A stretch of 64,000 nucleotides of DNA, taken from NCBI GenBank assembly GCA_030765065.1, contig CM060984.1, positions 84,717,988 through 84,781,987 on the forward strand, read 5' to 3'. The DNA comes from Deroplatys truncata. Lineage: Eukaryota; Arthropoda; Insecta; Mantodea; Mantidae. How positions within the stretch are numbered: the stretch's first letter is position 1; every line of letters begins with the position of its first letter. The position numbers were made by a program, and so were the translations under genes. Of this stretch, positions 1 through 64,000 are shown piece after piece. The notes beneath the pieces were generated by a model. It did not search any database, was not told the origin of the DNA, and saw nothing but the letters and a program-made list of their open reading frames with translations.

Positions 1-62
1 TTTTTATTGTTTTTTGCAGTGTTGATTCCACCAAGGAATGTTTTTATTGTTAGGGTTAACGT

Positions 63-750
63 TTACAATAGGAATGCTTGATTCGCGCTGTTTAATATGG
101 TGTCAGTGAAATTAGTTATTTTTTCACTTGCTGTAAATACAGGGAATCTTTCAAGAGGAATTAATGAAGTGATAAGTTTGTCCATAGAATGTTTAAATTC
201 GTTCCAGTTTGCGTGACTCAGCTTCCATTTAAATACGGGCGTGGTAGTTCTTGATATCTTCTGATCAGTATGTAAAATAATTGGAAAATGACCACTTCCT
301 ATTGGGTTATCATAGACATACCAGGTAAATAGAGGCGCAAGGGTAGGAGAACAAAGGGTAAGATCTATGTTGCTGTAAGTTCCGTGAGTAATATTATAAC
401 GTGTAGGACTGTCAGAATTTAGTAGGATCAAATCGTGTTTTTCGATTAAAGATTCCAGTATTCTACCTCTTTAATTATATGTGAACTGCCCAAAGAGAGT
501 TATGCGAGTTGAAATCTCCAAGAATAATAAATGGCTTTGATACCTGTACTATTACTTCTGTTAGGCCCTCTAATTGAATATTTTGGCTGTTTGGAAGATA
601 AACATTGCATATACGCATATTAATAGACGTTAAGACTATCACTGCAACAGCTTCTAATTCAGATGTTAGGGTGAGTTTACGATGCACAATACTATGGTGT
701 ATATAGGTGGCAATGCCTCCACTTGCATGTACTGCAGAGGTATGGTTTTT
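63..750 (-). pseudogene. I-clade-like LINE endonuclease domain, distal part (broken)
   Basis: Minus-strand remnant of an apurinic/apyrimidinic-type endonuclease from a non-LTR retrotransposon. About 750-475 carries a SGGIATYI stretch and ends in ILGDFNSHN, the family's central catalytic GDFN motif. After a frame break, 431-63 carries DLTLCSP and GSGHFPI. In active relatives the last motif is SDH; here the Asp is Gly, so the histidine pair is incomplete. The domain continues off the left edge towards the reverse transcriptase. Its N-terminal part lies at 5206-5075, beyond the inserted array at 751-5069. The frame reads sensibly across the two halves, which shows they were once contiguous. The I/Jockey-group assignment is from motif resemblance only. 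Confidence 0.8.
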
Positions 751-3700
751 ACTTTCTTTACTACGTATAGTAAGTAGGGGAAGTATTGTATTCCACTCAA
801 AAATTCGATACCGAGATTTCACCGGAAACACATGTTTTGAGACCCCCTGAATCCAAAAACAGCAGTTTTAGAAACATGTTCGTGTGTGTGTGTGTTTGTG
901 TGTGTCTGTGAACAGCATAACTCAAAAACGAACATTCGGATAAACACCAAACTTGATATTTAGGTTTAGCATCTTCCAGAGATGCGACACGAAGGTTTTC
1001 AAGAAAATCCCCCACCCCATACTACCCTTTACATGGAACATTTTTCGAAATTTTTAATTTTCTCAAAAACGCCTCTAACGATTTTGATTAAAATATATGT
1101 TTAAGATATTTTCATGACAAATGAAACGTATATCTCGAATTTTCTGGGAATGTCTCCAAAAGTATTCTTCATTGTGAACGACTTTTGCATAACTGGTAAA
1201 CCATAAGAGATAGACAAAATTTTACTACACACAAAATGTAGATCGCGTTAAAATACACAACTTATGTCATATACATTTCTTTTGTTGAGTGAACCGTTTT
1301 CGAGATATTGCTTGTTATTTCCTTAAATTTTCCAATACTTATACTTTTTCTCAAATTCGTTATTCATTTTTACTTTCTCTACTACGTATAATAAGTAGGG
1401 GAAGTATTGCATTCGACCCAAAAATTCGATACCGAGATTTCACCGGAAATACATGTTTTGAGACTCCCTGAATCCAAAAATAGCATTTTTGGAAACATGT
1501 CCGTGTGTGTGTCTGTGTGTGTGTGTGTGTGTGTGTGTCTGTGAACAGCATAACTCAGAAACGAACAGTCGGATAAACACCAAACTTGGTATTTAGGTTC
1601 AGTATCTTCCAGAGATGCGACACGAAGGTTTTCAAGAAAATCCCCCCACCCCAGACTACCCTTTACATGGAACATTTTTCGAAAATTTAAATTTTCTCAA
1701 AAATGGCTCTAACGATTTTGATTAAAATATCGTATGTTTAAGGTATTTTTATCACAAATGAAATGTATATCTCGAATTTTCTGGGAATGTCTCCAAAAGT
1801 GTTCTTCATTCTGAACGACTTTTGCATAACTGGTAAACCATAAGAGATAGACAAACTTTTACTGCACAAAAAATGTAGATCCGTTAAAATACACAATTTA
1901 TGTCATTTACATTTTTTTTGTTGAGTGAACCGTTTTCGAGATATTGCTTGTTATTCCCTTAAATGTTCCAATACTTATACTTTTTCTCAAATTCGTTACT
2001 CATTTTTACTTTCTCTACTACGTATAGTAAGTAGGGGAAGTATTGCATTCCACCCAAAAATTCGATACCGAGATTTCACCGGAAATACATGTTGTGAGAC
2101 CTCCTGAATCCAAAAAAAAAGCATTTCTGGAAACATGTCCGTGTGTGTGTCTGTGTGTCTGTGAACAGCATAACTCAAAAACGAACAGTCGGATAAGCAC
2201 CAAACTTGGTATTTAGGTTCAGTATCTTCTAGTGATGCGACACGAAGGTTTTCAAGAAAATACCCCCACCCCAGACTACCCTTTACATGGAAGATTTTTC
2301 GAAACTTTTGATTTTCTCAAAAATGGCTCTAACGATGTTGATGAAAATATCATATGTTTAAGATAATGTCATGAGAAATGAAATGTATATCTCGAAGTTT
2401 CTGGGAATGTCTCCAAAAGTATTCTTCATTGTGAACGACTTTTGCATAGCTGGTAAACCATAAGAGATAGACAAAATTTTACTACACAAAAAATGTAGAC
2501 CGCGTTAAAATACACAACTTATGTCATATACATTTCTTTTGTTGAGTGAACCGTTTTCGAGATATTGCTTGTTATTTCCTTAAATTTTCCAATACTTATA
2601 CTTTTTCTCAAATTCCTTATTCATTTTTACTTTCTCTACTACGTATAGTAAGTAGGGGAAGTATTGCATTCCACCCAAAAATTCGATACCGAGATTTCAT
2701 CGGAAATACACGTTTTGAGACCTCCTGAATCCAAAAAAAGCATTTTTGGAAACATGTCCGTGTGTGTGTCTGTGTGTCTGTGTGTGTGTGTGTCTGTGTG
2801 TGTGTCTGTGTGTCTGTGAACAGCATAACTCAAAAACGAACAATCGGATAAGCACCAAACTTGGTATTTAGGTTCAGTATCTTCCAGAGATGCGACACGA
2901 AGGTTTTCAATAAAATCCCCCCACCCCAGACTACCCTTTACATGGAAGATTTTTCGAAAATTTTAATTTTCTCAAAAATGGCTCAAACGATTTTGATGAA
3001 AATATCATATGTTTAGGGTAATGTCATGACAAATAAAATGTATATCTCGAATTTTCTGGGAATGTCTCCAAAAGTATTCTTCATTGTGAACGACTTTTGC
3101 ATAACTGGTAAACCATAAGAGATAGACAAAATTTTACTACACAAAAAATGTAGATCGCGTTAAAATACACAACTTATGTCATATACATTTCTTTTGTTGA
3201 GTGAACCGTTTTCGAGATATTGCTTGTTATTTCCTTAAATTTTCCAATACTTAATACTTTTTCTCAAATTCGTTATTCATTTTTTATGTCCTGGACATGC
3301 AAAGAGAATGGAATCCGTCACATAGCAACCAGCGTTAAAATATTTGACTATCGCTTAAAAGCTACCATATCTTCCTTGCATCTACAAGAAAATTACCAAT
3401 AAGATTGACATCTCAATATCTCGATTAACATGAAGCATATGGAGAATAGGCGTTTGTAAAATTAGGTTGTACAAGAGTAGAGAAAGTTATGTGAGTGTAA
3501 CACATCAGATTTTTTTTTATGTCCTGGACATGCAAAGAGAATGGAATGCGCCACATAGCAACCAGCGTTAAAATATTTGACTATCGCTTAAAAGCTACCA
3601 TATTTCCCTTGCATCTACAAGAAAATTAGCAATAAGATTGACATCTCGATATCTCGATTAACATGAAGCATATGGAGAATAGGCGATTGTAAAATTAGAT

Positions 3701-5069
3701 TGTACAAGAGTAGAGAAAGTCATGTGAGTGTAACACATCAGATTTTTTTATGTACTGGACATGCAAAGAGAATGGAATGCGCCACATAGCAACCAGCGCT
3801 TAAATATTTGACTATCGCTTAAAACCTACCATATTCCCCTTGCATCTACAAGAAAATTAGCAATAATATTGACATCTCGATATCTCGATTAACATGAAAC
3901 ATATGGAGAATAAGCGTTTGTAAAAGTAGTTTGTACAAGAGTAGAGAAAGTCATGTGAGTGTAACACATCAGATTTTTACTTTCTCTACTACGTATAGTA
4001 AGTAGGGGAAGTATTGCATTCCACCCAAAATTTCGATACCGAGATTTCACCGGAAATACATGTTTTGAGACTCACTGAATCCAAAAAAAGCATTTTTGGA
4101 AACATGTCCGTGTGTGTGTCGGTCTGTGTGTGTGTGTCTGTGTGTCTGTGTGTCTGTGAACAGCATAACTCAAAAACGAAGAGTCGGATAAACATCAAAC
4201 TTGGTATTTAGGTTCAGTATCTTTCAGAGATGCGTCACGAAGGTTTTCAAGAAAATCCCCCCACCCCAGACTACCCTTTACATGGAACATTTTTCGAAAA
4301 TTTTAATTTTCTCAAAAACGGCTCTAACGATTTTGATTAAAATATCATATGTTTAAGATATTGTTATGACAAATAAAATGTATATCTCGAATTTTCTGGG
4401 AATGTCTCCAAAAGTATTCTTCATTATGAACGACTTTTTCATAACTGGTAAACCATAAGAGATAGACAAAATTTTACTACACGAAAAATGTAGATCGCGT
4501 TAAAATACACAATTTATGTCATATACATTTCTTTTGTTGAGTGAACCGTTTGCGAGATATTGCTTGTTATTCCCTTAAATTTTCCAATACTTATACTTTT
4601 TCTCAAATTCGTTATTCATTTTTTATGACCTGGACATGCAAAGAGAATGGAATGCGCCACATAGCAACCAGCGTTAAAATATTTGACTATCGCTTAAAAC
4701 CTACCATATTCCCCTTGCATCTACAAGAAAATTATCAATAAGATTGACATCTCGATATCTCCATTAACATGAAGCATATGGAGAATAAGCGTTTGTAAAA
4801 ATAGTTTGTACAAGAGTAGAGAAAGTCATGTGAGTGTAACACATCAGATTTTTTTATGTCCTGGACATGCAAAGGGAATGGAATGCGCCACATAGCAACC
4901 AGCGTTAAAATATTTGACTATCGCTTAAAAGCTACCATATTCCCCTTGCATCTACAAGAAAATTAGCAATAAGATTGACATCTCGATTAACATGTAGCAT
5001 ATGGAGAATAACCGTTTGTAAAAATAGTTTGCAAGAGTAGAGAAAGTCATGCGAGTGTAACACATCAGA
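751..5069 (+). mobile_element. Modular array of Helentron-like (HINE-type) non-autonomous elements
   Basis: Two modules repeat head to tail. Module A (621-657 bp) starts ACTTTCTCTACTACGTATAG, holds a TG/TCTG microsatellite and ends in TTATTCATTTTT. Module B (about 231 bp) starts with the palindrome ATGTCCTGGACAT and ends AGTAGAGAAAGTCATGTGAG plus TGTAACACATCAGA. Order: A 751-1371, A 1372-2007, A 2008-2628, A 2629-3285, B 3286-3518, B 3519-3749, B 3750-3978, A 3979-4624, B 4625-4855, B 4856-5069. A single A+B unit is equivalent to the solitary copies at 10621-11537 and 62531-63372. All joints fall in T-runs. Short open frames inside come from the microsatellite and are not genes. Helentron/DINE-1 affiliation is inferred from end structure and insertion in T-runs. 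Confidence 0.85.
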
Positions 5070-5206
5070 TTTTTATGATATGCTGTGTATTGCTTAATGT
5101 TAGCTACATACTGGTTTCGGAAGTTAGTTTCTTGCAAACAGATAAGAAGAGGTTGGTGTTTGTGGGATTGCATACTGTAAATATTCATACTGGGTTCGAA
5201 ATCCAT
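5070..5206 (-). pseudogene. I-clade-like LINE endonuclease, N-terminal fragment
   Basis: Minus-strand coding fragment with LICLQETNF, the N-terminal endonuclease motif whose Glu binds metal in this fold, followed by QYTAYHK. The frame stops where the array 751-5069 is inserted and resumes at about 750 with NHTSAVHASGG. The T-run at 5070-5074 matches the one at 746-750, so the insertion sits in an A5 run of the coding strand. Confidence 0.8.
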
Positions 5207-5457
5207 TTATATTCTATCGGAGCAAAAACGACCCAGTATAAAATGGATTAGTTACTGTCATCTGTTAATGTAGTAAAATTGCAAGCGTCTTCAGCATATG
5301 CTTGCAATTTTCTTTTTAAAAATGAAAAACGTCCTTTCATGTTTTTGTCTTTTTAAGACAGTAATGTGCATCCAAAAATTCTATCAGGGGTTGAATATCT
5401 GTATTTTCTAAATATTCCAGCGCAACAGCTACTGGATTTGAATTGCTTTAGTTCTCT

Positions 5458-6467
5458 CTAAGAGACTTTTGAGTTGCATACATTGTAGTAGCTGTTTTGA
5501 GTGTCAGATAAACTTTCTTTTAGTGAAGTAAGTTGTGAATCTAGATAGTGATTGTTCTGTATTTTCAGTTGGCGCTCGGTTTTCGGCTTTTTAGCTTGTT
5601 CTAGTTTATTATGGTTTACAGTTGCCGGACTCGCAATTGTTTTTGTTACTGGTTGTTCTTTCATAATGACAATGGCCGAGCCAGAGGAAGTAGAGAGTGG
5701 ACGTTTTGTTGGTTTTAGTGCGAGTGTTGCCGCCCTTTCTGAAATAACTGGTTTTAATGGTGGGAGTTCAGTAGCATGTGTACTGTGATCAGGTTCTGTT
5801 TGTGGTTCAGTATGTTGTTCATCTTCGTGTTTACAGCCTTTTGCTACATGGCCTGTTTGTTTATACATGAAACATGACGAGTCAGTTGTCAGGTACGTCC
5901 AGTAAGTCGTACCATCATATTCCACGTGCATGGACTCTGGGATTTTATCTAAGTTATCTGGATGCACATAAACTTGTCTTCTAAAACTTAGAATATGGGC
6001 AAACCCTGGTTCTGACATCCCCGCTCTAAGAAACGTTATAGCTGATCTCAAACGAATATTTAGAGCTTGTATTTCACGCTGCAGTATATAGTGAGGAATT
6101 AAGGGACACACATTTGAAATTACCACTCTTTGAAATTTTGTTAACAATGGTCTTATTTCCAAAGATACGTATGCAATATTTATTCTAGTTTTATTCTCAG
6201 TTAATTGCAGTGCTATTTTCTTGTTTGATAGATAGAGGCAGATTCGGTTTCTGACAATTCTAGATGCAAAGGTATATTTGTAGGCTTAATTAGCTCACCA
6301 ATAGCATATGTATATTCCTTTAGTGTGAGCCCAACCACAGAAACCAGGACGAAAGCTTGTTCTTTCGTAGGGAAGACATTCTTCTGTCTAACAGTGGCAT
6401 AGCTTCTAGATGATTGGGATCCATTTGGTTGTATTTCCGAAATGGTGGCCCCTTGTTCAGAGGTCAT
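5458..6467 (-). pseudogene. LINE ORF1 (gag-like RNA-binding protein), frameshifted
   Basis: Two minus-strand frames, 6467-6213 (84 aa) and 6162-5458 (234 aa), together resemble ORF1 of I/Jockey-type LINEs. This protein packages the RNA and acts as a chaperone. The second frame holds the phrase RRQVYVHPDN, then TYWTYLTTDSSC, leading into a zinc knuckle CFMYKQTGHVAKGC. The knuckle should be CX2CX4HX4C; its second Cys is Tyr. A Pro/Thr/Lys-rich tail follows. About 50 bp of disrupted reading separates the two parts. ORF1 lies upstream of the endonuclease remnants (5206 downwards) on the same strand, as expected for this element. The usual second and third knuckles are not evident. Confidence 0.75.
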
Positions 6468-6540
6468 TTCGATGTAACGATTGGTTTTGTTGCTTCGTTT
6501 GGAGAGGACTTTAGCTCCCTGGTCGTACTTAACGTGATTG

Positions 6541-7408
6541 AGCTGTTTTAGATTAGTAACTGTACTGAAAATAACTTACAGTGATACAAGATGAATTAAA
6601 ACACTCCTGTAGATCTCTTGCATGCAATGTTAGCTATTAATTGCCCAATAACTAATTAAAATAAGGTATAGGAACAGGAAACTTTTCTACAGAAAGCATG
6701 GCTACCTTATCTCTATAACGTATTATCGACCAGATTTTCATGCATTTGCGTATTGACTTAGCCTACAAATTGAGACCATTTCCGGGAATACTAGTTATTA
6801 GCTGGAAATAGAAGAATAAGTAGTTATATGAATAATCTGTGGCATTGGTATGCAAATTTTGATGGGTATAGAGAAAGTCTGTGGCTGTTGCTAATCACAC
6901 ATTTTGCTTTAATTTTTATTGCTTAATTTTATAGTCTCTTTTAACCTCTGTGGGCATATCGGGGCTGCCTTATTTCGTTTAGTACTCCTTAAGAAAATGC
7001 ACTAGTGAAATGTGCTGAAAATGGACATTTGGATTTCATATCCCAAAGGCACTAAAAGTTATAATATAACAGCACTTCATTTTCAGTGTTGGCATTGTCA
7101 ACGCTTACTTTTACATGCAATAAGTTAGGTATTCACAATAAAAATATTTCGTGTAAAATTTGAGTTTTTGGAAATGATTTCCTAAGCGGTTTTGCTCATT
7201 TAAAACGTTCCACAGGATAGAGTTTTCATAAAATTCCTCAGAAAGCAGTTTTTTTTCCAAAAGGGAAATAAAAATGTTCTGTATTCTAGTATTTCCAGTT
7301 ATCAATTTTAAAGCAATCGCGAACTTTATAGAAGCAAACCCACGATGATATTTTTAAAAGAATTATTTTTTCTTGAACTAACAGTAGTATTAAAAATATA
7401 TATATTAT
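6541..7408. other. AT-rich sequence, no recognised feature
   Basis: Probably the 5' flank or 5' UTR of the LINE at its left end. I see no coding homology, no clear repeat and no RNA gene. Confidence 0.4.
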
Positions 7409-8265
7409 GTTACATTCACATGACTTTCTCTGTCCACTATCGTTTATTTATATATAGCTTCTACAAAGCATACTTACAAAAATAATTTGTTTTCTATCTA
7501 CCTCATGTTAATCGGGATAAACTTTGCAGAATTAGTTTAATTGCACATTTAGGTAGGTACAAGGAAACCGAAGCGACAGTCAAATTCTTAAATGTGAGTC
7601 ACTATATGCTGGCCTTGAAATGCCATACTCTTACCATCACTTTGCCAGAAACAACTGAATATAACAGCACTTCAAAGATTATTTTTAAAAAGTCAAACAA
7701 AGAACATTGGATATCTCGGAAATGGCTAATGCCACAAAATTTTTTTTGAAATTATCGTGTGCTTTAAGGACATCTACCATTTTTGTTCAGTAACTTTTTT
7801 GTCTGCTGTTTATAGTTCACCAATTATATACAATGATACACAATTTCTCCTGAATTAAGAAGACTTCACAGAAAATTGAAAATATTTTTACCTGTCATAT
7901 AAGTATGTTAAATGCGGTATTTTAATCAAATTCATGACCCATTTTTAGAAAACCAACCAAGAATTTTCCACGCAAAGGATAGACTGCGGTGGGGGCATTT
8001 TCTTGAAAATCTTCGTGTCGCATCCTTGGAGATGCTATTTTTAAGCACCAAGTTAGGTATGTAAGCGACTTTTCGATTTTGACTAATCCTTTTCTCTGTC
8101 TCTGTCTCCCCCTCTCCTTGTTTCCCTCGCTCACACACACACACACACGCGCGCGCACCTGTTTTCAGAGACTCTCAAAATGGTGAAATCTTGATATAGA
8201 ATATTTGGTTGGAATACAGTACTTACTCTTACCTATTACGTTTAAGTAGGTAATAGAGAAATTAG
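7409..8265 (-). mobile_element. Old diverged Helentron-like copy
   Basis: The left end reads TGTTACATTCACATGACTTT, matching the TGTTACACTCACATGACTTT end of the young family. It is followed by the shared CTACCTCATGTTAATCG block. The body retains CTTCGTGTCGCATCCTTGGA, a CA/CG microsatellite at 8133-8156, and a degenerate right end with AAATCTTGATATAGAAT and AATAGAGAAATTAGAAAG. It is much more diverged than the copies at 9365 or 10621, so it represents an older subfamily. Confidence 0.7.
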
Positions 8266-9081
8266 AAAGTCTTTATGCTCATGCCCACAGGACATTAAAC
8301 TAAAATTATTTTGCGGGAAGGCAGGGGTAACATATCAGGCACGAAAACTCGTCGAAGCTATATAGGTGCAGCTGGTTTAGCGAGAATAAAACCGTTCATT
8401 TTTACCTTCTGTGGGAATCCACCTATTATTTACCGACCCAATACGATCAACATCCAAGGAAATGAACTGTGAAGAAAAACAAGCTATAGAAATTGCCTTC
8501 CTTCCGCGTCTTTAAAAGACACTGCTGGTGCCTGTAGACCGTGAGATGCTCATTCTCTCCTGCTGAGGAACTTCTAATAACGAGAGTGCCGCTACTTTAA
8601 TCAAAGCGTCTCTGTACAAAGATACATTGAGAATGTCTAGGAATTATTTATCTTGAGGGTATTTTTACGAACTCCCCTTGTCTGTGTTTCCGTCTGCTAC
8701 ATCATTGTCGCTGCTATTTCTGTCTGTTAATGTGACATGTTACACCCCTCCTGTCTGCATTTTCACCTGCTGCTGAGGAACACAAGGTGATTCTCCATCT
8801 TCATTACCAAGGAGAGACTTTCTTTGCGCATTACAATACATCCGCTATGAATTATCATACAAAAAGCGATTCTTCTACCCGCGTTGGCCGGTTCACGAAC
8901 ATGTTTGTTAAATTGTATAACATGGGCTTAGTTACATACAACATGCAGGTATCAATTATATCAAGTCACGGTAGCGAGCTCTAACGAAAGAAAAATCGCA
9001 AACCTACAAAGTGTTCAATCAGATGGCATACCTACTTGGGAAATGTAAATATACAAAACAGAATACTTGCTAATAATATGA

Positions 9082-9113
<32 letters not shown>

Positions 9114-9364
9114 TCTATGTGAAGGTGGTTTGACATAGAAGAGTTTAAATTCTTCCTCTTGCACCCTTAAGTAAGAAGCGTGGGTTTTAGTCAGTTGTTC
9201 CTTCTCTCTCTCTCACTCTCTCTCTCACACACACAAAATACTATTGCTTTTGTATTCAGGGGACATCTAAATTTCACCCGGAATTTTGAGATCGCATTTT
9301 AGTTTGGAATCCAAACTTCTTTAACCTTACGCTACCTCAACGATAGCGAAAATAAAACAAAAAA
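8266..9364. other. Unassigned sequence with microsatellites
   Basis: No coding similarity recognised. It contains an (AAT)n tract at about 9082-9113 and a TC/AC-rich tract at about 9200-9236. Confidence 0.4.
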
Positions 9365-10146
9365 TCTGATGTGTTACACTCACATGACTTTCTCTACTCT
9401 TGTACAAACTATTTTTACAAACTCTTATTCTCCATCTATTTCATATTAATCGAGATAAACATTTGCAGAAACGCTCTTTTGACATGCAAAGAGAACTACA
9501 TTTTACACATAACGACCAGTTCTGAAAATATTTGACTATCGCTTAAGGCGTAATATGTTCCCCTTGTTTTATATTTGCAGTGGCCTTTAAGCACATACAT
9601 ATCTCTTAATAGCTGGTTGCTATGTGCAGCACCATTCTCTTTGCCTCAGATTAATACTCTTTGCATATACAAGACAAAAAAGCGAATAACGAATTCCCAT
9701 TTGAGAAAATAAGTGTTGAAAAATTTAAGGGAATAACAAGCAATATCTCGAAAATGGTTCATTCAACAAAAAACTGTATATGACATAAATTGTGTATTTT
9801 AACACGATTTACATTTTTGTGTAGTAAAATTTTGTCTATCACTTATGGTTTACCAGTTATGCAAAAGTCGTTCACAATGAAGAATACTTTTGGAGACATT
9901 CCCAGAAAATTCGAGATATACATTTCATTTGTCATGAAAATATCTTGAACATATGATATTTTAATCAAAATCGTTAGAGCCATTTTTGAGAAAATTAAAA
10001 TTTTCGGAAAATGTTCCATGTAAAGGGTAGTCTGGGGTGGGGGGATTTTCTTGAAAACCTTCGTGTCGCATCTCTGGAAGATACTGAACCTAAATACCAA
10101 GTTTGGTGTTTATCCGACTGTTCGTTTTTGAGTTATGATGTTCACA

Positions 10147-10183
<37 letters not shown>

Positions 10184-10330
10184 AGACAGACACACACACG
10201 GACATGTTTCCAAAAAATTTTTTTTTGGATTCAGGGGGTCTCAAAACATGTATTTCCGGTGAAATCTCGGTATCGAATTTTTGGGTGGAACACAATACTT
10301 CCCCTACTTACTATACGTAGTAGAGAAAGT
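9365..10330 (-). mobile_element. Young Helentron-like non-autonomous element
   Basis: Starts TCTGATGTGTTACACTCACA and ends ACGTAGTAGAGAAAGT, flanked by A-runs (T-runs in the opposite orientation). The two ends share the subterminal inverted repeat ACTTTCTCTACT. A (CA)n tract lies at about 10145-10200. Near the 3' end, CTACTTACTATACGTAGTAG can fold into a bulged hairpin, as in Helitron-like 3' ends. No protein is encoded. Confidence 0.8.
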
Positions 10331-10620
10331 AAAAATATTGATGGTTCTATGTCATCATTTAAATCTCGATAAACTGATGGGCGTTCAAATGAGTTAGAAT
10401 AATTCTAGCACGCATCTCATTTGTCATTAAGCGACTTCGATTTCTTTCTTTACTTGAAGTATTCATTGGTGGCAAGCATTTTTATCCAAATCTCAAAACA
10501 GACCGGGATGGCTTTTATCACGGGTGATACAAAGTGATAAAATTTTGGAGATTTTTTTCATGTTACATGCCTAACAGTGGTGAAAATTATGTAGAAAGGT
10601 AGGTTTTGGGCATTATTTTT

Positions 10621-11537
10621 ACTTTCTCTACTACGTATAGTAAGTAGGGGAAGTATTGTATTCCACCCAAAAATTCGATACCGAGATTTCACCGGAAATA
10701 CATGTTTTGAGATCCCCTGAATCCAAAAAAAGCATTTTTGGAAACATGTCCGTGTGTGTGTCTGTCTGTCTGTGTGTCTGTCTGTGTGTCTGTCTGTGAA
10801 CAGCATAGCTCAGAAACGAACAGTCGGATAAACACCAAACTTGGTATTTAGGTTCAGTATCTTCCAAGGATGCGACACGAAGGTTTTCAAGAAAATCCCC
10901 CAGCCCAGATTATCCTTTACATGGAAGATTTTTGAAAATTTTAATTTTCTCAAAAATGGATCTAACGATTTTGATTAAAATATCGTATGTTTAAGATATT
11001 TTTATGACAAATAAAATGTATATCTTGAGTTTTCTGGGAATGTCTCCAAAAGTATTCTCCATTGTGAACGACTTTTGCATAACTGGTAAACCATAAGAGA
11101 TAGACAAAATTTTACTACACAAAAAATGTAGATCGCGTTAAAATACACAATTTATGTCATATACATTTTTGTTGTAGAGTGAACCATTTTCGAGATATTG
11201 CTTGTTATTCCCTTAAATTTTTCAATACTTATTTTCACAAATGGGAATTCGTTATTCATCTGTTTGTCTCGGATATGCAAAGAATATTAATCTGCGGCAA
11301 AGGGAATGGTGCTGCACCTAGCAACCAGCTCTTAGGAGATACGTATGTGCTTAAAGGCTACTGTATTTCTATATTGCCCTTGTAAATGTATATTCCCCTT
11401 ACATCTACAAGAAACTTAGCAATAAGATAGAGTCTGCAAATGTTTATCTGGATTAACATGAAGTAGATGGAGAATAAGCGTTTGTAAAAATAGTTTGTAC
11501 AAGAGTAGAGAAAGTCATGTGAGTGTAACACATCAGA
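10621..11537 (+). mobile_element. Young Helentron-like non-autonomous element
   Basis: Begins ACTTTCTCTACTACGTATAG after a T-run and ends GTGTAACACATCAGA before another T-run. The TG/TCTG microsatellite is at about 10751-10797. It is the reverse orientation of 9365-10330, about 290 bp away, so the two form a large inverted pair. The B-type part differs from the array modules (GTTTGTCTCGGATATGC instead of the ATGTCCTGGACAT palindrome), as it does in 9365-10330. Confidence 0.85.
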
Positions 11538-12180
11538 TTTTTTTAACTTATCATCCATCATGACATGACTGGGAAGTCCGTTTTCCCATATTCGTTGCAG
11601 CTAACCTTATCTTTAGCCGTTTTTCCAGCAGGCGCTACTCGTACAGCAGTCATAAGCTTGTAATGCTTTTATTACTACAGACATAGCATATAATCTTACT
11701 TTTTGTTAAATTTTTCCAATTTAGTCTTTCCTTTGATTTATGTTTTTATTTCTCATTATGCATTTGTGTTGATTTTCACTTCAGCGTATCAGGCTAGCTG
11801 AAATAATCTTACTTTTCTTCTCACCCCCTTATATGCTCTATTGTACGCTTGTTTTGAGTTATTTGAGTTATTAAGAACCAAATAAGTAGGTACATCCTGT
11901 TTCCCAAGTCCCTTTAATTTCCGACTCAAAGTTGTCCCCACGATAACTACTTCTTAATGACTCCCTAATACCAGGCGAGAGTAATCTATAGCAATGAACG
12001 TTGGTGGCTCGAATTCAATAGATGTGGCGTTTACTTGAAAATGAATTCGATCATGAAGGAGGCATTGATAAGCAGTATTTTTAAGATAGGTACTTGCCAG
12101 CCATTATGATCTGTAACCAGCTGTTAATGAATAACTAAATAAATAATATTACAATTAACGTAATTATCATCAATTACCCA
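11538..12180. other. Unassigned spacer
   Basis: AT-rich with no recognised coding or repeat feature, between the element at 10621-11537 and the LINE 3' end. Confidence 0.4.
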
Positions 12181-12189
12181 AAAGGTAGT

Positions 12190-12596
12190 ATGCAATAGAT
12201 GGATGGATGGATGGATGGATGGATGGATGGATGGATGGATGGATGGATGGTCGGGCAGATGGACGAATGGACGGACGGATGGATAGATAAGATATCTTTA
12301 TTGATTTCAAATTATTGAAGTTATTACACAAGCAGTTAGTGCATGGGTCATTGACCGTACCTGCATATTTAAGATACAAGTATGGTGACAAAATAAACAA
12401 CAGAGAAAGAAAACAAAACAAAAAGAACAAGAAAAAGGAAAATAGAGATAAATTACCTTTGTCTAACTGAACAAATATGACCTAGCTTCGCGCACTTTAA
12501 CCAAGAAATTGCCCATGTTTTGCAGTTCCTCTGGTCAGCCAGTAGCTCCCAACAGCCAATCTCTTTCTTGGGGGACTTAAGAATTTTTGTTTGAGT
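12190..12596 (-). mobile_element. LINE 3' end with (ATCC)n tail
   Basis: On the minus strand, sequence downstream of the reverse-transcriptase remnants ends in CAATAAAGATATCTTATCTA and then a run of CCAT/CCGT units (plus-strand ATGG repeats 12198-12290). A tetranucleotide tail directly after the 3' UTR is typical of several LINE clades and marks the true 3' end of the element whose coding remnants extend to about 20165. An AATAAA signal precedes the tail by only about 15 bp. Confidence 0.7.
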
Positions 12597-13975
12597 TTAA
12601 CTGTTCGCTGGTTCTCCCGCCAAAATATGTACCCAGTCCTCATCCAAATCACAGAATGGGCAGATTCTCCCGCCAGAATCGTCAGTCATTTTCTGTGCCC
12701 TCCAGCCCCCCAGTCTAAACCGTGCCATTCCTGATCTTTCCTTTCTTCCTAAGTTAAGTATATATGCCTCTTTACCCCAATTCAATTTTATTTCATTTGC
12801 TAGGCTTAGAGAAGGTTTAATTTTACAATACGATTCTATTTCCTGTTGGTTGATGTCTCTTAGTCTTCCTCTGACTGCTTTCCATATGTTTATCTCATTT
12901 GTTTCAGCTCTTTGCCATACTCACCCCATGCCTATTCTCGTCAAACCCCTTTCCAAATCAGCTACCCGAAACTTAGGAGACAGGTTTTCTCGCTGGTATT
13001 TATAACATTTGGATCGTAATGTGGAGTTATCCCCCTGCATCAGCCAGTACTTCACTGCTCTTATTTTATAGTGTATTGTCTCTTCATAACATCCCACCTG
13101 CTTCAATACCCCCGAATTTGATGTGCCTTGTGAAACTCCAAGAACTCTTTTCCAAAATGCTACCTGTGCTTTATTTACATGCTCTGCTCTTTCCCATCCC
13201 CAGATTTCACTTCCGTATAACAAAATCGGCCTTATCATAGAGCTATACATATTTTCTAATGTATCTACAAGTACATCCGGTATCCGCGAGAGGGTACGTA
13301 ATAATTCATTTAACTGCCCTCGTGCTTTATAATTAGTTACTGATACGAGATGTTTGTTCCATTTTCCTCTCATATTAAATATTACTCTTAAATAGGATAA
13401 ATGTTTAATGTTTTGTAGTTCTAGCCCCTTGAATTACCATTTTTCATCCCTGCCATACACATAGCCATTTTTGGAAGCCATTGTTTTTGTTACCACCAAA
13501 CCCCATAGTTTACAATATTCTTCAAACCTGTTAATACCTTTCTGTAAGCCTTCTATCGTCACTGACAAAATTGTCATGTCATCCGGGTATAAAAGTACAG
13601 GAATGCAGACATCGTCTACTTTTGGACCATTAATTACCTCTGCTATTAGCACGCCTGCTATATCGTCTATGAATAAATTGAACAAAAGGGCGATAAAATA
13701 CATCCTTGACGAACTCCTGTACTGGTCTATTTAGATTCAATTATTGTATTTTGGTCTATTTTGATGCTGAAATTCACACTGTTGTAAATTTGCATCAGAA
13801 CTTTTATCATTTTACCAGAGTTGGTAAAGAATGGTGAAGTTTCGCCCAAAGGATATTCCTCTGCACGCTATCAAAAGCCATTTTGAAATCAACAAAAGCA
13901 CAATAAAGTTTCCCCCCGTTTCTATTCAAATTTGAATCAATTAATGTTTTAATAAGAAAATATTTTCCCTGAAAC
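12597..13975 (-). pseudogene. LINE reverse transcriptase, core to C-terminus (broken)
   Basis: Minus-strand remnants in order. Around 13900-13865 is AFVDFKMAFDS (motif A, catalytic Asp present). At 13703-13434 are LFNLFIDDI and the catalytic box, which reads YPDD instead of YADD. At 13373-12921 is a 150-aa stretch with ILLYGSEIWGW and WKRVLGVSQGTSN, typical of the LINE C-terminal domain. At 12785-12597 is a Cys-rich end with RICPFCDLDEDWVHIL. Several frameshifts separate the parts. The coding sequence is cut at 13976 by the LTR retrotransposon and resumes at 18778. The clade is not resolved. Confidence 0.85.
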
Positions 13976-15114
13976 TGCGGCGATCACCTCCTCATCCGTT
14001 GCTGTAGCTTACCTTGATGCTTCTCCCGTTGCTTCCAGAAGTTCTCAGCGTGTTGGTTCTTCAATTTATCCTCGGCTAGCTGCAGTAATTTTCCTTAAAT
14101 TATATGGGAGCATGGACTTATCCTCGGTAAAGGAAAACGTAGATCTCGGGTGGTGATATAGGAAGACATAGACTTGTTTTGTTTATGAAAAGATGACACT
14201 GCCGTTTCTTTTTATTTAATTAACACTCGTAGTATACAAAACTGGTATTGCCGCTGTAAAATACTGTCCACTGCTGTTAAACTATGGCGTGGATATGGCA
14301 CGAAATATAACTATTCTTATTGTCGCTTTCAGAGTAGCGGATCTTAGGTGTGTTGCTAAAGCTATTTTGATTCCCTGTTTTGGCGCGATATCTCACACAT
14401 TCTGCAGCATCTCTCCCTGACCACACATTACGAAAACTCTCGAATAAAATGCAATACTAAGCTGACATGACAAATTTGACTTGATTCCCTTTTTGGCGCG
14501 ATATCTCACACATCCTGCAGCATCTCTCCCTGACCACACATGACATAAACTGCCCCCAATTTTCCCCAAACAGATCCATTTATAGTCTCAGGCTTCTGAG
14601 GCTGCTTCCTTTCCTATTGGTCCATTTTTAGCGCGACTCGACGCGTCTAACTATTTCGAATAAATTTTCAGGGATCTTATTGGTCCAATTTTAATATAAA
14701 TCGCGGCTTTTCCTACATGTACCGTTAGATTGTCCTTCTCACTCACTTGGTCACGGCGAATTATCAAATAATGGGACAAAGGCTCTACACCCTCGCTGTA
14801 GGAATAATAGCACTGCGACCGGAGAGAGGTAATAAAACTAGGTTTTCTGCCTTCGAAAGCACTATTCCTGTAGCTAAAACTTTCCCTCGTGGACAGTATT
14901 TTAACATAGCGCTTAAATTATTTACATTAAACCATTTATAACTCTACTAATATTAATAACCTAGATAGATACATAACGTTAAATCACCCTTCTTAAAATA
15001 TACAAGCAGTATGAGAAAAAGATATTTACATAATACGATTTAACATCACTAAAAGTTAATTAATAAGTTATCTGTAATTACAGTTCTTGGGCTCGGCCTA
15101 GAGTTGCCGTTTCA
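13976..15114 (-). repeat. 3' LTR of the nested LTR retrotransposon
   Basis: 1139-bp direct repeat matching 17639-18777; by eye I saw two differences (A/C near the left edge, and TCTGCAG versus TCTACAG). On the minus strand it begins TGAAACGG and ends CGCCGCA (TG...CA). The left flank 13972-13975 is AAAC and the right flank of the other LTR is AAAC, giving a 4-bp target duplication. Each LTR holds a 110-bp-spaced internal duplication of TTTTGGCGCGATATCTCACA (around 14380 and 14490). Confidence 0.93.
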
Positions 15115-15579
15115 AATTGCCCTGTTCTGGAAAAGAATAAATTTTTCAACACTTGATACAATTTTCTTTTCCAGAATAATTCCTCTGATTATGGCCTTTG
15201 TTGGTTTATTTTGTTGACAGAGACCCTTCGCTATACCTGTTTCTTCACAAGGGTTCTGCCAAACCAGTGGTGTTTACATTTGGGTCGTTCACCTTACCCC
15301 TTGCTATGGTTGATTCCACTCTCCCTTTTAAAAACAGGTTTTCGAGAGACATTCTTATACACAATACATTTCCCGCACACGAATAACTTGTGGTGGAGAG
15401 AAATACACTAATACCTAATTTAAGTTCTAAAATTAAATCTATTTACATACATATTGGTACATAATTATTATGCCTTTATTTATTTCTTTACATACTTATT
15501 TATCGGGTGTATTACCTTTACTATTTGTTCACAGGGTTGCTACCTCATCTCGAGTAAAACTAACCTGATTCTTTTCATT
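15115..15579 (-). other. Internal non-coding part of LTR element next to the 3' LTR
   Basis: On the minus strand this lies just upstream of the 3' LTR. A purine-rich stretch, AGAACAGGGCAATT, directly abuts the LTR and may be the polypurine tract. No open frame of recognised homology. Confidence 0.5.
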
Positions 15580-15770
15580 TCATTCTTCACCCTTCTCATT
15601 TTCTAAACATTTGTATGGTTTGAGCAACTGTTTATGATATCTCCCTACGATCTTGGAATTCTTTATTTCTTGTAACTCAAATGTATCCGAGCCAAAAATG
15701 TTAATCACCCGGTATGGACCTTTAAATAAATTTTCCATTCTATGATACCTCTTTTTTTTATAATTAATAA
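15580..15770 (-). pseudogene. Integrase C-terminal tail remnant of the LTR element
   Basis: Minus-strand frame reading FKGPYRVINIFGSDTFEL and then VGRYHKQLLKPY before a stop at 15582-15580. GPYRV-type blocks, followed by a hydrophobic strand and a late H..LKPY motif, are typical of the C-terminal domain of retroviral-type integrases of insect LTR elements. The frame has a stop upstream at about 15780, and protease, reverse transcriptase, RNase H and the integrase core are absent from the 2.5-kb interior. It is therefore a leftover end of pol after an internal deletion. Confidence 0.65.
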
Positions 15771-16150
15771 AACTAATTTATATGTTTAAAGAAAACTGTC
15801 AGCATATTTCTAGCATACCAACCAATTAATAATTTACAAATATTGCTAAATATCAAAAAATAACAAATATTCTGACAATAAAAGCTGTTTCAACCTTAAG
15901 ACAAACTTATTCAAACAGAAAGACACTGAAACATATTAATGGCAAAGGTGTTTCTTGTTCTTCTTCACTATCACTAAATATCATTTAATACTCAAGTCTC
16001 TTTAGTAATGCAAAAAAAAAATGTTCTGCACAACTGCTTAAGATAACTCATTAATTCACATGTGAAAGCTCTCCTTTCCAGGCACTGTAGAGTCAGGATC
16101 AATGATATTATGTCTTTTTTTTTTTTTTAATTTGAATGCTGGATTTTTTT

Positions 16151-17365
16151 TTATATCCATACTAATTCTGCAAGTTCGATCAACCCTTTCTTTCGCTTCC
16201 TTGTTTTAAATTCCTGCTTTCTTTTCTGCGCCCTTTTTAACATTCTTTCAAAATCTTTCTTTAACGTCTCTTCTCCCGTTAGTGTTTTCGGATCTTTAGT
16301 TTCTAGTATCTGTAGTAATTTCCCTTTAAGTGTTTCTATTAACTTCCCCTTCATCATCTCAACTAATTTCCCCTCTACATTCTTATCTTGTTCACTTAAG
16401 TTTCTTTCTAAGTCCTTATTCTGCTCATTTACGATTCTTTCTAAGCCTTTACTCTGCTTATTTGATTTCCCTTCTAAATTCTTATCTTGTTCCCTTACGA
16501 TACTTTCTAAGTCTTTACTCTGCTCATTTAATTCTCCTTCTAAATTCTTATCTTGTTCACCTACGATTCTTTCTAAGTCTTTACTCTGCTCACTTACGAT
16601 TCTTTCTAAGTCCTTACTCTGCTCCTTTAATTCTCCTTCTACATTCTTATCTTGTACCCTTACGATTCTTTCTAAGTCATTACTCTGCTTACTTACGATT
16701 CTTTCTAAGTATTCATTATTCTCATTTGATTCCCCTTCTAAATTCTTATCTAGTTCACTTACGATTCTTTCTAAGTCATTATTATTCTCATTTGATTCCC
16801 CTTCTAAATTCTTATCTTGTTCACTTACGACTCTTTCTAAGCCCTTACTCTGCTTACTTACGATTCTTTCTAAGTCCTTATTATGCCCATTTGATTCCCT
16901 TTCTAAATTCTTATCTTGTTCACTTACGATTTTTTCTACTTCTTTACTCTGCTTCCTTACTTCCCCTTCTAAATTCTTATCTTGTTCCCTTACGACTCTT
17001 TCTAGATTCTTACCATGTTCACTTACGATTCTTTCTAAGTTCTTACTATGTTCACTTAAGATCTTACCCCGTTCCTTTATGTCCTTACCCATCTCGTCTA
17101 TCTTTGTGCTCAAATGTTGAAGCAATATTAGCAGCTGGTTTTGACCTGCGTCAATGACCTGCTTAATCGGTGGTCTCCTTTCCAGCCTAGCTTCTACTTC
17201 TGCTGCACCCATATTTTCTCCCTCTGTTGTTATGCTGACAATAGCCTCCCTATTCAGTTCTTCCAAATCTTCCCTTGACCTACTCATGGTTCCGTTAGCA
17301 AGTTCTACCTCCCTAGTAATGACTTTACCCCCTCTCAATAACATGTGTTCACACAACTGGGTCAC
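16151..17365 (-). CDS. 404-aa hendecad coiled-coil protein of the LTR element (gag position)
   Basis: The only long intact frame in the LTR element and in the window. Residues 1-90 form a mixed N-terminal part (SRSREDLEELNREA; IKQVIDAGQNQLLILLQHL). Residues of about 105-335 are some 21 consecutive 11-residue repeats of the type EQDKNLEGELN or EQSKDLERIVS. The C-terminus is very basic (RMLKRAQKRKQEFKTRKRKK) and ends with LIELAELVWI. The 11-residue period with Leu/Val at fixed positions predicts a long right-handed or straight coiled coil. It lies first after the 5' LTR, where gag is expected, but there is no CCHC knuckle or recognised capsid domain. It probably retains assembly or structural function, or was kept open by recency of insertion. 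Role unproven. Confidence 0.7.
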   Translation of the reverse strand: MTQLCEHMLLRGGKVITREVELANGTMSRSREDLEELNREAIVSITTEGENMGAAEVEARLERRPPIKQVIDAGQNQLLILLQHLSTKIDEMGKDIKERGKILSEHSKNLERIVSEHGKNLERVVREQDKNLEGEVRKQSKEVEKIVSEQDKNLERESNGHNKDLERIVSKQSKGLERVVSEQDKNLEGESNENNNDLERIVSELDKNLEGESNENNEYLERIVSKQSNDLERIVRVQDKNVEGELKEQSKDLERIVSEQSKDLERIVGEQDKNLEGELNEQSKDLESIVREQDKNLEGKSNKQSKGLERIVNEQNKDLERNLSEQDKNVEGKLVEMMKGKLIETLKGKLLQILETKDPKTLTGEETLKKDFERMLKRAQKRKQEFKTRKRKKGLIELAELVWI

Positions 17366-17404
17366 TACTCTGCATGCCTTTTTGTTTGTTTTTGAATAAA
17401 AGTT

Positions 17405-17650
17405 CTAACCTGTATTTTTTTTCAATGTTAACTGATGCGTTCCGGGTTCGAATCCTGGTGAAGTTCTAGAAGCGATGTTCTCAGCCGTTTTGTTGTCCCA
17501 CGTAGGTAGACTAGAAGTTCGCGTTGTAATTTTGTTCTGCTGTGCCCCTTTCCTCTGAAGATTCTTCGTCTGTTCGTTGTTTCCTAGTCCTCCGTTCGTG
17601 TCGTTCTTCCCTTCGAGCTCCACGTTATGGCGCCAGTTTGCGGCGCTCAC
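17405..17650 (-). CDS. Small leader ORF downstream of the 5' LTR, overlapping the PBS
   Basis: 81-aa frame starting within the last bases of the 5' LTR (MSAANWRHNVE) and covering the primer binding site. It ends with SPGFEPGTHQLT, which is what an antisense tRNA T-arm/B-box (plus-strand GGGTTCGAATCC at about 17449) encodes. Probably not a genuine protein; it may be an untranslated leader carrying a tRNA-like fragment. Confidence 0.25.
   Translation of the reverse strand: MSAANWRHNVELEGKNDTNGGLGNNEQTKNLQRKGAQQNKITTRTSSLPTWDNKTAENIASRTSPGFEPGTHQLTLKKNTG
17618..17635 (-). promoter_or_regulatory. Primer binding site of the LTR element
   Basis: Three bases after the 5' LTR end, the minus strand reads TGGCGCCATAACGTGG. 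TGG is the expected start of a site complementary to a tRNA 3' CCA end. The particular tRNA cannot be named from this alone. Confidence 0.6.
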
Positions 17651-18777
17651 CTCCTCATCCGTTGCTGTAGCTTACCTTGATGCTTCTCCCGTTGCTTCCA
17701 GAAGTTCTCAGCGTGTTGGTTCTTCAATTTATCCTCGGCTAGCTGCAGTAATTTTCCTTAAATTATATGGGAGCATGGACTTATCCTCGGTAAAGGAAAA
17801 CGTAGATCTCGGGTGGTGATATAGGAAGACATAGACTTGTTTTGTTTATGAAAAGATGACACTGCCGTTTCTTTTTATTTAATTAACACTCGTAGTATAC
17901 AAAACTGGTATTGCCGCTGTAAAATACTGTCCACTGCTGTTAAACTATGGCGTGGATATGGCACGAAATATAACTATTCTTATTGTCGCTTTCAGAGTAG
18001 CGGATCTTAGGTGTGTTGCTAAAGCTATTTTGATTCCCTGTTTTGGCGCGATATCTCACACATTCTACAGCATCTCTCCCTGACCACACATTACGAAAAC
18101 TCTCGAATAAAATGCAATACTAAGCTGACATGACAAATTTGACTTGATTCCCTTTTTGGCGCGATATCTCACACATCCTGCAGCATCTCTCCCTGACCAC
18201 ACATGACATAAACTGCCCCCAATTTTCCCCAAACAGATCCATTTATAGTCTCAGGCTTCTGAGGCTGCTTCCTTTCCTATTGGTCCATTTTTAGCGCGAC
18301 TCGACGCGTCTAACTATTTCGAATAAATTTTCAGGGATCTTATTGGTCCAATTTTAATATAAATCGCGGCTTTTCCTACATGTACCGTTAGATTGTCCTT
18401 CTCACTCACTTGGTCACGGCGAATTATCAAATAATGGGACAAAGGCTCTACACCCTCGCTGTAGGAATAATAGCACTGCGACCGGAGAGAGGTAATAAAA
18501 CTAGGTTTTCTGCCTTCGAAAGCACTATTCCTGTAGCTAAAACTTTCCCTCGTGGACAGTATTTTAACATAGCGCTTAAATTATTTACATTAAACCATTT
18601 ATAACTCTACTAATATTAATAACCTAGATAGATACATAACGTTAAATCACCCTTCTTAAAATATACAAGCAGTATGAGAAAAAGATATTTACATAATACG
18701 ATTTAACATCACTAAAAGTTAATTAATAAGTTATCTGTAATTACAGTTCTTGGGCTCGGCCTAGAGTTGCCGTTTCA
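17639..18777 (-). repeat. 5' LTR of the nested LTR retrotransposon
   Basis: 1139 bp, near-identical to 13976-15114. It is the 5' LTR because the coding frames run on the minus strand and the primer binding site adjoins it at 17635. The 4-bp duplication AAAC follows at 18778-18781. The near identity of the two LTRs indicates a recent insertion into the already present LINE. Confidence 0.93.
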
Positions 18778-18781
18778 AAAC

Positions 18782-19654
18782 CCACCTGAAATTTAGAAAT
18801 TATATCGAACTCCTTTACCCAACCCCTTTACCGGTCATAGATAATTTTGCAATATACCTTACCCACCCTTGAATATTGGTTGAATAATTGCTGTTGTCCA
18901 AGCTTCAGGATACTTAAATAATTTCTTAAAGGCCACCCGCAGAAGGTCTAATATTTCAGGAACTTCTATGGAGCATTTAACAAATTCGCTCGGAATTCCT
19001 TCTATTCCCGGTGCTTTGTGATTCTTTAAGTTTTTTTATTTCCCGAACAATTTCCCCGTCAGTTTTTTCCCCATCTAGAATTGATACTGTAGGATTTAAG
19101 CACAGTTCAGCGAAAGATATCCGAGGTCCCTCCCACTCTTCCCCACCAGCTTCAGCGAACACACTATTAAAATACGCTAACCATGTTTTTGGTTTGATGT
19201 TTACGTTATCCCGTCTTCGCACTTTAATTTTCTTAACTATCTTCCACATGTATATGGAATCTCCCCGTTCTGACGCTATTCTAAAATCCGCCGCCATTTT
19301 ATTTTGCCATTCCGCCTTTACACTTACTAATATATCTTTATACTGCTTTCTAATTTGAGTATACGAAAGAAGCTTTTCCTCAGTACCTTCTTTTCTATAC
19401 ACCCTAAGCGGTATTTTAGCTTTTTTCTTCGCTTCTTTACATTTACCATTGTACCAGCCTGAAATTTTCGAGATTCTTCTGTTATTTCGTATTCTCATGC
19501 TTCTACCAACTATTTGTAAATTGTATGTTATTGTTTTAATAACATGTCCTCCGCTTCTTTCCCCCACTTCAGTTTTACATGTCCGATCACGCAAAATGGC
19601 AAGAAATTCCTCACTTCCCTCTGGGTTCCACCGATATCTCACCATAGATGACAA
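18782..19654 (-). pseudogene. LINE linker and N-terminal reverse-transcriptase region
   Basis: Minus-strand frame 19654-18977 (225 aa) resembles the region between endonuclease and reverse transcriptase of LINEs: basic stretch GKCKEAKKKAKIP, then WQNKMAADFRIASERGDS, WLAYFNSVFAE, and IVREIKKLKESQS. The last is the conserved start of the RT domain that normally continues into KAPG-type sequence. Homology continues out of frame from 18976 to 18782 (FKYPEAWTTAIIQPI). The remaining RT lies at 13971 and below, beyond the LTR element. Confidence 0.8.
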
Positions 19655-19669
19655 AGCAATTTTTTAATT

Positions 19670-20165
19670 GTTTCTCCTACGTTGTTTGAGTATCATTTTA
19701 GAGTGAGTAAGATGGGCGAATGGTGTAATTCGACTCTATTTACAATTTGGAAGTCCTCTATTAATGGTATTAATTCCTGTGAGCAAATTACATAATCTAT
19801 AACACCTCCTCCATTACTATTGATAAAAGTTAATTCGCATACTTGCCGTTTAGGATTTCCAATTTAAACGCATCACAAAAGGCTAACAATTCCTTTCCAT
19901 CTGAATTTAGCACTGTATCCTTACTTCGCCGCACTTCTCTCCTACAGTCTGCTTCTCCCCTTTCTACAGTGATATTTTCGCTTCCAATTCTGGCATTAAT
20001 ATCCCCATTATGATTAAATCTGCTTTTGGGTGTATTTCCTGAATTTCTACAATCATGTTGGCCAAATTGATAAATAAGTTGGGATACTGCTGGTTGTCGA
20101 TATACTACAATAATACATAACTCAAGTTCACTTAATTTACCGTATACACATAATGTTCCAAATAT
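19670..20165 (-). pseudogene. LINE endonuclease domain (5'-truncated, broken)
   Basis: On the minus strand the region reads IIMGDINARIG (catalytic GDxN motif), a stretch ending FCDAFKLEILNGKY, SNGGGVIDYVICS and HHSPILLTL near 19680, where SDH would be expected. This is the EEP endonuclease of the same LINE as 12190-19654. Homology fades at about 20165, so the element is 5'-truncated and lacks ORF1. Small frameshifts are present. Confidence 0.75.
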
Positions 20166-20908
20166 GTTTATCTGATGAAAATGTATCGAGTGTATAACCT
20201 AATTTCGAAAGTAGAAAATATTCTGCTCAGCTCGTATTCTCAAACATTTCCTCCATTCTGTTATAAACCACATATCACCCGTACATCGCAATGGTATGCA
20301 AAGTCTAGTGGCAATAAAACATTTTAAAAATAAAGTTATGTTTTAGAAAACCCCATACTTAAAAACATGCGTCTTTACTGACTCTGGCATTACAAAGAAA
20401 AACGGACATCAAGCGGTTAATATTTACAGATCTACTTTAGATATGCAAATTGAGGTTAAACGTTGCATTGGCAGAAATGACAAAATTGCTGGGGCGCACA
20501 CAACAAACTTGAATACATTCATCATCCCAATACATTACAAGCGGATCGCGTACTAAATTATGTGTAACACATTTGTGCAACAACATTCTTATGCCATTTT
20601 CTGTGTACAGAAACTGGTTTCCGTTTCTAGCGCTCCAGAGCAACGTCATCCCCCATTCATCACAATGACTCACTAGCTTTGAATGGTCTCCATATTCACC
20701 TTTTTGTTTACATTTTCATAAATTTTACAAAAAGGAATTATTAATTGTATGGTTTTTGACTTGATTTTTCTTCTGCCACCATTTCATTTTGGTTCTGTAT
20801 CTAACGACAGACTTTAGGCATTAGATTTTAATAGTTAAATGCCCAATACTTCTTAATCATCTTTCTAACGTCCTAATATTTCCTCGATATATAATATTTC
20901 TTGTTATT
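20166..20908. other. Unassigned flank of the LINE
   Basis: No recognised coding or repeat sequence. Confidence 0.35.
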
Positions 20909-21413
20909 ACTATCTCTACTTACCTAAGGTGGAGGAAGATTTGCATTCCACCCAAACATTCTTTATTGAAATTACACTGATAATGTACATCTTCAGGTCC
21001 ATGATAAAAGCTACACAATATTACTTTCTTTAACGGTACACAGAGTATTGTGATAGTTGCTTGCCTGCTTGCTCCACTTTGGAGCAGGACGTGGCTTCAG
21101 CGCCAGTTGTATTGCTTGTTAGAAAGAGTGAAGGGGTAAGAACCTTCGGCTTTTGAGCTGTTCGAAACTCTTATCGGGACACGGTAGAAGTTTCTAAACT
21201 CCCTTCCTCCTGCACTGTTGCGAATCTTCTCGAAGATATTAAAGGAAGGAATCGTTCACCCTGTCAGTTGTACGACTGAGTTTTGTTCTGCTGTTTCCTC
21301 ACCGGGGTTTTGCTGCGTGCGAGTAACAGTTGCGTACGTGAGAACAGAAGACATTACTGAGCGAGCCAGAGCGAGAAAAGGCCGAGCTGCGCGCCATTAA
21401 TTAAAGTGCTGCG

Positions 21414-21464
<51 letters not shown>

Positions 21465-21936
21465 TTACGGAGTGACTAGAGAAAGAATGAAATAACATCA
21501 TATTCCATCCAAGAATTCGGTATCGAGATTTTACCGGGTCTTGTGAACAAAAACAAAAAGGCATTTATAGAAAAAGGCATAAGACAAAGCAAGAGGGAGA
21601 CAGAACGAGAGAGTGATAGGTATAATTCAAAATTGGAATGTTAGAAAAATTCCAAACTTTAAGTTCAGTGTCTTCCAGGGGTATGGGATGACTATTTTCA
21701 AAAAAAACTTCGCCACCTTTAACTATTGTTTACATGAAAAAATTGTTATTTTTTATTTTTTTCAAAACGAAATCTAAAGATATTTTATTAAAATATCAAT
21801 GTTTGACAAATTATCATGAGGAATAAAATGTACTTCTTGAATTATATGTGAATCCCCTTCTTCTGAGTGAATTTGATAGAATTTTTGGGTTAAGTACAAT
21901 ACTTCAACTTTCTGTAGGTAAGTGTTAGAGAAAGTA
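20909..21936. mobile_element. Composite of old Helentron-like fragments
   Basis: 20909 begins ACTATCTCTACTTACC, followed by GCATTCCACCCAAACATTC (plus-oriented head). A second plus-oriented body runs about 21470-21880 (GAATTCGGTATCGAGATT, GTCTTCCAGGGGTATGGGA, TAAAATATCAATGTTTGACA). A minus-oriented head ends at 21936 with GTGTTAGAGAAAGTAAAA. Between them lies an unrelated GC-richer stretch (about 21050-21415) and a (GA)n tract at 21418-21459. It is best read as nested or rearranged old copies. Confidence 0.55.
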
Positions 21937-22539
21937 AAAATGTGACCTTATTCCCAATATCGCAGTAGTATATTTACTTCTGCAAGGTTTAAACATTTAC
22001 CTAACAGTAGATTCCACCATGACCGGTTTTAAACAAATTCCAAGGGGTAAAATAATGAGTCAATGAGCGATGTTACACTCAGCGTGAAACAGGGGGACGT
22101 CAGAAATAGCTTCTTTTAATGAATTTAGCTGTGAATGATGCAAACTACTAGAAGTGCGATAGCACAATAAAATACGATTATCTACGTGTGTTGTAGGGAG
22201 AGGGGTGATTAAAAATGAAGTACCTATTACACAATTTTAAAATGCACAACAGACAAAATATTTTTGTGCAAGTTTTCTTCTGAAGTAGGGCATGGAAAAA
22301 AAATTCCAAAATTGCCATCATCGAATAAAGATGCAATGCTGCAAGGTGTGGTGAACTGTGTGACTAACTAAAAGAAAATTTATAAGCACTTAAGAAGTAC
22401 TTATAGTACTATAAATTTATAACTACTTTGAACAATAAGTATTTAGATACCGTAATAATAATCATAATAATAATATTTATTATTGAACAATAATGCTCGT
22501 ATTACCCTAGATATCAAAAAGCATCATGAAAGAAATAAC

Positions 22540-22578
<39 letters not shown>

Positions 22579-22882
22579 ACTAAGATACTCAACTAGCAGA
22601 AACATAGACAACTCAATAACAACATTACGCTCCGCTCATGTTTAGAATGAATTTAACTTGTCAAACAAGTGCCTAGAAGTATGCAAGGAGGGATTGGAAA
22701 GGTGACGCTGAGATGACGGAACTATGCATGTCAAAACCAATTTAAATCGGCTGCGTTCCTATTTGAGCCACTCTTTTTGTACCCAAGTGTACGTAAACAG
22801 TGTCCTTGACGTATTCCTAAAGTACGCAACCCAAGATCAAGAAACCTGGGTCAATAAACCAGCCTCTTTCTCTTCTTCGCTA

Positions 22883-22929
<47 letters not shown>

Positions 22930-23159
22930 CTTGATACTAAGCATTCAACATTTATATCACAGACTATTTCTCGTATTGATCTAGTATATTTGCTAGACTC
23001 TAAAAGCCGAAAGACGCGATTTTCAATATTTCCTGCTGGTTTTTTCCCCCTTTCTTAACTGTTCTTTTCTTGGAAAAGGACATACGCTTATTTTAAATTC
23101 GTTTTCATGTTAATAGGTTTGCTTGCTTTTGTGAGGTGCTTCACTTTTCACAGTTACCC
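21937..23159. other. Unassigned sequence with microsatellites
   Basis: No coding homology recognised. (ATT)n at 22541-22576 and (CT)n at about 22883-22927. Confidence 0.4.
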
Positions 23160-23600
23160 TTAATTCCTCCTGCCATCTTTCTTCATCTTTCCAAACATCC
23201 ATCTGCATACGTCACTCGCCACCATTTGGTTTACTCCAGTTTTCAACGGTTTTCTTGGCTGTATACATGTCCTTCTTCCTCGCGGTGACCACCCCAGGAT
23301 AATCCTTGGCCAAGTTTCTTCATCTATTGTACTCGTGTCCATACCATTGAAGGATTCGTGCTCTACCATTTCTATCATGGACTCTTCCATATTCATATCC
23401 TCCTCGTCCTTTTCCAATCTAGATACTCTGGCTACTTTTCTTATCCCATCTATTTCTACTACTTGTATCCTGCCTTTCTGACTTTCTACAAGTGTCCACC
23501 TCTCCGCCCCGTATGCTAATGTTGATTCAACTAGTCTTTGAAGAATTGTTTTCATTTGCCTAGAAATAGTTCTACTCCAGTGCCTTTACTCTTTATCATC
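23160..23600 (-). pseudogene. LINE C-terminal domain (second LINE), distal fragment
   Basis: 131-aa frame (23555-23160) with LVESTLAYGAERWTL, then KVARVSRLEKDEED, and a Pro/Arg-rich end with GWSPRGRR. It resembles the region after the reverse transcriptase in RTE/CR1-like LINEs (LTYGAETW and RRSARVSR-type blocks). The upstream part of the same gene is at 26870-26591; the DUF4817-type transposon separates them. Confidence 0.7.
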
Positions 23601-24030
23601 CTCCTGGCAACGCTTAGTATGTTGTGTGGGTTGATAAACTGACCGATTTTCAAGAAGGAATCCATTTCCAGAAACGCACGGTTTTGACGCTGTAGCGCAT
23701 GGAAGTGTGAGATGGGTTGCGTTCCACATTTATCAATAAATCCTACATGAGTAGCACATCGAGCTGTCTACATTACAAACGGACTTCGAACTATGTACCT
23801 CCTACGTCACTGCAGAGCCTCCATCGGCGGTGCTGAGCCTCACTTACATGACCCAATACGTAGATTGTCTGAAGAATTTCAATCGTTCCGTGGACTCGAG
23901 TAATAAGGTCCTCCGCTGACGTTACAGGAGTGTCATACACCGTACTATTTATAGTACCCCACAGATAATATTCGAGAAGTGTCAGCTCTGGCGACCGTGC
24001 TGGCCATGGAACTGGTCCACCTCTACCAAT

Positions 24031-24764
24031 CTACTGCTGTGGATATGCGACGTTGAGGTGATTCCGTACATTTGCATCAAAGTGTGTTGGAGCTCCGTCG
24101 TGTTGCAGCCACATTACCTGCCGAACGTTTAGTGGCACTACATCCAATAGGGTAGGCAAAATCTCTAATAAAGGTGAGGTAGTTCGGTCTTGTGAGCCTG
24201 TTTGGCAGTAGATATGGCCCAATGATATGGTCACCAATTATCCCAGCCCAGATGTTAATACCGAAACTGTGTTGGTGATTTCAAATCATCTGCGCAAGCG
24301 GATTTTTGTCCGCCCGAACATGCATGTTGTGCAAGTTTAATATGCCGTCTCTAGTAAACGTGCATTCATACGTGAATAGCACCAAGCTTGGGAACTGTGG
24401 CTGCGTATGCGTTGTTGTAAGTACCACTGCGCAAACTGTAGGTACTCGTCGTGGGTAGTCCTCCTCCCGTAATACCTGAGCTTTCTGCAGATGGTATGGG
24501 TGGAGCTGCTGGTCATGAACAACACGCCACACGACACTTTTACATGTGTGCAGCGCCTGTGCCACCTGCCGAGTGCTGGTGGATGGGTCCACTTCGAACA
24601 TTGTCAGCACGTCCTCAAACTGTAGTGTTCGAGCCAAGCGTGGACGACCCGCATCACGTTTTGGCACCTAACAGAGGACAAACAGTAGAATGGGAATAGC
24701 GCAAGAAACAAGCACAACGTGCTACTACCTTACTGTACAATGGACACACCTCAGGCAGAAAATA
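24031..24764 (-). pseudogene. DUF4817-type transposase, catalytic part
   Basis: The minus-strand frame 24667-24281 begins with KRDAGRPR, then STRQVAQAL (helix-turn-helix), HPYHLQKAQ and VLFTYECTFTRDGI. The first catalytic Asp is expected in FTDE; here it is Tyr. After a frame break, 24237-24031 gives MWLQHDGAPTHF (second catalytic Asp kept). Further downstream, about 24030-23900, WIGRGGPVPWPARSPE and YYLWG remain, where the third acidic position is altered from the usual D. It cannot be an active transposase. The N-terminal part is at 26298-26108. Confidence 0.75.
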
Positions 24765-26099
24765 CGAGATGTGATCAAAAGGTTTCCGGAATGACGTCAT
24801 AAATACTACAAAACAGGTTGTTTTGTCTAATCTGCACTGTCACCCTCGAAGTAGTCTCCTTGGGAGTTGATAAACTTGTCCCTGCGCTTCTGCCACTGCT
24901 GGAAGCACCTCTGGAAGTCCTCTTCTTTCAATATGTTCAGAGCCTTCTGCGATTCGCGATGGATGACATCAATGTCCTCAAAACGGTGTCCTCGGAGCCG
25001 CATTTTAAGTTGCGGGAAAAGAAAAATGTCCGCTGGTGCCAAATCTGGAGAATAGGCGGGATGGGGAACAGTATTCATCCCATTTATATAAAAAAAATTG
25101 GCGAACAGAAAGGGCTTTGTGCGCGAGCGAATTGTCATGATGCAGGAACCAGTCAGCACTCCTCCGTTTCTCCGGCCGTTTCGGTCGCACATTCTCCCTT
25201 AATCTTTGTAGCACTTGTTTGTAGAACACTTGGTTCACTGTTTGACCCTGTGGCACAAATTCCTTATGTACAATCCCTTTAATGTCAAAAAACACAATCA
25301 TCATTGACTTTACTTTGGATCGAACTTGTCTGGCCTTTTTTGGGCGTGGAGATGAAGGACTCTTCCATTGTGAAGATTGTTGCTTCGTTTCTGGATCTTA
25401 CCTACAAATCCATGTTTCATCACCAGTAATAATTTTCTTCATAAACTGTGGGTCATTTTGTAACTGTTCTTTAAGATCTGTGCAAGCAGTCACACGGCTT
25501 TCCTTTTGGTCATTTGAAAGCAGGCGGGGCACGAACTTGGCGGTAATTCTTCTCATGTCCAAATTGTCTTTCAAAATGCTTTTGAACACTTCCAAAGCAG
25601 AGTCCTAATGAGTCAGAAAGTTCTTTTATTGTAATACGCCTATCATTTAAGACCATTTCCCTCACCTGATTGATATTTTCATCAGTTTTGCTGGAACAGG
25701 GTCGCCCCGAATGATCTGCATCTTTAACTGATGTCACACCACTTTTAAATTCAAAAAATCACTCAAATGCTTGAGTTTTGCCCATAACGTCCTCCGCATA
25801 AGATGTTCTTAACATTTCATAGGCTTTTGTTGCAGTTTTACCGAGTTTAAAGCAAAATTTGATGTTCGTTCTTTGTTCTTCGTAATCTGACATTATTGCT
25901 ACGCGGAAAAATCGCAGCACATGTCAAGCAGTGTTCACTTCAGAGCGTCTACCTCGCCACTGCGTGGTCACAGGAAGTCACGTGACCTCTCATTTTTATC
26001 GGGAAGGAACGCTGCATGTCCAGTGTGGGTAAGAATTGAAGAAGTCTCAGCATCAGCATCGTTGTGAAGCCATTCCGGAAACCTTTTAATCACACCTCG
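24765..26099 (-). mobile_element. Mariner transposon, 1335 bp, with terminal inverted repeats
   Basis: Flanked by TA at 24763-24764 and 26100-26101. The ends are inverted repeats of about 28 bp starting CGAGATGTGATCAAAAGG on the left, matching CCTTTTAATCACACCTCG on the right. Length is typical of mariner (about 1.3 kb). It is inserted within the DUF4817-type transposase gene, whose two halves flank it. Confidence 0.93.
24827..25893 (-). pseudogene. Mariner transposase (DD34D type), frameshifted
   Basis: The transposase would start at 25893 (MSDYEEQRTNIKFC) and end at 24827 (GDYFEGDSAD). N-terminal helix-turn-helix blocks include AYEMLRTSY and RITIKELSDSLG. All three catalytic acidic motifs are recognisable: TGDETWI (about 25405), LHHDNSLAH (about 25140) and YSPDLAPAD (about 25045), consistent with D,D34D spacing. 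The frame is broken at least four times (near 25735-25780, 25600, 25390 and 25100), and a stop interrupts the N-terminal region. The length, 1067 bp, is close to the normal 1.05 kb, so decay is by small indels. Confidence 0.9.
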
Positions 26100-26107
26100 T
26101 ACCTACG

Positions 26108-26553
26108 TGAAACTTTCCGGCTTCTCCTGGTCATCTCTCGATGACCGCGAACGTGGAATGATGTGGGGTACGTCTGTTTGGATAACGTTCCGCATACAAT
26201 CTTGCAGCAGCTCTACCATTGCAATCCGCTTTGCCGTAAGCAAGCACCACGTCGGTCATTTCCGAACTGTGTACTGGTACATGTCGTACTGCTGTTAACA
26301 ACGTAACAGTAACTACACAAGTAACGCAGTAGGATGCGCACCAAGAACTGTGTGGTGTGTAGCGCATGCGGAGATATGTTATTAGGCTCAGGTCGTCCAT
26401 CCGCAGTACACAGAAGGCTAAAGGGTTGCATACCTTCCGTATTAAGACACCAAAGCGAATCAACCGTTCGTTCTCAGACTTCGACGCTCCCCAGCGCCCA
26501 AACCGTATATTTCCGGACATGGATTCCTTCTTGAAAACCGATAATTTTGCCAT
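26108..26553 (-). pseudogene. DUF4817-type transposase, N-terminal part
   Basis: The minus strand reads SSEMTDVVLAYGKADCNGR, then AARLYAERYPNRR and HHSTFAVIER, the characteristic N-terminal DUF4817 helix-turn-helix block. The catalytic half lies at 24764 and below, after the mariner insertion. The upstream extension to 26553 is open but not clearly homologous. Confidence 0.8.
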
Positions 26554-26590
26554 GCGGACAACATAGTGTTGTCGGTATTATTTGGGACAC

Positions 26591-26870
26591 CCGGTATAGT
26601 CCACATCCGCTTTGCATCTTCCACTTTCACGGACAATTGATTATTTAAATTCACGGACAGATTTAATTATTCCCTGGAGTATTTTAATGTCTATTGCGCT
26701 ACCTCCCACAACCAAGTATTCAGTTTTATCCATGTTGACCCGAAGGCCTCATATAACAAAGGCTTCCATTAGCTTCATCATATATTTCGCATCTTCGCGA
26801 TACTGAGTAATTAGCATCTGGTCAACTGCAAACAAAAGAGTGTATTGTACCTTGTCCAACTGGTAGTGTT
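26591..26870 (-). pseudogene. LINE reverse transcriptase fragment (second LINE)
   Basis: The minus strand reads TLLFAVDQ (position of the FADD box, with A-V-D where A-D-D is expected), then AKYMMKLMEAF, VNMDKTEYLVVGG and IKSVREFK. This order matches the region just after the catalytic box in RTE/CR1-like LINEs. It continues at 23600 across the nested DNA transposons. Confidence 0.75.
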
Positions 26871-28412
26871 AATTGGTTTAAGCGTTTAATGTATAAAATA
26901 GTAAAAACACACCACATGCATAGAGAATAAAATGAAGGCAGCCTTAGCATTTTAACATATAATGTAATCTACGAAGCTATCCGAATGGAACCGACATGGC
27001 TCCATTCTAAAAGCAAGAAACTGACATTCCAATTCAGTTCTACAAGTAGGTATGCTGGGTGCGGAAAAACAATGTGCCAAAAATTGTAGAGTTTAAAGGC
27101 AATACTAAAATAAGCATTTTGAGAATAGGAACAAGATGTCGGAGACACAGTATAATAGTAACAGGAGTGCTGTATGAATATAATTGAAATCTGACTTTGA
27201 TACAAAATGAAACGTAACTCTCACGGCGTGCAGTTATTGTCTATGTCTCACGTAATGAGAAACTAACCATTACATGCGCATACCGTACTGTAGACGAATG
27301 TTTTGCATTACCGTAAAAGGTAAAGGTGCGGACGAAAGGAGGGGCTCTCACAACCTTGACAGAGCATCGCAAGTAGGCCGCAACGGCCCTTTTAAGTTCT
27401 GCCGTGATCCTTGGGAGAGAGGGATGAGGGCGACCAGATCCGGATGAAGACAGGCGCAAGTATGCACGGGGTCCCTAACGCATCCGACGACGCCCGGATT
27501 CACCTACAAGCCTCCAGAAACCCGGCCTATTCGGGGGCGGGTCCTAACTGAGCAGTCCCGGAACCACGCCACGGAAGAAACTTCTATAAAACGCACATCC
27601 ACCGCCCAGCCGCAACCTAAAACAGATGACAATAAAGGAGATGATGGCTACAGGAAGCTCGTAGTAGAAGAGGAACCACCCCAGCATTCACCTACCAACT
27701 CTGGGAAACCACGAAATTCCCATGAATCAGGGTGGCGAACCCGGGAACTCCCGAATGCGAGTTGCACACGTTACCGCGGCACCACCGTGCTCGGTCTGTA
27801 ACATCGTAACAGCTTCACAACAAAAATGCACCAAGAACATCAGACACCTAGTGATTGTAATAGCACTGCACAAGAGTGCGTCTTATTTGTCACAAACAGG
27901 TTTTACAATCGGAGAGAAACTCTAACATGGCGGATATAATCATCTTTTTGTTTGTTTTTTAGTTTTTATTTATGGACGCTCTCTAACATCCCATTCTATA
28001 TTGGGCGTGAAAGACCGCTAATTTTGCTCAGAGGCCTCTTTATCAGGCTTGAGGTGCTTTTACGTGCCGTAAATCTATGACACAGGACCACCGGCGTTAC
28101 TTCCCTTCCGAAGGAAGCCCTAAGGATTTTTACACCCCAAAAAAAAAATCCATCGCCCTCCGCGAGGATTAAATGTTGATGCAACGTAGTGCAATAAAAA
28201 AAGCCTGGAACCCCTTCTTCCTATCCTCAAAATGCTTGTATTGGTAGTGCCATTTCACTCTACAATTTTCTGCACATTGTGTTTTCTCCAATATATATAC
28301 TTTCTTCTTTCTTTTTTTCAGTACAAGGGATATATCCAACCCCAACAATATTCCTACTATCCTTATTGTTCATTTTTGCTTCTACAATGGTAGAACAGCG
28401 TTAAATCAATGT
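26871..28412. other. Unassigned, with a GC-rich block and a possible repeat fragment
   Basis: A GC-richer stretch at about 27340-27700 contains CTTCTATAAAACGCAC (27581-27594), a possible TATA box. No downstream gene is recognised. At about 28010-28190 there is an imperfect repeat-like sequence with GCTTTTACGTGCCGTAAATC, which resembles interspersed insect repeats but could not be classified. Confidence 0.3.
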
Positions 28413-29270
28413 TACTTTTTCTGCCATAGGTGACAGTAAGTTTTGTATTCCAACCACAAAATCATTATCGGGATTTCACCGGAAACACACTTTTTGGAAT
28501 CCCCTGAGCCCTCCAAAAGTTTTTTTTATAAATACATGTGTGCATGTCTGTGTAAGTGTGCGCGAATAAACAGCAGAACTGAAAAATGAAAAGTCCAATA
28601 AATATCAAAGTTGGTATTTAAGTTCGGGATCTTCCAGGAATGCGACACTGAGATCTGCAAGAAAATCCCCCACCCCAATCAACCCTTTTAATGCATTTAT
28701 TTTTACTATTTTAGATGGATCTGAAAAATGGCTCCTAACGATTTGGATTAAAATACCTTATGTTTGAGACATTTACATGACAAATCAATATTTATCTTGA
28801 ATTTTCTAAAAACAGCCTGTGAAGTCCTCTGCGTTTAGAATAAATGTTATATAATTGGTAAACAATAAAGGGCAAATACAAACTTACTACCTACAAAATG
28901 TATACACTTCGCTAAACATACAATTAGTATCAATTTTTTAAGGCATTCAAGGTATTTCCGAGATATTCATTGTTAATGGTTTGAATTTTTCAAATATGTT
29001 TAAGTGCTAAGTTTGTTTCATGTGGTTATACAAGAAGCAGAAGTACAAAGCCAGTATAATTTTAGCGAGTCACTTTTTAAATATTTTACTATCGCTTTAA
29101 CCTCTCGCTTTTGGTGGGTGGAGGGTTCTTACAACGAAATGTATAATGAAACTATCTCGATTAACATGAAGCAGACAGAAAATTAAATTTTGCAAGAATG
29201 GTTTGTTGAAGCTAAATAAAAATAAGTGATAGTCGCTAGAGAAAGCATTGTGAATGTAACGTCGTCAGAG
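28413..29270 (+). mobile_element. Old Helentron-like copy
   Basis: The head, TACTTTTTCTGCCATAGG, is followed by GGGATTTCACCGGAAACACA, CGGGATCTTCCAGGAATGCG and CCTAACGATTTGGATTAAAA. The tail is GCTAGAGAAAGCATTGTGAA. All are in the same order as in the young copies but diverged. The TG core is reduced to a few units near 28540. Confidence 0.75.
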
Positions 29271-31087
29271 TTTTGTTATGTTCATTTTGTATCAAGGAAA
29301 TGGGATCATATAGCCATAAGTATTGAATTACGAGACTATTTTTTAGGTTTTAACGAGTTAACACTGCCTTATCGCCTCTGGTGGAGGGCTATACCATAAA
29401 CTGGTAATAACGTCTACCCATTGTTTCGACAGATACTGCTGCTATATTGAAGGATGTAGGTAATACCGAAAAAGAGTTTTAGGAGCTTTTGTCGCCATTG
29501 CTTTTTTTCCAAATACTCTTCTTCCATTAGTGGTATCATGTTTCTTCGACTAACATCCCTTTTAGTGGCGGGAACAACGTTCCCTATAAATTGCTTGTTC
29601 ATTGCAGAGCTGACACATCTGTAACGGAAAAACTTCCGCGTTAGGAGAGAAAAAAGTTTGTTTGGCTTCGCTCCTGCAGATGACGTCCAATTAAAACGGT
29701 AGCAGAAACCCGTAAATCACAATCGCGATCCTGGGAGAAACAAGTGCTGTGGTCAAGTCTTACAAGAATGCTATCTGTTTCCTTTCCAGACTCAGGACGA
29801 TGACAGTGCTCAGATAAGTTAATCGATCATTTCTGGTTAGCCCATTTATAATAATTATAATTTTATTGCTCAGTGATTAAAACATACATGTAGTAATCAA
29901 TTACTTGTTATTTTAATATTTCATTGAAAGGTTTTAAGGATACCCATGTGTAAAAATAGCCCAAAAATTACCAAAATTCTTAAACATATATTTTAGTGTT
30001 ATTAAAGACTATAAACTTTCTACTTTGATTTATGTAACTTTCATGGCTATACGACTTTTAAAGCATGACATGTAGAGATTTAAATGTCTGCCTGTAAGCA
30101 TAGCTTCCTATAAAATTTAGTAAATAATGTTTGCCTTCATTAAAGTGAACAAACCATCCAAGAGACGGCCTCAGGAATCTACACATAGTAAATTAACTGC
30201 AGGGGAGCAGAAAAACACGAAGGGGGGCCTGCGTGCATTAAATGCTTTTTAAACAGCACAAAGTCACAAATAGAGTTGTTTTAGGGTTTTATGTATATCG
30301 TAATCGATAATCGGAGGAAAACTAACATGCATTTTTGTTAAAATAATTAGTTGAGATATTATACAATAATACTTATACTGCGTAAGTTTTTAGGAAAATG
30401 ATTTAAATCTCACATATAACATTTATTTTCTTCCAAACCAGAGGGATAATTAAGAATTCATCTCTACGGTTTATTAATATACAATTACAGAGTGTAATTA
30501 TAAAATATTAATTTTAAAAAAAATTGCACGTGTGGAACAATTCTTCAAAGCAGTAAAAAGTATAATAAAAACAAATTAACATCTTGGGAAATGATTTCAA
30601 AATATACATAAAATTTGGTGTATATATTATGCATTAAACCTCGATTATTGTATTAAAAATTTCAAATGAATCGAATTGAAATTGTGGATTTTAGAAATTT
30701 CGCAGATGGGTAGATATCCTTAAGATAACTAAGCCGACGTAAGATAAATGGAGCCCATTATTATGCAGCTTGGGTTATTCGATCCATCGCGTAACAAAAT
30801 GCTGGAAATGCTAATTCATTACTCTGGATGGCACTCGTTGCTTTATATGTGATCAACTTTTCACCTTTCCATAAAACACTGAATGAAAGGTGTTTCAGAT
30901 TGACGAAACTTTTGGATGTGAACAGCACAGAAAATCGAACTTTATGCTTTAGCAGCTATTTTCAATACCTCGTGTTTACCTCCATACAACAAGATAAATC
31001 AAAATAATAAATAATACGGATTACAAAGCAAAATTGTGCCATATTTTACCGCCTTTGAATATACTGCGTTTTTTTGCTCTTCTTTTT
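29271..31087. other. AT-rich unassigned sequence
   Basis: No coding homology, repeat or RNA gene recognised. Confidence 0.4.
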
Positions 31088-31990
31088 ACTTTCTCAAGCA
31101 CCTAATTAATGGTAGGTAAAGAAAGCATTGCATCCGACCCAACAATTCTATATCGAGATACACCGAGATACTTTAAAAGTCCCCTAACTTAAAAAGGAAG
31201 CATTCTTGTAAATAGGTCCGGTGTGTGTGTGTCTTTGGACAGCATAACTAAAACACGAAAAGTTGGATAAGTACAAAACTTCGTATTTAAGTTCAGTATC
31301 TTAAAAGGTTGCGACAGAAATATTTTCAACAAAATTCCCACAAAACTACCATTTATATGGGGCAATTTTTATGAATTTGGATTTTGTAAAAAATGGCTCG
31401 CAGTTTTCAATAAAAACCATATGTTTAAGATATTTACATGGCTAATAAGATGCATAAGTTAAATTTTCTGCGAATAGCCCGTCAAGTTCTCTTCATTTGA
31501 AGTGATTTTTGTTTTATTTTGTATAACTATTAAATCGTAAGAGATATACAAAAGATTCAAGCACAAAAATATAGAACTCTTTAAAACATACAATATGTAC
31601 CAGCCATTTCCGAGATACTCGTTATTGGTTGGAATTTTTCAATTACTTTGTCATTTTTTAAAATTCAGTTTTTTCTTGCATTGTCATGGAAAGAGTATAC
31701 AATTTCAAGGTCAGCATATAGCAATCCACTTTTAAACACCTGACTATCGATTCGTTTTCCTCTATCTGCTTTGTACTTTACAACGAAATGTAAAGTACTA
31801 CATATTAATTTAATAACACTATTGTGAGTCGGTTATTTACTCTACATTATTTACTTTTGCAATTGTATACCACGATGTATACCGCGATTAATATGAAGTA
31901 GAAAGAAAAATAATCTTTTGCAAGCATAGTAGAAACTAATTAAAATAAGCGATAGCGGATGAAGAAAGTCGTGTGAATGCAACAATCATA
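31088..31990 (+). mobile_element. Old Helentron-like copy
   Basis: Head ACTTTCTCAAGCACC; body with CAGCATAACTAAAACACGAA, AGTATCTTAAAAGGTTGCGA and CCATTTCCGAGATACTCGTT; tail GATGAAGAAAGTCGTGTGAA. A short TG tract lies at 31221-31234. It belongs to the older subfamily, similar in divergence to 28413-29270; a fragment of it recurs at about 61710-61830. Confidence 0.7.
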
Positions 31991-33092
31991 ATTTTTTATT
32001 CTTTTTGGCATAACCTCTCAACTAAGCTGCACCAAACCAGTGAGCCAATTAATCCTTGTTAGGTGTCATAATTTGCATTAGAATGACGACGTTACCGCTT
32101 CCAAAGGTTGATGTATGTGCATGCTTCGTGTTCAGGGTTACCTACGGGCAGACACTAATGCTCTTGGCATTTGCGGTTCCAACCAACCACAAAGGTAATT
32201 TTCAGGTACAAATAATTAGTTGTAGCACAACTACAATTTTCTCTTGTTGTAGCATCAGAAACAAGCAACAACAAAGTAAAACAACACATCTTGAAGATTT
32301 AATGTCTCACTTCGGCAACATATATTGTACTGTAAAGATTTGGAGGTGATCAATCCATAACTAAATGTCTTCTATACAGATAGGTGCAAAAAAATTACTA
32401 GTATCTTCAAATCGTAACAGTTGTTTTCCCCCGCAAAGCTGCCTTAATTGCCTAACATTTGAGCGCGCCTAGCCATGCTTCTTTAACTTGTCGACCTGAA
32501 GTAAATCTTACGAGAAACAGAATGAACTAAGCATAAAATTTCACAAGAATTTGGGATTTCTATACATATAATAAAATTGAAACCTAATTGTTTCTGCTAA
32601 TTTTCAAGTTGATATGAATAATTGAAACTCTTAACATATATAATGAAATAAATGGAAGCTAGATATTCAAATATTCAATTTTAAAATGTGAGTGCGTACG
32701 CCCATATATGTATGTGTGTTCATTTCTTGCAAGAATGACCTATGAAACTTCGTGTATAAAATACATTAGATCCCACTCTGAAAATGGGCTACGTGGACTT
32801 TTAATTACTATGTCCAAACGGGGGAAGTGGTTGTTCTAAGGTGCAAAAATAAAAATTCGAAATATCTCGCAAGATATTATTAAGCTTTTTTTTAAAATAA
32901 TGGAAGTATAACACCTCTAACCATTTTTGTTCTTTACAGAATTTGATAGAATGAATATTTGAGAAGTTATAACAATTCTTCATTACTAACATTCGTGTAT
33001 GTAACCGGGTTACTGCCAGAAATAGTGTAGTTCCGAACACATCGAAACCGGAGTTACGAGTTTATGTATTGTTAAACTTTTTACTTGTTTTT
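31991..33092. other. Unassigned sequence
   Basis: No recognised feature. A 97-aa frame at 32056-32349 shows no familiar motif and is likely fortuitous. Confidence 0.35.
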
Positions 33093-34185
33093 ACTTTCCC
33101 TACGACGTACCCTGTAGATAGAGAAGGTATTATATTCCACCCAAAAATTCTATACCGATATTTCACAGGAAATACATGTTTTAAGACCCCTGAATACAAA
33201 AAAAGCATTTTTAGATAAAGGGACGTGTTTATGTGTTTCTGAACAGCAACTGTCCTTTATTACATATGTGTTTATTACACGAGAATGTACTACTCTATTG
33301 GACTGAGATAAAAATTATAAATGTAAGGGTTCTATTCCAAAATATAATGCTTGAAAATGTGGTTTCTGATTCTCAATCCTCTAACATTGAAATTAATCCC
33401 CTTCCCAGTAAAAGAATTTTGCAAGTTGTTGTAAAGCAACAAATGATACAGTAATGTAACATTTCCAGGTTAACGAAAGTTTGAATTAACTAAAACTATG
33501 AAATAAAAGAAAAGAAGAGAAAAAAAGGAAGATAGGATGAATAGGAAGGTTAAGTCACATACTTGTATGATCGACGCATGCGAGTTTACGAATTTCGCCA
33601 CGTTGGGCCAAACCAGCGTTCGACGAGTTTTCTCTTTTTCCACGCTGTAAAATTTTATTTGTTATAATAGGTTGTCTTTAATGCAACCGTGGAGGATTAA
33701 ACACAACTAAGTCTGTATACGTGGCCGAGTGATTAGATCGCTCGCCTCCTACCTAGGCGTCCGAGTTCCATTCCAGAAAAACGTATGTGGGATTTGTGGT
33801 GGACGAAGCGGCGTCTGAGCGGGTTTTCTCCAGATTCTGTGGTATCCTCCGCCATTCATTCCACCATCTACTCCATCATCACTTTCCTTTTATCCATTTC
33901 ACCATCATTTCATCTCATCTCCTTCCTCGCTGTAATACCAGAATTCGGACTGATCATCCATCCTGATTCTTCTATCCACCCCGACAGGCGTATGACCCCC
34001 AAGCATTGACTTGTTAGTCCTCCAAACGAGGAGGGTAAAGCGAGAAAGGAGAAGATGTCGGTATATCCTAATTCGAAACAATTTGTAGGCAAGCATTTTT
34101 ATCATTAGGCAGAAGAATCACTTTTTATATGAATCTGCGAAATGGTAACGGGTAGAGAAAGCCAAGTAGTATATCATATCAGGGT
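33093..34185 (+). mobile_element. Old Helentron-like copy, probably split by a SINE
   Basis: The head at 33093-33240 (ACTTTCCCTACGACG; TTCTATACCGATATTTCAC; AAAAAAGCATTTTTAG) is followed by unrelated sequence and a SINE. A tail-like motif, GGTAGAGAAAGCCAAGTAG, lies at 34150-34170, followed by ATATCATATCAGGGTTTT. I infer that they are parts of one element, but the middle is not recognisable. Confidence 0.45.
33712..34060 (+). mobile_element. tRNA-derived SINE, copy 1
   Basis: The head, GTGGCCGAGTGATTAGATCG, resembles a pol III A box, and CCGAGTTCCATTCC a degenerate B box. The body has TTCACCATCATTTCATCTC and ATTCGGACTGATCATCC; the end has TTAGTCCTCCAAACGAGGAG. The copy at 40255-40600 shares body and tail in the same order. 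Confidence 0.75.
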
Positions 34186-34888
34186 TTTGAATATCATAGA
34201 CTGATTCGCAAAGTATTCACTGAATTAAAAACGCTGTAAGCATCGTGAATGGAACCAGCAAGCAGTATTTGAAAATGTGTAATCTCAAGATTTAGCAACA
34301 AAGTGACAACATGTTTTTTTTCTAAAGACAAACTCCTCTTTCCTCTTGGAATCGTTATGCAGTTAATCAACTCAAAAATAAACAAGTCAGAAGACTAGGC
34401 CAGTAAACCATGTGTTTAAGTAAATTCTCTGTGCATTTATCAGGCATTCAGCCAATGAGGTAGCATCCTCATTCAATTTTCAGTCTAAAGTAGATAAATG
34501 GACACGTAAATAACCGCTGATGTTTGGATATTTGTTACAACAAATTTTTTCTCGACTATCGAAAAACTTGTCACGTTCGAAAAATATTTCATCTAAGCTC
34601 CGGGCCCGGAACAAATAGTAATAATGGTTTTTGTAACACAGTTCTAAGGGCTACACCAGTGTTCGGTAATTATTTAATGATATATGTCCTCTCATAGAAA
34701 ACCATTAATTACAAGTCACCATTGAAAGACTCAAGGTTACACAAGAATGAACCAAATAAATTCAAACGCGTAAAACATGCATATTAGCAGAAGCATACAG
34801 TGCCACATTTTGTACATTGACCAAGCTGAGAATTTGTATATTTACAGGACCATATTTACAGGACTTGCATTGAAACGCTTTGAAAAAA
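34186..34888. other. Unassigned sequence
   Basis: No recognised feature. Confidence 0.35.
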
Positions 34889-35697
34889 TCTGATGTGTTG
34901 CACTCATATGACTTTCTCTACTCTTGTACAAACTATTTTTACAAACGCTTACTCTCCATCTGCTTCATGTTAATCGAGATGTCGAGATGTTAATCTTATT
35001 GGTAATTTTCTTGTAGATGCAAGGGAATATGGTAGGCTTTAAGCGATAGTTAAATCTTTTAAGAGCTGGTTGCTATGTAGGGCATTCCATTCTCTTTGCA
35101 TGTCCAGGACATAAAAAAACAAATAGCGAATTCCCATTTGAGAAAAGTTATAAGTATTGAAAAATCCAAACAATGACATAACTTGCGCGTTTTAACGAGA
35201 TCTACATTTTTTGTGTAGAAAAATGTCAATCTTTTACGGTTTACCAGTTACGGAAAACCCATTCGGAATAAAACGAACTTTTGGGGACATTCTCAGAAAA
35301 TTCAAGACATGTATTTTATTTGTCATGATCATGAAAATATCTTAAATATATGATATTTTAATCAAAATCGTTAAGAGTCCTTTTTGAGAAAATCAAAATT
35401 TTCAAAAAATCTTTCACGTAAAGGGTAGTCTGGGATGGAGGAATTTTCTTGAAAACCTTCGTGTCCCATCTTTGAGAGATACTGAACCTAAATACCGAGT
35501 TTGGTATTTATCTGAGTTTTCGTTTTTGAGTTTTGCTGTTCATATACACACATCCATACAGACCTTTTTCTAAAAATTCTTCTTTTTTTTTTTTGGATTC
35601 AGGAGTCCTCAAACGTGTGTTTCCGATGAAATGTCGATATCGAATTTTTGAGTGGAATGCAATACTTTCCCTTCTCAATTTATGTAGTAGAGAAAGG
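34889..35697 (-). mobile_element. Helentron-like element, intermediate age
   Basis: Begins TCTGATGTGTTGCACTCATA, has CATGTCCAGGACATAAAAAA (the B-module palindrome) near 35100, and ends TTATGTAGTAGAGAAAGG. The CA core is nearly gone (ATACACACATCC near 35544), unlike the young copies. It is bounded by A-runs. Confidence 0.85.
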
Positions 35698-36654
35698 AAA
35701 AAGTGTATACAAAAGAACTGCGGTAACTGCATGTTTTCAAATAGGAGTATACAATAATCGCTATGTTCTAATCAAGACTTACTAAAACTATTTTGGTATG
35801 TCTAATAATTTGTCAAACAATCACTAATAATTCAATCAGTAAGGTTTGTGTGTCCTAAATCAAATGCATGAATACATCGTCAACATTATTGATATTGATT
35901 ATAATACTGATATTCATCCATGGAGCAAAATGGCCTTTCTGCTGACTAATTAGAGCGTTTTACTTTAAAAGTCATTTATGTTCAATGAGCTTGCTTCCAT
36001 GGTTAATCTGCTATGGAGTCTATACCTTTATAAAAATGTATTTCCTTCGTGAAGGCAAGTCTGTAATTAGGAATAACGTTGACTTACAATGTTCATCAGG
36101 TTTCTTCCATAACACAATCTTCGTTGCCTTTAGTGATGCAAAACCACCTCCTTAACATGGCTACTAATCCCACAAATAAATCCCGTACACAATGTTACCC
36201 TGAAATAAGGTGAAATACACCTTTTTCAGGTCTTCAGCCATATAAAGAATTTCTATTTTTGCCTAAAATTACTAACATGTTGACAGCTTGCCAGATACTT
36301 TATGAACATGACTTTCCTAGATTTCCATAAAGTTCAAAGACGAATAAATTTACAGTTTGTCCTTAATTCCATAATATAATATTCTAATCCTAAACAATTC
36401 ACAAAGAACTGGTGTTTGGTCAGGTTAAAATAGCATTAGCTGAACTATTCAAATCGCCAGTGATTTTTTATCTATGGTTGTTAAAATATAGTCTTGAGCA
36501 TATTATAACGTTGCGATAACTCGTGCATTATAAACAAGGTCATTAGTTGTTCCGTTATTATCCACGTGTAGGCTAAGGTCCGAAAGATGAATTGGATTTG
36601 AAGAATTTAATGCCATGAAAGACGATTCAAACCAAGACTCAACTTCTCCGTGCC
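35698..36654. other. Unassigned sequence left of the satellite
   Basis: No recognised feature. Confidence 0.35.
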
Positions 36655-39600
36655 AATACTCAAGCACCTAGGAACCGAGATCGATGCGATAACTCCGAGT
36701 AATTATGATAAACTTGAAGGAAGGTACATGGATACTCTAGTACCCAGGAACCCAGATCGATGCGATAACTCCGAGTAATTATGATAAACTTGAAGGAAGG
36801 TACATGAATACTCTAGTACCCAGGAACCGAGATCGATGCGATAACTCCGAGTAATTATGATAAACTTGAAGGAAGGTACATGGATTCTCTAGTACCCAGG
36901 AACCCAGATCGATGCAATAACTCCGAGTAATTATGATAAACTTGAAGGAAGGTACATGAATACTCTAGTACCCAGGAACCCAGATCGATGCGATAACTCC
37001 GAGTAATTATGATAAACTTGAAGGAAGGTACATGGATACTCTAGTACCCAGGAACCGAGATCGATGCGATATCTCCGAGTAATTATCATAAACTTGAGGG
37101 AAGGTACATGAATCAGATACTCTAGTACACAGGAACCTGGATGGATGCGATAACCCCGAGTAATTATGATAACCTTGAAGGAAGGTACATGAATCAGATA
37201 CTCTAGTACCCTGGCACCTGGATCGATGCGATAACTCCGAGTAATTATGATAAACTTGAAGGAAGGTACATGAATACTCTAGTACCCAGGAACCGAGATC
37301 GATGCGATAACTCCGAGTAATTATGATAAACTTGAAGGAAGGTACATGGATACTCTAGTACCCAGGAACCGAGATCGATGCGATAACTCCGAGTAATTAT
37401 GATAAACTTGAAGGAAGGTACATGAATCAGATACTCTAGTACCCTGGAACCTGGATCGATGCGATAACTCCGAGTAATTATGATAAACTTGAAGGAAGGT
37501 ACATGAATCAGATACTCTAGTACCCTGGAACCTGGATCGATGCGATAACTCCGAGTAATTATGATAAACTTGAAAGAAGGTACATGAATCAGATACTCTA
37601 GTACCCTGGAACCTGGATCCATGCGATAACTCCGAGTAATTATGATACACTTGAAGGAAGGTACATGAATACTCTAGTACCCAGGAACCGAGATCGATGC
37701 GATAACTCCGAGTAATTATGATAAACTTGAAGGAAGGTACACGGATACTCTAATACCCAGGAACCGAGATCGATGCGATAACTCCGAGTAATTATGATAA
37801 AAACTTGAAGGAAGGTACATGAATCAGATACTCTAGTACTCTGGAACCTGGATCGATGCGATAACTCCGAGTAATTATGATAAACTTGAAGGAAGGTACA
37901 TGAATCAGATACTCTAGTACCCTGGAACCTGGATCGATGCGATAACTCCGAGTAATTATGATAAACTTGAAGGAAGGTACATGAATACTCTAGTACCCAG
38001 GAACCGAGATCGATGCGATAACTCCGACTAATTATGATAAACTTGAAGGAAGGTACATGGATACTCTAATACCCAGGAACCGAGATCGATGCGATAACTC
38101 CGAGTAATTATGATAAACTTGAAGCAAGGTACATGAATACTCTAGTACCCAGGAACCTGGATCGATGCGATAACTCCGAGTAATTATGATAAACTTGAAG
38201 GAAGGTACATGAATACTCTAGTACCCAGGAACCGAGATCGATGCGATAACTCCGACTAATTATGATAAACTTGAAGGAAGGTACATGGATACTCTAATAC
38301 CCAGGAACCGAGATCGATGCGATAACTCCGAGTAATTATGATAAACTTGAAGGAAGGTACATGGATACTCTAGTACCCAGGAACCTAGATCGATGCGATA
38401 ACTCCGAGTAATTATGATAAACTTGAAGGAAGGTACATGAATCAAATACTCTAGTACCCAGGAACCTGGATCGATGCGATAACTCCGAGTAATTATGATA
38501 AACTTGAAGGAAGGTACATGGATACTCTAGTACCCAGGAACCTGGATCGATGCGATAACTCCGAGTAATTATGATAAACTTGAAGGAAGGTACATGGATA
38601 CTCTAGTACCCAGGAACCTGGATCGATGCGATAACCCCGAGTAATTATGATAAACTTGAAGGAAGGTACATGAATCAGATACTCTAGTACCCAGGAACCT
38701 GGATCGATGCGATAACTCCGAGTAATTATGATAAACTTGAGGGAAGGTACATGAATCAGATACTCTAGTACCCAGGAACCTGGATCGATGCGATAACTCC
38801 GAGTAATTATGATAAACTTGAAGGAAGGTACATGAATCAGATACTCTAGTACCCTGGAACCTGGATCGATGCGATAACTCTGAGTAATTATGATAAACTT
38901 GAAGGAAGGTACATGAATACTCTAGTACCCAGGAACCGAGATCGATGCGATAACTCCGAGTAATTATGATAAACTTGAAGGAAGGTACATGGATACTCTA
39001 GTACCCAGGAACCGAGATCGATACGATAACTCCGAGTAATTATGATAAACTTGAAGGAAGGTACATGGATACTCTAGTACCCAGGAACCTGGATCGATGC
39101 GATAACTCCGAGTAATTATGATAAACTTGAAGGAAGGTACATGGATACTCTAGTACCCAGGAACCGAGATCGATACGATAACTCCGAGTAATTATGATAA
39201 ACTTGAAGGAAGGTACATGGATACTCTAGTACCCAGGAACCTGGATCGATGCGATAACTCCGAGTAATTATGATATACTTGAAGGAAGGTACATGGATAC
39301 TCTAGTACCCAGGAACCTGGATCGATGCGATAACTCCGAGTAATTATGATAAACTTGAAGGAAGGTACATGGATACTCTAGTACCCAGGAACCTGGATCG
39401 ATACGATAACTCCGAGTAATTATGATAAACTTGAAGGAAGGTACATGGATACTCTAGTACCCAGGAACCTGGATCGATGCGATAACTCCGAGTAATTATG
39501 ATAAACTTGAAGGAAGGTACATGGATACTCTAGTACCCAGGAACCTGGATCGATGCGATAACTCCGAGTAATTATGATAAACTTGAAGGAAGGTACATGG

Positions 39601-39912
39601 ATACTCTAGTACCCAGGAACCTGGATCGATGCGATAACTCCGAGTAATTATGATAAACTTGAAGGAAGGTACATGGATACTCTAGTACCCAGGAACCTGG
39701 ATCGATGCGATAACTCCGAGTAATTATGATAAACTTGAAGGAAGGTACATGGATACTCTAGTACCCAGGAACCTGGATCGATACGATAACTCCGAGTAAT
39801 TATGATAAACTTGAAGGAAGGTACATGGATACTCTAGTACCCAGGAACCTGGATCGATACGATAACTCCGAGTAATTGTGATAAACTTGAAGCAAGGTAC
39901 ATGAATCAGATA
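36655..39912. repeat. Satellite array, 76/81-bp monomers, about 42 copies
   Basis: The core of each monomer is GATCGATGCGATAACTCCGA, followed by GTAATTATGATAAACTTGAA and GGAAGGTACATG, then ACTCTAGTACCCAGGAACC. Two length classes: 76 bp (GGATACTC or GAATACTC) and 81 bp (GAATCAGATACTC, 5 bp longer). Further diagnostic variants are CCGAG versus CCTGG and CCCAGG versus CCCTGG. The 81-bp class is interspersed between about 37100 and 38850. From about 39060 to 39890 monomers are nearly uniform 76-bp CCTGG types. Long frames on the minus strand arise because 81 is divisible by three; they are not genes. Confidence 0.95.
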
Positions 39913-39924
39913 CGAGATTCAGTG

Positions 39925-40000
39925 TGCATGGGGAGGGATCTATCATGGTGACTCACAAAGTGACAGTCTGTGGTTTGAACTCCAGCCGTGGCAAGGAATT
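39925..40000 (+). mobile_element. tRNA-like SINE head abutting the satellite
   Basis: CTATCATGGTGACTCACAAA (A-box-like) and GTGGTTTGAACTCCAGC (B-box-like) lie about 35 bp apart, followed by GGCAAGGAATTTTTC. Spacing and motifs suit a tRNA-derived pol III promoter. No copy with an intact acceptor stem is present, so it is not a tRNA gene. Confidence 0.5.
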
Positions 40001-40254
40001 TTTCAAATCAACTTTCCATTTGTTCTGATATTTAATATAATTTTCTACTGGTATTATTTACAGCAAATAACAATATTTTTCAGTAAGGTTTAGATATTTA
40101 AAGCTTTCAAAATTGTAGTATGTACACAGTTTCCGTATTTTATGAACATTGCTTTTTCATAACTTAATTTCGCATAATACAATTTTTGTAATGCGCTCTC
40201 ATTTCGTTCTGTTAGGTTTAATGATAACTTGTATTATTTTCTTTCTTTGATTTT

Positions 40255-40600
40255 ATCGGCGAGGTGGCGCCGCGGCAATGTATGCGACTCGCATTCGGGA
40301 GATCCGCGATTCAACCCCCGGGGACTACCAACTTGATCGGAGGTTTTTTCTTTTTTGCTGTTTTTCTCGGTCGCTAGGCTAATGCTGGGTTGGCTAATTT
40401 GATCCGCGAAGTTTCGTATCATCCCTTTCATCACTGCATTTCATTTGCTTCTCCTTCATCGCCATACCACCATTGGGCTGATCACAGATCCTGGATATGC
40501 TATGATCCAAAAGTTTGCTTGTTCCTAGAGCGGTATTACCCCAAGGCATTAGCTTGTAAGTCCTACAAGGAGTAGGGTAATCCGTTGAAGAAGAAAACGT
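40255..40600 (+). mobile_element. tRNA-derived SINE, copy 2
   Basis: The head, GAGGTGGCGCCGCGGCAATG, is A-box-like, and GATCCGCGATTCAACCC is the B box. The middle has CATTTCATTTGCTTCTCC and TTGGGCTGATCACAGATCC; the end has GTAAGTCCTACAAGGAGTAG. Collinear with 33712-34060 but with a different tRNA-like head, which suggests either head exchange or strong divergence. Confidence 0.75.
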
Positions 40601-43097
40601 TAAGACAGAAACTCTGTGAAATTGTAAACAAATGAACTGTTATTGAAAAGTATTTCATTTATAACTTTTTATGGTATGTTGAAGTGACAAGATCCGCCCG
40701 AATAATAAAGAATAAATAATAACAAATAAGAAGAATAATTAATAAATATATCATCAAAATAATAAGAAGGAATACCAGTATGAGGGAAGAATAAAAGAGA
40801 ACATAAGAATTAGAGAAAGGGGGGAGTAAAATCATGAAGAGAAAACTAGAGGGTAGATATTAATTAATAATAAGAACATAAAATAAAATGTAGGAAACGT
40901 GTAGTTGAGAACGAACAAACTCGGCGAAAATCACACAAAGATAGCAGACGTAGGAAAGGACAGGAAAAAGAACATTAGGAATCGCTTAGTGACAATAGGA
41001 ACCGAGTTGTGCACACAGGATGGCAAGACAACAGGCAGGAAACCGAAGTTAATCAAGCGCACAGAAAATGCAGTAAAGCGAACATAATTTGTTAATGTTA
41101 GACGCGAGCGAGACTCGGTCGATGAAATTGAGAACCAATGGTAGACGGAGGAAAAATTCAGAAATGTAACCAATCAGAACGATTAAAAGTCACGTTAATA
41201 GCAAAAAGTGAGAGAGAAACTAGAAAATGGGCGTGAAATAGAAAATTATCTATGAAGCAGAGCGACGTTCAGACGTGCGTAATATACCTCACTCTGTGTC
41301 GAAACGTCGGGGAGAGAAGAAGACTCTGTGTCGAAACTTCGGGGAGAGAAGATGATTCGTAGAGAAAGAAATAGATTTGTGTAGGAAACGTGAGGGAAAG
41401 TAAGATAGATCTAGAAATTCAAAATATCTTATATTAAAGAGGGAAACAGTGTAGCGGTCTTCGAGTAAATATTTGCGTATTGAAAACCAGTTTAAGGCAG
41501 CCGCGAGTAACAGGGTAACTAGGGAATGACAAAAGGAAAGGTCATTAGCGTAATTTTGTAACATACTTCAACTTCGCAAAGTAATTAGGAAAGGGTAAGA
41601 GCACGGAAACAGTAGCAGGGGTGACAGGAAAAATCGCGTCTTGTGTGGAAAGGAGATTCGTACGAGGACATCAGTGTGGATCATCAATAAACGGGCCATC
41701 TGAGAGGAGAAAGTGAACTTCATTTATCTCCCATCCACACTCCCTGAGGTAAGAGACTCCTGAACGTAAATTCCTCTACCTGAGTAGCCGGAAGCAACAA
41801 CAATCCAACCACCAAGAACCACATCATTACAAACCATTCTTTTTCCATTCCCAAATCCCGCTATAATGTGTATTACGTACTGCGTTTTATTGGTTTAATA
41901 GTCTGATACCGTAATTATTGACGGGAGAAGTAAATAATTAAACAAAGAAGTGACAGTAAGATAGCGAAATAATTGAAATAAATAATTTCCTCATATTAAA
42001 TCAATGTATAATATAGTAAGCTTGAGTTGAAAGATTTATCGGAGAAACAGGTCATTGTTGAGTCATGTTAACCAAACTCATTAGTATCAGCCGAACTAAC
42101 GAACGCATTAGCTTAGAGATTCTGGGAGTTCAGTTAGTTTATAAGCTCAGCATATTTGCAGTCACCTAGGCCAGAATTCCGAAAAAGAGAGGTGTAAGGT
42201 ATTTCCAAGAATTTAGCCAAACCTCATGATAACAGTTAAGAGGCGTGCATGAAGAGATTTTTTACTATTGGCACGGGCGTAAAATAAAGCCGGAAGGGAA
42301 TAACATGTAGGCGGGGCTAAAAGTAATAAAGGCGTGCAATTTTAGATCAGAGAATTTCTCCCTCCCTCTCTCTGGGTAATGGCTCTGGCACTTACAGTCG
42401 TTCGTGCACACCTTCGCGCAACAGTTGTGCATACATGCTCTCTCTGGTACCGTCTTCCGTACTTACTGCTCTGATATTTTAAGCGCCTAATGACGCGGTT
42501 GCGTGAGTAAGATTTCGCGGCTATTGCGAGAGGTCTCGCCGATAAGCAATTTAGGGCTCACGGCAAGTTACGCTGCTAGTTTCTTTTATTGCGGAAGCAG
42601 ATATTTCCAACCGTAACTTTGACACTGAGAAGTTAGCAGGTATAATAATTCAGTTGTTACAATTTTCAGTGCTACGATTCATAATCGTTTTCATTCTTTA
42701 TCTTCAAATCATCGGCAATGCACTTCCATTTACTCAAATATTAGTTCACAATTAATTTCTCAGTCAATTTATACTGGTGTTGTGCTTTAACAATACGCCC
42801 ACGCATACCCGAGAGAAAGTTCTCATAGCTTTCCACTAAACCAGCTGGCGCACGAGACAACAGACAAGCTACGAGATCACGTCAGCAGAATCAACAGCGA
42901 AGCAGGTAAAGAAAAGACAACAAAATTGCCGAACGTAGTTGCCGTATCAACTCGTAATATATGCAATGCATGATTTTGAAACTTCTCTGTCGACAATGTT
43001 GCTGACAATTCTGACACACAACAGCATGCCAGTAATTATGCAATCTAGAGTTGTTTTCAATTATCCAGGTTTCTTGCTGTCATTGCGGCTGTATTTA
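40601..43097. other. Unassigned AT-rich to mixed sequence
   Basis: No coding homology recognised. A 32-bp direct duplication lies at about 41291-41354 (ACTCTGTGTCGAAACGTCGG, and the same with ACTTCGG). A GC-richer stretch with CTCTCTCTGGGTAATGGC and TGACGCGGTTGCGTGAGT lies at about 42340-42560; no gene could be tied to it. Confidence 0.35.
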
Positions 43098-43600
43098 ACG
43101 TTTATTTATTTATTACTCTGGTAGGCGTTAAAGCCATGAGGCCTTCTCTTCCACTCAACCAGGTAATACAATACAATGTAATAAAAACATGAACGCACAA
43201 AGGTCTAACAAACATATTAAAATGAAGAAAAGAAAAATACAAATCAACATACATACAAAGCTCCAAGAAGGATATTAAAATGAAGAAAAGAAACAATATA
43301 ACAAAATGCCTTTAAGGCAGTATCCATGTAAGTAAAAACAATTACTCTAAATGGTTTAATATTTAAATTTGAAATATTGGTTGCTAGCACATAAAATAAT
43401 AGTACTAATTGATGATTATTGCGACGTATTAATCATTATAATAGAGTAATAGATTGTGTTGGACTATAAATGTGTGCTCTACTTTTCCTCTTGAACTGTA
43501 TAACGTTCGGCAGTCCAGTATGTCTTCCGGCAGGGAATTCCAAAGATAAGCTAATACTACAGTGAATGATGTGTAGGTTGTATTATAAGCAGGTATAACA
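43098..43600 (-). pseudogene. 3' end of a LINE (reverse-transcriptase C-terminus and 3' UTR)
   Basis: Near 43560-43480 the minus strand reads VLAYLWNSLPEDIL; LWNSLP is a hallmark near the C-terminus of many Jockey/CR1-type LINE polymerases. Towards 43100 the 3' region reads AGAAGGCCTCATGGCTTTAA and ends in TAATAAATAAATAAA, a short TAAA-type tail. The rest of the element is absent, as expected for 5' truncation. Confidence 0.55.
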
Positions 43601-44262
43601 AGAATGAGAGAACTTCGTGAGCTGTTTCTCGATTATGACTGCCAGAAAGTATTTAAAGTTTATCCCCTTGCGAACGAAAATGCTATATGATCAATTACTT
43701 ATACCCCTGTTTATACCTTTATGATCGACCATGCCAAAGTGTAGTATTTATACGACTGGTAGCAGTATTTTAATGGGCCTCATTAAAGTACCTCTGTTCA
43801 TTAAAGTATTGGTATTCGACCAATCAGAAGTGGCCACGTAACATTGTGAAAGCGCAAGTATCGATTATTCTGCGTAGTACGTCTCACAACGCTAGCAACT
43901 TTGTTTGACAAAGGTGCTACAAGGTCATTGTACTGTAATCATAGATAAAGGAATAACGATTGTAACACATCACTCAAACCAGAACGAATACTTATGAAAC
44001 GTTTAATTTAGATACATGGTCGAGCATAAACAGTCGTATGAACTTTGACTATAATGGTGATTAAAACGCTCGCTTCGCTTCGCGCGCTCGGTTAATAATA
44101 ATACTCACGTTTTAATTACTACCATTATCGTCTCGTTGCATAATACATTATTAAAGAGGGGTGTTAGATCACTTCAGAAAAACAAAGAGACGTTTCAGAA
44201 TTTTTATTATAAATGCGAAATAACCGTTCATTTGAACTCTTTCTAAAAGCAGCTTGTTATTT
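43601..44262. other. Unassigned, with a small inverted repeat
   Basis: ATAATGGTGATTAAAACGC at about 44050 faces CGTTTTAATTACTACCATTAT at about 44111. Between them is CGCTCGCTTCGCTTCGCGCG. This could be a folded-back element remnant. Confidence 0.35.
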
Positions 44263-44600
44263 TCTCTATCACCTATACACAGTAGGTAAGAAGTAGTATT
44301 GCATTCCCTCCAACAATTCCATGTCCAGATTGAATTAAGGAAGGAAGAAAAGGCTGGGCATTTTAGAAAAAGGTTCGCGAGCGTGTTTGTGTGTTCTATG
44401 AACAATAGGATATTTGGTGTTTAACTCTAGCAATTCCAAGGATGCGATACGAAGGTCTTCAAGAAATCTTCTTTAAAACTTCTCCCACTAAAATTACCCT
44501 TTATTGGGGAAAAATGTTCCTTATTTTTACACTTAAAATAGAACCAACGATTTTGATTAAACTACCATAACGTACGTTCGAGATTTTTCGTTCACAATGT
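44263..44600 (+). mobile_element. Old Helentron-like head fragment
   Basis: ATTTTCTCTATCACCTATAC and GTATTGCATTCCCTCCAAC are followed by AGGATGCGATACGAAGGTC and AACGATTTTGATTAAACTAC, in family order. The fragment ends about 40 bp before the Polinton target site. Confidence 0.55.
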
Positions 44601-44640
44601 ATATATGTATATATTGAATTTGTTTCATTGAATTTTATAT

Positions 44641-44646
44641 AACAAG
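44641..44646. other. Left target-site duplication of the Polinton
   Basis: AACAAG, identical to 59884-59889. A 6-bp duplication is characteristic of Polinton integration by a retroviral-type integrase. Confidence 0.93.
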
Positions 44647-45423
44647 AGTAGGGGTATATTTTGCGAGCCAGCCTATTTAATATGCAGGAATGTGCAATTA
44701 ATATGCTAATTAGGCCCCCTCCTCCACCTGCCACGACCCCTGGTCATAAGTTTTGCGAAGTATAATGGAAAGGTTGACAGGTATGCAATTAAGGTTGTGC
44801 ATCACCTGTCAAAATGAACAATAGTGTAATAAATTATGCTCTGTAACAAAAGAGGAGACACTATTCTCCCCATTCCATTCCCCGCACACGTGTTCGTTAG
44901 GAAGGCTACACCTGTAGCAAATCCCTCCCCCAGCTGCATTCTATTCTCTCTCCAAACATGCGCACCTGGGCAATATAAGAAAGACCGTGCCTTTTCCCTG
45001 TCAAACTGAACAATGGTGTAATAAATTACGCTTTGTGACAAAAGAACCGACGCTATTCTCCCCATTCCATTTCCTGCACACGTGTTCTTTAGGAAGGCCA
45101 CACATGTAGCAACCCCCGCCCCCTGCCTTCCATTTTCTCTCCAAACACATGCAATATACATGCAAAGAGCCAATCTGGTGCAGCGATAATAACAGAACAG
45201 GTGGTGAACCGTGAATACCTGGGCGCAATAAATTTTCCTACTCGACAGAGAGGGTACAGCAGCACTAGACAATGGGTATTAAATCACACTTTGTTAAAGC
45301 ATCCGACATCCCGGCGCCATCTCAGTTCCCATGTTGCAAGCTTCATTACTTGAGGGAAACCTGCAGCATTGCTATTACACCTGGCATATCTTTTGTTTGA
45401 CGGTAAAAAAGACAGCCGCGGTT
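44647..45423 (+). repeat. Left terminal inverted repeat of the Polinton, with internal duplication
   Basis: Matches 59285-59883 in reverse complement from AGTAGGGGTATAT to GACAGCCGCGGTT. It is 178 bp longer than the right one because a block beginning CTGTCAAA (44806) is repeated 192 bp later (44998, CTGTCAAACTGAACAATGG). The repeat copies have diverged from each other. Short open frames on the minus strand in this region are shadows. Confidence 0.93.
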
Positions 45424-45960
45424 CTATCCCTCCCCCTTATATTCATCAGTAGCAGATTCTCGCACAAATAAAATCTCTCTTCGCACCCGGCACGAAGACC
45501 CACGGACATTCCCGAACATATACATGCTCAGTGTATTCTAAAAACTTGGTCTAAACAGCCGAACCTTCACGAAAACCTACGGACATCTCCGAACACAGAT
45601 ATACACGATCCTAACATCTCTAACACTTCCTCCAAGCACACGAACCTGTACGACGATCTACGGGCATCACCGAACATAGTTACACATGTTCAACTCTGTT
45701 TTTTCGCATATTGTTCTCTTTCACTGCACTTACACACACATGTTAGCATTGGAAATGATTGTCTTTACAGAAGTCAAAACTCTTTGTTTCATTTCCCTGT
45801 AACCTAGCAAAATGTAATTCTTTTCAGGCTACCACATTCACATGATTTTCATCCCCACGCATTTTTATAGCTCGTGTAAACACATTATGGAGGTACTCTC
45901 TGAGAGGGAGATAGTCAGAGAGAGAGAGAAGGGGGAACTGAATCAAGTAAGGATAGAAGT
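45424..45960. repeat. Subterminal iterated repeats inside the left Polinton end
   Basis: Degenerate units of about 85 bp containing CGAACCTTCACGAAAACC or related sequence plus GGACATCTCCGAACA, around 45485, 45565 and 45640. Related units occur at 46870-47030 (ACGAATACCTACGAGTATAC, CCCGAACACAAA). Their reverse complement appears at 57795-57890 near the other end. Confidence 0.6.
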
Positions 45961-45971
45961 GCTGAGAGCCT

Positions 45972-46080
45972 CTGCGCATGCGCAGCAGGCAATAATTCCA
46001 TTGCGTGCAATAATCACATGATGTGTAAACATAACCCACCATGACATTGTACCTGGGGGCTTTAGATCTCTATATAAACA
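45972..46080 (+). promoter_or_regulatory. Candidate promoter: 12-bp palindrome and TATA box
   Basis: TGCGCATGCGCA at 45972-45983 is a perfect palindrome matching the NRF-1/ewg consensus. TATATAAACA at 46071-46080 is a good TATA box 90 bp downstream. It could drive plus-strand transcription of the left part of the Polinton (frames at 46106 and 47171). Inference from motifs only. Confidence 0.4.
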
Positions 46081-46105
46081 GCTAACGACGCATGCTAGAA
46101 CCATT

Positions 46106-46339
46106 GTGAGCTTATTAACTTTACATTCAAATTTTAAAGAACTTCAAAAATATCAACGCGAGGTGTTTTTTAATTTAAGAAGAGGTGTGAGTCATCGATT
46201 TCTACACAAACAAACACACACATACATAGCATTCAACAACACGAAACAATGCAAGATGAGTGAGTTTTTAAATAAGTATACAAATCAGTGTTGGCTTTTT
46301 ACGATTCATTTAATGTTGTTTAAACGATGCAGTGCATGA
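46106..46339 (+). CDS. Hypothetical 77-aa frame downstream of the TATA box
   Basis: MSLLTLHSNFKELQKYQRE start about 30 bp after the TATA box. No recognised family or motif. It could be chance; kept only because of its position after a promoter-like sequence. Confidence 0.25.
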   Translation: MSLLTLHSNFKELQKYQREVFFNLRRGVSHRFLHKQTHTYIAFNNTKQCKMSEFLNKYTNQCWLFTIHLMLFKRCSA

Positions 46340-46394
46340 AAGACGAATCGTTGAAAGAGTATCATATTTTAATGGCATGGATTTCCCGGCGCCC

Positions 46395-46850
46395 TCTTCT
46401 TCCATTCACATTCACACGATTTACTCTACTCATTCTTTATTTCTCTACACATTCACACGATTTTCTCTACTCATTCTTTATTTCTCTACACATTCTTCTT
46501 CCGCGAACATTCAACGATCTTCTATCCTCTATGTTTCATCATCGCAGTGATTTCTACACACGCTCTTCTTCTATTAACATTCATACGATTTTCTCTACAC
46601 CTTCTTCCATTAACATTAATACCATTTTCTCTACTCATTCTTTGTTTCTCTACACATTCTTCTTTCATTCACATTCACATGATTTTCTCTACGCTCTCAT
46701 TGTTTTACCATCACGTGGATTTATACACCCATTCTTCTTCCATTCACATTCACACGATTCTCTCTACCTGCTCCTTATTTCACCATCACAGGAATTTCTA
46801 CACACTCGTCTTCCATTTCCCATCACTCAGATTTCACCACCTACATGATT
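46395..46850. repeat. Degenerate 60-bp-class tandem repeats in the Polinton
   Basis: Units built on CATTCACACGATTTTCTCTA, CTCATTCTTTATTTCTCTAC and ACACATTCTTCTTCCATT recur about seven times. Apparent Ser/His/Phe-rich frames across them on the plus strand are by-products. Confidence 0.7.
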
Positions 46851-47170
46851 GTCACAATCTACCGCTTCTATCAAGCAACCGAACCTCTACGAATACCTAC
46901 GAGTATACCCGAACACAAAGATGCATAAACATACTTACAACCTCTGCTTTGTTACAAAGCTAGCACTTCTATCAAGCACCCAAAAGTACATGAAGACCTA
47001 TGGATATTCCCGAACACAAACATGCATAAACATACTTACAAAAATTGTATCACACACTTTAGTTCTAATATAAATAAATTCATAACTTGTCCTTTCACCT
47101 GATAATGCATTGAAAATAATAATTCATTATCAATGTCTGTTAGAGAATGTTTAGCAGACAGACTTAACAT

Positions 47171-47415
47171 ATGGCTGAGGAGCACAGTTTCCTACCGGCT
47201 CGGCGAATTCAAGATCTCGAAATAGGTCTTAAATGTGAGATAAAGGCTTAAAGAGAGTTCAAACAAGATGCGGTACCAGGATAGTATCTTCGCTGGAGGA
47301 TTGCCAAGTGTTCTTAACTGGACGTTATAATTCGTTAACCGACGAAGAGCTTGCAGAAATGCCTGGAAAAATATATTTGATATATAAGGGCATGGAGAGA
47401 TGGGAAATTTAAGAC
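47171..47415 (+). pseudogene. Small Polinton-type protein of unknown function, frameshifted
   Basis: From an ATG at 47171 (MAEEHSFLPARRI) the frame shifts near 47240 and then reads KRVQTRCGTRIVSSLEDCQ and VFLTGRYNSLTDEEL, ending PGKIYLIYKG. Small proteins with this layout (a TR.G.RIV strand, a VFLP.RY block and a terminal Y...YKG) recur near insect Polinton-like genes as I remember them; their function is not established and a nucleic-acid-binding role is only a guess. No other frame overlaps convincingly. Confidence 0.45.
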
Positions 47416-48303
47416 ATGTAAATTGTCTTTAGTACTCGCAGGGAAGCTATGTAGGAATGTCAAACTTAAGTATTCAATGTTTTCCTATTTTACTATGAAA
47501 TAGAATTCATAAATAAAACAGCTGACTCATTTTTGTTTATTACATATAAACATACAAAAGATACATACTATAGAATTTGTAAATAAAATTCATGAAATCA
47601 CAATGTCACGTGTTTTGAATTCACATTGAAATAGCGCCTGATATCCGAATGTTCATACAAACATACAATTGCTTTCAGGCTACCTACACTTACAAAAGCA
47701 TGTTTTCTAAGATTTTTATTGGGCAATGTTTCAGACGCTGCAATAAGGGGAAGAAGACAACAGTTTTGCAAAGGAGGCTGACGCTCTTTGACGATAGAAT
47801 AACCAACATTGACACCCCCAAGAAACATGCCGGTAACAAGCGAGTGTCGGGACATCTCGAGAAGGCTCAACGTTCAGATTAGGGTTCTTCTACGATTTTC
47901 CAAAGCTTATAGTGAAAAACACAGACAAATTTGTATACGTGACAATGCAAGACTTGGAGATAATTCGAGAGAGTCTCCCTATATGCAAAACATTCCTCCA
48001 ATCGAGAAAGTGTCCGCGAGTGGAATATTGTGAAAATATTGTTTTCTCTTATAATGTCATTGCTTATATGGAAGACGCCAAAATATGATTTTGAACACTA
48101 ATTTAAATGACTGTGAAATACTTTTAAATAGTGATGAAATGTTCACCATAAAAAGAATTGAATCTTTTATACATTACCATTTAGGTAACTTATCTGTTGC
48201 AAGTGTAACGCAGTATGCTGGAACGAGGAGTTGGAGGAGGAAAGTGTTTGAATTGCATGATAAAAAATAATAAAAAAGAATGAAGGTATGTTTTTACATC
48301 ATG
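47416..48303. other. Polinton interior, no recognised gene
   Basis: Plus-strand frames at 47649-47882, 47809-48033 and 48085-48270 show no recognised motif. In active relatives integrase and helper genes occur in comparable intervals, but I see no D,D35E signature here. Confidence 0.4.
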
Positions 48304-48309
48304 TTTTAT
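48304..48309 (-). terminator. Poly(A) signal after the capsid gene
   Basis: AATAAA on the minus strand, 34 bp beyond the capsid stop codon at 48343. Confidence 0.5.
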
Positions 48310-48342
48310 TCATTAAAAAATCCTTACATTACAATGATTGGT

Positions 48343-49549
48343 TTAAAATATAAGCTGCATCACATGAGTCAGAGGCTTGTATGTAAATACTTTATCATGA
48401 ATTATTAAACAATACAAAGAGGTCTGTAGAGGGATATTTGCACCAGCTTGAATTTCTATTCTGATGTTGACAGCACTATTTACAACTTCCTCTAGTTGAT
48501 GCGAGCAATCTATAACAAATATAAGAGTAAAATTAAGAAAATCTTTTCTCTTCAATAAAGGATAATTCTCTTTTACATAATAAGAGTTTTGAAACTTTGA
48601 GTACATATCATACAATAATGCATATCTCGAGTTTCCAAAGTCCAAATTCATGTTATGATAGGGATAACATTTGCTATTAAGATAAAGTCTCAAATTAGTT
48701 ATGTTACAGTGATCAAAAAGGGAACAGTCTTTAGATGCATTTCTCGAGCTTAAAGTCTGAGCACCCAAAATGACAAATCTCGGCTTCTCCATTTTTGATG
48801 TGGTGGCGACATTCCAGGTGAATGATTTAGTTTGCGGCACAGCAGGCTGAGTATGCAGATCCATTGTCCTAAATGCGAGATACAGCGCCTTGTCCGACTT
48901 GACAATCTTGAGGATTTCAACCTTTTCTGCATCAGAAAGTCGAATCACAGGCATTCTCCACTCGATTCGTACAAGCTGAACAGTGGCATTCTCTTCACCC
49001 TGAGGCGCTATAATAAGTTTTTAGACTCCTTGGATCGAATCAGCACTAACTCAAACTTGCTATTCAGCACGAGTTCCTTGTGGTCGTCCCAGAAGCATCG
49101 ATAGCGGTACTATAGCATTGAAAGCTCCATTTGCTGCATGCACAATGTCCATGTCTTTTCCAGGATAGCACCGTCCAGCATTCATCAGACGATCAGATTC
49201 CATTGGATTGAGAGCAGCATAGTTGCGTAAAGTTTATGCGATCCCGGGGTTTCTGGTTCGATCAATAGTTGAGCCGTTCATATCCAGTCGAATCTCCTCA
49301 AACATGAATGCATTAGCGTTATTGGTAAGCTTTACAGTAGTAGCTGCTCCAATAGGTTTAGTAATACTCCCCTCGATGTATAGGTAACTTCGATTAGGTA
49401 ATGTATATAAATCCTCAGCTTGACATGAGATTCTAATCTCGTCCTTAGAGTCCAGAGCTGATGTATTATACGGCAAAAACACATGTTCCTTCTTCTTTAG
49501 TGATCTTGTCGGGGAATCTCGGTGTCTCGGCACCATTGCAGATGTCCAT
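48343..49549 (-). pseudogene. Polinton major capsid protein (double jelly-roll type), frameshifted
   Basis: Starts at 49549 (MDICNGAETPRF), two bases after the stop of the 49-aa gene. Recognisable blocks, in order: FLPYNTSALDSKDEIRI, DLYTLPNRSYLYIEG, FEEIRLDMNGSTIDRTRNPG, NPMESDRLMNAG, DMDIVHAANGAFNAIVPLSM, RIEWRMPVIRLSD, LGAQTLSSRN, CNITNLRLYLNSKCYPYHN, LDFGNSRYALLYDMY and a C-terminus with SLYCLIIHDKVF. These match the conserved capsid protein of arthropod Polintons, which builds the icosahedral shell. Frameshifts lie near 49490 and at several points between 49233 and 48954. The last 203 codons are uninterrupted. Overall span of about 400 codons fits the family. Confidence 0.9.
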
Positions 49550-49551
49550 AA

Positions 49552-49701
49552 TTATAGGATTCTGAATCCCAATGCCGCGAGGAACTGATGATTGCGCGAT
49601 GTTAACCCGCTGGGTGTCAAAGGCAGAGTATGACGCGGGCGTCGAATTACTCCATTATTATATCCTCGATGTCGCCGACTTCTTCTAAAATCTATTGCCA
49701 T
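49552..49701 (-). CDS. 49-aa basic protein between penton and capsid genes
   Basis: Intact frame, ATG at 49701 and stop at 49552-49554. It starts inside the last codons of the penton gene (stop 49685-49687, different frame) and ends two bases before the capsid ATG. Residues: MAIDFRRSRRHRGYNNG, a second basic patch VIRRPRHT, and a hydrophobic end LTSRNHQFLAALGFRIL. Similar very short Arg-rich proteins with an LT..N..FL..LG end occur at this place in other insect Polintons as I recall; a virion core or membrane-active role is conceivable but unproven. It is too short for most annotation pipelines. It is the only gene of the cassette without damage. Confidence 0.7.
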   Translation of the reverse strand: MAIDFRRSRRHRGYNNGVIRRPRHTLPLTPSGLTSRNHQFLAALGFRIL

Positions 49702-50372
49702 TGCAACGGATGTGAAGTCTTATGCTTATATCTTCGTTTCTAAAGTCAATGAATATTACCGTTCTGGTCCACTACACGAAGACTAATTTGCTCGATGACT
49801 TTGGTGTTTATGATTGGAAGCTAAATTGGATTTGACGGCTCTTGAGAAATATGATATCCAGGCGGAACAGATGGGAAAAGTGCTTTTACCGTCGATGATA
49901 GAGCCTGTTGCAATCCTGCACTCGATTCGTATGATGCTCACCTTAAATATATTCACCAGGAAAATGGATTCAGCCAGCTGATTAGCTGGAATAATTTTGT
50001 CACTGAAAACCAAGAGCGATCCTATAGAACGATCATTGGAAAAATCAACGGTGAAAGGACATTTAATTTCAGCCTTCATTGTGTTATTATTGGCTAATAA
50101 AGAAGACATCCTCATCCACCCCTAGCTTATCTGATATATCCATTAATATCAGCAATCTCGTAAGTTCCATCGGGTATATCAATGATCTTAATTTCATCAT
50201 TGTGAATGTAATGAAATTGATTATAACTCTAATCAACATTGGGAATGGAATAGAGGGTTTCTAAATTTAATAGAGCAATCTCATAATGTCCCTTCGGATC
50301 TATCTGAAGAGGGGGATTCAGGTATATAGTAAGAACAGATTCGTTTCCGTGGACAGCAATAGTGTAACTCAT
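49685..50372 (-). pseudogene. Polinton minor capsid (penton-like) protein, frameshifted
   Basis: Starts at 50372 (MSYTIAVHGNESVLTIYL) with the ATG overlapping the protease stop (ATGA). Blocks: GHYEIALLNLETLYSIPNV, DIPDGTYEIADI, then after a break EIKCPFTVDFSNDRSIGSLL, FLVNIFKVSIIRIECRIATG, and a C-terminus with LRVVDQNGN, DFRNEDISIRLHI. These match the single-jelly-roll penton protein encoded next to the capsid gene in Polintons; it occupies capsid vertices. A stop lies near 50232, frameshifts near 50120 and 49760, and the internal region between 49900 and 49790 is shortened. The gene overlaps the 49-aa gene by 17 bases. Confidence 0.85.
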
Positions 50373-50830
50373 TGCGATATAAATTGCAAGCACAAGTGCC
50401 CGCAGATGACTGAGCTGAAACTCTGAAACCTCTTAGTGTTATACAGCACCTTAACACCTCTGAGGTACCTTTCTATCTCTGTTGGTGGCTTCAAGCTTCT
50501 AAAGCTATCGAAATAAAATGACACGTTGCCATCCTTCTTTATAGCAACACAATGAGTGCCTTCATTCTCTGAAGTATTGAGATTGACAATAATTCTCTCT
50601 CTCTGTAACGAGGTCTTGAAGGTGGCTAATCGATCATGTATACACCTCTAAAATGAGGAATCTTTAAACGTTGGGCATACAGGTCGAGGTCTAAGTTACT
50701 CAATGCTTTTTCCGGGACAATTGTAGCCCCCTGCCGGAGTTTTTTTAATTCCCTTTCTTGCTCTGCGTCCTCTGCGTTTCGGTATTCCTCGCCTTATTCT
50801 TCTTCACTCGAAGGCCTCTCCCTCTTACTT
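50369..50830 (-). pseudogene. Polinton cysteine protease (adenain/Ulp1-like), frameshifted
   Basis: The minus strand reads ALSNLDLDLYAQRLKIPHF, RGVYMID, then after a frame break near 50635 RIIVNLNTSENEGTHCVAI, VSFYFDSFRSL and VLYNTKRFQSFSSVICGHL followed by CL. The His in GTH, acidic residue in YFDSF, Gln in RFQ and Cys in GHLCL match the catalytic set of adenovirus-type maturation proteases. In Polintons this enzyme is thought to process capsid proteins. The stop codon at 50369-50371 overlaps the penton ATG. The N-terminal boundary is uncertain. Confidence 0.8.
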
Positions 50831-50838
50831 CAATTTAT

Positions 50839-51025
50839 CTGTTATGTCTCATCATTTCGACCAGTTGTTTATCTGCAGCCTTTTTTCTTATTTACGGCTG
50901 TAGCAGTTTGTGATGCACCTTCAGCGACAGCACCTAGAGCTGTAATAATTGATAAGAGAGGTAGAAATCCTCCCTGTTTCTTCTATTTGGATCCAGCACC
51001 AACAGACACCTTTCCCTCAATTTCT
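50839..51025 (-). repeat. Tandem duplicate of the 3' end of the phospholipase-like gene
   Basis: Repeats 51026-51210 at a 187-bp offset (CTGTTATGTCTCATCATTTC versus CTGTTATGCCTCATCATTTC; GAGAGGTAGAAATCCTCC in both). The copy encodes a degraded version of the Gly/Ala-rich tail and carries its own substitutions, so it is a dead partial duplication. Confidence 0.85.
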
Positions 51026-51038
51026 CTGTTATGCCTCA

Positions 51039-51527
51039 TCATTTCGGTTGTTTATTTGCAGCCTCTTTCTTATTTACAGCTGCAGCAATTTGTACTGCAC
51101 CTTCAGCGGCGGCACCTAGGGCTGCAATAATTGGTATGAGAGGTAGAAATCCTCCTCGTTTCTTCTTCTTGAATCCAGCATCAACAGCTACCTTTCCCTT
51201 CATAATTGCTGTTACTAGTCGCGCTGACAACTTTTCACCTAATGTAGCATCAGATGATTGCACTCTTTTCCACGTCTTTTCAGCCAAGATTTTATCTGCA
51301 ATATTTCTTGAACCAGAGTCCTTATGCTGGGCGTAGGCAATGTCCTGAAGTTTGCACGCTTCGTCTAATTGGTTGATTCCCGGGTCTCATCTCTTTAATT
51401 TTTTTTCTAGCTTTATCCCAGGTCCGTAGTATCTGTAACCAGGTAAATGTACTTCAAGTGGCAAATGGTTAATGAGAGTGTTAATTAAACCGGAACCTCT
51501 TGCGATCTTAACCTCGTTAGCTCTCAT
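51039..51527 (-). pseudogene. Parvovirus-type phospholipase A2-like protein of the Polinton, one stop
   Basis: ATG at 51527, reading MRANEVKIARGSGL. Then LPGYRYYGPG, the calcium-binding loop type seen in parvovirus VP1 phospholipases, and DEACKLQDIAYAQHKDS, the helix that normally holds the catalytic HD pair. Here the His is Gln. A basic segment GFKKKKRGGFLPLIPIIAAL follows, with an Ala-rich hydrophobic end resembling membrane-active minor capsid proteins. One in-frame TGA lies near codon 47; otherwise 162 codons run uninterrupted. Such domains help non-enveloped virions leave endosomes, so a virion role in active relatives is plausible. This copy cannot make an active enzyme. Confidence 0.75.
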
Positions 51528-51636
51528 GGTATACTAATTTATTTTATTGGTGCATAGTTCTTTTATACTCTGTCATTGCTTACGAGCATTAGCATATATA
51601 CATTACGCATTATTTATATTATTTTTAGCTGTTACG
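51528..51636. promoter_or_regulatory. Short divergent intergenic region
   Basis: 109 bp separate the minus-strand phospholipase-like gene and the plus-strand ATPase fragment. It contains ATATATACATTACG and TATTTATATTATTTTT, AT-rich stretches that could act as a bidirectional promoter. No experimental support. Confidence 0.35.
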
Positions 51637-51760
51637 ATGGAGCTGGTGAAGCAAGATTGTTCGCTACCTATTCAGGTGCTACACTTTGAAAGCGACTTTA
51701 TGCGCAATCGTCACGGAAAGCTGTTTTTTCTGACAATGTTAGAGCACTAATTATAGGTGA
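51637..51760 (+). pseudogene. Polinton packaging ATPase, N-terminal fragment
   Basis: From an ATG at 51637, MELVKQDCSLPIQVLHFESD leads to FMRNRHGKL; after a frame break at about 51728, SDNVRALIIG remains. In the family the next residues are the Walker A loop; here the homology ends exactly there and the sequence runs into an unrelated GCT-rich repeat. The FtsK/HerA-type ATPase packages DNA into capsids; only its first 40 residues persist. Confidence 0.6.
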
Positions 51761-51924
51761 GGAGGTATTTAAAGCAAATAGAGTAGTATCACAGGTGTTC
51801 GTGATAATTTCAATCAGCTATTTGTATTACGGTTATTTAATGTAATTTCAGCTGATTCGGGTAGTATCCAGTGTATTCGCACCATTTTAAAAAGTAATTC
51901 ATTTGGTTTCAAAGATGTGGCTAC

Positions 51925-52930
51925 TGAATCTGCAACGGCTGGGTTATCTGTTGCTGTTGTAGCGTAGCCTGTTGTTACTGCTACAACTATTGTAGCTGTA
52001 CAGATGTTGCTATAGTTGCTGTATCTGCTACTACATCTGCCGTTTTTGCTGCTGCTGTTGTGATGCTTGCTGTTGCTGAGGCTGCTAAATCTACAGCTGC
52101 TGGATTAGCTGCTGCTGTGTACCCGGTTGTTGTTGCTGCTATTGGTGTAGTGTATGTTGCTACAGCTGCAGGATCTGTTACAGTTATTGTTGTAGCTTCT
52201 GTTGCTGCAGCTGCTGTATCTGCTACTGCAGTTGTCGCATTTGCTGCTGTTATTGCTGTGATGGTTTCTGCTGCTAGGACTGCTGAATCTACAGCTGCTG
52301 TGTGGCCGGTTGTTTTTTTGCTGGTGTTGTTGCTACAGCTGCAGGTTCTGTTACAGCTATTGTTGTAGCTACTGTTGCTGCAGCAGTTTTATCTGCTACT
52401 GCGGCTGTCGTATTTGCTGCTGTTATTGCTGTGATGGTTGCTGCTGCTGAGGTGGGTGAATCTACGGCTGTTAGATTAGCTGATGCTGTTGCTACAGCTG
52501 CTGTGTAGCCTGTTGTTGCTGCTGTAGCTATTGTTGCAGCGGATTTTGCTACAGCTGCAGGATCTGTTGCAGCTATTGTTGTAGCTATTATTGCTGCAGC
52601 TATCTGCTACGCTGCTGTTGTATTTGCCTCTGACGTTGTTGCTACAGCTATTGTTGTGGCTGTGCCTGATGTTGCTGTAGCTGCTAGATCTACTGCTGCT
52701 ATTGTTGTAGCTGCTGTTGCTATAGTTGCTGTATCTGCTACTATAGCTGTCGTATTTGCTTCTGCTGTTGTTGTGATGCTTGCTGTTGCTGAGGCTGCTA
52801 AATCTACAGCTGCCGGATTAGCTGTTGCTGTTTCTAAGCCGTTGTGTAAGCGGTAGTTGCTGCTGTAGCGACTGTTGCAGTGGATGTTGCCGCAGCTGTC
52901 GGATATGTTGTTGCAACTCGTGCTTGAACC
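51925..52930. repeat. GCT/GTT-periodic low-complexity repeat
   Basis: About 1 kb of three-base periodic sequence (GCTGCTGTTGCTACAGCTGC and variants). A longer unit recurs: GTGATGCTTGCTGTTGCTGA at 52058 and 52772, with variants near 52258 and 52431. Ala/Val-rich frames on the plus strand and Ala/Thr-rich ones on the minus strand come from the periodicity. It occupies the place of the rest of the ATPase gene. Confidence 0.85.
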
Positions 52931-53077
52931 AATCACGAACGATTATTGCTGAAAATTTATCGAAATGAAACCATTACACCCGATTCACAATTGTTGAACT
53001 CTTTTTATGCCCGCAGAAAGGTTCGAGTTTCTGAGTTTCTATAATCTTCTCGAACATTTTAAAACGAAAAACTATGT

Positions 53078-53225
53078 TTCGTTCACACGGCTTTCTCTAT
53101 CCACTATAGTTTATTGTTATAGATATTGCAAACTATACTCACGAAAACTTACTCTTCTACCTACTTCATGTTAATCGAAATAAACGTTTGAAGAATTAGT
53201 TTCATTACACATTCTGCTTAGGTAC
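53078..53225 (-). mobile_element. Helentron-like end fragment within the Polinton
   Basis: TTCACACGGCTTTCTCTATC, CACTATAGTTTATTG, CTACCTACTTCATGTTAATC and GAATTAGTTTCATTACACAT match the 5' part of the older copy at 7409. It lies between the repeat and the polymerase gene, so the element entered the Polinton after its arrival or was carried by it. Confidence 0.65.
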
Positions 53226-53930
53226 AATGGGAATACAGAAAGCAGACTAGATAGTTTCTTTTTCAGTTTCGATCCTGTCTGTTACCGAATCCGAGGTTCG
53301 AGAATGTGATAGCAATATCGCTCTTTGCTCTAGGATGATAATGGAAAAACTCACTGTATGCAATGTCAGACCTCTAGTGTAGCAAAACTCGTTGATATAT
53401 CTGTGAGAATATCGATGTGTTGCTATATCAATCGCTGATACCAAGTACTTAGTATACCCCTAAGGATAATAATGCTGGGGTATATGTGCTTGTAGTTTTT
53501 TATTAAAACGTATTAATGAATTGTTTTTCTCTGTGTTCATACAAATACTATTACATCTTTTACAATGTAGAGATAAATAAAGAGTGAAGGTATACAGAAG
53601 TAGCATACACTAGCGCATCCACATGGTTGAGGAGATATAACGTTTTAGTCAGCTTTATTGTTTTATATGCTTACATTTTTGTTCAAGTGTAGCAGATTTA
53701 TCAGTTAAATCATTGCTTCCTTAGACAGGGATTGTAAGGGTAGACGTCTTTCCCCTTTATCCAGACTTGAGGATAACAGTATGATTTGCCCCTAATGGCA
53801 GCGTTATCGCCTCCTCTTCCATCTTCTCCTTTCTCCACCAGTTGTCTGCTACGTGTATACACAGCACATGAGTAAACTTCAATTTCTTAAGATTGTAGAC
53901 TCGCGGAGAAAATCTTCATCTTCTGGTTAC
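53226..53930. other. Polinton interior, no recognised gene
   Basis: A minus-strand open stretch of about 56 codons at 53717-53884 (VYSCAVYTRSRQLVEKG) overlaps the presumed 3' end of the polymerase in another frame. Not recognised. Confidence 0.3.
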
Positions 53931-56900
53931 ATTGTCTAAAGCACTGTTCGTAATGCTGTAATTTCCATATGCATAGGTAGTTATTCCATCCTGTGCAATA
54001 ACTCTTTTATCATCAAAGGGATTCAATGTAATTTTATTCACTTGTACTGTGGTAACAGCGTGTTCTCGTGATAGGATTATATTTTTGGGCGTTCTGGTGA
54101 TTTCACAGGTTTCAAGACAGACTGTATAGCTGTCAAATGTGATTCCCTGCTTAATAGCACTACGTTTTATACCCTTGATCTTTTTTTATCATCGATCCTT
54201 GAATATCTAATGCATACATCTTAGGTCGTAGTCCAACAAAGTGCAGGATGATTTTGCTATTAGCCTCATCTTTAAATTTTCCCAGCACATTTTTATTCTG
54301 AGTAGAGTGGCATATATGCTTGACAGGGTAATCAGTTGTATCCAGATGCTCAAGAAAACGTAGCTTGTCCTGGTAGACATCTTCAGTGGTTACACGGTGA
54401 ATGAATGAGCTTCAGGTTTTCAGCTCCGTAACATGGCAAAAACACATCGTAATGATAATGATACATTAATGTCTTGGAGATGCCCAACACACCCATGCCA
54501 ATGTATATAGACTTGTTGAATAGAATCTGACGAGAGGCCATATGTACAGCAGCTAGAATATAGTTCTATCGATAAACGTAGGCTTGGCGATCAACTTCTC
54601 CAGTCTTCTCATTTGTTACTAGTCGTATATTCATACGTTTACGCAGGTACTCCATAGTTTTTCCGAACATTGCATTGTTAAAGACCTTGTAGAGATCCTT
54701 CTTGAAATCATTTGCAGCTTGTTGTCGTAGCCTGTTCTTAAATTCCACATAAGGTTTTAACCACTGAGACTGTCGGAATTGTAGCACACGATGAACTTTT
54801 GTTAGCCGTAACCCATGATTAAGAGCTTGCTTCAAAGTAATGTAATGTACGACATACTTCTCTCGAGGTCCAAGATGAGGTATCAGTTTCTAGACGATTC
54901 CTCTGGCTTCATACACTCGGGCAGGAAAGATGGTTCGTTGTGTAGATCGCGACGTTCTGCAGGATACTCGATGTCAACTTCTAATATGCACCCACGATGA
55001 TCATCATCTTGTAGTGGTTCTAAGTTAATTTCTTCAGGTGACACCCACTCAAATTCGCCATAAGGGAGGGTGTGGCACAATGCCCAGCCATATTGGTTAT
55101 TGGTGCCCTCATACGTAATAAATTGGGTTGGTATCGACGGATCATACTTATCCATATAAGTGCTATTAGCCTCTGCATACCGATGGGAAGCTTGGCATAA
55201 ACCTCCTCTTATACCTGATTCCACTATGAGTAGGTGATCATAATCTCGTAACAGTTCCAAGTGAATTCCAATATACAGTAACATAGCATCCCATGTAAGC
55301 CCTGGAGAGGTGAAATAATGAGCGGGGTCGACTTTATGTATTTTGAGGGTTTGATCTCTAAATGTCTCAAACACATCAGCTAGAAGAATATCTGAGGTTA
55401 AGTAGAGATCGATGTACTCGCCCAGGTTTCTCACATTAAACAGCTCCCATACATTTCTACCATGATTGTAGTCAGTATCAGTAATTTATTCTTCATGAAA
55501 TCTATTGTAGAAGAAGTCCTTAGGAGGCAGGCAGGCCTAGTTCAAAACATCCCATGACGTGACGTAATCACAGGGAAATACTCCTTTACAACACATCAAC
55601 TTCAATTTGTCTTCTCCGAAGTACTTTAGTGTTTTAAGGATATGAGGTTAGAGTTTTTACCTACCTATCCAAGCTTGTACTCAGGAAACGAAAGTTATCC
55701 ACAAATTGAAGCTTTATGCCTCCTACATACTTGGTGAATGAGATATAGCTTTCTTCAGAGCTAGGAATTACCTCCACCCGCTCACTTGTACAACCCAACT
55801 CCTTGAAAATGAAATGGGAGTCATACTCAATGAGGTTGTACAAGACAGGAATATATTTAGGTGTTTTGAAGGCTAAATTGCATTCATTATGTAGACTTCC
55901 ACGATATTCACCGCTGATGTGATCATGGTCGCGTACTTGTAGTATTTTTCAGTAAAGGGTTTTGTACATAAGTAGCATACTGTAGAAGAGTCGAAATCCT
56001 TCTGCTCTTGATCTGTAAGTTTCAGAGGCTTGGTAGATTTTTACATGTTGTCATTCTTCATTGCAAGGTACGACAGGTATTCCATAAAATTCTGAGCAGC
56101 ATTAACACCACGATATACGTAGGGTTGCTTAGGAAGAACAGTTTGAATGTGTTTAACACTAGATGATGGCTTAACGTAAACACAGAAGCTCATAGGTATA
56201 TGCTCTTGATAAGGAAGTCTCAGGATTGGGTATACACGTACGACATGTTGCGAGAATGCTTTCAAAGTCTGCGTAGATGACATAAGGTACTTTCAGCATC
56301 CTTTCAACATTTGTAAACTGTACAACGGATTTCTCCTTGGTAGGCATAACTACCCTTGCAACACATGTTGAATACAGATGTTCTTGTATGATGCTGCATG
56401 TTCTTGTAATTCTTCCAACCCACTTCGACCATATCGATCATCAAAATGTGTAAAACAGCGCTTGCAGGTATAAACACGTCCTTTGTGCTTAGTTTTCTGA
56501 CCTCGAACGAGCTTCTAAAGATTCTTGATATATACATAGTGATGTTTTCCACTACTGTCACTCAAAAGTAGTAAGTCACGGTGTTCAGGTAGTTCAATGT
56601 CAGCAACCTTTATTGGATACACTTCATGCTTCTCATCCAGCCCGAAAACGTTGATAGAAATCTTGTTAAGCTTCTCAAATTTAGGTATTTGAGAAGGTGG
56701 AATAGGATAACAAACACAGCTGAAGTCGTACTTATCTTGAAGTTGCTCGTATTTGCTTCACACGATGTGTATTCTTCCCTATGAATTTAGCTAATACAGA
56801 ATGCATGAAATATTTCTCGTTGGTAAAGTTCTGGATATTTATGCAGCCTTCTTTAGCCCCTACAGATGGTGGTAGTGGTATGCATCTACTTCCTCATAAC

Positions 56901-57536
56901 GGATTGTGTTTATTGATACGAAGTCAAACTCCTTCCACAACAAGCAGGGCCCAGTTGCTACCCTTAAGCTGCGACTCCTCCATTGATCAATTTCTTGTAT
57001 TTCGCTTCCAGCGTTGCGTCCAGATCCGTTTATGGAAACACAGGCTGATGGCGTGTTTTAAATGTTCTGACACAGGTTTCTACTGGTTACAAATCTGCAC
57101 TAGCCAGCAGATTAATTTTCACACTCTTGTGAATGCTAAGCTCTTTATGCATAGCTTGGATTATCCGTTGTTTTGACTCATGTAAGTACATATTCAGGTC
57201 CTTAGATGAATCGCATCGTATAAAATACTATTTCAATCGTCCTTCGAACGATGTCTCGCATTCTTTGATATCACAGTTCTCCATTGTTGATAACTTATTT
57301 TTAGTAGGCTCCAATCTGCTTTTCTTCTGAGGACGGCTTATTTCACATACATCTTCGTGACGCTGACCCTTATAACCATCATTGAAGGTTACATTGCAAT
57401 GCTTGCATTTGAAGAGCTTCTTACAGCTTATCTGATGCCTTCTCTTGTCATAACCTCGGAGGAATTTCTTCCCGCACTTACTGCAAGAGTATCCTAATGC
57501 ACTACGTATTATATCCTTATATGCAGAGTTGTTCAT
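53931..57536 (-). pseudogene. Protein-primed DNA polymerase B of the Polinton, inactive
   Basis: About 1200 codons on the minus strand. N-terminus 57536-57228: two Cys/His fingers (CSKCGKKFLRGYDKRRHQISC-type at residues 18-38, CKHCNVTF...HEDVC following). Then a block with NKHNPL and IPLPPSVGAKEGCINIQNF, the exonuclease motif VPYVIYADFES (about 56290), YLTSDILLADVFETFRDQ and HYFTSPGLTWDAMLLYIG (55434-54883). The polymerase motif A region reads YEGTNNQYGWAL, where LDANNLYGWA is usual, so the catalytic Asp is gone. Motif B FNNAMFGKTME is present (about 54680). The DTDS motif expected after CYGAENLKL (about 54430) is deleted, and reading resumes at TEDVYQDKLRF. Late blocks VLGKFKDEA and NPFDDKR follow. 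Many frameshifts. Confidence 0.9.
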
Positions 57537-59284
57537 CCTTATTCCTGAGGTAATAACGTATTAATCCTTCTTCAAGAAACGTAGACCTCTTCACCTTGAT
57601 AAAAATTTAGAAAGCTGATTATTCTTCGAGAGAACACGATGTTAACACATCTAGACGCATTAGCGCAATAAAGACTAGTGACTGAAACTATCCTAATTAT
57701 AAAGGTAACACGGACCTTTCTAGAACAATCATATACTGAATTTTTAACAATAAAACGGTGATTCATTGCGATATCTCTTATATTGAACTACACGTTTACA
57801 CGGGCGTTCGGGTATGTTTGCAGGGTTTCGTGAAGGTTCGGGTTCTCAGAGCAAGGTTTTTCCAATGCTAGCGTGTGTGTATGTGTGTGCGCGTGTAAGT
57901 GCACTGGTGTATGTGTATATATGCATGTGAGTATATGTATGTGTATTGGATCAGTGTATGCGCTCGTCTATATATTAATGCTTCGATGTATGCTTCGAAG
58001 AAAGAGCTAGAAAGAAAAAAGAGAAGAGAAACAAAAAGAACAAAATAAAGATTCGAATATAGGCATCGGGATGCCTAAGTATACAGCAGGGTTTAATATA
58101 AAATAATTATATTTGTTAAATACATTTTAATCTGGCCGCGCATACTCTCATAGTTTAATATTTATTAAGCATTAGAGTTTCGCAGGCTAAGATTTGAACT
58201 CTGGGTATATAAGAATAGCCTGCATTAAACATCGTAATAATATATAAAAATTAACATGATTTACTTTATTCGTCTATGTTCCTAAATTTTAATAGTTATT
58301 AAGCACTAATGTCTCACTACACTAAGGCTCGAGTTACAGTTAATATGTATAAATTGTAAGGGTGTCTGTATGATTGTATTATGTTTGTAAAATGTTTAAG
58401 TGTAAGTTCTGTGAAACCGAAAAACACACACACGTACATAGATTCGTTAAATGTTAGGGAGTGAACCGATTTTTTTCAGACGGGGATTCTGATAGAATGC
58501 CAACTATCTTTAGAAATATAGTAACCATTCCATCAGGGGGCATATTGAAGCAGTATGTTTTGAGTAGTTAAATAAAATTATAATTATAGGGAGAATAAGT
58601 ATCGATAACAGTAAGGATAGTGTTAAATAAAATTGGAAAGCGAATGTTACTGTAAGTGGAAATAAGGGTTGAGAGAGACAGTGGCATCAGCGGCCGGAAA
58701 CGGGTGGTTTTTACCTCTATTGTTAAGTGTCCCGTTAGGTTGCTGGAACGCAGAGGTGTAGAAAAGGGTCAATGTTCGCCAAAATACAGATAGCCTTAGG
58801 CCTCCAATGAAAGGAGCTGAAATCAGGCGGTAGTGGAATGGGGAGATATAGAAGGTTTTAAAGAGAGAAACGGGAGGTTTTAGAATACACACTTAGCCGT
58901 TGTAGCTCCTTGGAGATGTTTGATAGGAAAATGTGTAGGAAAGTTTAGAATACACACTTGGCCGTGGTAGTTTGTCAGATGTTTGTCAGAAAAGTGTCGG
59001 CGAATAGGCGATGATATGAAGTGTAACAAATAGGAAATGCGCGTGTGTGCGTGTGTCGAAGAAATAGCAGGGATCATATGCAAATAAGGTGACGGTAAAT
59101 AAACGAGCAGGAAAACAAACAGTCGTATTCAACCACTAACCCGAGATCCAGGATCTATGCAAAGAACCCTGAGCTAGTACCGAACCCGGGACCATTCCGA
59201 CAAATCCTGTACCGTAAAATAGTCACATACTACCGCAAATTGCCGCCCTAACGTGGGTGCCACAATCAACAAGAAGAAATACCA
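57537..59284. other. Polinton right arm, non-coding as far as seen
   Basis: 57795-57900 contains GTTCGGGTATGTTTGCAGGG, TTTCGTGAAGGTTCGGG and a TG-rich stretch with CCAATGCTAGCGTGTGTG, reverse complements of left subterminal sequences. 58880-58930 and 58943-58995 are a tandem pair (TTTAGAATACACACTTGGCC). No integrase or other coding homology recognised. Confidence 0.45.
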
Positions 59285-59883
59285 AACCGCGGCTGTCTTT
59301 GTTACCGTCAAACAAAAGACATGCTAGGTATAATAGGAATGCTGCAGGCCTCTCTCAGGTAATGAATCTTGCAACGTGGGGACTGAGATGGCGCAGGGAT
59401 GTCGTATGCTATAACAAAGTGTGATTTATTACCCATTGTCTAGCGTTGCTGTACCCTCTCTGTCGAGTAGGAAAATTTATTGCGCCCAGGTATTTACGGT
59501 TCACCACCTGTTCTTTTATTATCGCTGCCCCAGACTGGCTCTTTGATATATTGCATGTGTTTGGAGAGAAAATGGAAGACAAGGGGCGGGGTTGCTGCAT
59601 GTGTGGCCTTCCTAACGAACGCGTGTGCAGGAAATGGAATGGGGGGAATAGCGTCTCGTCTTTTGTTAAAGCATAATTTATTATACCATTGTTCATTTTG
59701 ACAGGTGATGGACAACCTTGATTGCATACCATTCTTTTCATCATACTTCAAAAAATTTCTGATCTCAGCTGCAACCAAAAAGGTACCAAGGGGCGTGGCA
59801 GGTGGACAGAGGAGGCCTAATTAGCGTATTAATTGCACATTCCTGCATATTAAGTGGGCTGGCTCGCACAATATACCCCTACT
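59285..59883 (-). repeat. Right terminal inverted repeat of the Polinton
   Basis: Reverse complement of the left terminal repeat without its 192-bp internal duplication. It ends ATATACCCCTACT. Open frames here are shadows. Confidence 0.93.
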
Positions 59884-59889
59884 AACAAG
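59884..59889. other. Right target-site duplication of the Polinton
   Basis: AACAAG, identical to 44641-44646. Confidence 0.93.
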
Positions 59890-60109
59890 CAAACCTTAAC
59901 ATAACAGAAAAAACTTTCTACCGGAAGAATGTTGAGCTCAATTTAAAAAATACAGTTTGTGTGCCTTTTTCCTCCTGTAACGACAGACATTTTCGAAATA
60001 CGATGCTTGTTTTGATAGTAAACACCATTTTGTCTCAGCAGTCGCGATTTCGAGCTTGCGCGATCATTTCTTCCATTCATTAGTAATCCAGACGCAGGTG
60101 TGACCGATC

Positions 60110-60513
60110 GTCACTATGTGTTTTCCTGTTGTTAGAGCGTTTAGAAATGTTCAAAACAATCTAACAACTCGCCGACTGTGAACTCAATTAGTGATTCGTT
60201 TTTTGTATGCGAGAAATGTTACGCCAGCAAACACTCGTCACCAATTGTGTGAGGATTATGGGGAAACAATAATGAGTGAGAATGCTTGGACAACGCAGAG
60301 CCAAAAAAAGCTCAAGATTTCATCGCATCATGTGAGTGGGAACAATTCAACCACCCTCCATTGAGTTCGGATTTGGCACCAAACGATTTTCATCTGATTC
60401 TTCATCTGAAGAAATTCCTTGGTGGAAAACATTTCAACTATGATGTAAAACAGGAAGTGCAGGTTTGCTTTCATCACAGGTGGCATCATTATTTGACGAA
60501 GGCATATAGGTAA
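60110..60513 (+). pseudogene. Internally deleted mariner-like transposase
   Basis: About 60206-60280 reads ARNVTPANTHRQLCEDYGE and IMSENAW, the N-terminal helix-turn-helix region of mariner transposases (normally ending MSEGMVRKW). It then switches directly to DNAEPKKAQDFIASCEWE, HPPLSSDLAPNDFHL and LHLKKFLGG, the second and third catalytic motif region (HDNARPH and SPDLAPSDF types). About 180 residues of the middle, including the first catalytic Asp, are missing. A deletion derivative, possibly mobilised in trans. No terminal repeats identified. Confidence 0.7.
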
Positions 60514-61396
60514 TAAACTATTTGGAAAATAATGTTCTGTTTATTTAAAAAAATTATAGGTACTTTAAAAACACGCCTTGTATTCCATGTTGCAAGTTAG
60601 ATCATTAAGGGTCACATACAGACATGCTTGAAAGTTTGCGATTCTTTCCCCCCTCCTTTTCGTATCTTTCCATCGCAAGAGTTTGTTACCACAAATAAAT
60701 ACTTGAATGACGTTTCCGCATTTTGAAATCCTCGTGTTTGATTTGAAACAAGACAAAAATATATCATGGGTAACTAGCGAAGGTAGAAGTAATTTTTTTT
60801 AAATGGATAGTATAATGCATAACGAGTATATGTGAACATGTCATTGGTAGGGAAAGTCTTGTGAATACATATCAGATTTTGTAATGTATACCCACTAAAT
60901 ACGGCAGTAAACATCTCAATAAGAAGAAAATTAAGTTGTAGCATGTAGTGCGTTACGAACATCACACTAAATACATACAGAATTATATGTTCAAGTTTAC
61001 AGAAGTTCAAGATTCCCACGAAACTTTGTTTGCGACTGAGTCAGTAGATCTGTATTCGAATCTTGTCCAGTCATGATGACGTCACCGAGAATCTATCTTG
61101 ATATATCTATGCGTTGTCACGTACATAAAATGGGATCTTGTTTGTACCTGGATAGTCAAGGACTTCTACATGCTCTCATGGCTAACACACTGTACTGGAA
61201 ATCGTCATAGGTATTCCTTTCTGACAAGACAGTTTGATATCTTCTGCAGCAATATATCATTAATACACAAAATTACAAAAACGATATCTTGTAATAACTT
61301 CTATTACTTGGAATTAATTAATAAGTTCATCATTCTATGATACAAGTTAAAATATGTAGCAATTGAAGGCAGAAATATGACATGATTTAATGCTTA
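60514..61396. other. Unassigned, with a possible Helentron-like tail
   Basis: TAGGGAAAGTCTTGTGAATA and CATATCAGATTTT at about 60848-60878 resemble the family tail. A B-box-like GTATTCGAATCTTGTCC lies at 61051-61067. No gene. Confidence 0.35.
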
Positions 61397-61477
61397 GCGG
61401 CCCTCGTAGCCGTGGTCGCTGGAGTGTATAGCTTCGGTGGCGGGTCGCGGGTTCGAATCCCGTTATGGACATGGGTA

Positions 61478-61512
<35 letters not shown>
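61397..61512 (+). mobile_element. tRNA-like SINE head with GT microsatellite
   Basis: GTAGCCGTGGTCGCTGGAG (A-box-like, 61406) and GCGGGTTCGAATCCCG (B box, 61447) form a T-arm that can pair (GCGGG/CCCGT). No matching acceptor stem, so not a functional tRNA gene. A GT run follows at 61481-61511. Confidence 0.6.
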
Positions 61513-61513
<1 letters not shown>

Positions 61514-62530
61514 GTGTAATTGCGGTAATAAGCGGTAGAGAAACAGTAAAAATATATTTTTTAAAATGCTTATATCAAAGACATCATGATAACGGCTACA
61601 TCCAGGAGTAGCCGTTATCAAACGCCAATTTATACTCTTGATGGATGCATGGTTCTGGGGTTCTGGTTCCTCACTAGGAAATAAACCAACTTTTAGAAAA
61701 CACAATAGCATCAGCCATTTCCTAGATAATCCGTTGTTACCATTTTGAATTTTTCAATACTTTTGTCATTTATTGAGTTATTCATCGCTGAATTGTTTTT
61801 CGTGATGTCATGGAAAGAGTATGGAAATTCCAAATGCAGAAGTTATTCATCATATCAAAATTCCAAAGTTGCTATAATTATACAAAGTTGTTAGATCCAT
61901 TTTTTGAAAAAAATCAAAATTAATTGAAATGTTAGTTCAGGTTAGAATGTAATTAGAAATGGGGGATGGGATGGGGTGGTTTAAAAGCTAGTAATTCTTC
62001 GTTTCACTGCACAGAGAGCAGGATTTGTGGAGAGACTGGCAACGCAGCGTTTTAACTGAGTCACTTGACGGTCTAATTGTTATAGGTCCGGCAACACACC
62101 ACAGCACTTTAAACTCATTCTCTGTTTTCTTTAATTAGCACCTGGCATGTGCACGTATTTGTCAGGCTTTGGCGAAACGTTACCTGGAAGAACACAATCT
62201 TCACGGACAATAACAGCATGAAATTAAACATGGTCTAGTTGTAACATTTACCTAACAATAAACGCTTCTGATAAATGTTTGAAAACTGATTTAAAGCATT
62301 TTTGTTCCGCGTTTCATAATTTTAAAATTCATATGTGATAAGACAAGGCTTATCTATGGATATAAAGTAAATGTTAAATGCCTCTGCACAATTGTTCCCA
62401 AGAACCTCATGAGTCTGAGTGTACCTTGTGCTATACTTCCCATACTCATAGAGCGAATCGCATTGCAGACAGCAACGCTGACGCTGCACCCTGGGTACGG
62501 TTTATTCAATATCACCATAGTGACTATTTT
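61513..62530. other. Unassigned, with an old Helentron-like fragment
   Basis: 61710-61830 (CAGCCATTTCCTAGATAATC; TTTTTCAATACTTTTGTCAT; GTCATGGAAAGAGTATGG) matches the older copy at 31610-31710. Nothing else recognised. Confidence 0.4.
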
Positions 62531-63372
62531 ACTTTCTCTACTACGTATAGTAAGTAGGGGAAGTATTGTATTCCACCCAAAAATTCGATACCAAGATTTC
62601 ACCGGAAATACATGTTTTGAGACCCCCTGAATCCAAAAAAAACATTTTTGGAATCATGTCCGTATGTGTGTGTGTGTGTGTGAACAGCATAACTCAGAAA
62701 CGAACAGTCAGATAAACACCAAACTTGGTATTTAGGATCAATATCTTCCAGAGATGCGACACGAAGGTTTTCACGAAAATCCCCCCACCCCAGATTACCC
62801 TTTACATGGAACATCTTTCGAAAATTTTAATTTTCTCAAAAATGGCTCTAACGATTTTGATTAAAATATCATATGTTTAAGATATTTTCATGAAAAATAA
62901 AATGTATATCTCGAATTTTCTGGGAATGTCTCCAAAAGTATTCTTTATTATGAACAACTTTTGCATAACTGTAAACCATAAGAGACAGACAACATTTTAC
63001 TGCACAAAAAATGTAGATCGCGTTAAAATACACAATTTATGTCATATACATTTCTTTTGTTCAGTGAACCGTTTTCGAGATATTGCTTGTTATTCCCTTA
63101 CATTTCCCAATACTTATACTTTTTCTCAAATTCGTTATTCATTTTTTTAATGTCCTGGAATGCAAAGAGAATGGAATGCGCCACATAGCAACCAGCGTTA
63201 AAATATTTGACTATCGCTTAAAAGCTACCATATTCCCCTTGCATCTACAAGAAAATTAGCAATACGATTAACATCTCGATATCTCGATTAACATGAAACA
63301 TATGGAGAATAAGCGTTTGTAAAAATAGTTTGTACAAAAGTAGAGAAAGTCATGTGAGTGTAACACATCAGA
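62531..63372 (+). mobile_element. Young Helentron-like element, single A+B unit
   Basis: Starts ACTTTCTCTACTACGTATAG and ends GTGTAACACATCAGA, between T-runs. A TG core lies at 62661-62681. Module B begins ATGTCCTGGAATGC at 63150, so the palindrome has lost bases. This copy is the simplest reference for the modules in the array at 751-5069. Confidence 0.9.
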
Positions 63373-64000
63373 TTTTTTAAGAGAGGTCCGATTGTCCCTT
63401 TAGTAAAGTAACTTTCCTATTTAAAATGGTTTTTATACACAAAAGCATCCTATTAAGTTTCACATTTTATAAACTGATATAAACTACATTCCTTCTTTTA
63501 CCTTGTTCCCAAAACACTGTCTACATTAGCTCTAACGATATAAATGCAAAATAATGACGACATATCTAGTATGCAGCTGTACAGGACGTTATGGGAATTG
63601 CAGATGTTTGAAAATGTATGTAGTGGACAGATTATATTACAGCCCTCATCGTTATGTTAATTAGCGAACAAACAGTTTCCATATTTTGCTTCATGCATTT
63701 CCCATTAGCATGAAACATAGCCAGCCGGGTGTTGTCGAGTCTAATGAACGCGACATGCTGCATAACGAGCTTTGGAAAGCAAAGAGAGCAAGAGAGCACC
63801 AATTACGTCACATGCAGCGAAATGGAGGCTCCACAGAATAATGTTTAACTCCCCATATAAAGTGCCTCTTTATGAAAATAGCAACAGAAAAGATTGCAAA
63901 ACGACGATTCATTAAGTTATACAAAAAACGCTTTAGACAGGTTTATTTGGCATGAGACGGAGAGATGCCTAAGGAAGAGATTTAAACATAGAGTTATTGG
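63373..64000. other. Unassigned right end of window
   Basis: No recognised coding or repeat sequence. Confidence 0.35.

What the first reader, a model, noticed from the sequence alone, without database searches (positions are those of the whole stretch)
44641..59889. Full-length Polinton fossil with perfect ends and target duplication but dead genes
AGT...ACT ends, long inverted repeats and a perfect AACAAG duplication bound 15.2 kb carrying a viral-type gene set. Such copies show whether the element was lost by mutation rather than by deletion. The terminal repeats and gene order would place it among adintovirus-like lineages.
Basis: partly seen in the sequence, partly recalled or inferred. 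Interest (0 to 1): 0.9.

Follow-up and report, generated by a model that had tools for sequence, protein, structure and literature searches.

The report
Broken Polinton mosaic with palindromic relatives
The finding is a real, decayed virus-like transposon (Polinton), but it lacks the gene needed to insert itself, and its close relatives in the same genome include mirror-image elements that carry only two copies of the DNA-copying gene and look freshly inserted.

Summary
In detail: a 15.2-kb element (44647-59883) with AGT...ACT ends, terminal repeats that align end to end (520 of 575 gap-free columns identical) and a perfect AACAAG duplication. It carries broken capsid (MCP), penton, protease, PLA2-like and protein-primed polymerase (pPolB) genes. 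It is not full-length in gene content: no integrase was found, and the ATPase stops near residue 66 of 264, at the same place (within ~8 nt) as in three related copies. That loss is inherited; point decay came on top. The published adintovirus definition is not met.

The host genome (4.29 Gb, unnamed) holds young relatives. Lineage A has integrase, ATPase and capsid genes; terminal repeats are 99.7% identical in two of three copies read (95.1% over part of the third). Lineage B consists of pPolB palindromes: 54 inverted pPolB pairs among 150 scored hits, all in the same orientation, 33 of them 8.52-8.65 kb apart. One centre read is a 98% palindrome; two of two elements with both ends read have perfect 6-bp duplications.

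Best reading: non-autonomous Polintons inserted by lineage A's integrase in trans (inferred). Palindromic pPolB-only Polintons were not met in my open-licence literature searches.

The parts
44641..44646 (+). target site duplication AACAAG, left
44647..45423 (+). left terminal inverted repeat, begins AGTAGGGG
   Evidence: aligned with the right TIR; multicopy in the own genome
44805..44958 (+). first copy of a ~150-nt unit duplicated inside the left TIR
44997..45147 (+). second copy of that unit; the right TIR has one unit, a join of copy 1 (upstream) and copy 2 (downstream)
47239..47412 (+). remnant of a small accessory ORF (...RYNSLTDEELAEMPGKIYLIYKGM...) seen as longer ORFs in related copies
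   Evidence: L017, L018, L019; function unknown
47818..48264 (+). remnant of a 156-aa accessory ORF of lineage A
   Evidence: tblastn, two frames
48346..49555 (-). major capsid protein (double jelly roll), broken
   Evidence: PF21738; tblastn 83% to an open 408-aa MCP, 4 stops in frame; model and fold search of the 225-aa piece
49688..50432 (-). penton (minor capsid) protein remnant
   Evidence: tblastn to an open 255-aa frame of lineage A, 59% and 95%; the name penton is recalled from Polinton gene order
50372..50803 (-). adenain-like cysteine protease remnant
   Evidence: tblastn 67% to an open 147-aa frame, 2 stops; the name rests on recalled motifs, no Pfam hit
50830..51199 (.). 182-nt tandem duplication in the 3' part of the PLA2-like gene
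51147..51533 (-). PLA2-like / adenovirus pX-like protein remnant
   Evidence: PF08398 2.4e-05; tblastn 81%
51558..51758 (+). N-terminal stump of the packaging ATPase (to about residue 66 of 264)
   Evidence: tblastn 61%; the intact lineage A frame hits PF04665
51758..51763 (.). junction: lineage A homology ends at 51758; a repeat unit also found beside pPolB in a lineage B palindrome begins at 51763
51925..52910 (.). degenerate alanine-rich repeats where lineage A has coiled-coil and integrase genes
53073..53227 (.). dispersed repeat also found at 7406-7562 and, in part, at 29153-29260
53949..57560 (-). pPolB remnant in several pieces, with a zinc-finger N-terminal part at 57228-57560
   Evidence: tblastn with L001 and with lineage A pPolB, ~41%; 82-84% to lineage B; C2H2 match E 0.024 below cut-off
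57655..58301 (-). segment that in the C8 copy lies next to the TIR on both sides
   Evidence: L012 and L013
58302..59284 (.). 983-nt stretch without a counterpart in the C8 copy
59285..59883 (-). right terminal inverted repeat, ends ...CCCCTACT
59884..59889 (+). target site duplication AACAAG, right

Best explanation
The window holds an old, decayed, non-autonomous Polinton. It belongs to a family that combines a lineage-B-type pPolB with a lineage-A-type capsid arm (MCP, penton, protease, PLA2-like protein, N-terminal stump of the ATPase) and lacks integrase and most of the ATPase. Shown: TIRs, TSD, gene remnants, the junction at 51758-51763 shared with related copies, young A and B relatives in the same genome. 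Inferred: it was replicated by its own protein-primed polymerase and inserted by an integrase supplied in trans by an A-type element (B, A and window elements share AGTAG(G/T) ends and 6-bp duplications). Members of this INT-less group also exist as symmetric forms: old capsid-arm palindromes and young pPolB-only palindromes. I infer that these arose as snap-back copies during strand-displacement replication, in which a displaced strand is copied back on itself, so that one end replaces the other.
For: TIRs and TSD. No integrase by Pfam in 117 pieces nor by tblastn with the lineage A integrase in the window or in 19 pieces of related copies. A-homology ends at L062:842-850 in the window, C8, C16:352 and C16:535 copies. 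pPolB 82-84% to lineage B but ~41% to lineage A pPolB, while MCP is 83% to lineage A. Pairing: 54 neighbour pairs, 54 of 54 '-+'; 98.15% palindromic centre; TSDs GACTAC and AGTATG, 6/6 each, at the outer ends of two palindromes. Lineage A: 99 of 125 integrase rows have a listed MCP on the opposite strand within 12 kb. Of 150 B-type pPolB rows only the window's lies within 20 kb of a listed MCP, none of a listed integrase.
Against: Decay could hide an integrase: known pPolB pieces gave only weak or no Pfam hits, so the Pfam scan is a weak test. A 64-nt piece of the B palindrome (L077:2533-2596) matches inside the ATPase stump of related copies, so B may descend from the same truncated family and the 51758/51763 join may be less simple than A-meets-B. 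The B-like unit at the junction is 70-78% over 112-156 nt. Trans-integration and snap-back origin are not tested. Lists are capped at 125-150 scored rows. One young A copy (C4) has TIR parts only 95.1% identical. One TIR pair (C16:500) shows no TSD and K 0.206.
Confidence: 0.72

Rival explanations
1. An ordinary, once complete Polinton that lost integrase and ATPase by decay and deletion in this copy alone.
For: The copy is clearly decayed, and the space between ATPase stump and pPolB is filled by degenerate repeats and a dispersed repeat.
Against: The ATPase homology stops at the same place in three other copies, and the C8 copy is collinear with the window across the junction. pPolB and capsid arm have different nearest relatives.
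Confidence: 0.12
2. The palindromic pPolB pairs are artefacts: assembly fold-backs or two neighbouring elements inserted head to head.
For: Inverted duplications are a known error type (recalled). Only one centre and two pairs of ends were read here. Two TIR loci (L037, L038) share identical outer flanks, so the assembly may hold some duplications.
Against: Arms differ by about 1.9% in the centre read, with ~100 nt of unpaired sequence in the middle. Outer flanks are host DNA with 6/6 target duplications in 2 of 2 elements with both ends read. 33 of 54 pairs have spacing 8.52-8.65 kb at separate loci.
Confidence: 0.08
3. The window-type family is autonomous and uses an integrase too diverged to recognise, or another recombinase.
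For: Its copies, short- and long-TIR alike, carry proper TSDs; some ORFs have no known relatives.
Against: C8, C16:352 and C16:535 interiors were read in pieces and gave no match to the lineage A integrase or, at DNA level (L051, L053, L054), to the stretch that carries it.
Confidence: 0.08

Closest known systems
Polinton/Maverick elements (PMC4028283, passages seen; PMC8097293, outline and first part of Results read)
   Same: 6-bp TSD, AGT...ACT ends, long TIRs, pPolB, MCP, penton, protease, size about 15 kb.
   Different: No integrase and a stump of the ATPase; in the vertebrate set of PMC8097293, 134 intact elements have the whole set. Palindromic relatives are not described in the parts of these papers that I saw.
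Adintoviruses (PMC11071296, section 16 and passages read)
   Same: Adenovirus-like capsid genes with an adinto/Polinton-like pPolB; mixed pairings of capsid and polymerase lineages are reported there as well. BFVD matches of the MCP model include a Drosophila-associated adintovirus capsid and a MELD virus protein.
   Different: The definition includes an rve integrase; not found in this element.
Hymenopteran MCP proteins (Osmia, Prorops, Trichogramma)
   Same: Nearest named MCP relatives, 39-44% identity, PF21738.
   Different: Distant; the surrounding elements were not seen.
Snap-back defective genomes of AAV (PMC8235507, search listing and start of abstract seen) and symmetric adenovirus 12 recombinants (recalled, no paper seen)
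   Same: Symmetric, gene-poor derivatives of linear DNA viruses that need a helper.
   Different: The B palindromes are fixed in the germ line with target duplications and keep an open polymerase frame on each arm.

Membership tests
Polinton/Maverick | terminal inverted repeats with AGT.../...ACT ends | tested here: met
   end motif compared with PMC8097293
Polinton/Maverick | 6-bp target site duplication | tested here: met
   AACAAG
[quoted passage not shown]
   broken
Polinton/Maverick | double jelly-roll major capsid protein | tested here: met
   PF21738; the model is of modest confidence (mean pLDDT 66) but double jelly-roll capsid and scaffold proteins lead the fold list
Polinton/Maverick | penton and adenain-like protease | tested here: met
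   tblastn to lineage A frames; the naming of those frames is recalled, not from a family hit
Polinton/Maverick | RVE integrase | tested here: not met
   no match in 117 pieces (Pfam) or by tblastn with the lineage A integrase; decay limits the test. Polinton-derived, non-autonomous is therefore the claim
Polinton/Maverick | complete FtsK/A32-like packaging ATPase | tested here: not met
   N-terminal stump only
Adintovirus | PolB with N-terminal OTU-like domain | not tested
   no domain test was run
Adintovirus | hexon recognisable by BLASTp among adintoviruses | tested here: inconclusive
   no adintovirus sequence was held for BLASTP; the fold search lists adintovirus and MELD virus proteins among many capsids
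Adintovirus | rve integrase with C-terminal chromodomain | tested here: not met
   lineage A has rve (PF00665 1.9e-10), chromodomain not reported by Pfam

The most novel reading that the evidence does not exclude
The genome hosts a split Polinton system: a complete lineage (A) and a group of helper-dependent relatives, among them pPolB-only palindromes (B) that copy themselves with their own polymerase and insert with A's integrase, behaving like germ-line defective-interfering genomes; the window element is a fossil of the INT-less mosaic family that links the two.
Probability: 0.45. Interest if true: 0.8.

Novelty: new variant of a known kind. Interest (0 to 1): 0.6.

Why it matters
Whether Polintons behave as viruses, as transposons or as both is a standing question. 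A genome with many young copies of a complete lineage beside many palindromic, polymerase-only copies with perfect target duplications makes helper dependence directly testable: the second kind should move only where the first does. It also suggests that strand-displacement replication of Polintons produces symmetric genomes, and that capsid and polymerase arms recombine within one host genome.

Tried and rejected
Viral contigs: single-piece scans with MCP and pPolB and an MCP alignment found no relative; a pPolB alignment found one 15-kb contig (L001) with a pPolB and PLA2-like gene but no help on the integrase. The penton piece gave no protein hits. PDB sequence search of MCP and protease pieces gave only chance-like hits; that of the pPolB alignment none. 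Weak Pfam hits below cut-off (DUF7128, zinc fingers and others) were not used, except that the C2H2 match agrees with the zinc-finger look of the pPolB N-terminus.

C16 enrichment as insertion targeting: rejected for now. Among window-type TIRs, 25 of 38 scored places other than the window's own two (20 of 31 loci, my hand count) lie on C16, which is 16.5% of the genome; for MCP it is 46 of 150, integrase 31 of 125, B-type pPolB 23 of 150. The young B group is not enriched, so retention of old copies on C16 is likelier than targeting. The lists are capped and ranked by similarity to the window copy, and the planned control with an unrelated repeat did not complete.

TSDs of related copies were read by eye: 6/6 in C16:535 (TATGGC), C9 (AATATG), C4 (CATATG) and the C5 and C1 palindromes; 5/6 in C16:352, C8, C5:116 and C16:163, with the element end chosen by hand; none in C16:500; not settled for C16:172, C16:110, C11 and C16:577. 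Dating in years was left out: K values only.
Full report
1. The observation. The window element runs from 44647 to 59883. Its ends read AGTAGGGG... and ...CCCCTACT and abut AACAAG on both sides. The TIRs, 777 and 599 nt, align from end to end; 520 of 575 gap-free columns agree, K2P 0.103. The left TIR has two ~150-nt units where the right has one; the two left units differ more (K 0.147) than left and right TIR do, and the right unit looks like copy 1 upstream and copy 2 downstream. TIRs elsewhere match the whole left TIR, so the right TIR probably lost one unit.

2. Genes. On the minus strand lie pPolB (53949-57560), PLA2-like (51147-51533), protease (50372-50803), penton (49688-50432) and MCP (48346-49555); on the plus strand an ATPase stump (51558-51758) and two accessory ORF remnants. 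MCP has 4 stops in the frame of the match, protease 2, PLA2-like 1, penton 9 in a stretch that changes frame; pPolB matches lie in three frames. The 225-aa MCP piece has relatives in Hymenoptera (5 of 7 hits carry a name, all hymenopteran); its model is of modest confidence (mean pLDDT 66), yet the viral and PDB lists are led by double jelly-roll capsid and scaffold proteins. pPolB has 864 hits, with corals, a brittle star and aphids among those named in the 120 rows listed.

3. What is missing. Pfam found neither integrase nor ATPase in 117 pieces of the unassigned parts, a weak test because proven pPolB pieces also scored poorly. The own genome gave a better one. Lineage A copies (L060-L071) carry an rve integrase (PF00665 1.9e-10), an A32-like ATPase (PF04665 1.7e-05), two coiled-coil-like ORFs, PLA2-like, protease, penton and a 408-aa MCP. 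Used as tblastn queries, the integrase and coiled-coil frames found nothing in the window or in 19 pieces of related copies, while the ATPase found only its N-terminal part: residues 1-66 in the window, 14-56 in C8, 9-69 in C16:352, 6-70 in C16:535. At DNA level the homology to the lineage A piece L062 runs to its base 842-850 in all four. The C8 copy is collinear with the window across this point.

4. A mosaic. The window capsid arm is 81-88% identical in DNA to a lineage A copy, from 47657 to 51758, and MCP is 83% in protein, but pPolB is only about 41%. The nearest pPolB frames, 82-84%, belong to another group, B. Just past 51758, the stretch 51763-51914 recurs as a repeat beside pPolB in a B element (70-78%). 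Against a simple two-parent join: a 64-nt piece of the B element matches inside the ATPase stump of related copies, so B may itself descend from the truncated family.

5. Lineage A is young. MCP: 150 scored of 10,976 first-look candidates, all E <= 3.1e-129; by my hand count 120 of 150 have an open frame of at least 386 aa and no stop. Integrase: 125 scored of 12,826, 95-100% identical; by hand count 106 of 125 without a stop. 99 of 125 integrase rows have a listed MCP within 12 kb on the opposite strand, nearly all at 5.7 or 6.0 kb. TIR identity is 99.7% in two copies (C9, C16:110) and 95.1% over 432 columns in a third (C4); TSDs AATATG (C9) and CATATG (C4) are perfect. First-look candidates are not confirmed copies. 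For comparison, PMC8097293 reports a mean of 22 and up to 287 Maverick loci in vertebrate genomes.

6. Lineage B is palindromic. Of 150 scored pPolB rows (15,448 candidates), 108 form 54 neighbour pairs, all '-' then '+', 33 of them 8,520-8,653 bases apart; 92 of 150 frames are at least 1,200 aa, and in 35 pairs both are. 42 rows are unpaired within this capped list. In the C5 element the centre is a 4.4-kb inverted repeat, 98.15% identical, with about 100 unpaired nt in the middle. Outward of pPolB come repeats and a terminal block, then host DNA; apart from pPolB no gene of lineage A was found in the stretches read (3 kb of the pPolB body were not read). Outer ends read AGTAGGATATATAGG, and the duplications are GACTAC (C5) and AGTATG (C1), 6 of 6 each; two further elements were tried, one end was found in C11 and none in C16:577. 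None of the B rows lies within 20 kb of a listed MCP or integrase, except the window's own row, 6.5 kb from its MCP.

7. Capsid palindromes. C16:352 and C16:535 have the accessory-MCP-penton arm at both ends (arms 83-92% and 85-97%), with the PLA2-like gene and ATPase stump towards one side of the middle; no pPolB match was found in their pieces. C16:535 has a perfect TSD (TATGGC), C16:352 a 5/6 one.

8. Modular ends. 19 of 38 other TIR ends of the window type carry an extra block outside the window's AGT end, in some of them (L025, L047) only its inner part; 19 do not. The block resembles the terminal block of the B element. In C16:352 it lies at both ends, so ends change in step, as copying of one end from the other would give (inference).

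9. Mechanism. Shown: structure, duplications, shared breakpoint, pairing. Inferred: the INT-less elements are replicated by their own polymerase and inserted by A's integrase; palindromes arise as snap-back products of strand displacement. AAV snap-back genomes (PMC8235507, start of abstract only) and symmetric adenovirus 12 recombinants (recalled) are the nearest parallels.

10. Novelty. Searches for palindromic or non-autonomous Polintons and for snap-back genomes listed no such element; I read titles and abstract starts only, in an open-licence library. Polinton bursts and mixed capsid/polymerase pairings are known (PMC6035795 and PMC11071296, passages), so the whole is a new variant of a known kind.

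11. Limits. The empty site, an unrelated-repeat control for C16 and read support were not available.

Noticed in passing
own genome C16 (707 Mb of 4.29 Gb): Old window-type TIR loci are concentrated on C16 (20 of 31 by hand count; binomial 2.8e-9), MCP rows less so (46 of 150), young B-type pPolB not at all (23 of 150). Suggests slower loss on that chromosome; identity of C16 unknown.
   Followed up: partly
window 13976-15116 and 17639-18779: Direct repeats of 1141 nt, 99.8% identical, flanking a 417-aa ORF with many short repeats (16151-17404, minus strand): looks like a young LTR-type element with little else inside.
   Followed up: no
window 36656-39903: Tandem array of a 76-nt unit, 42 copies, 94% matches.
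   Followed up: no
L037 (C16:160.12 Mb) and L038 (C6:88.84 Mb): Two TIR loci on different chromosomes share the same outer flank letters where printed: segmental duplication or assembly duplication.
   Followed up: no
window 58302-59284: 983 nt inside the right TIR have no counterpart in the C8 copy, where about 236 nt like window 45397-45632 stand instead.
   Followed up: no
window 60182-60513: Mariner-like transposase remnant just outside the element (HTH_48 E 0.0021, below cut-off).
   Followed up: no
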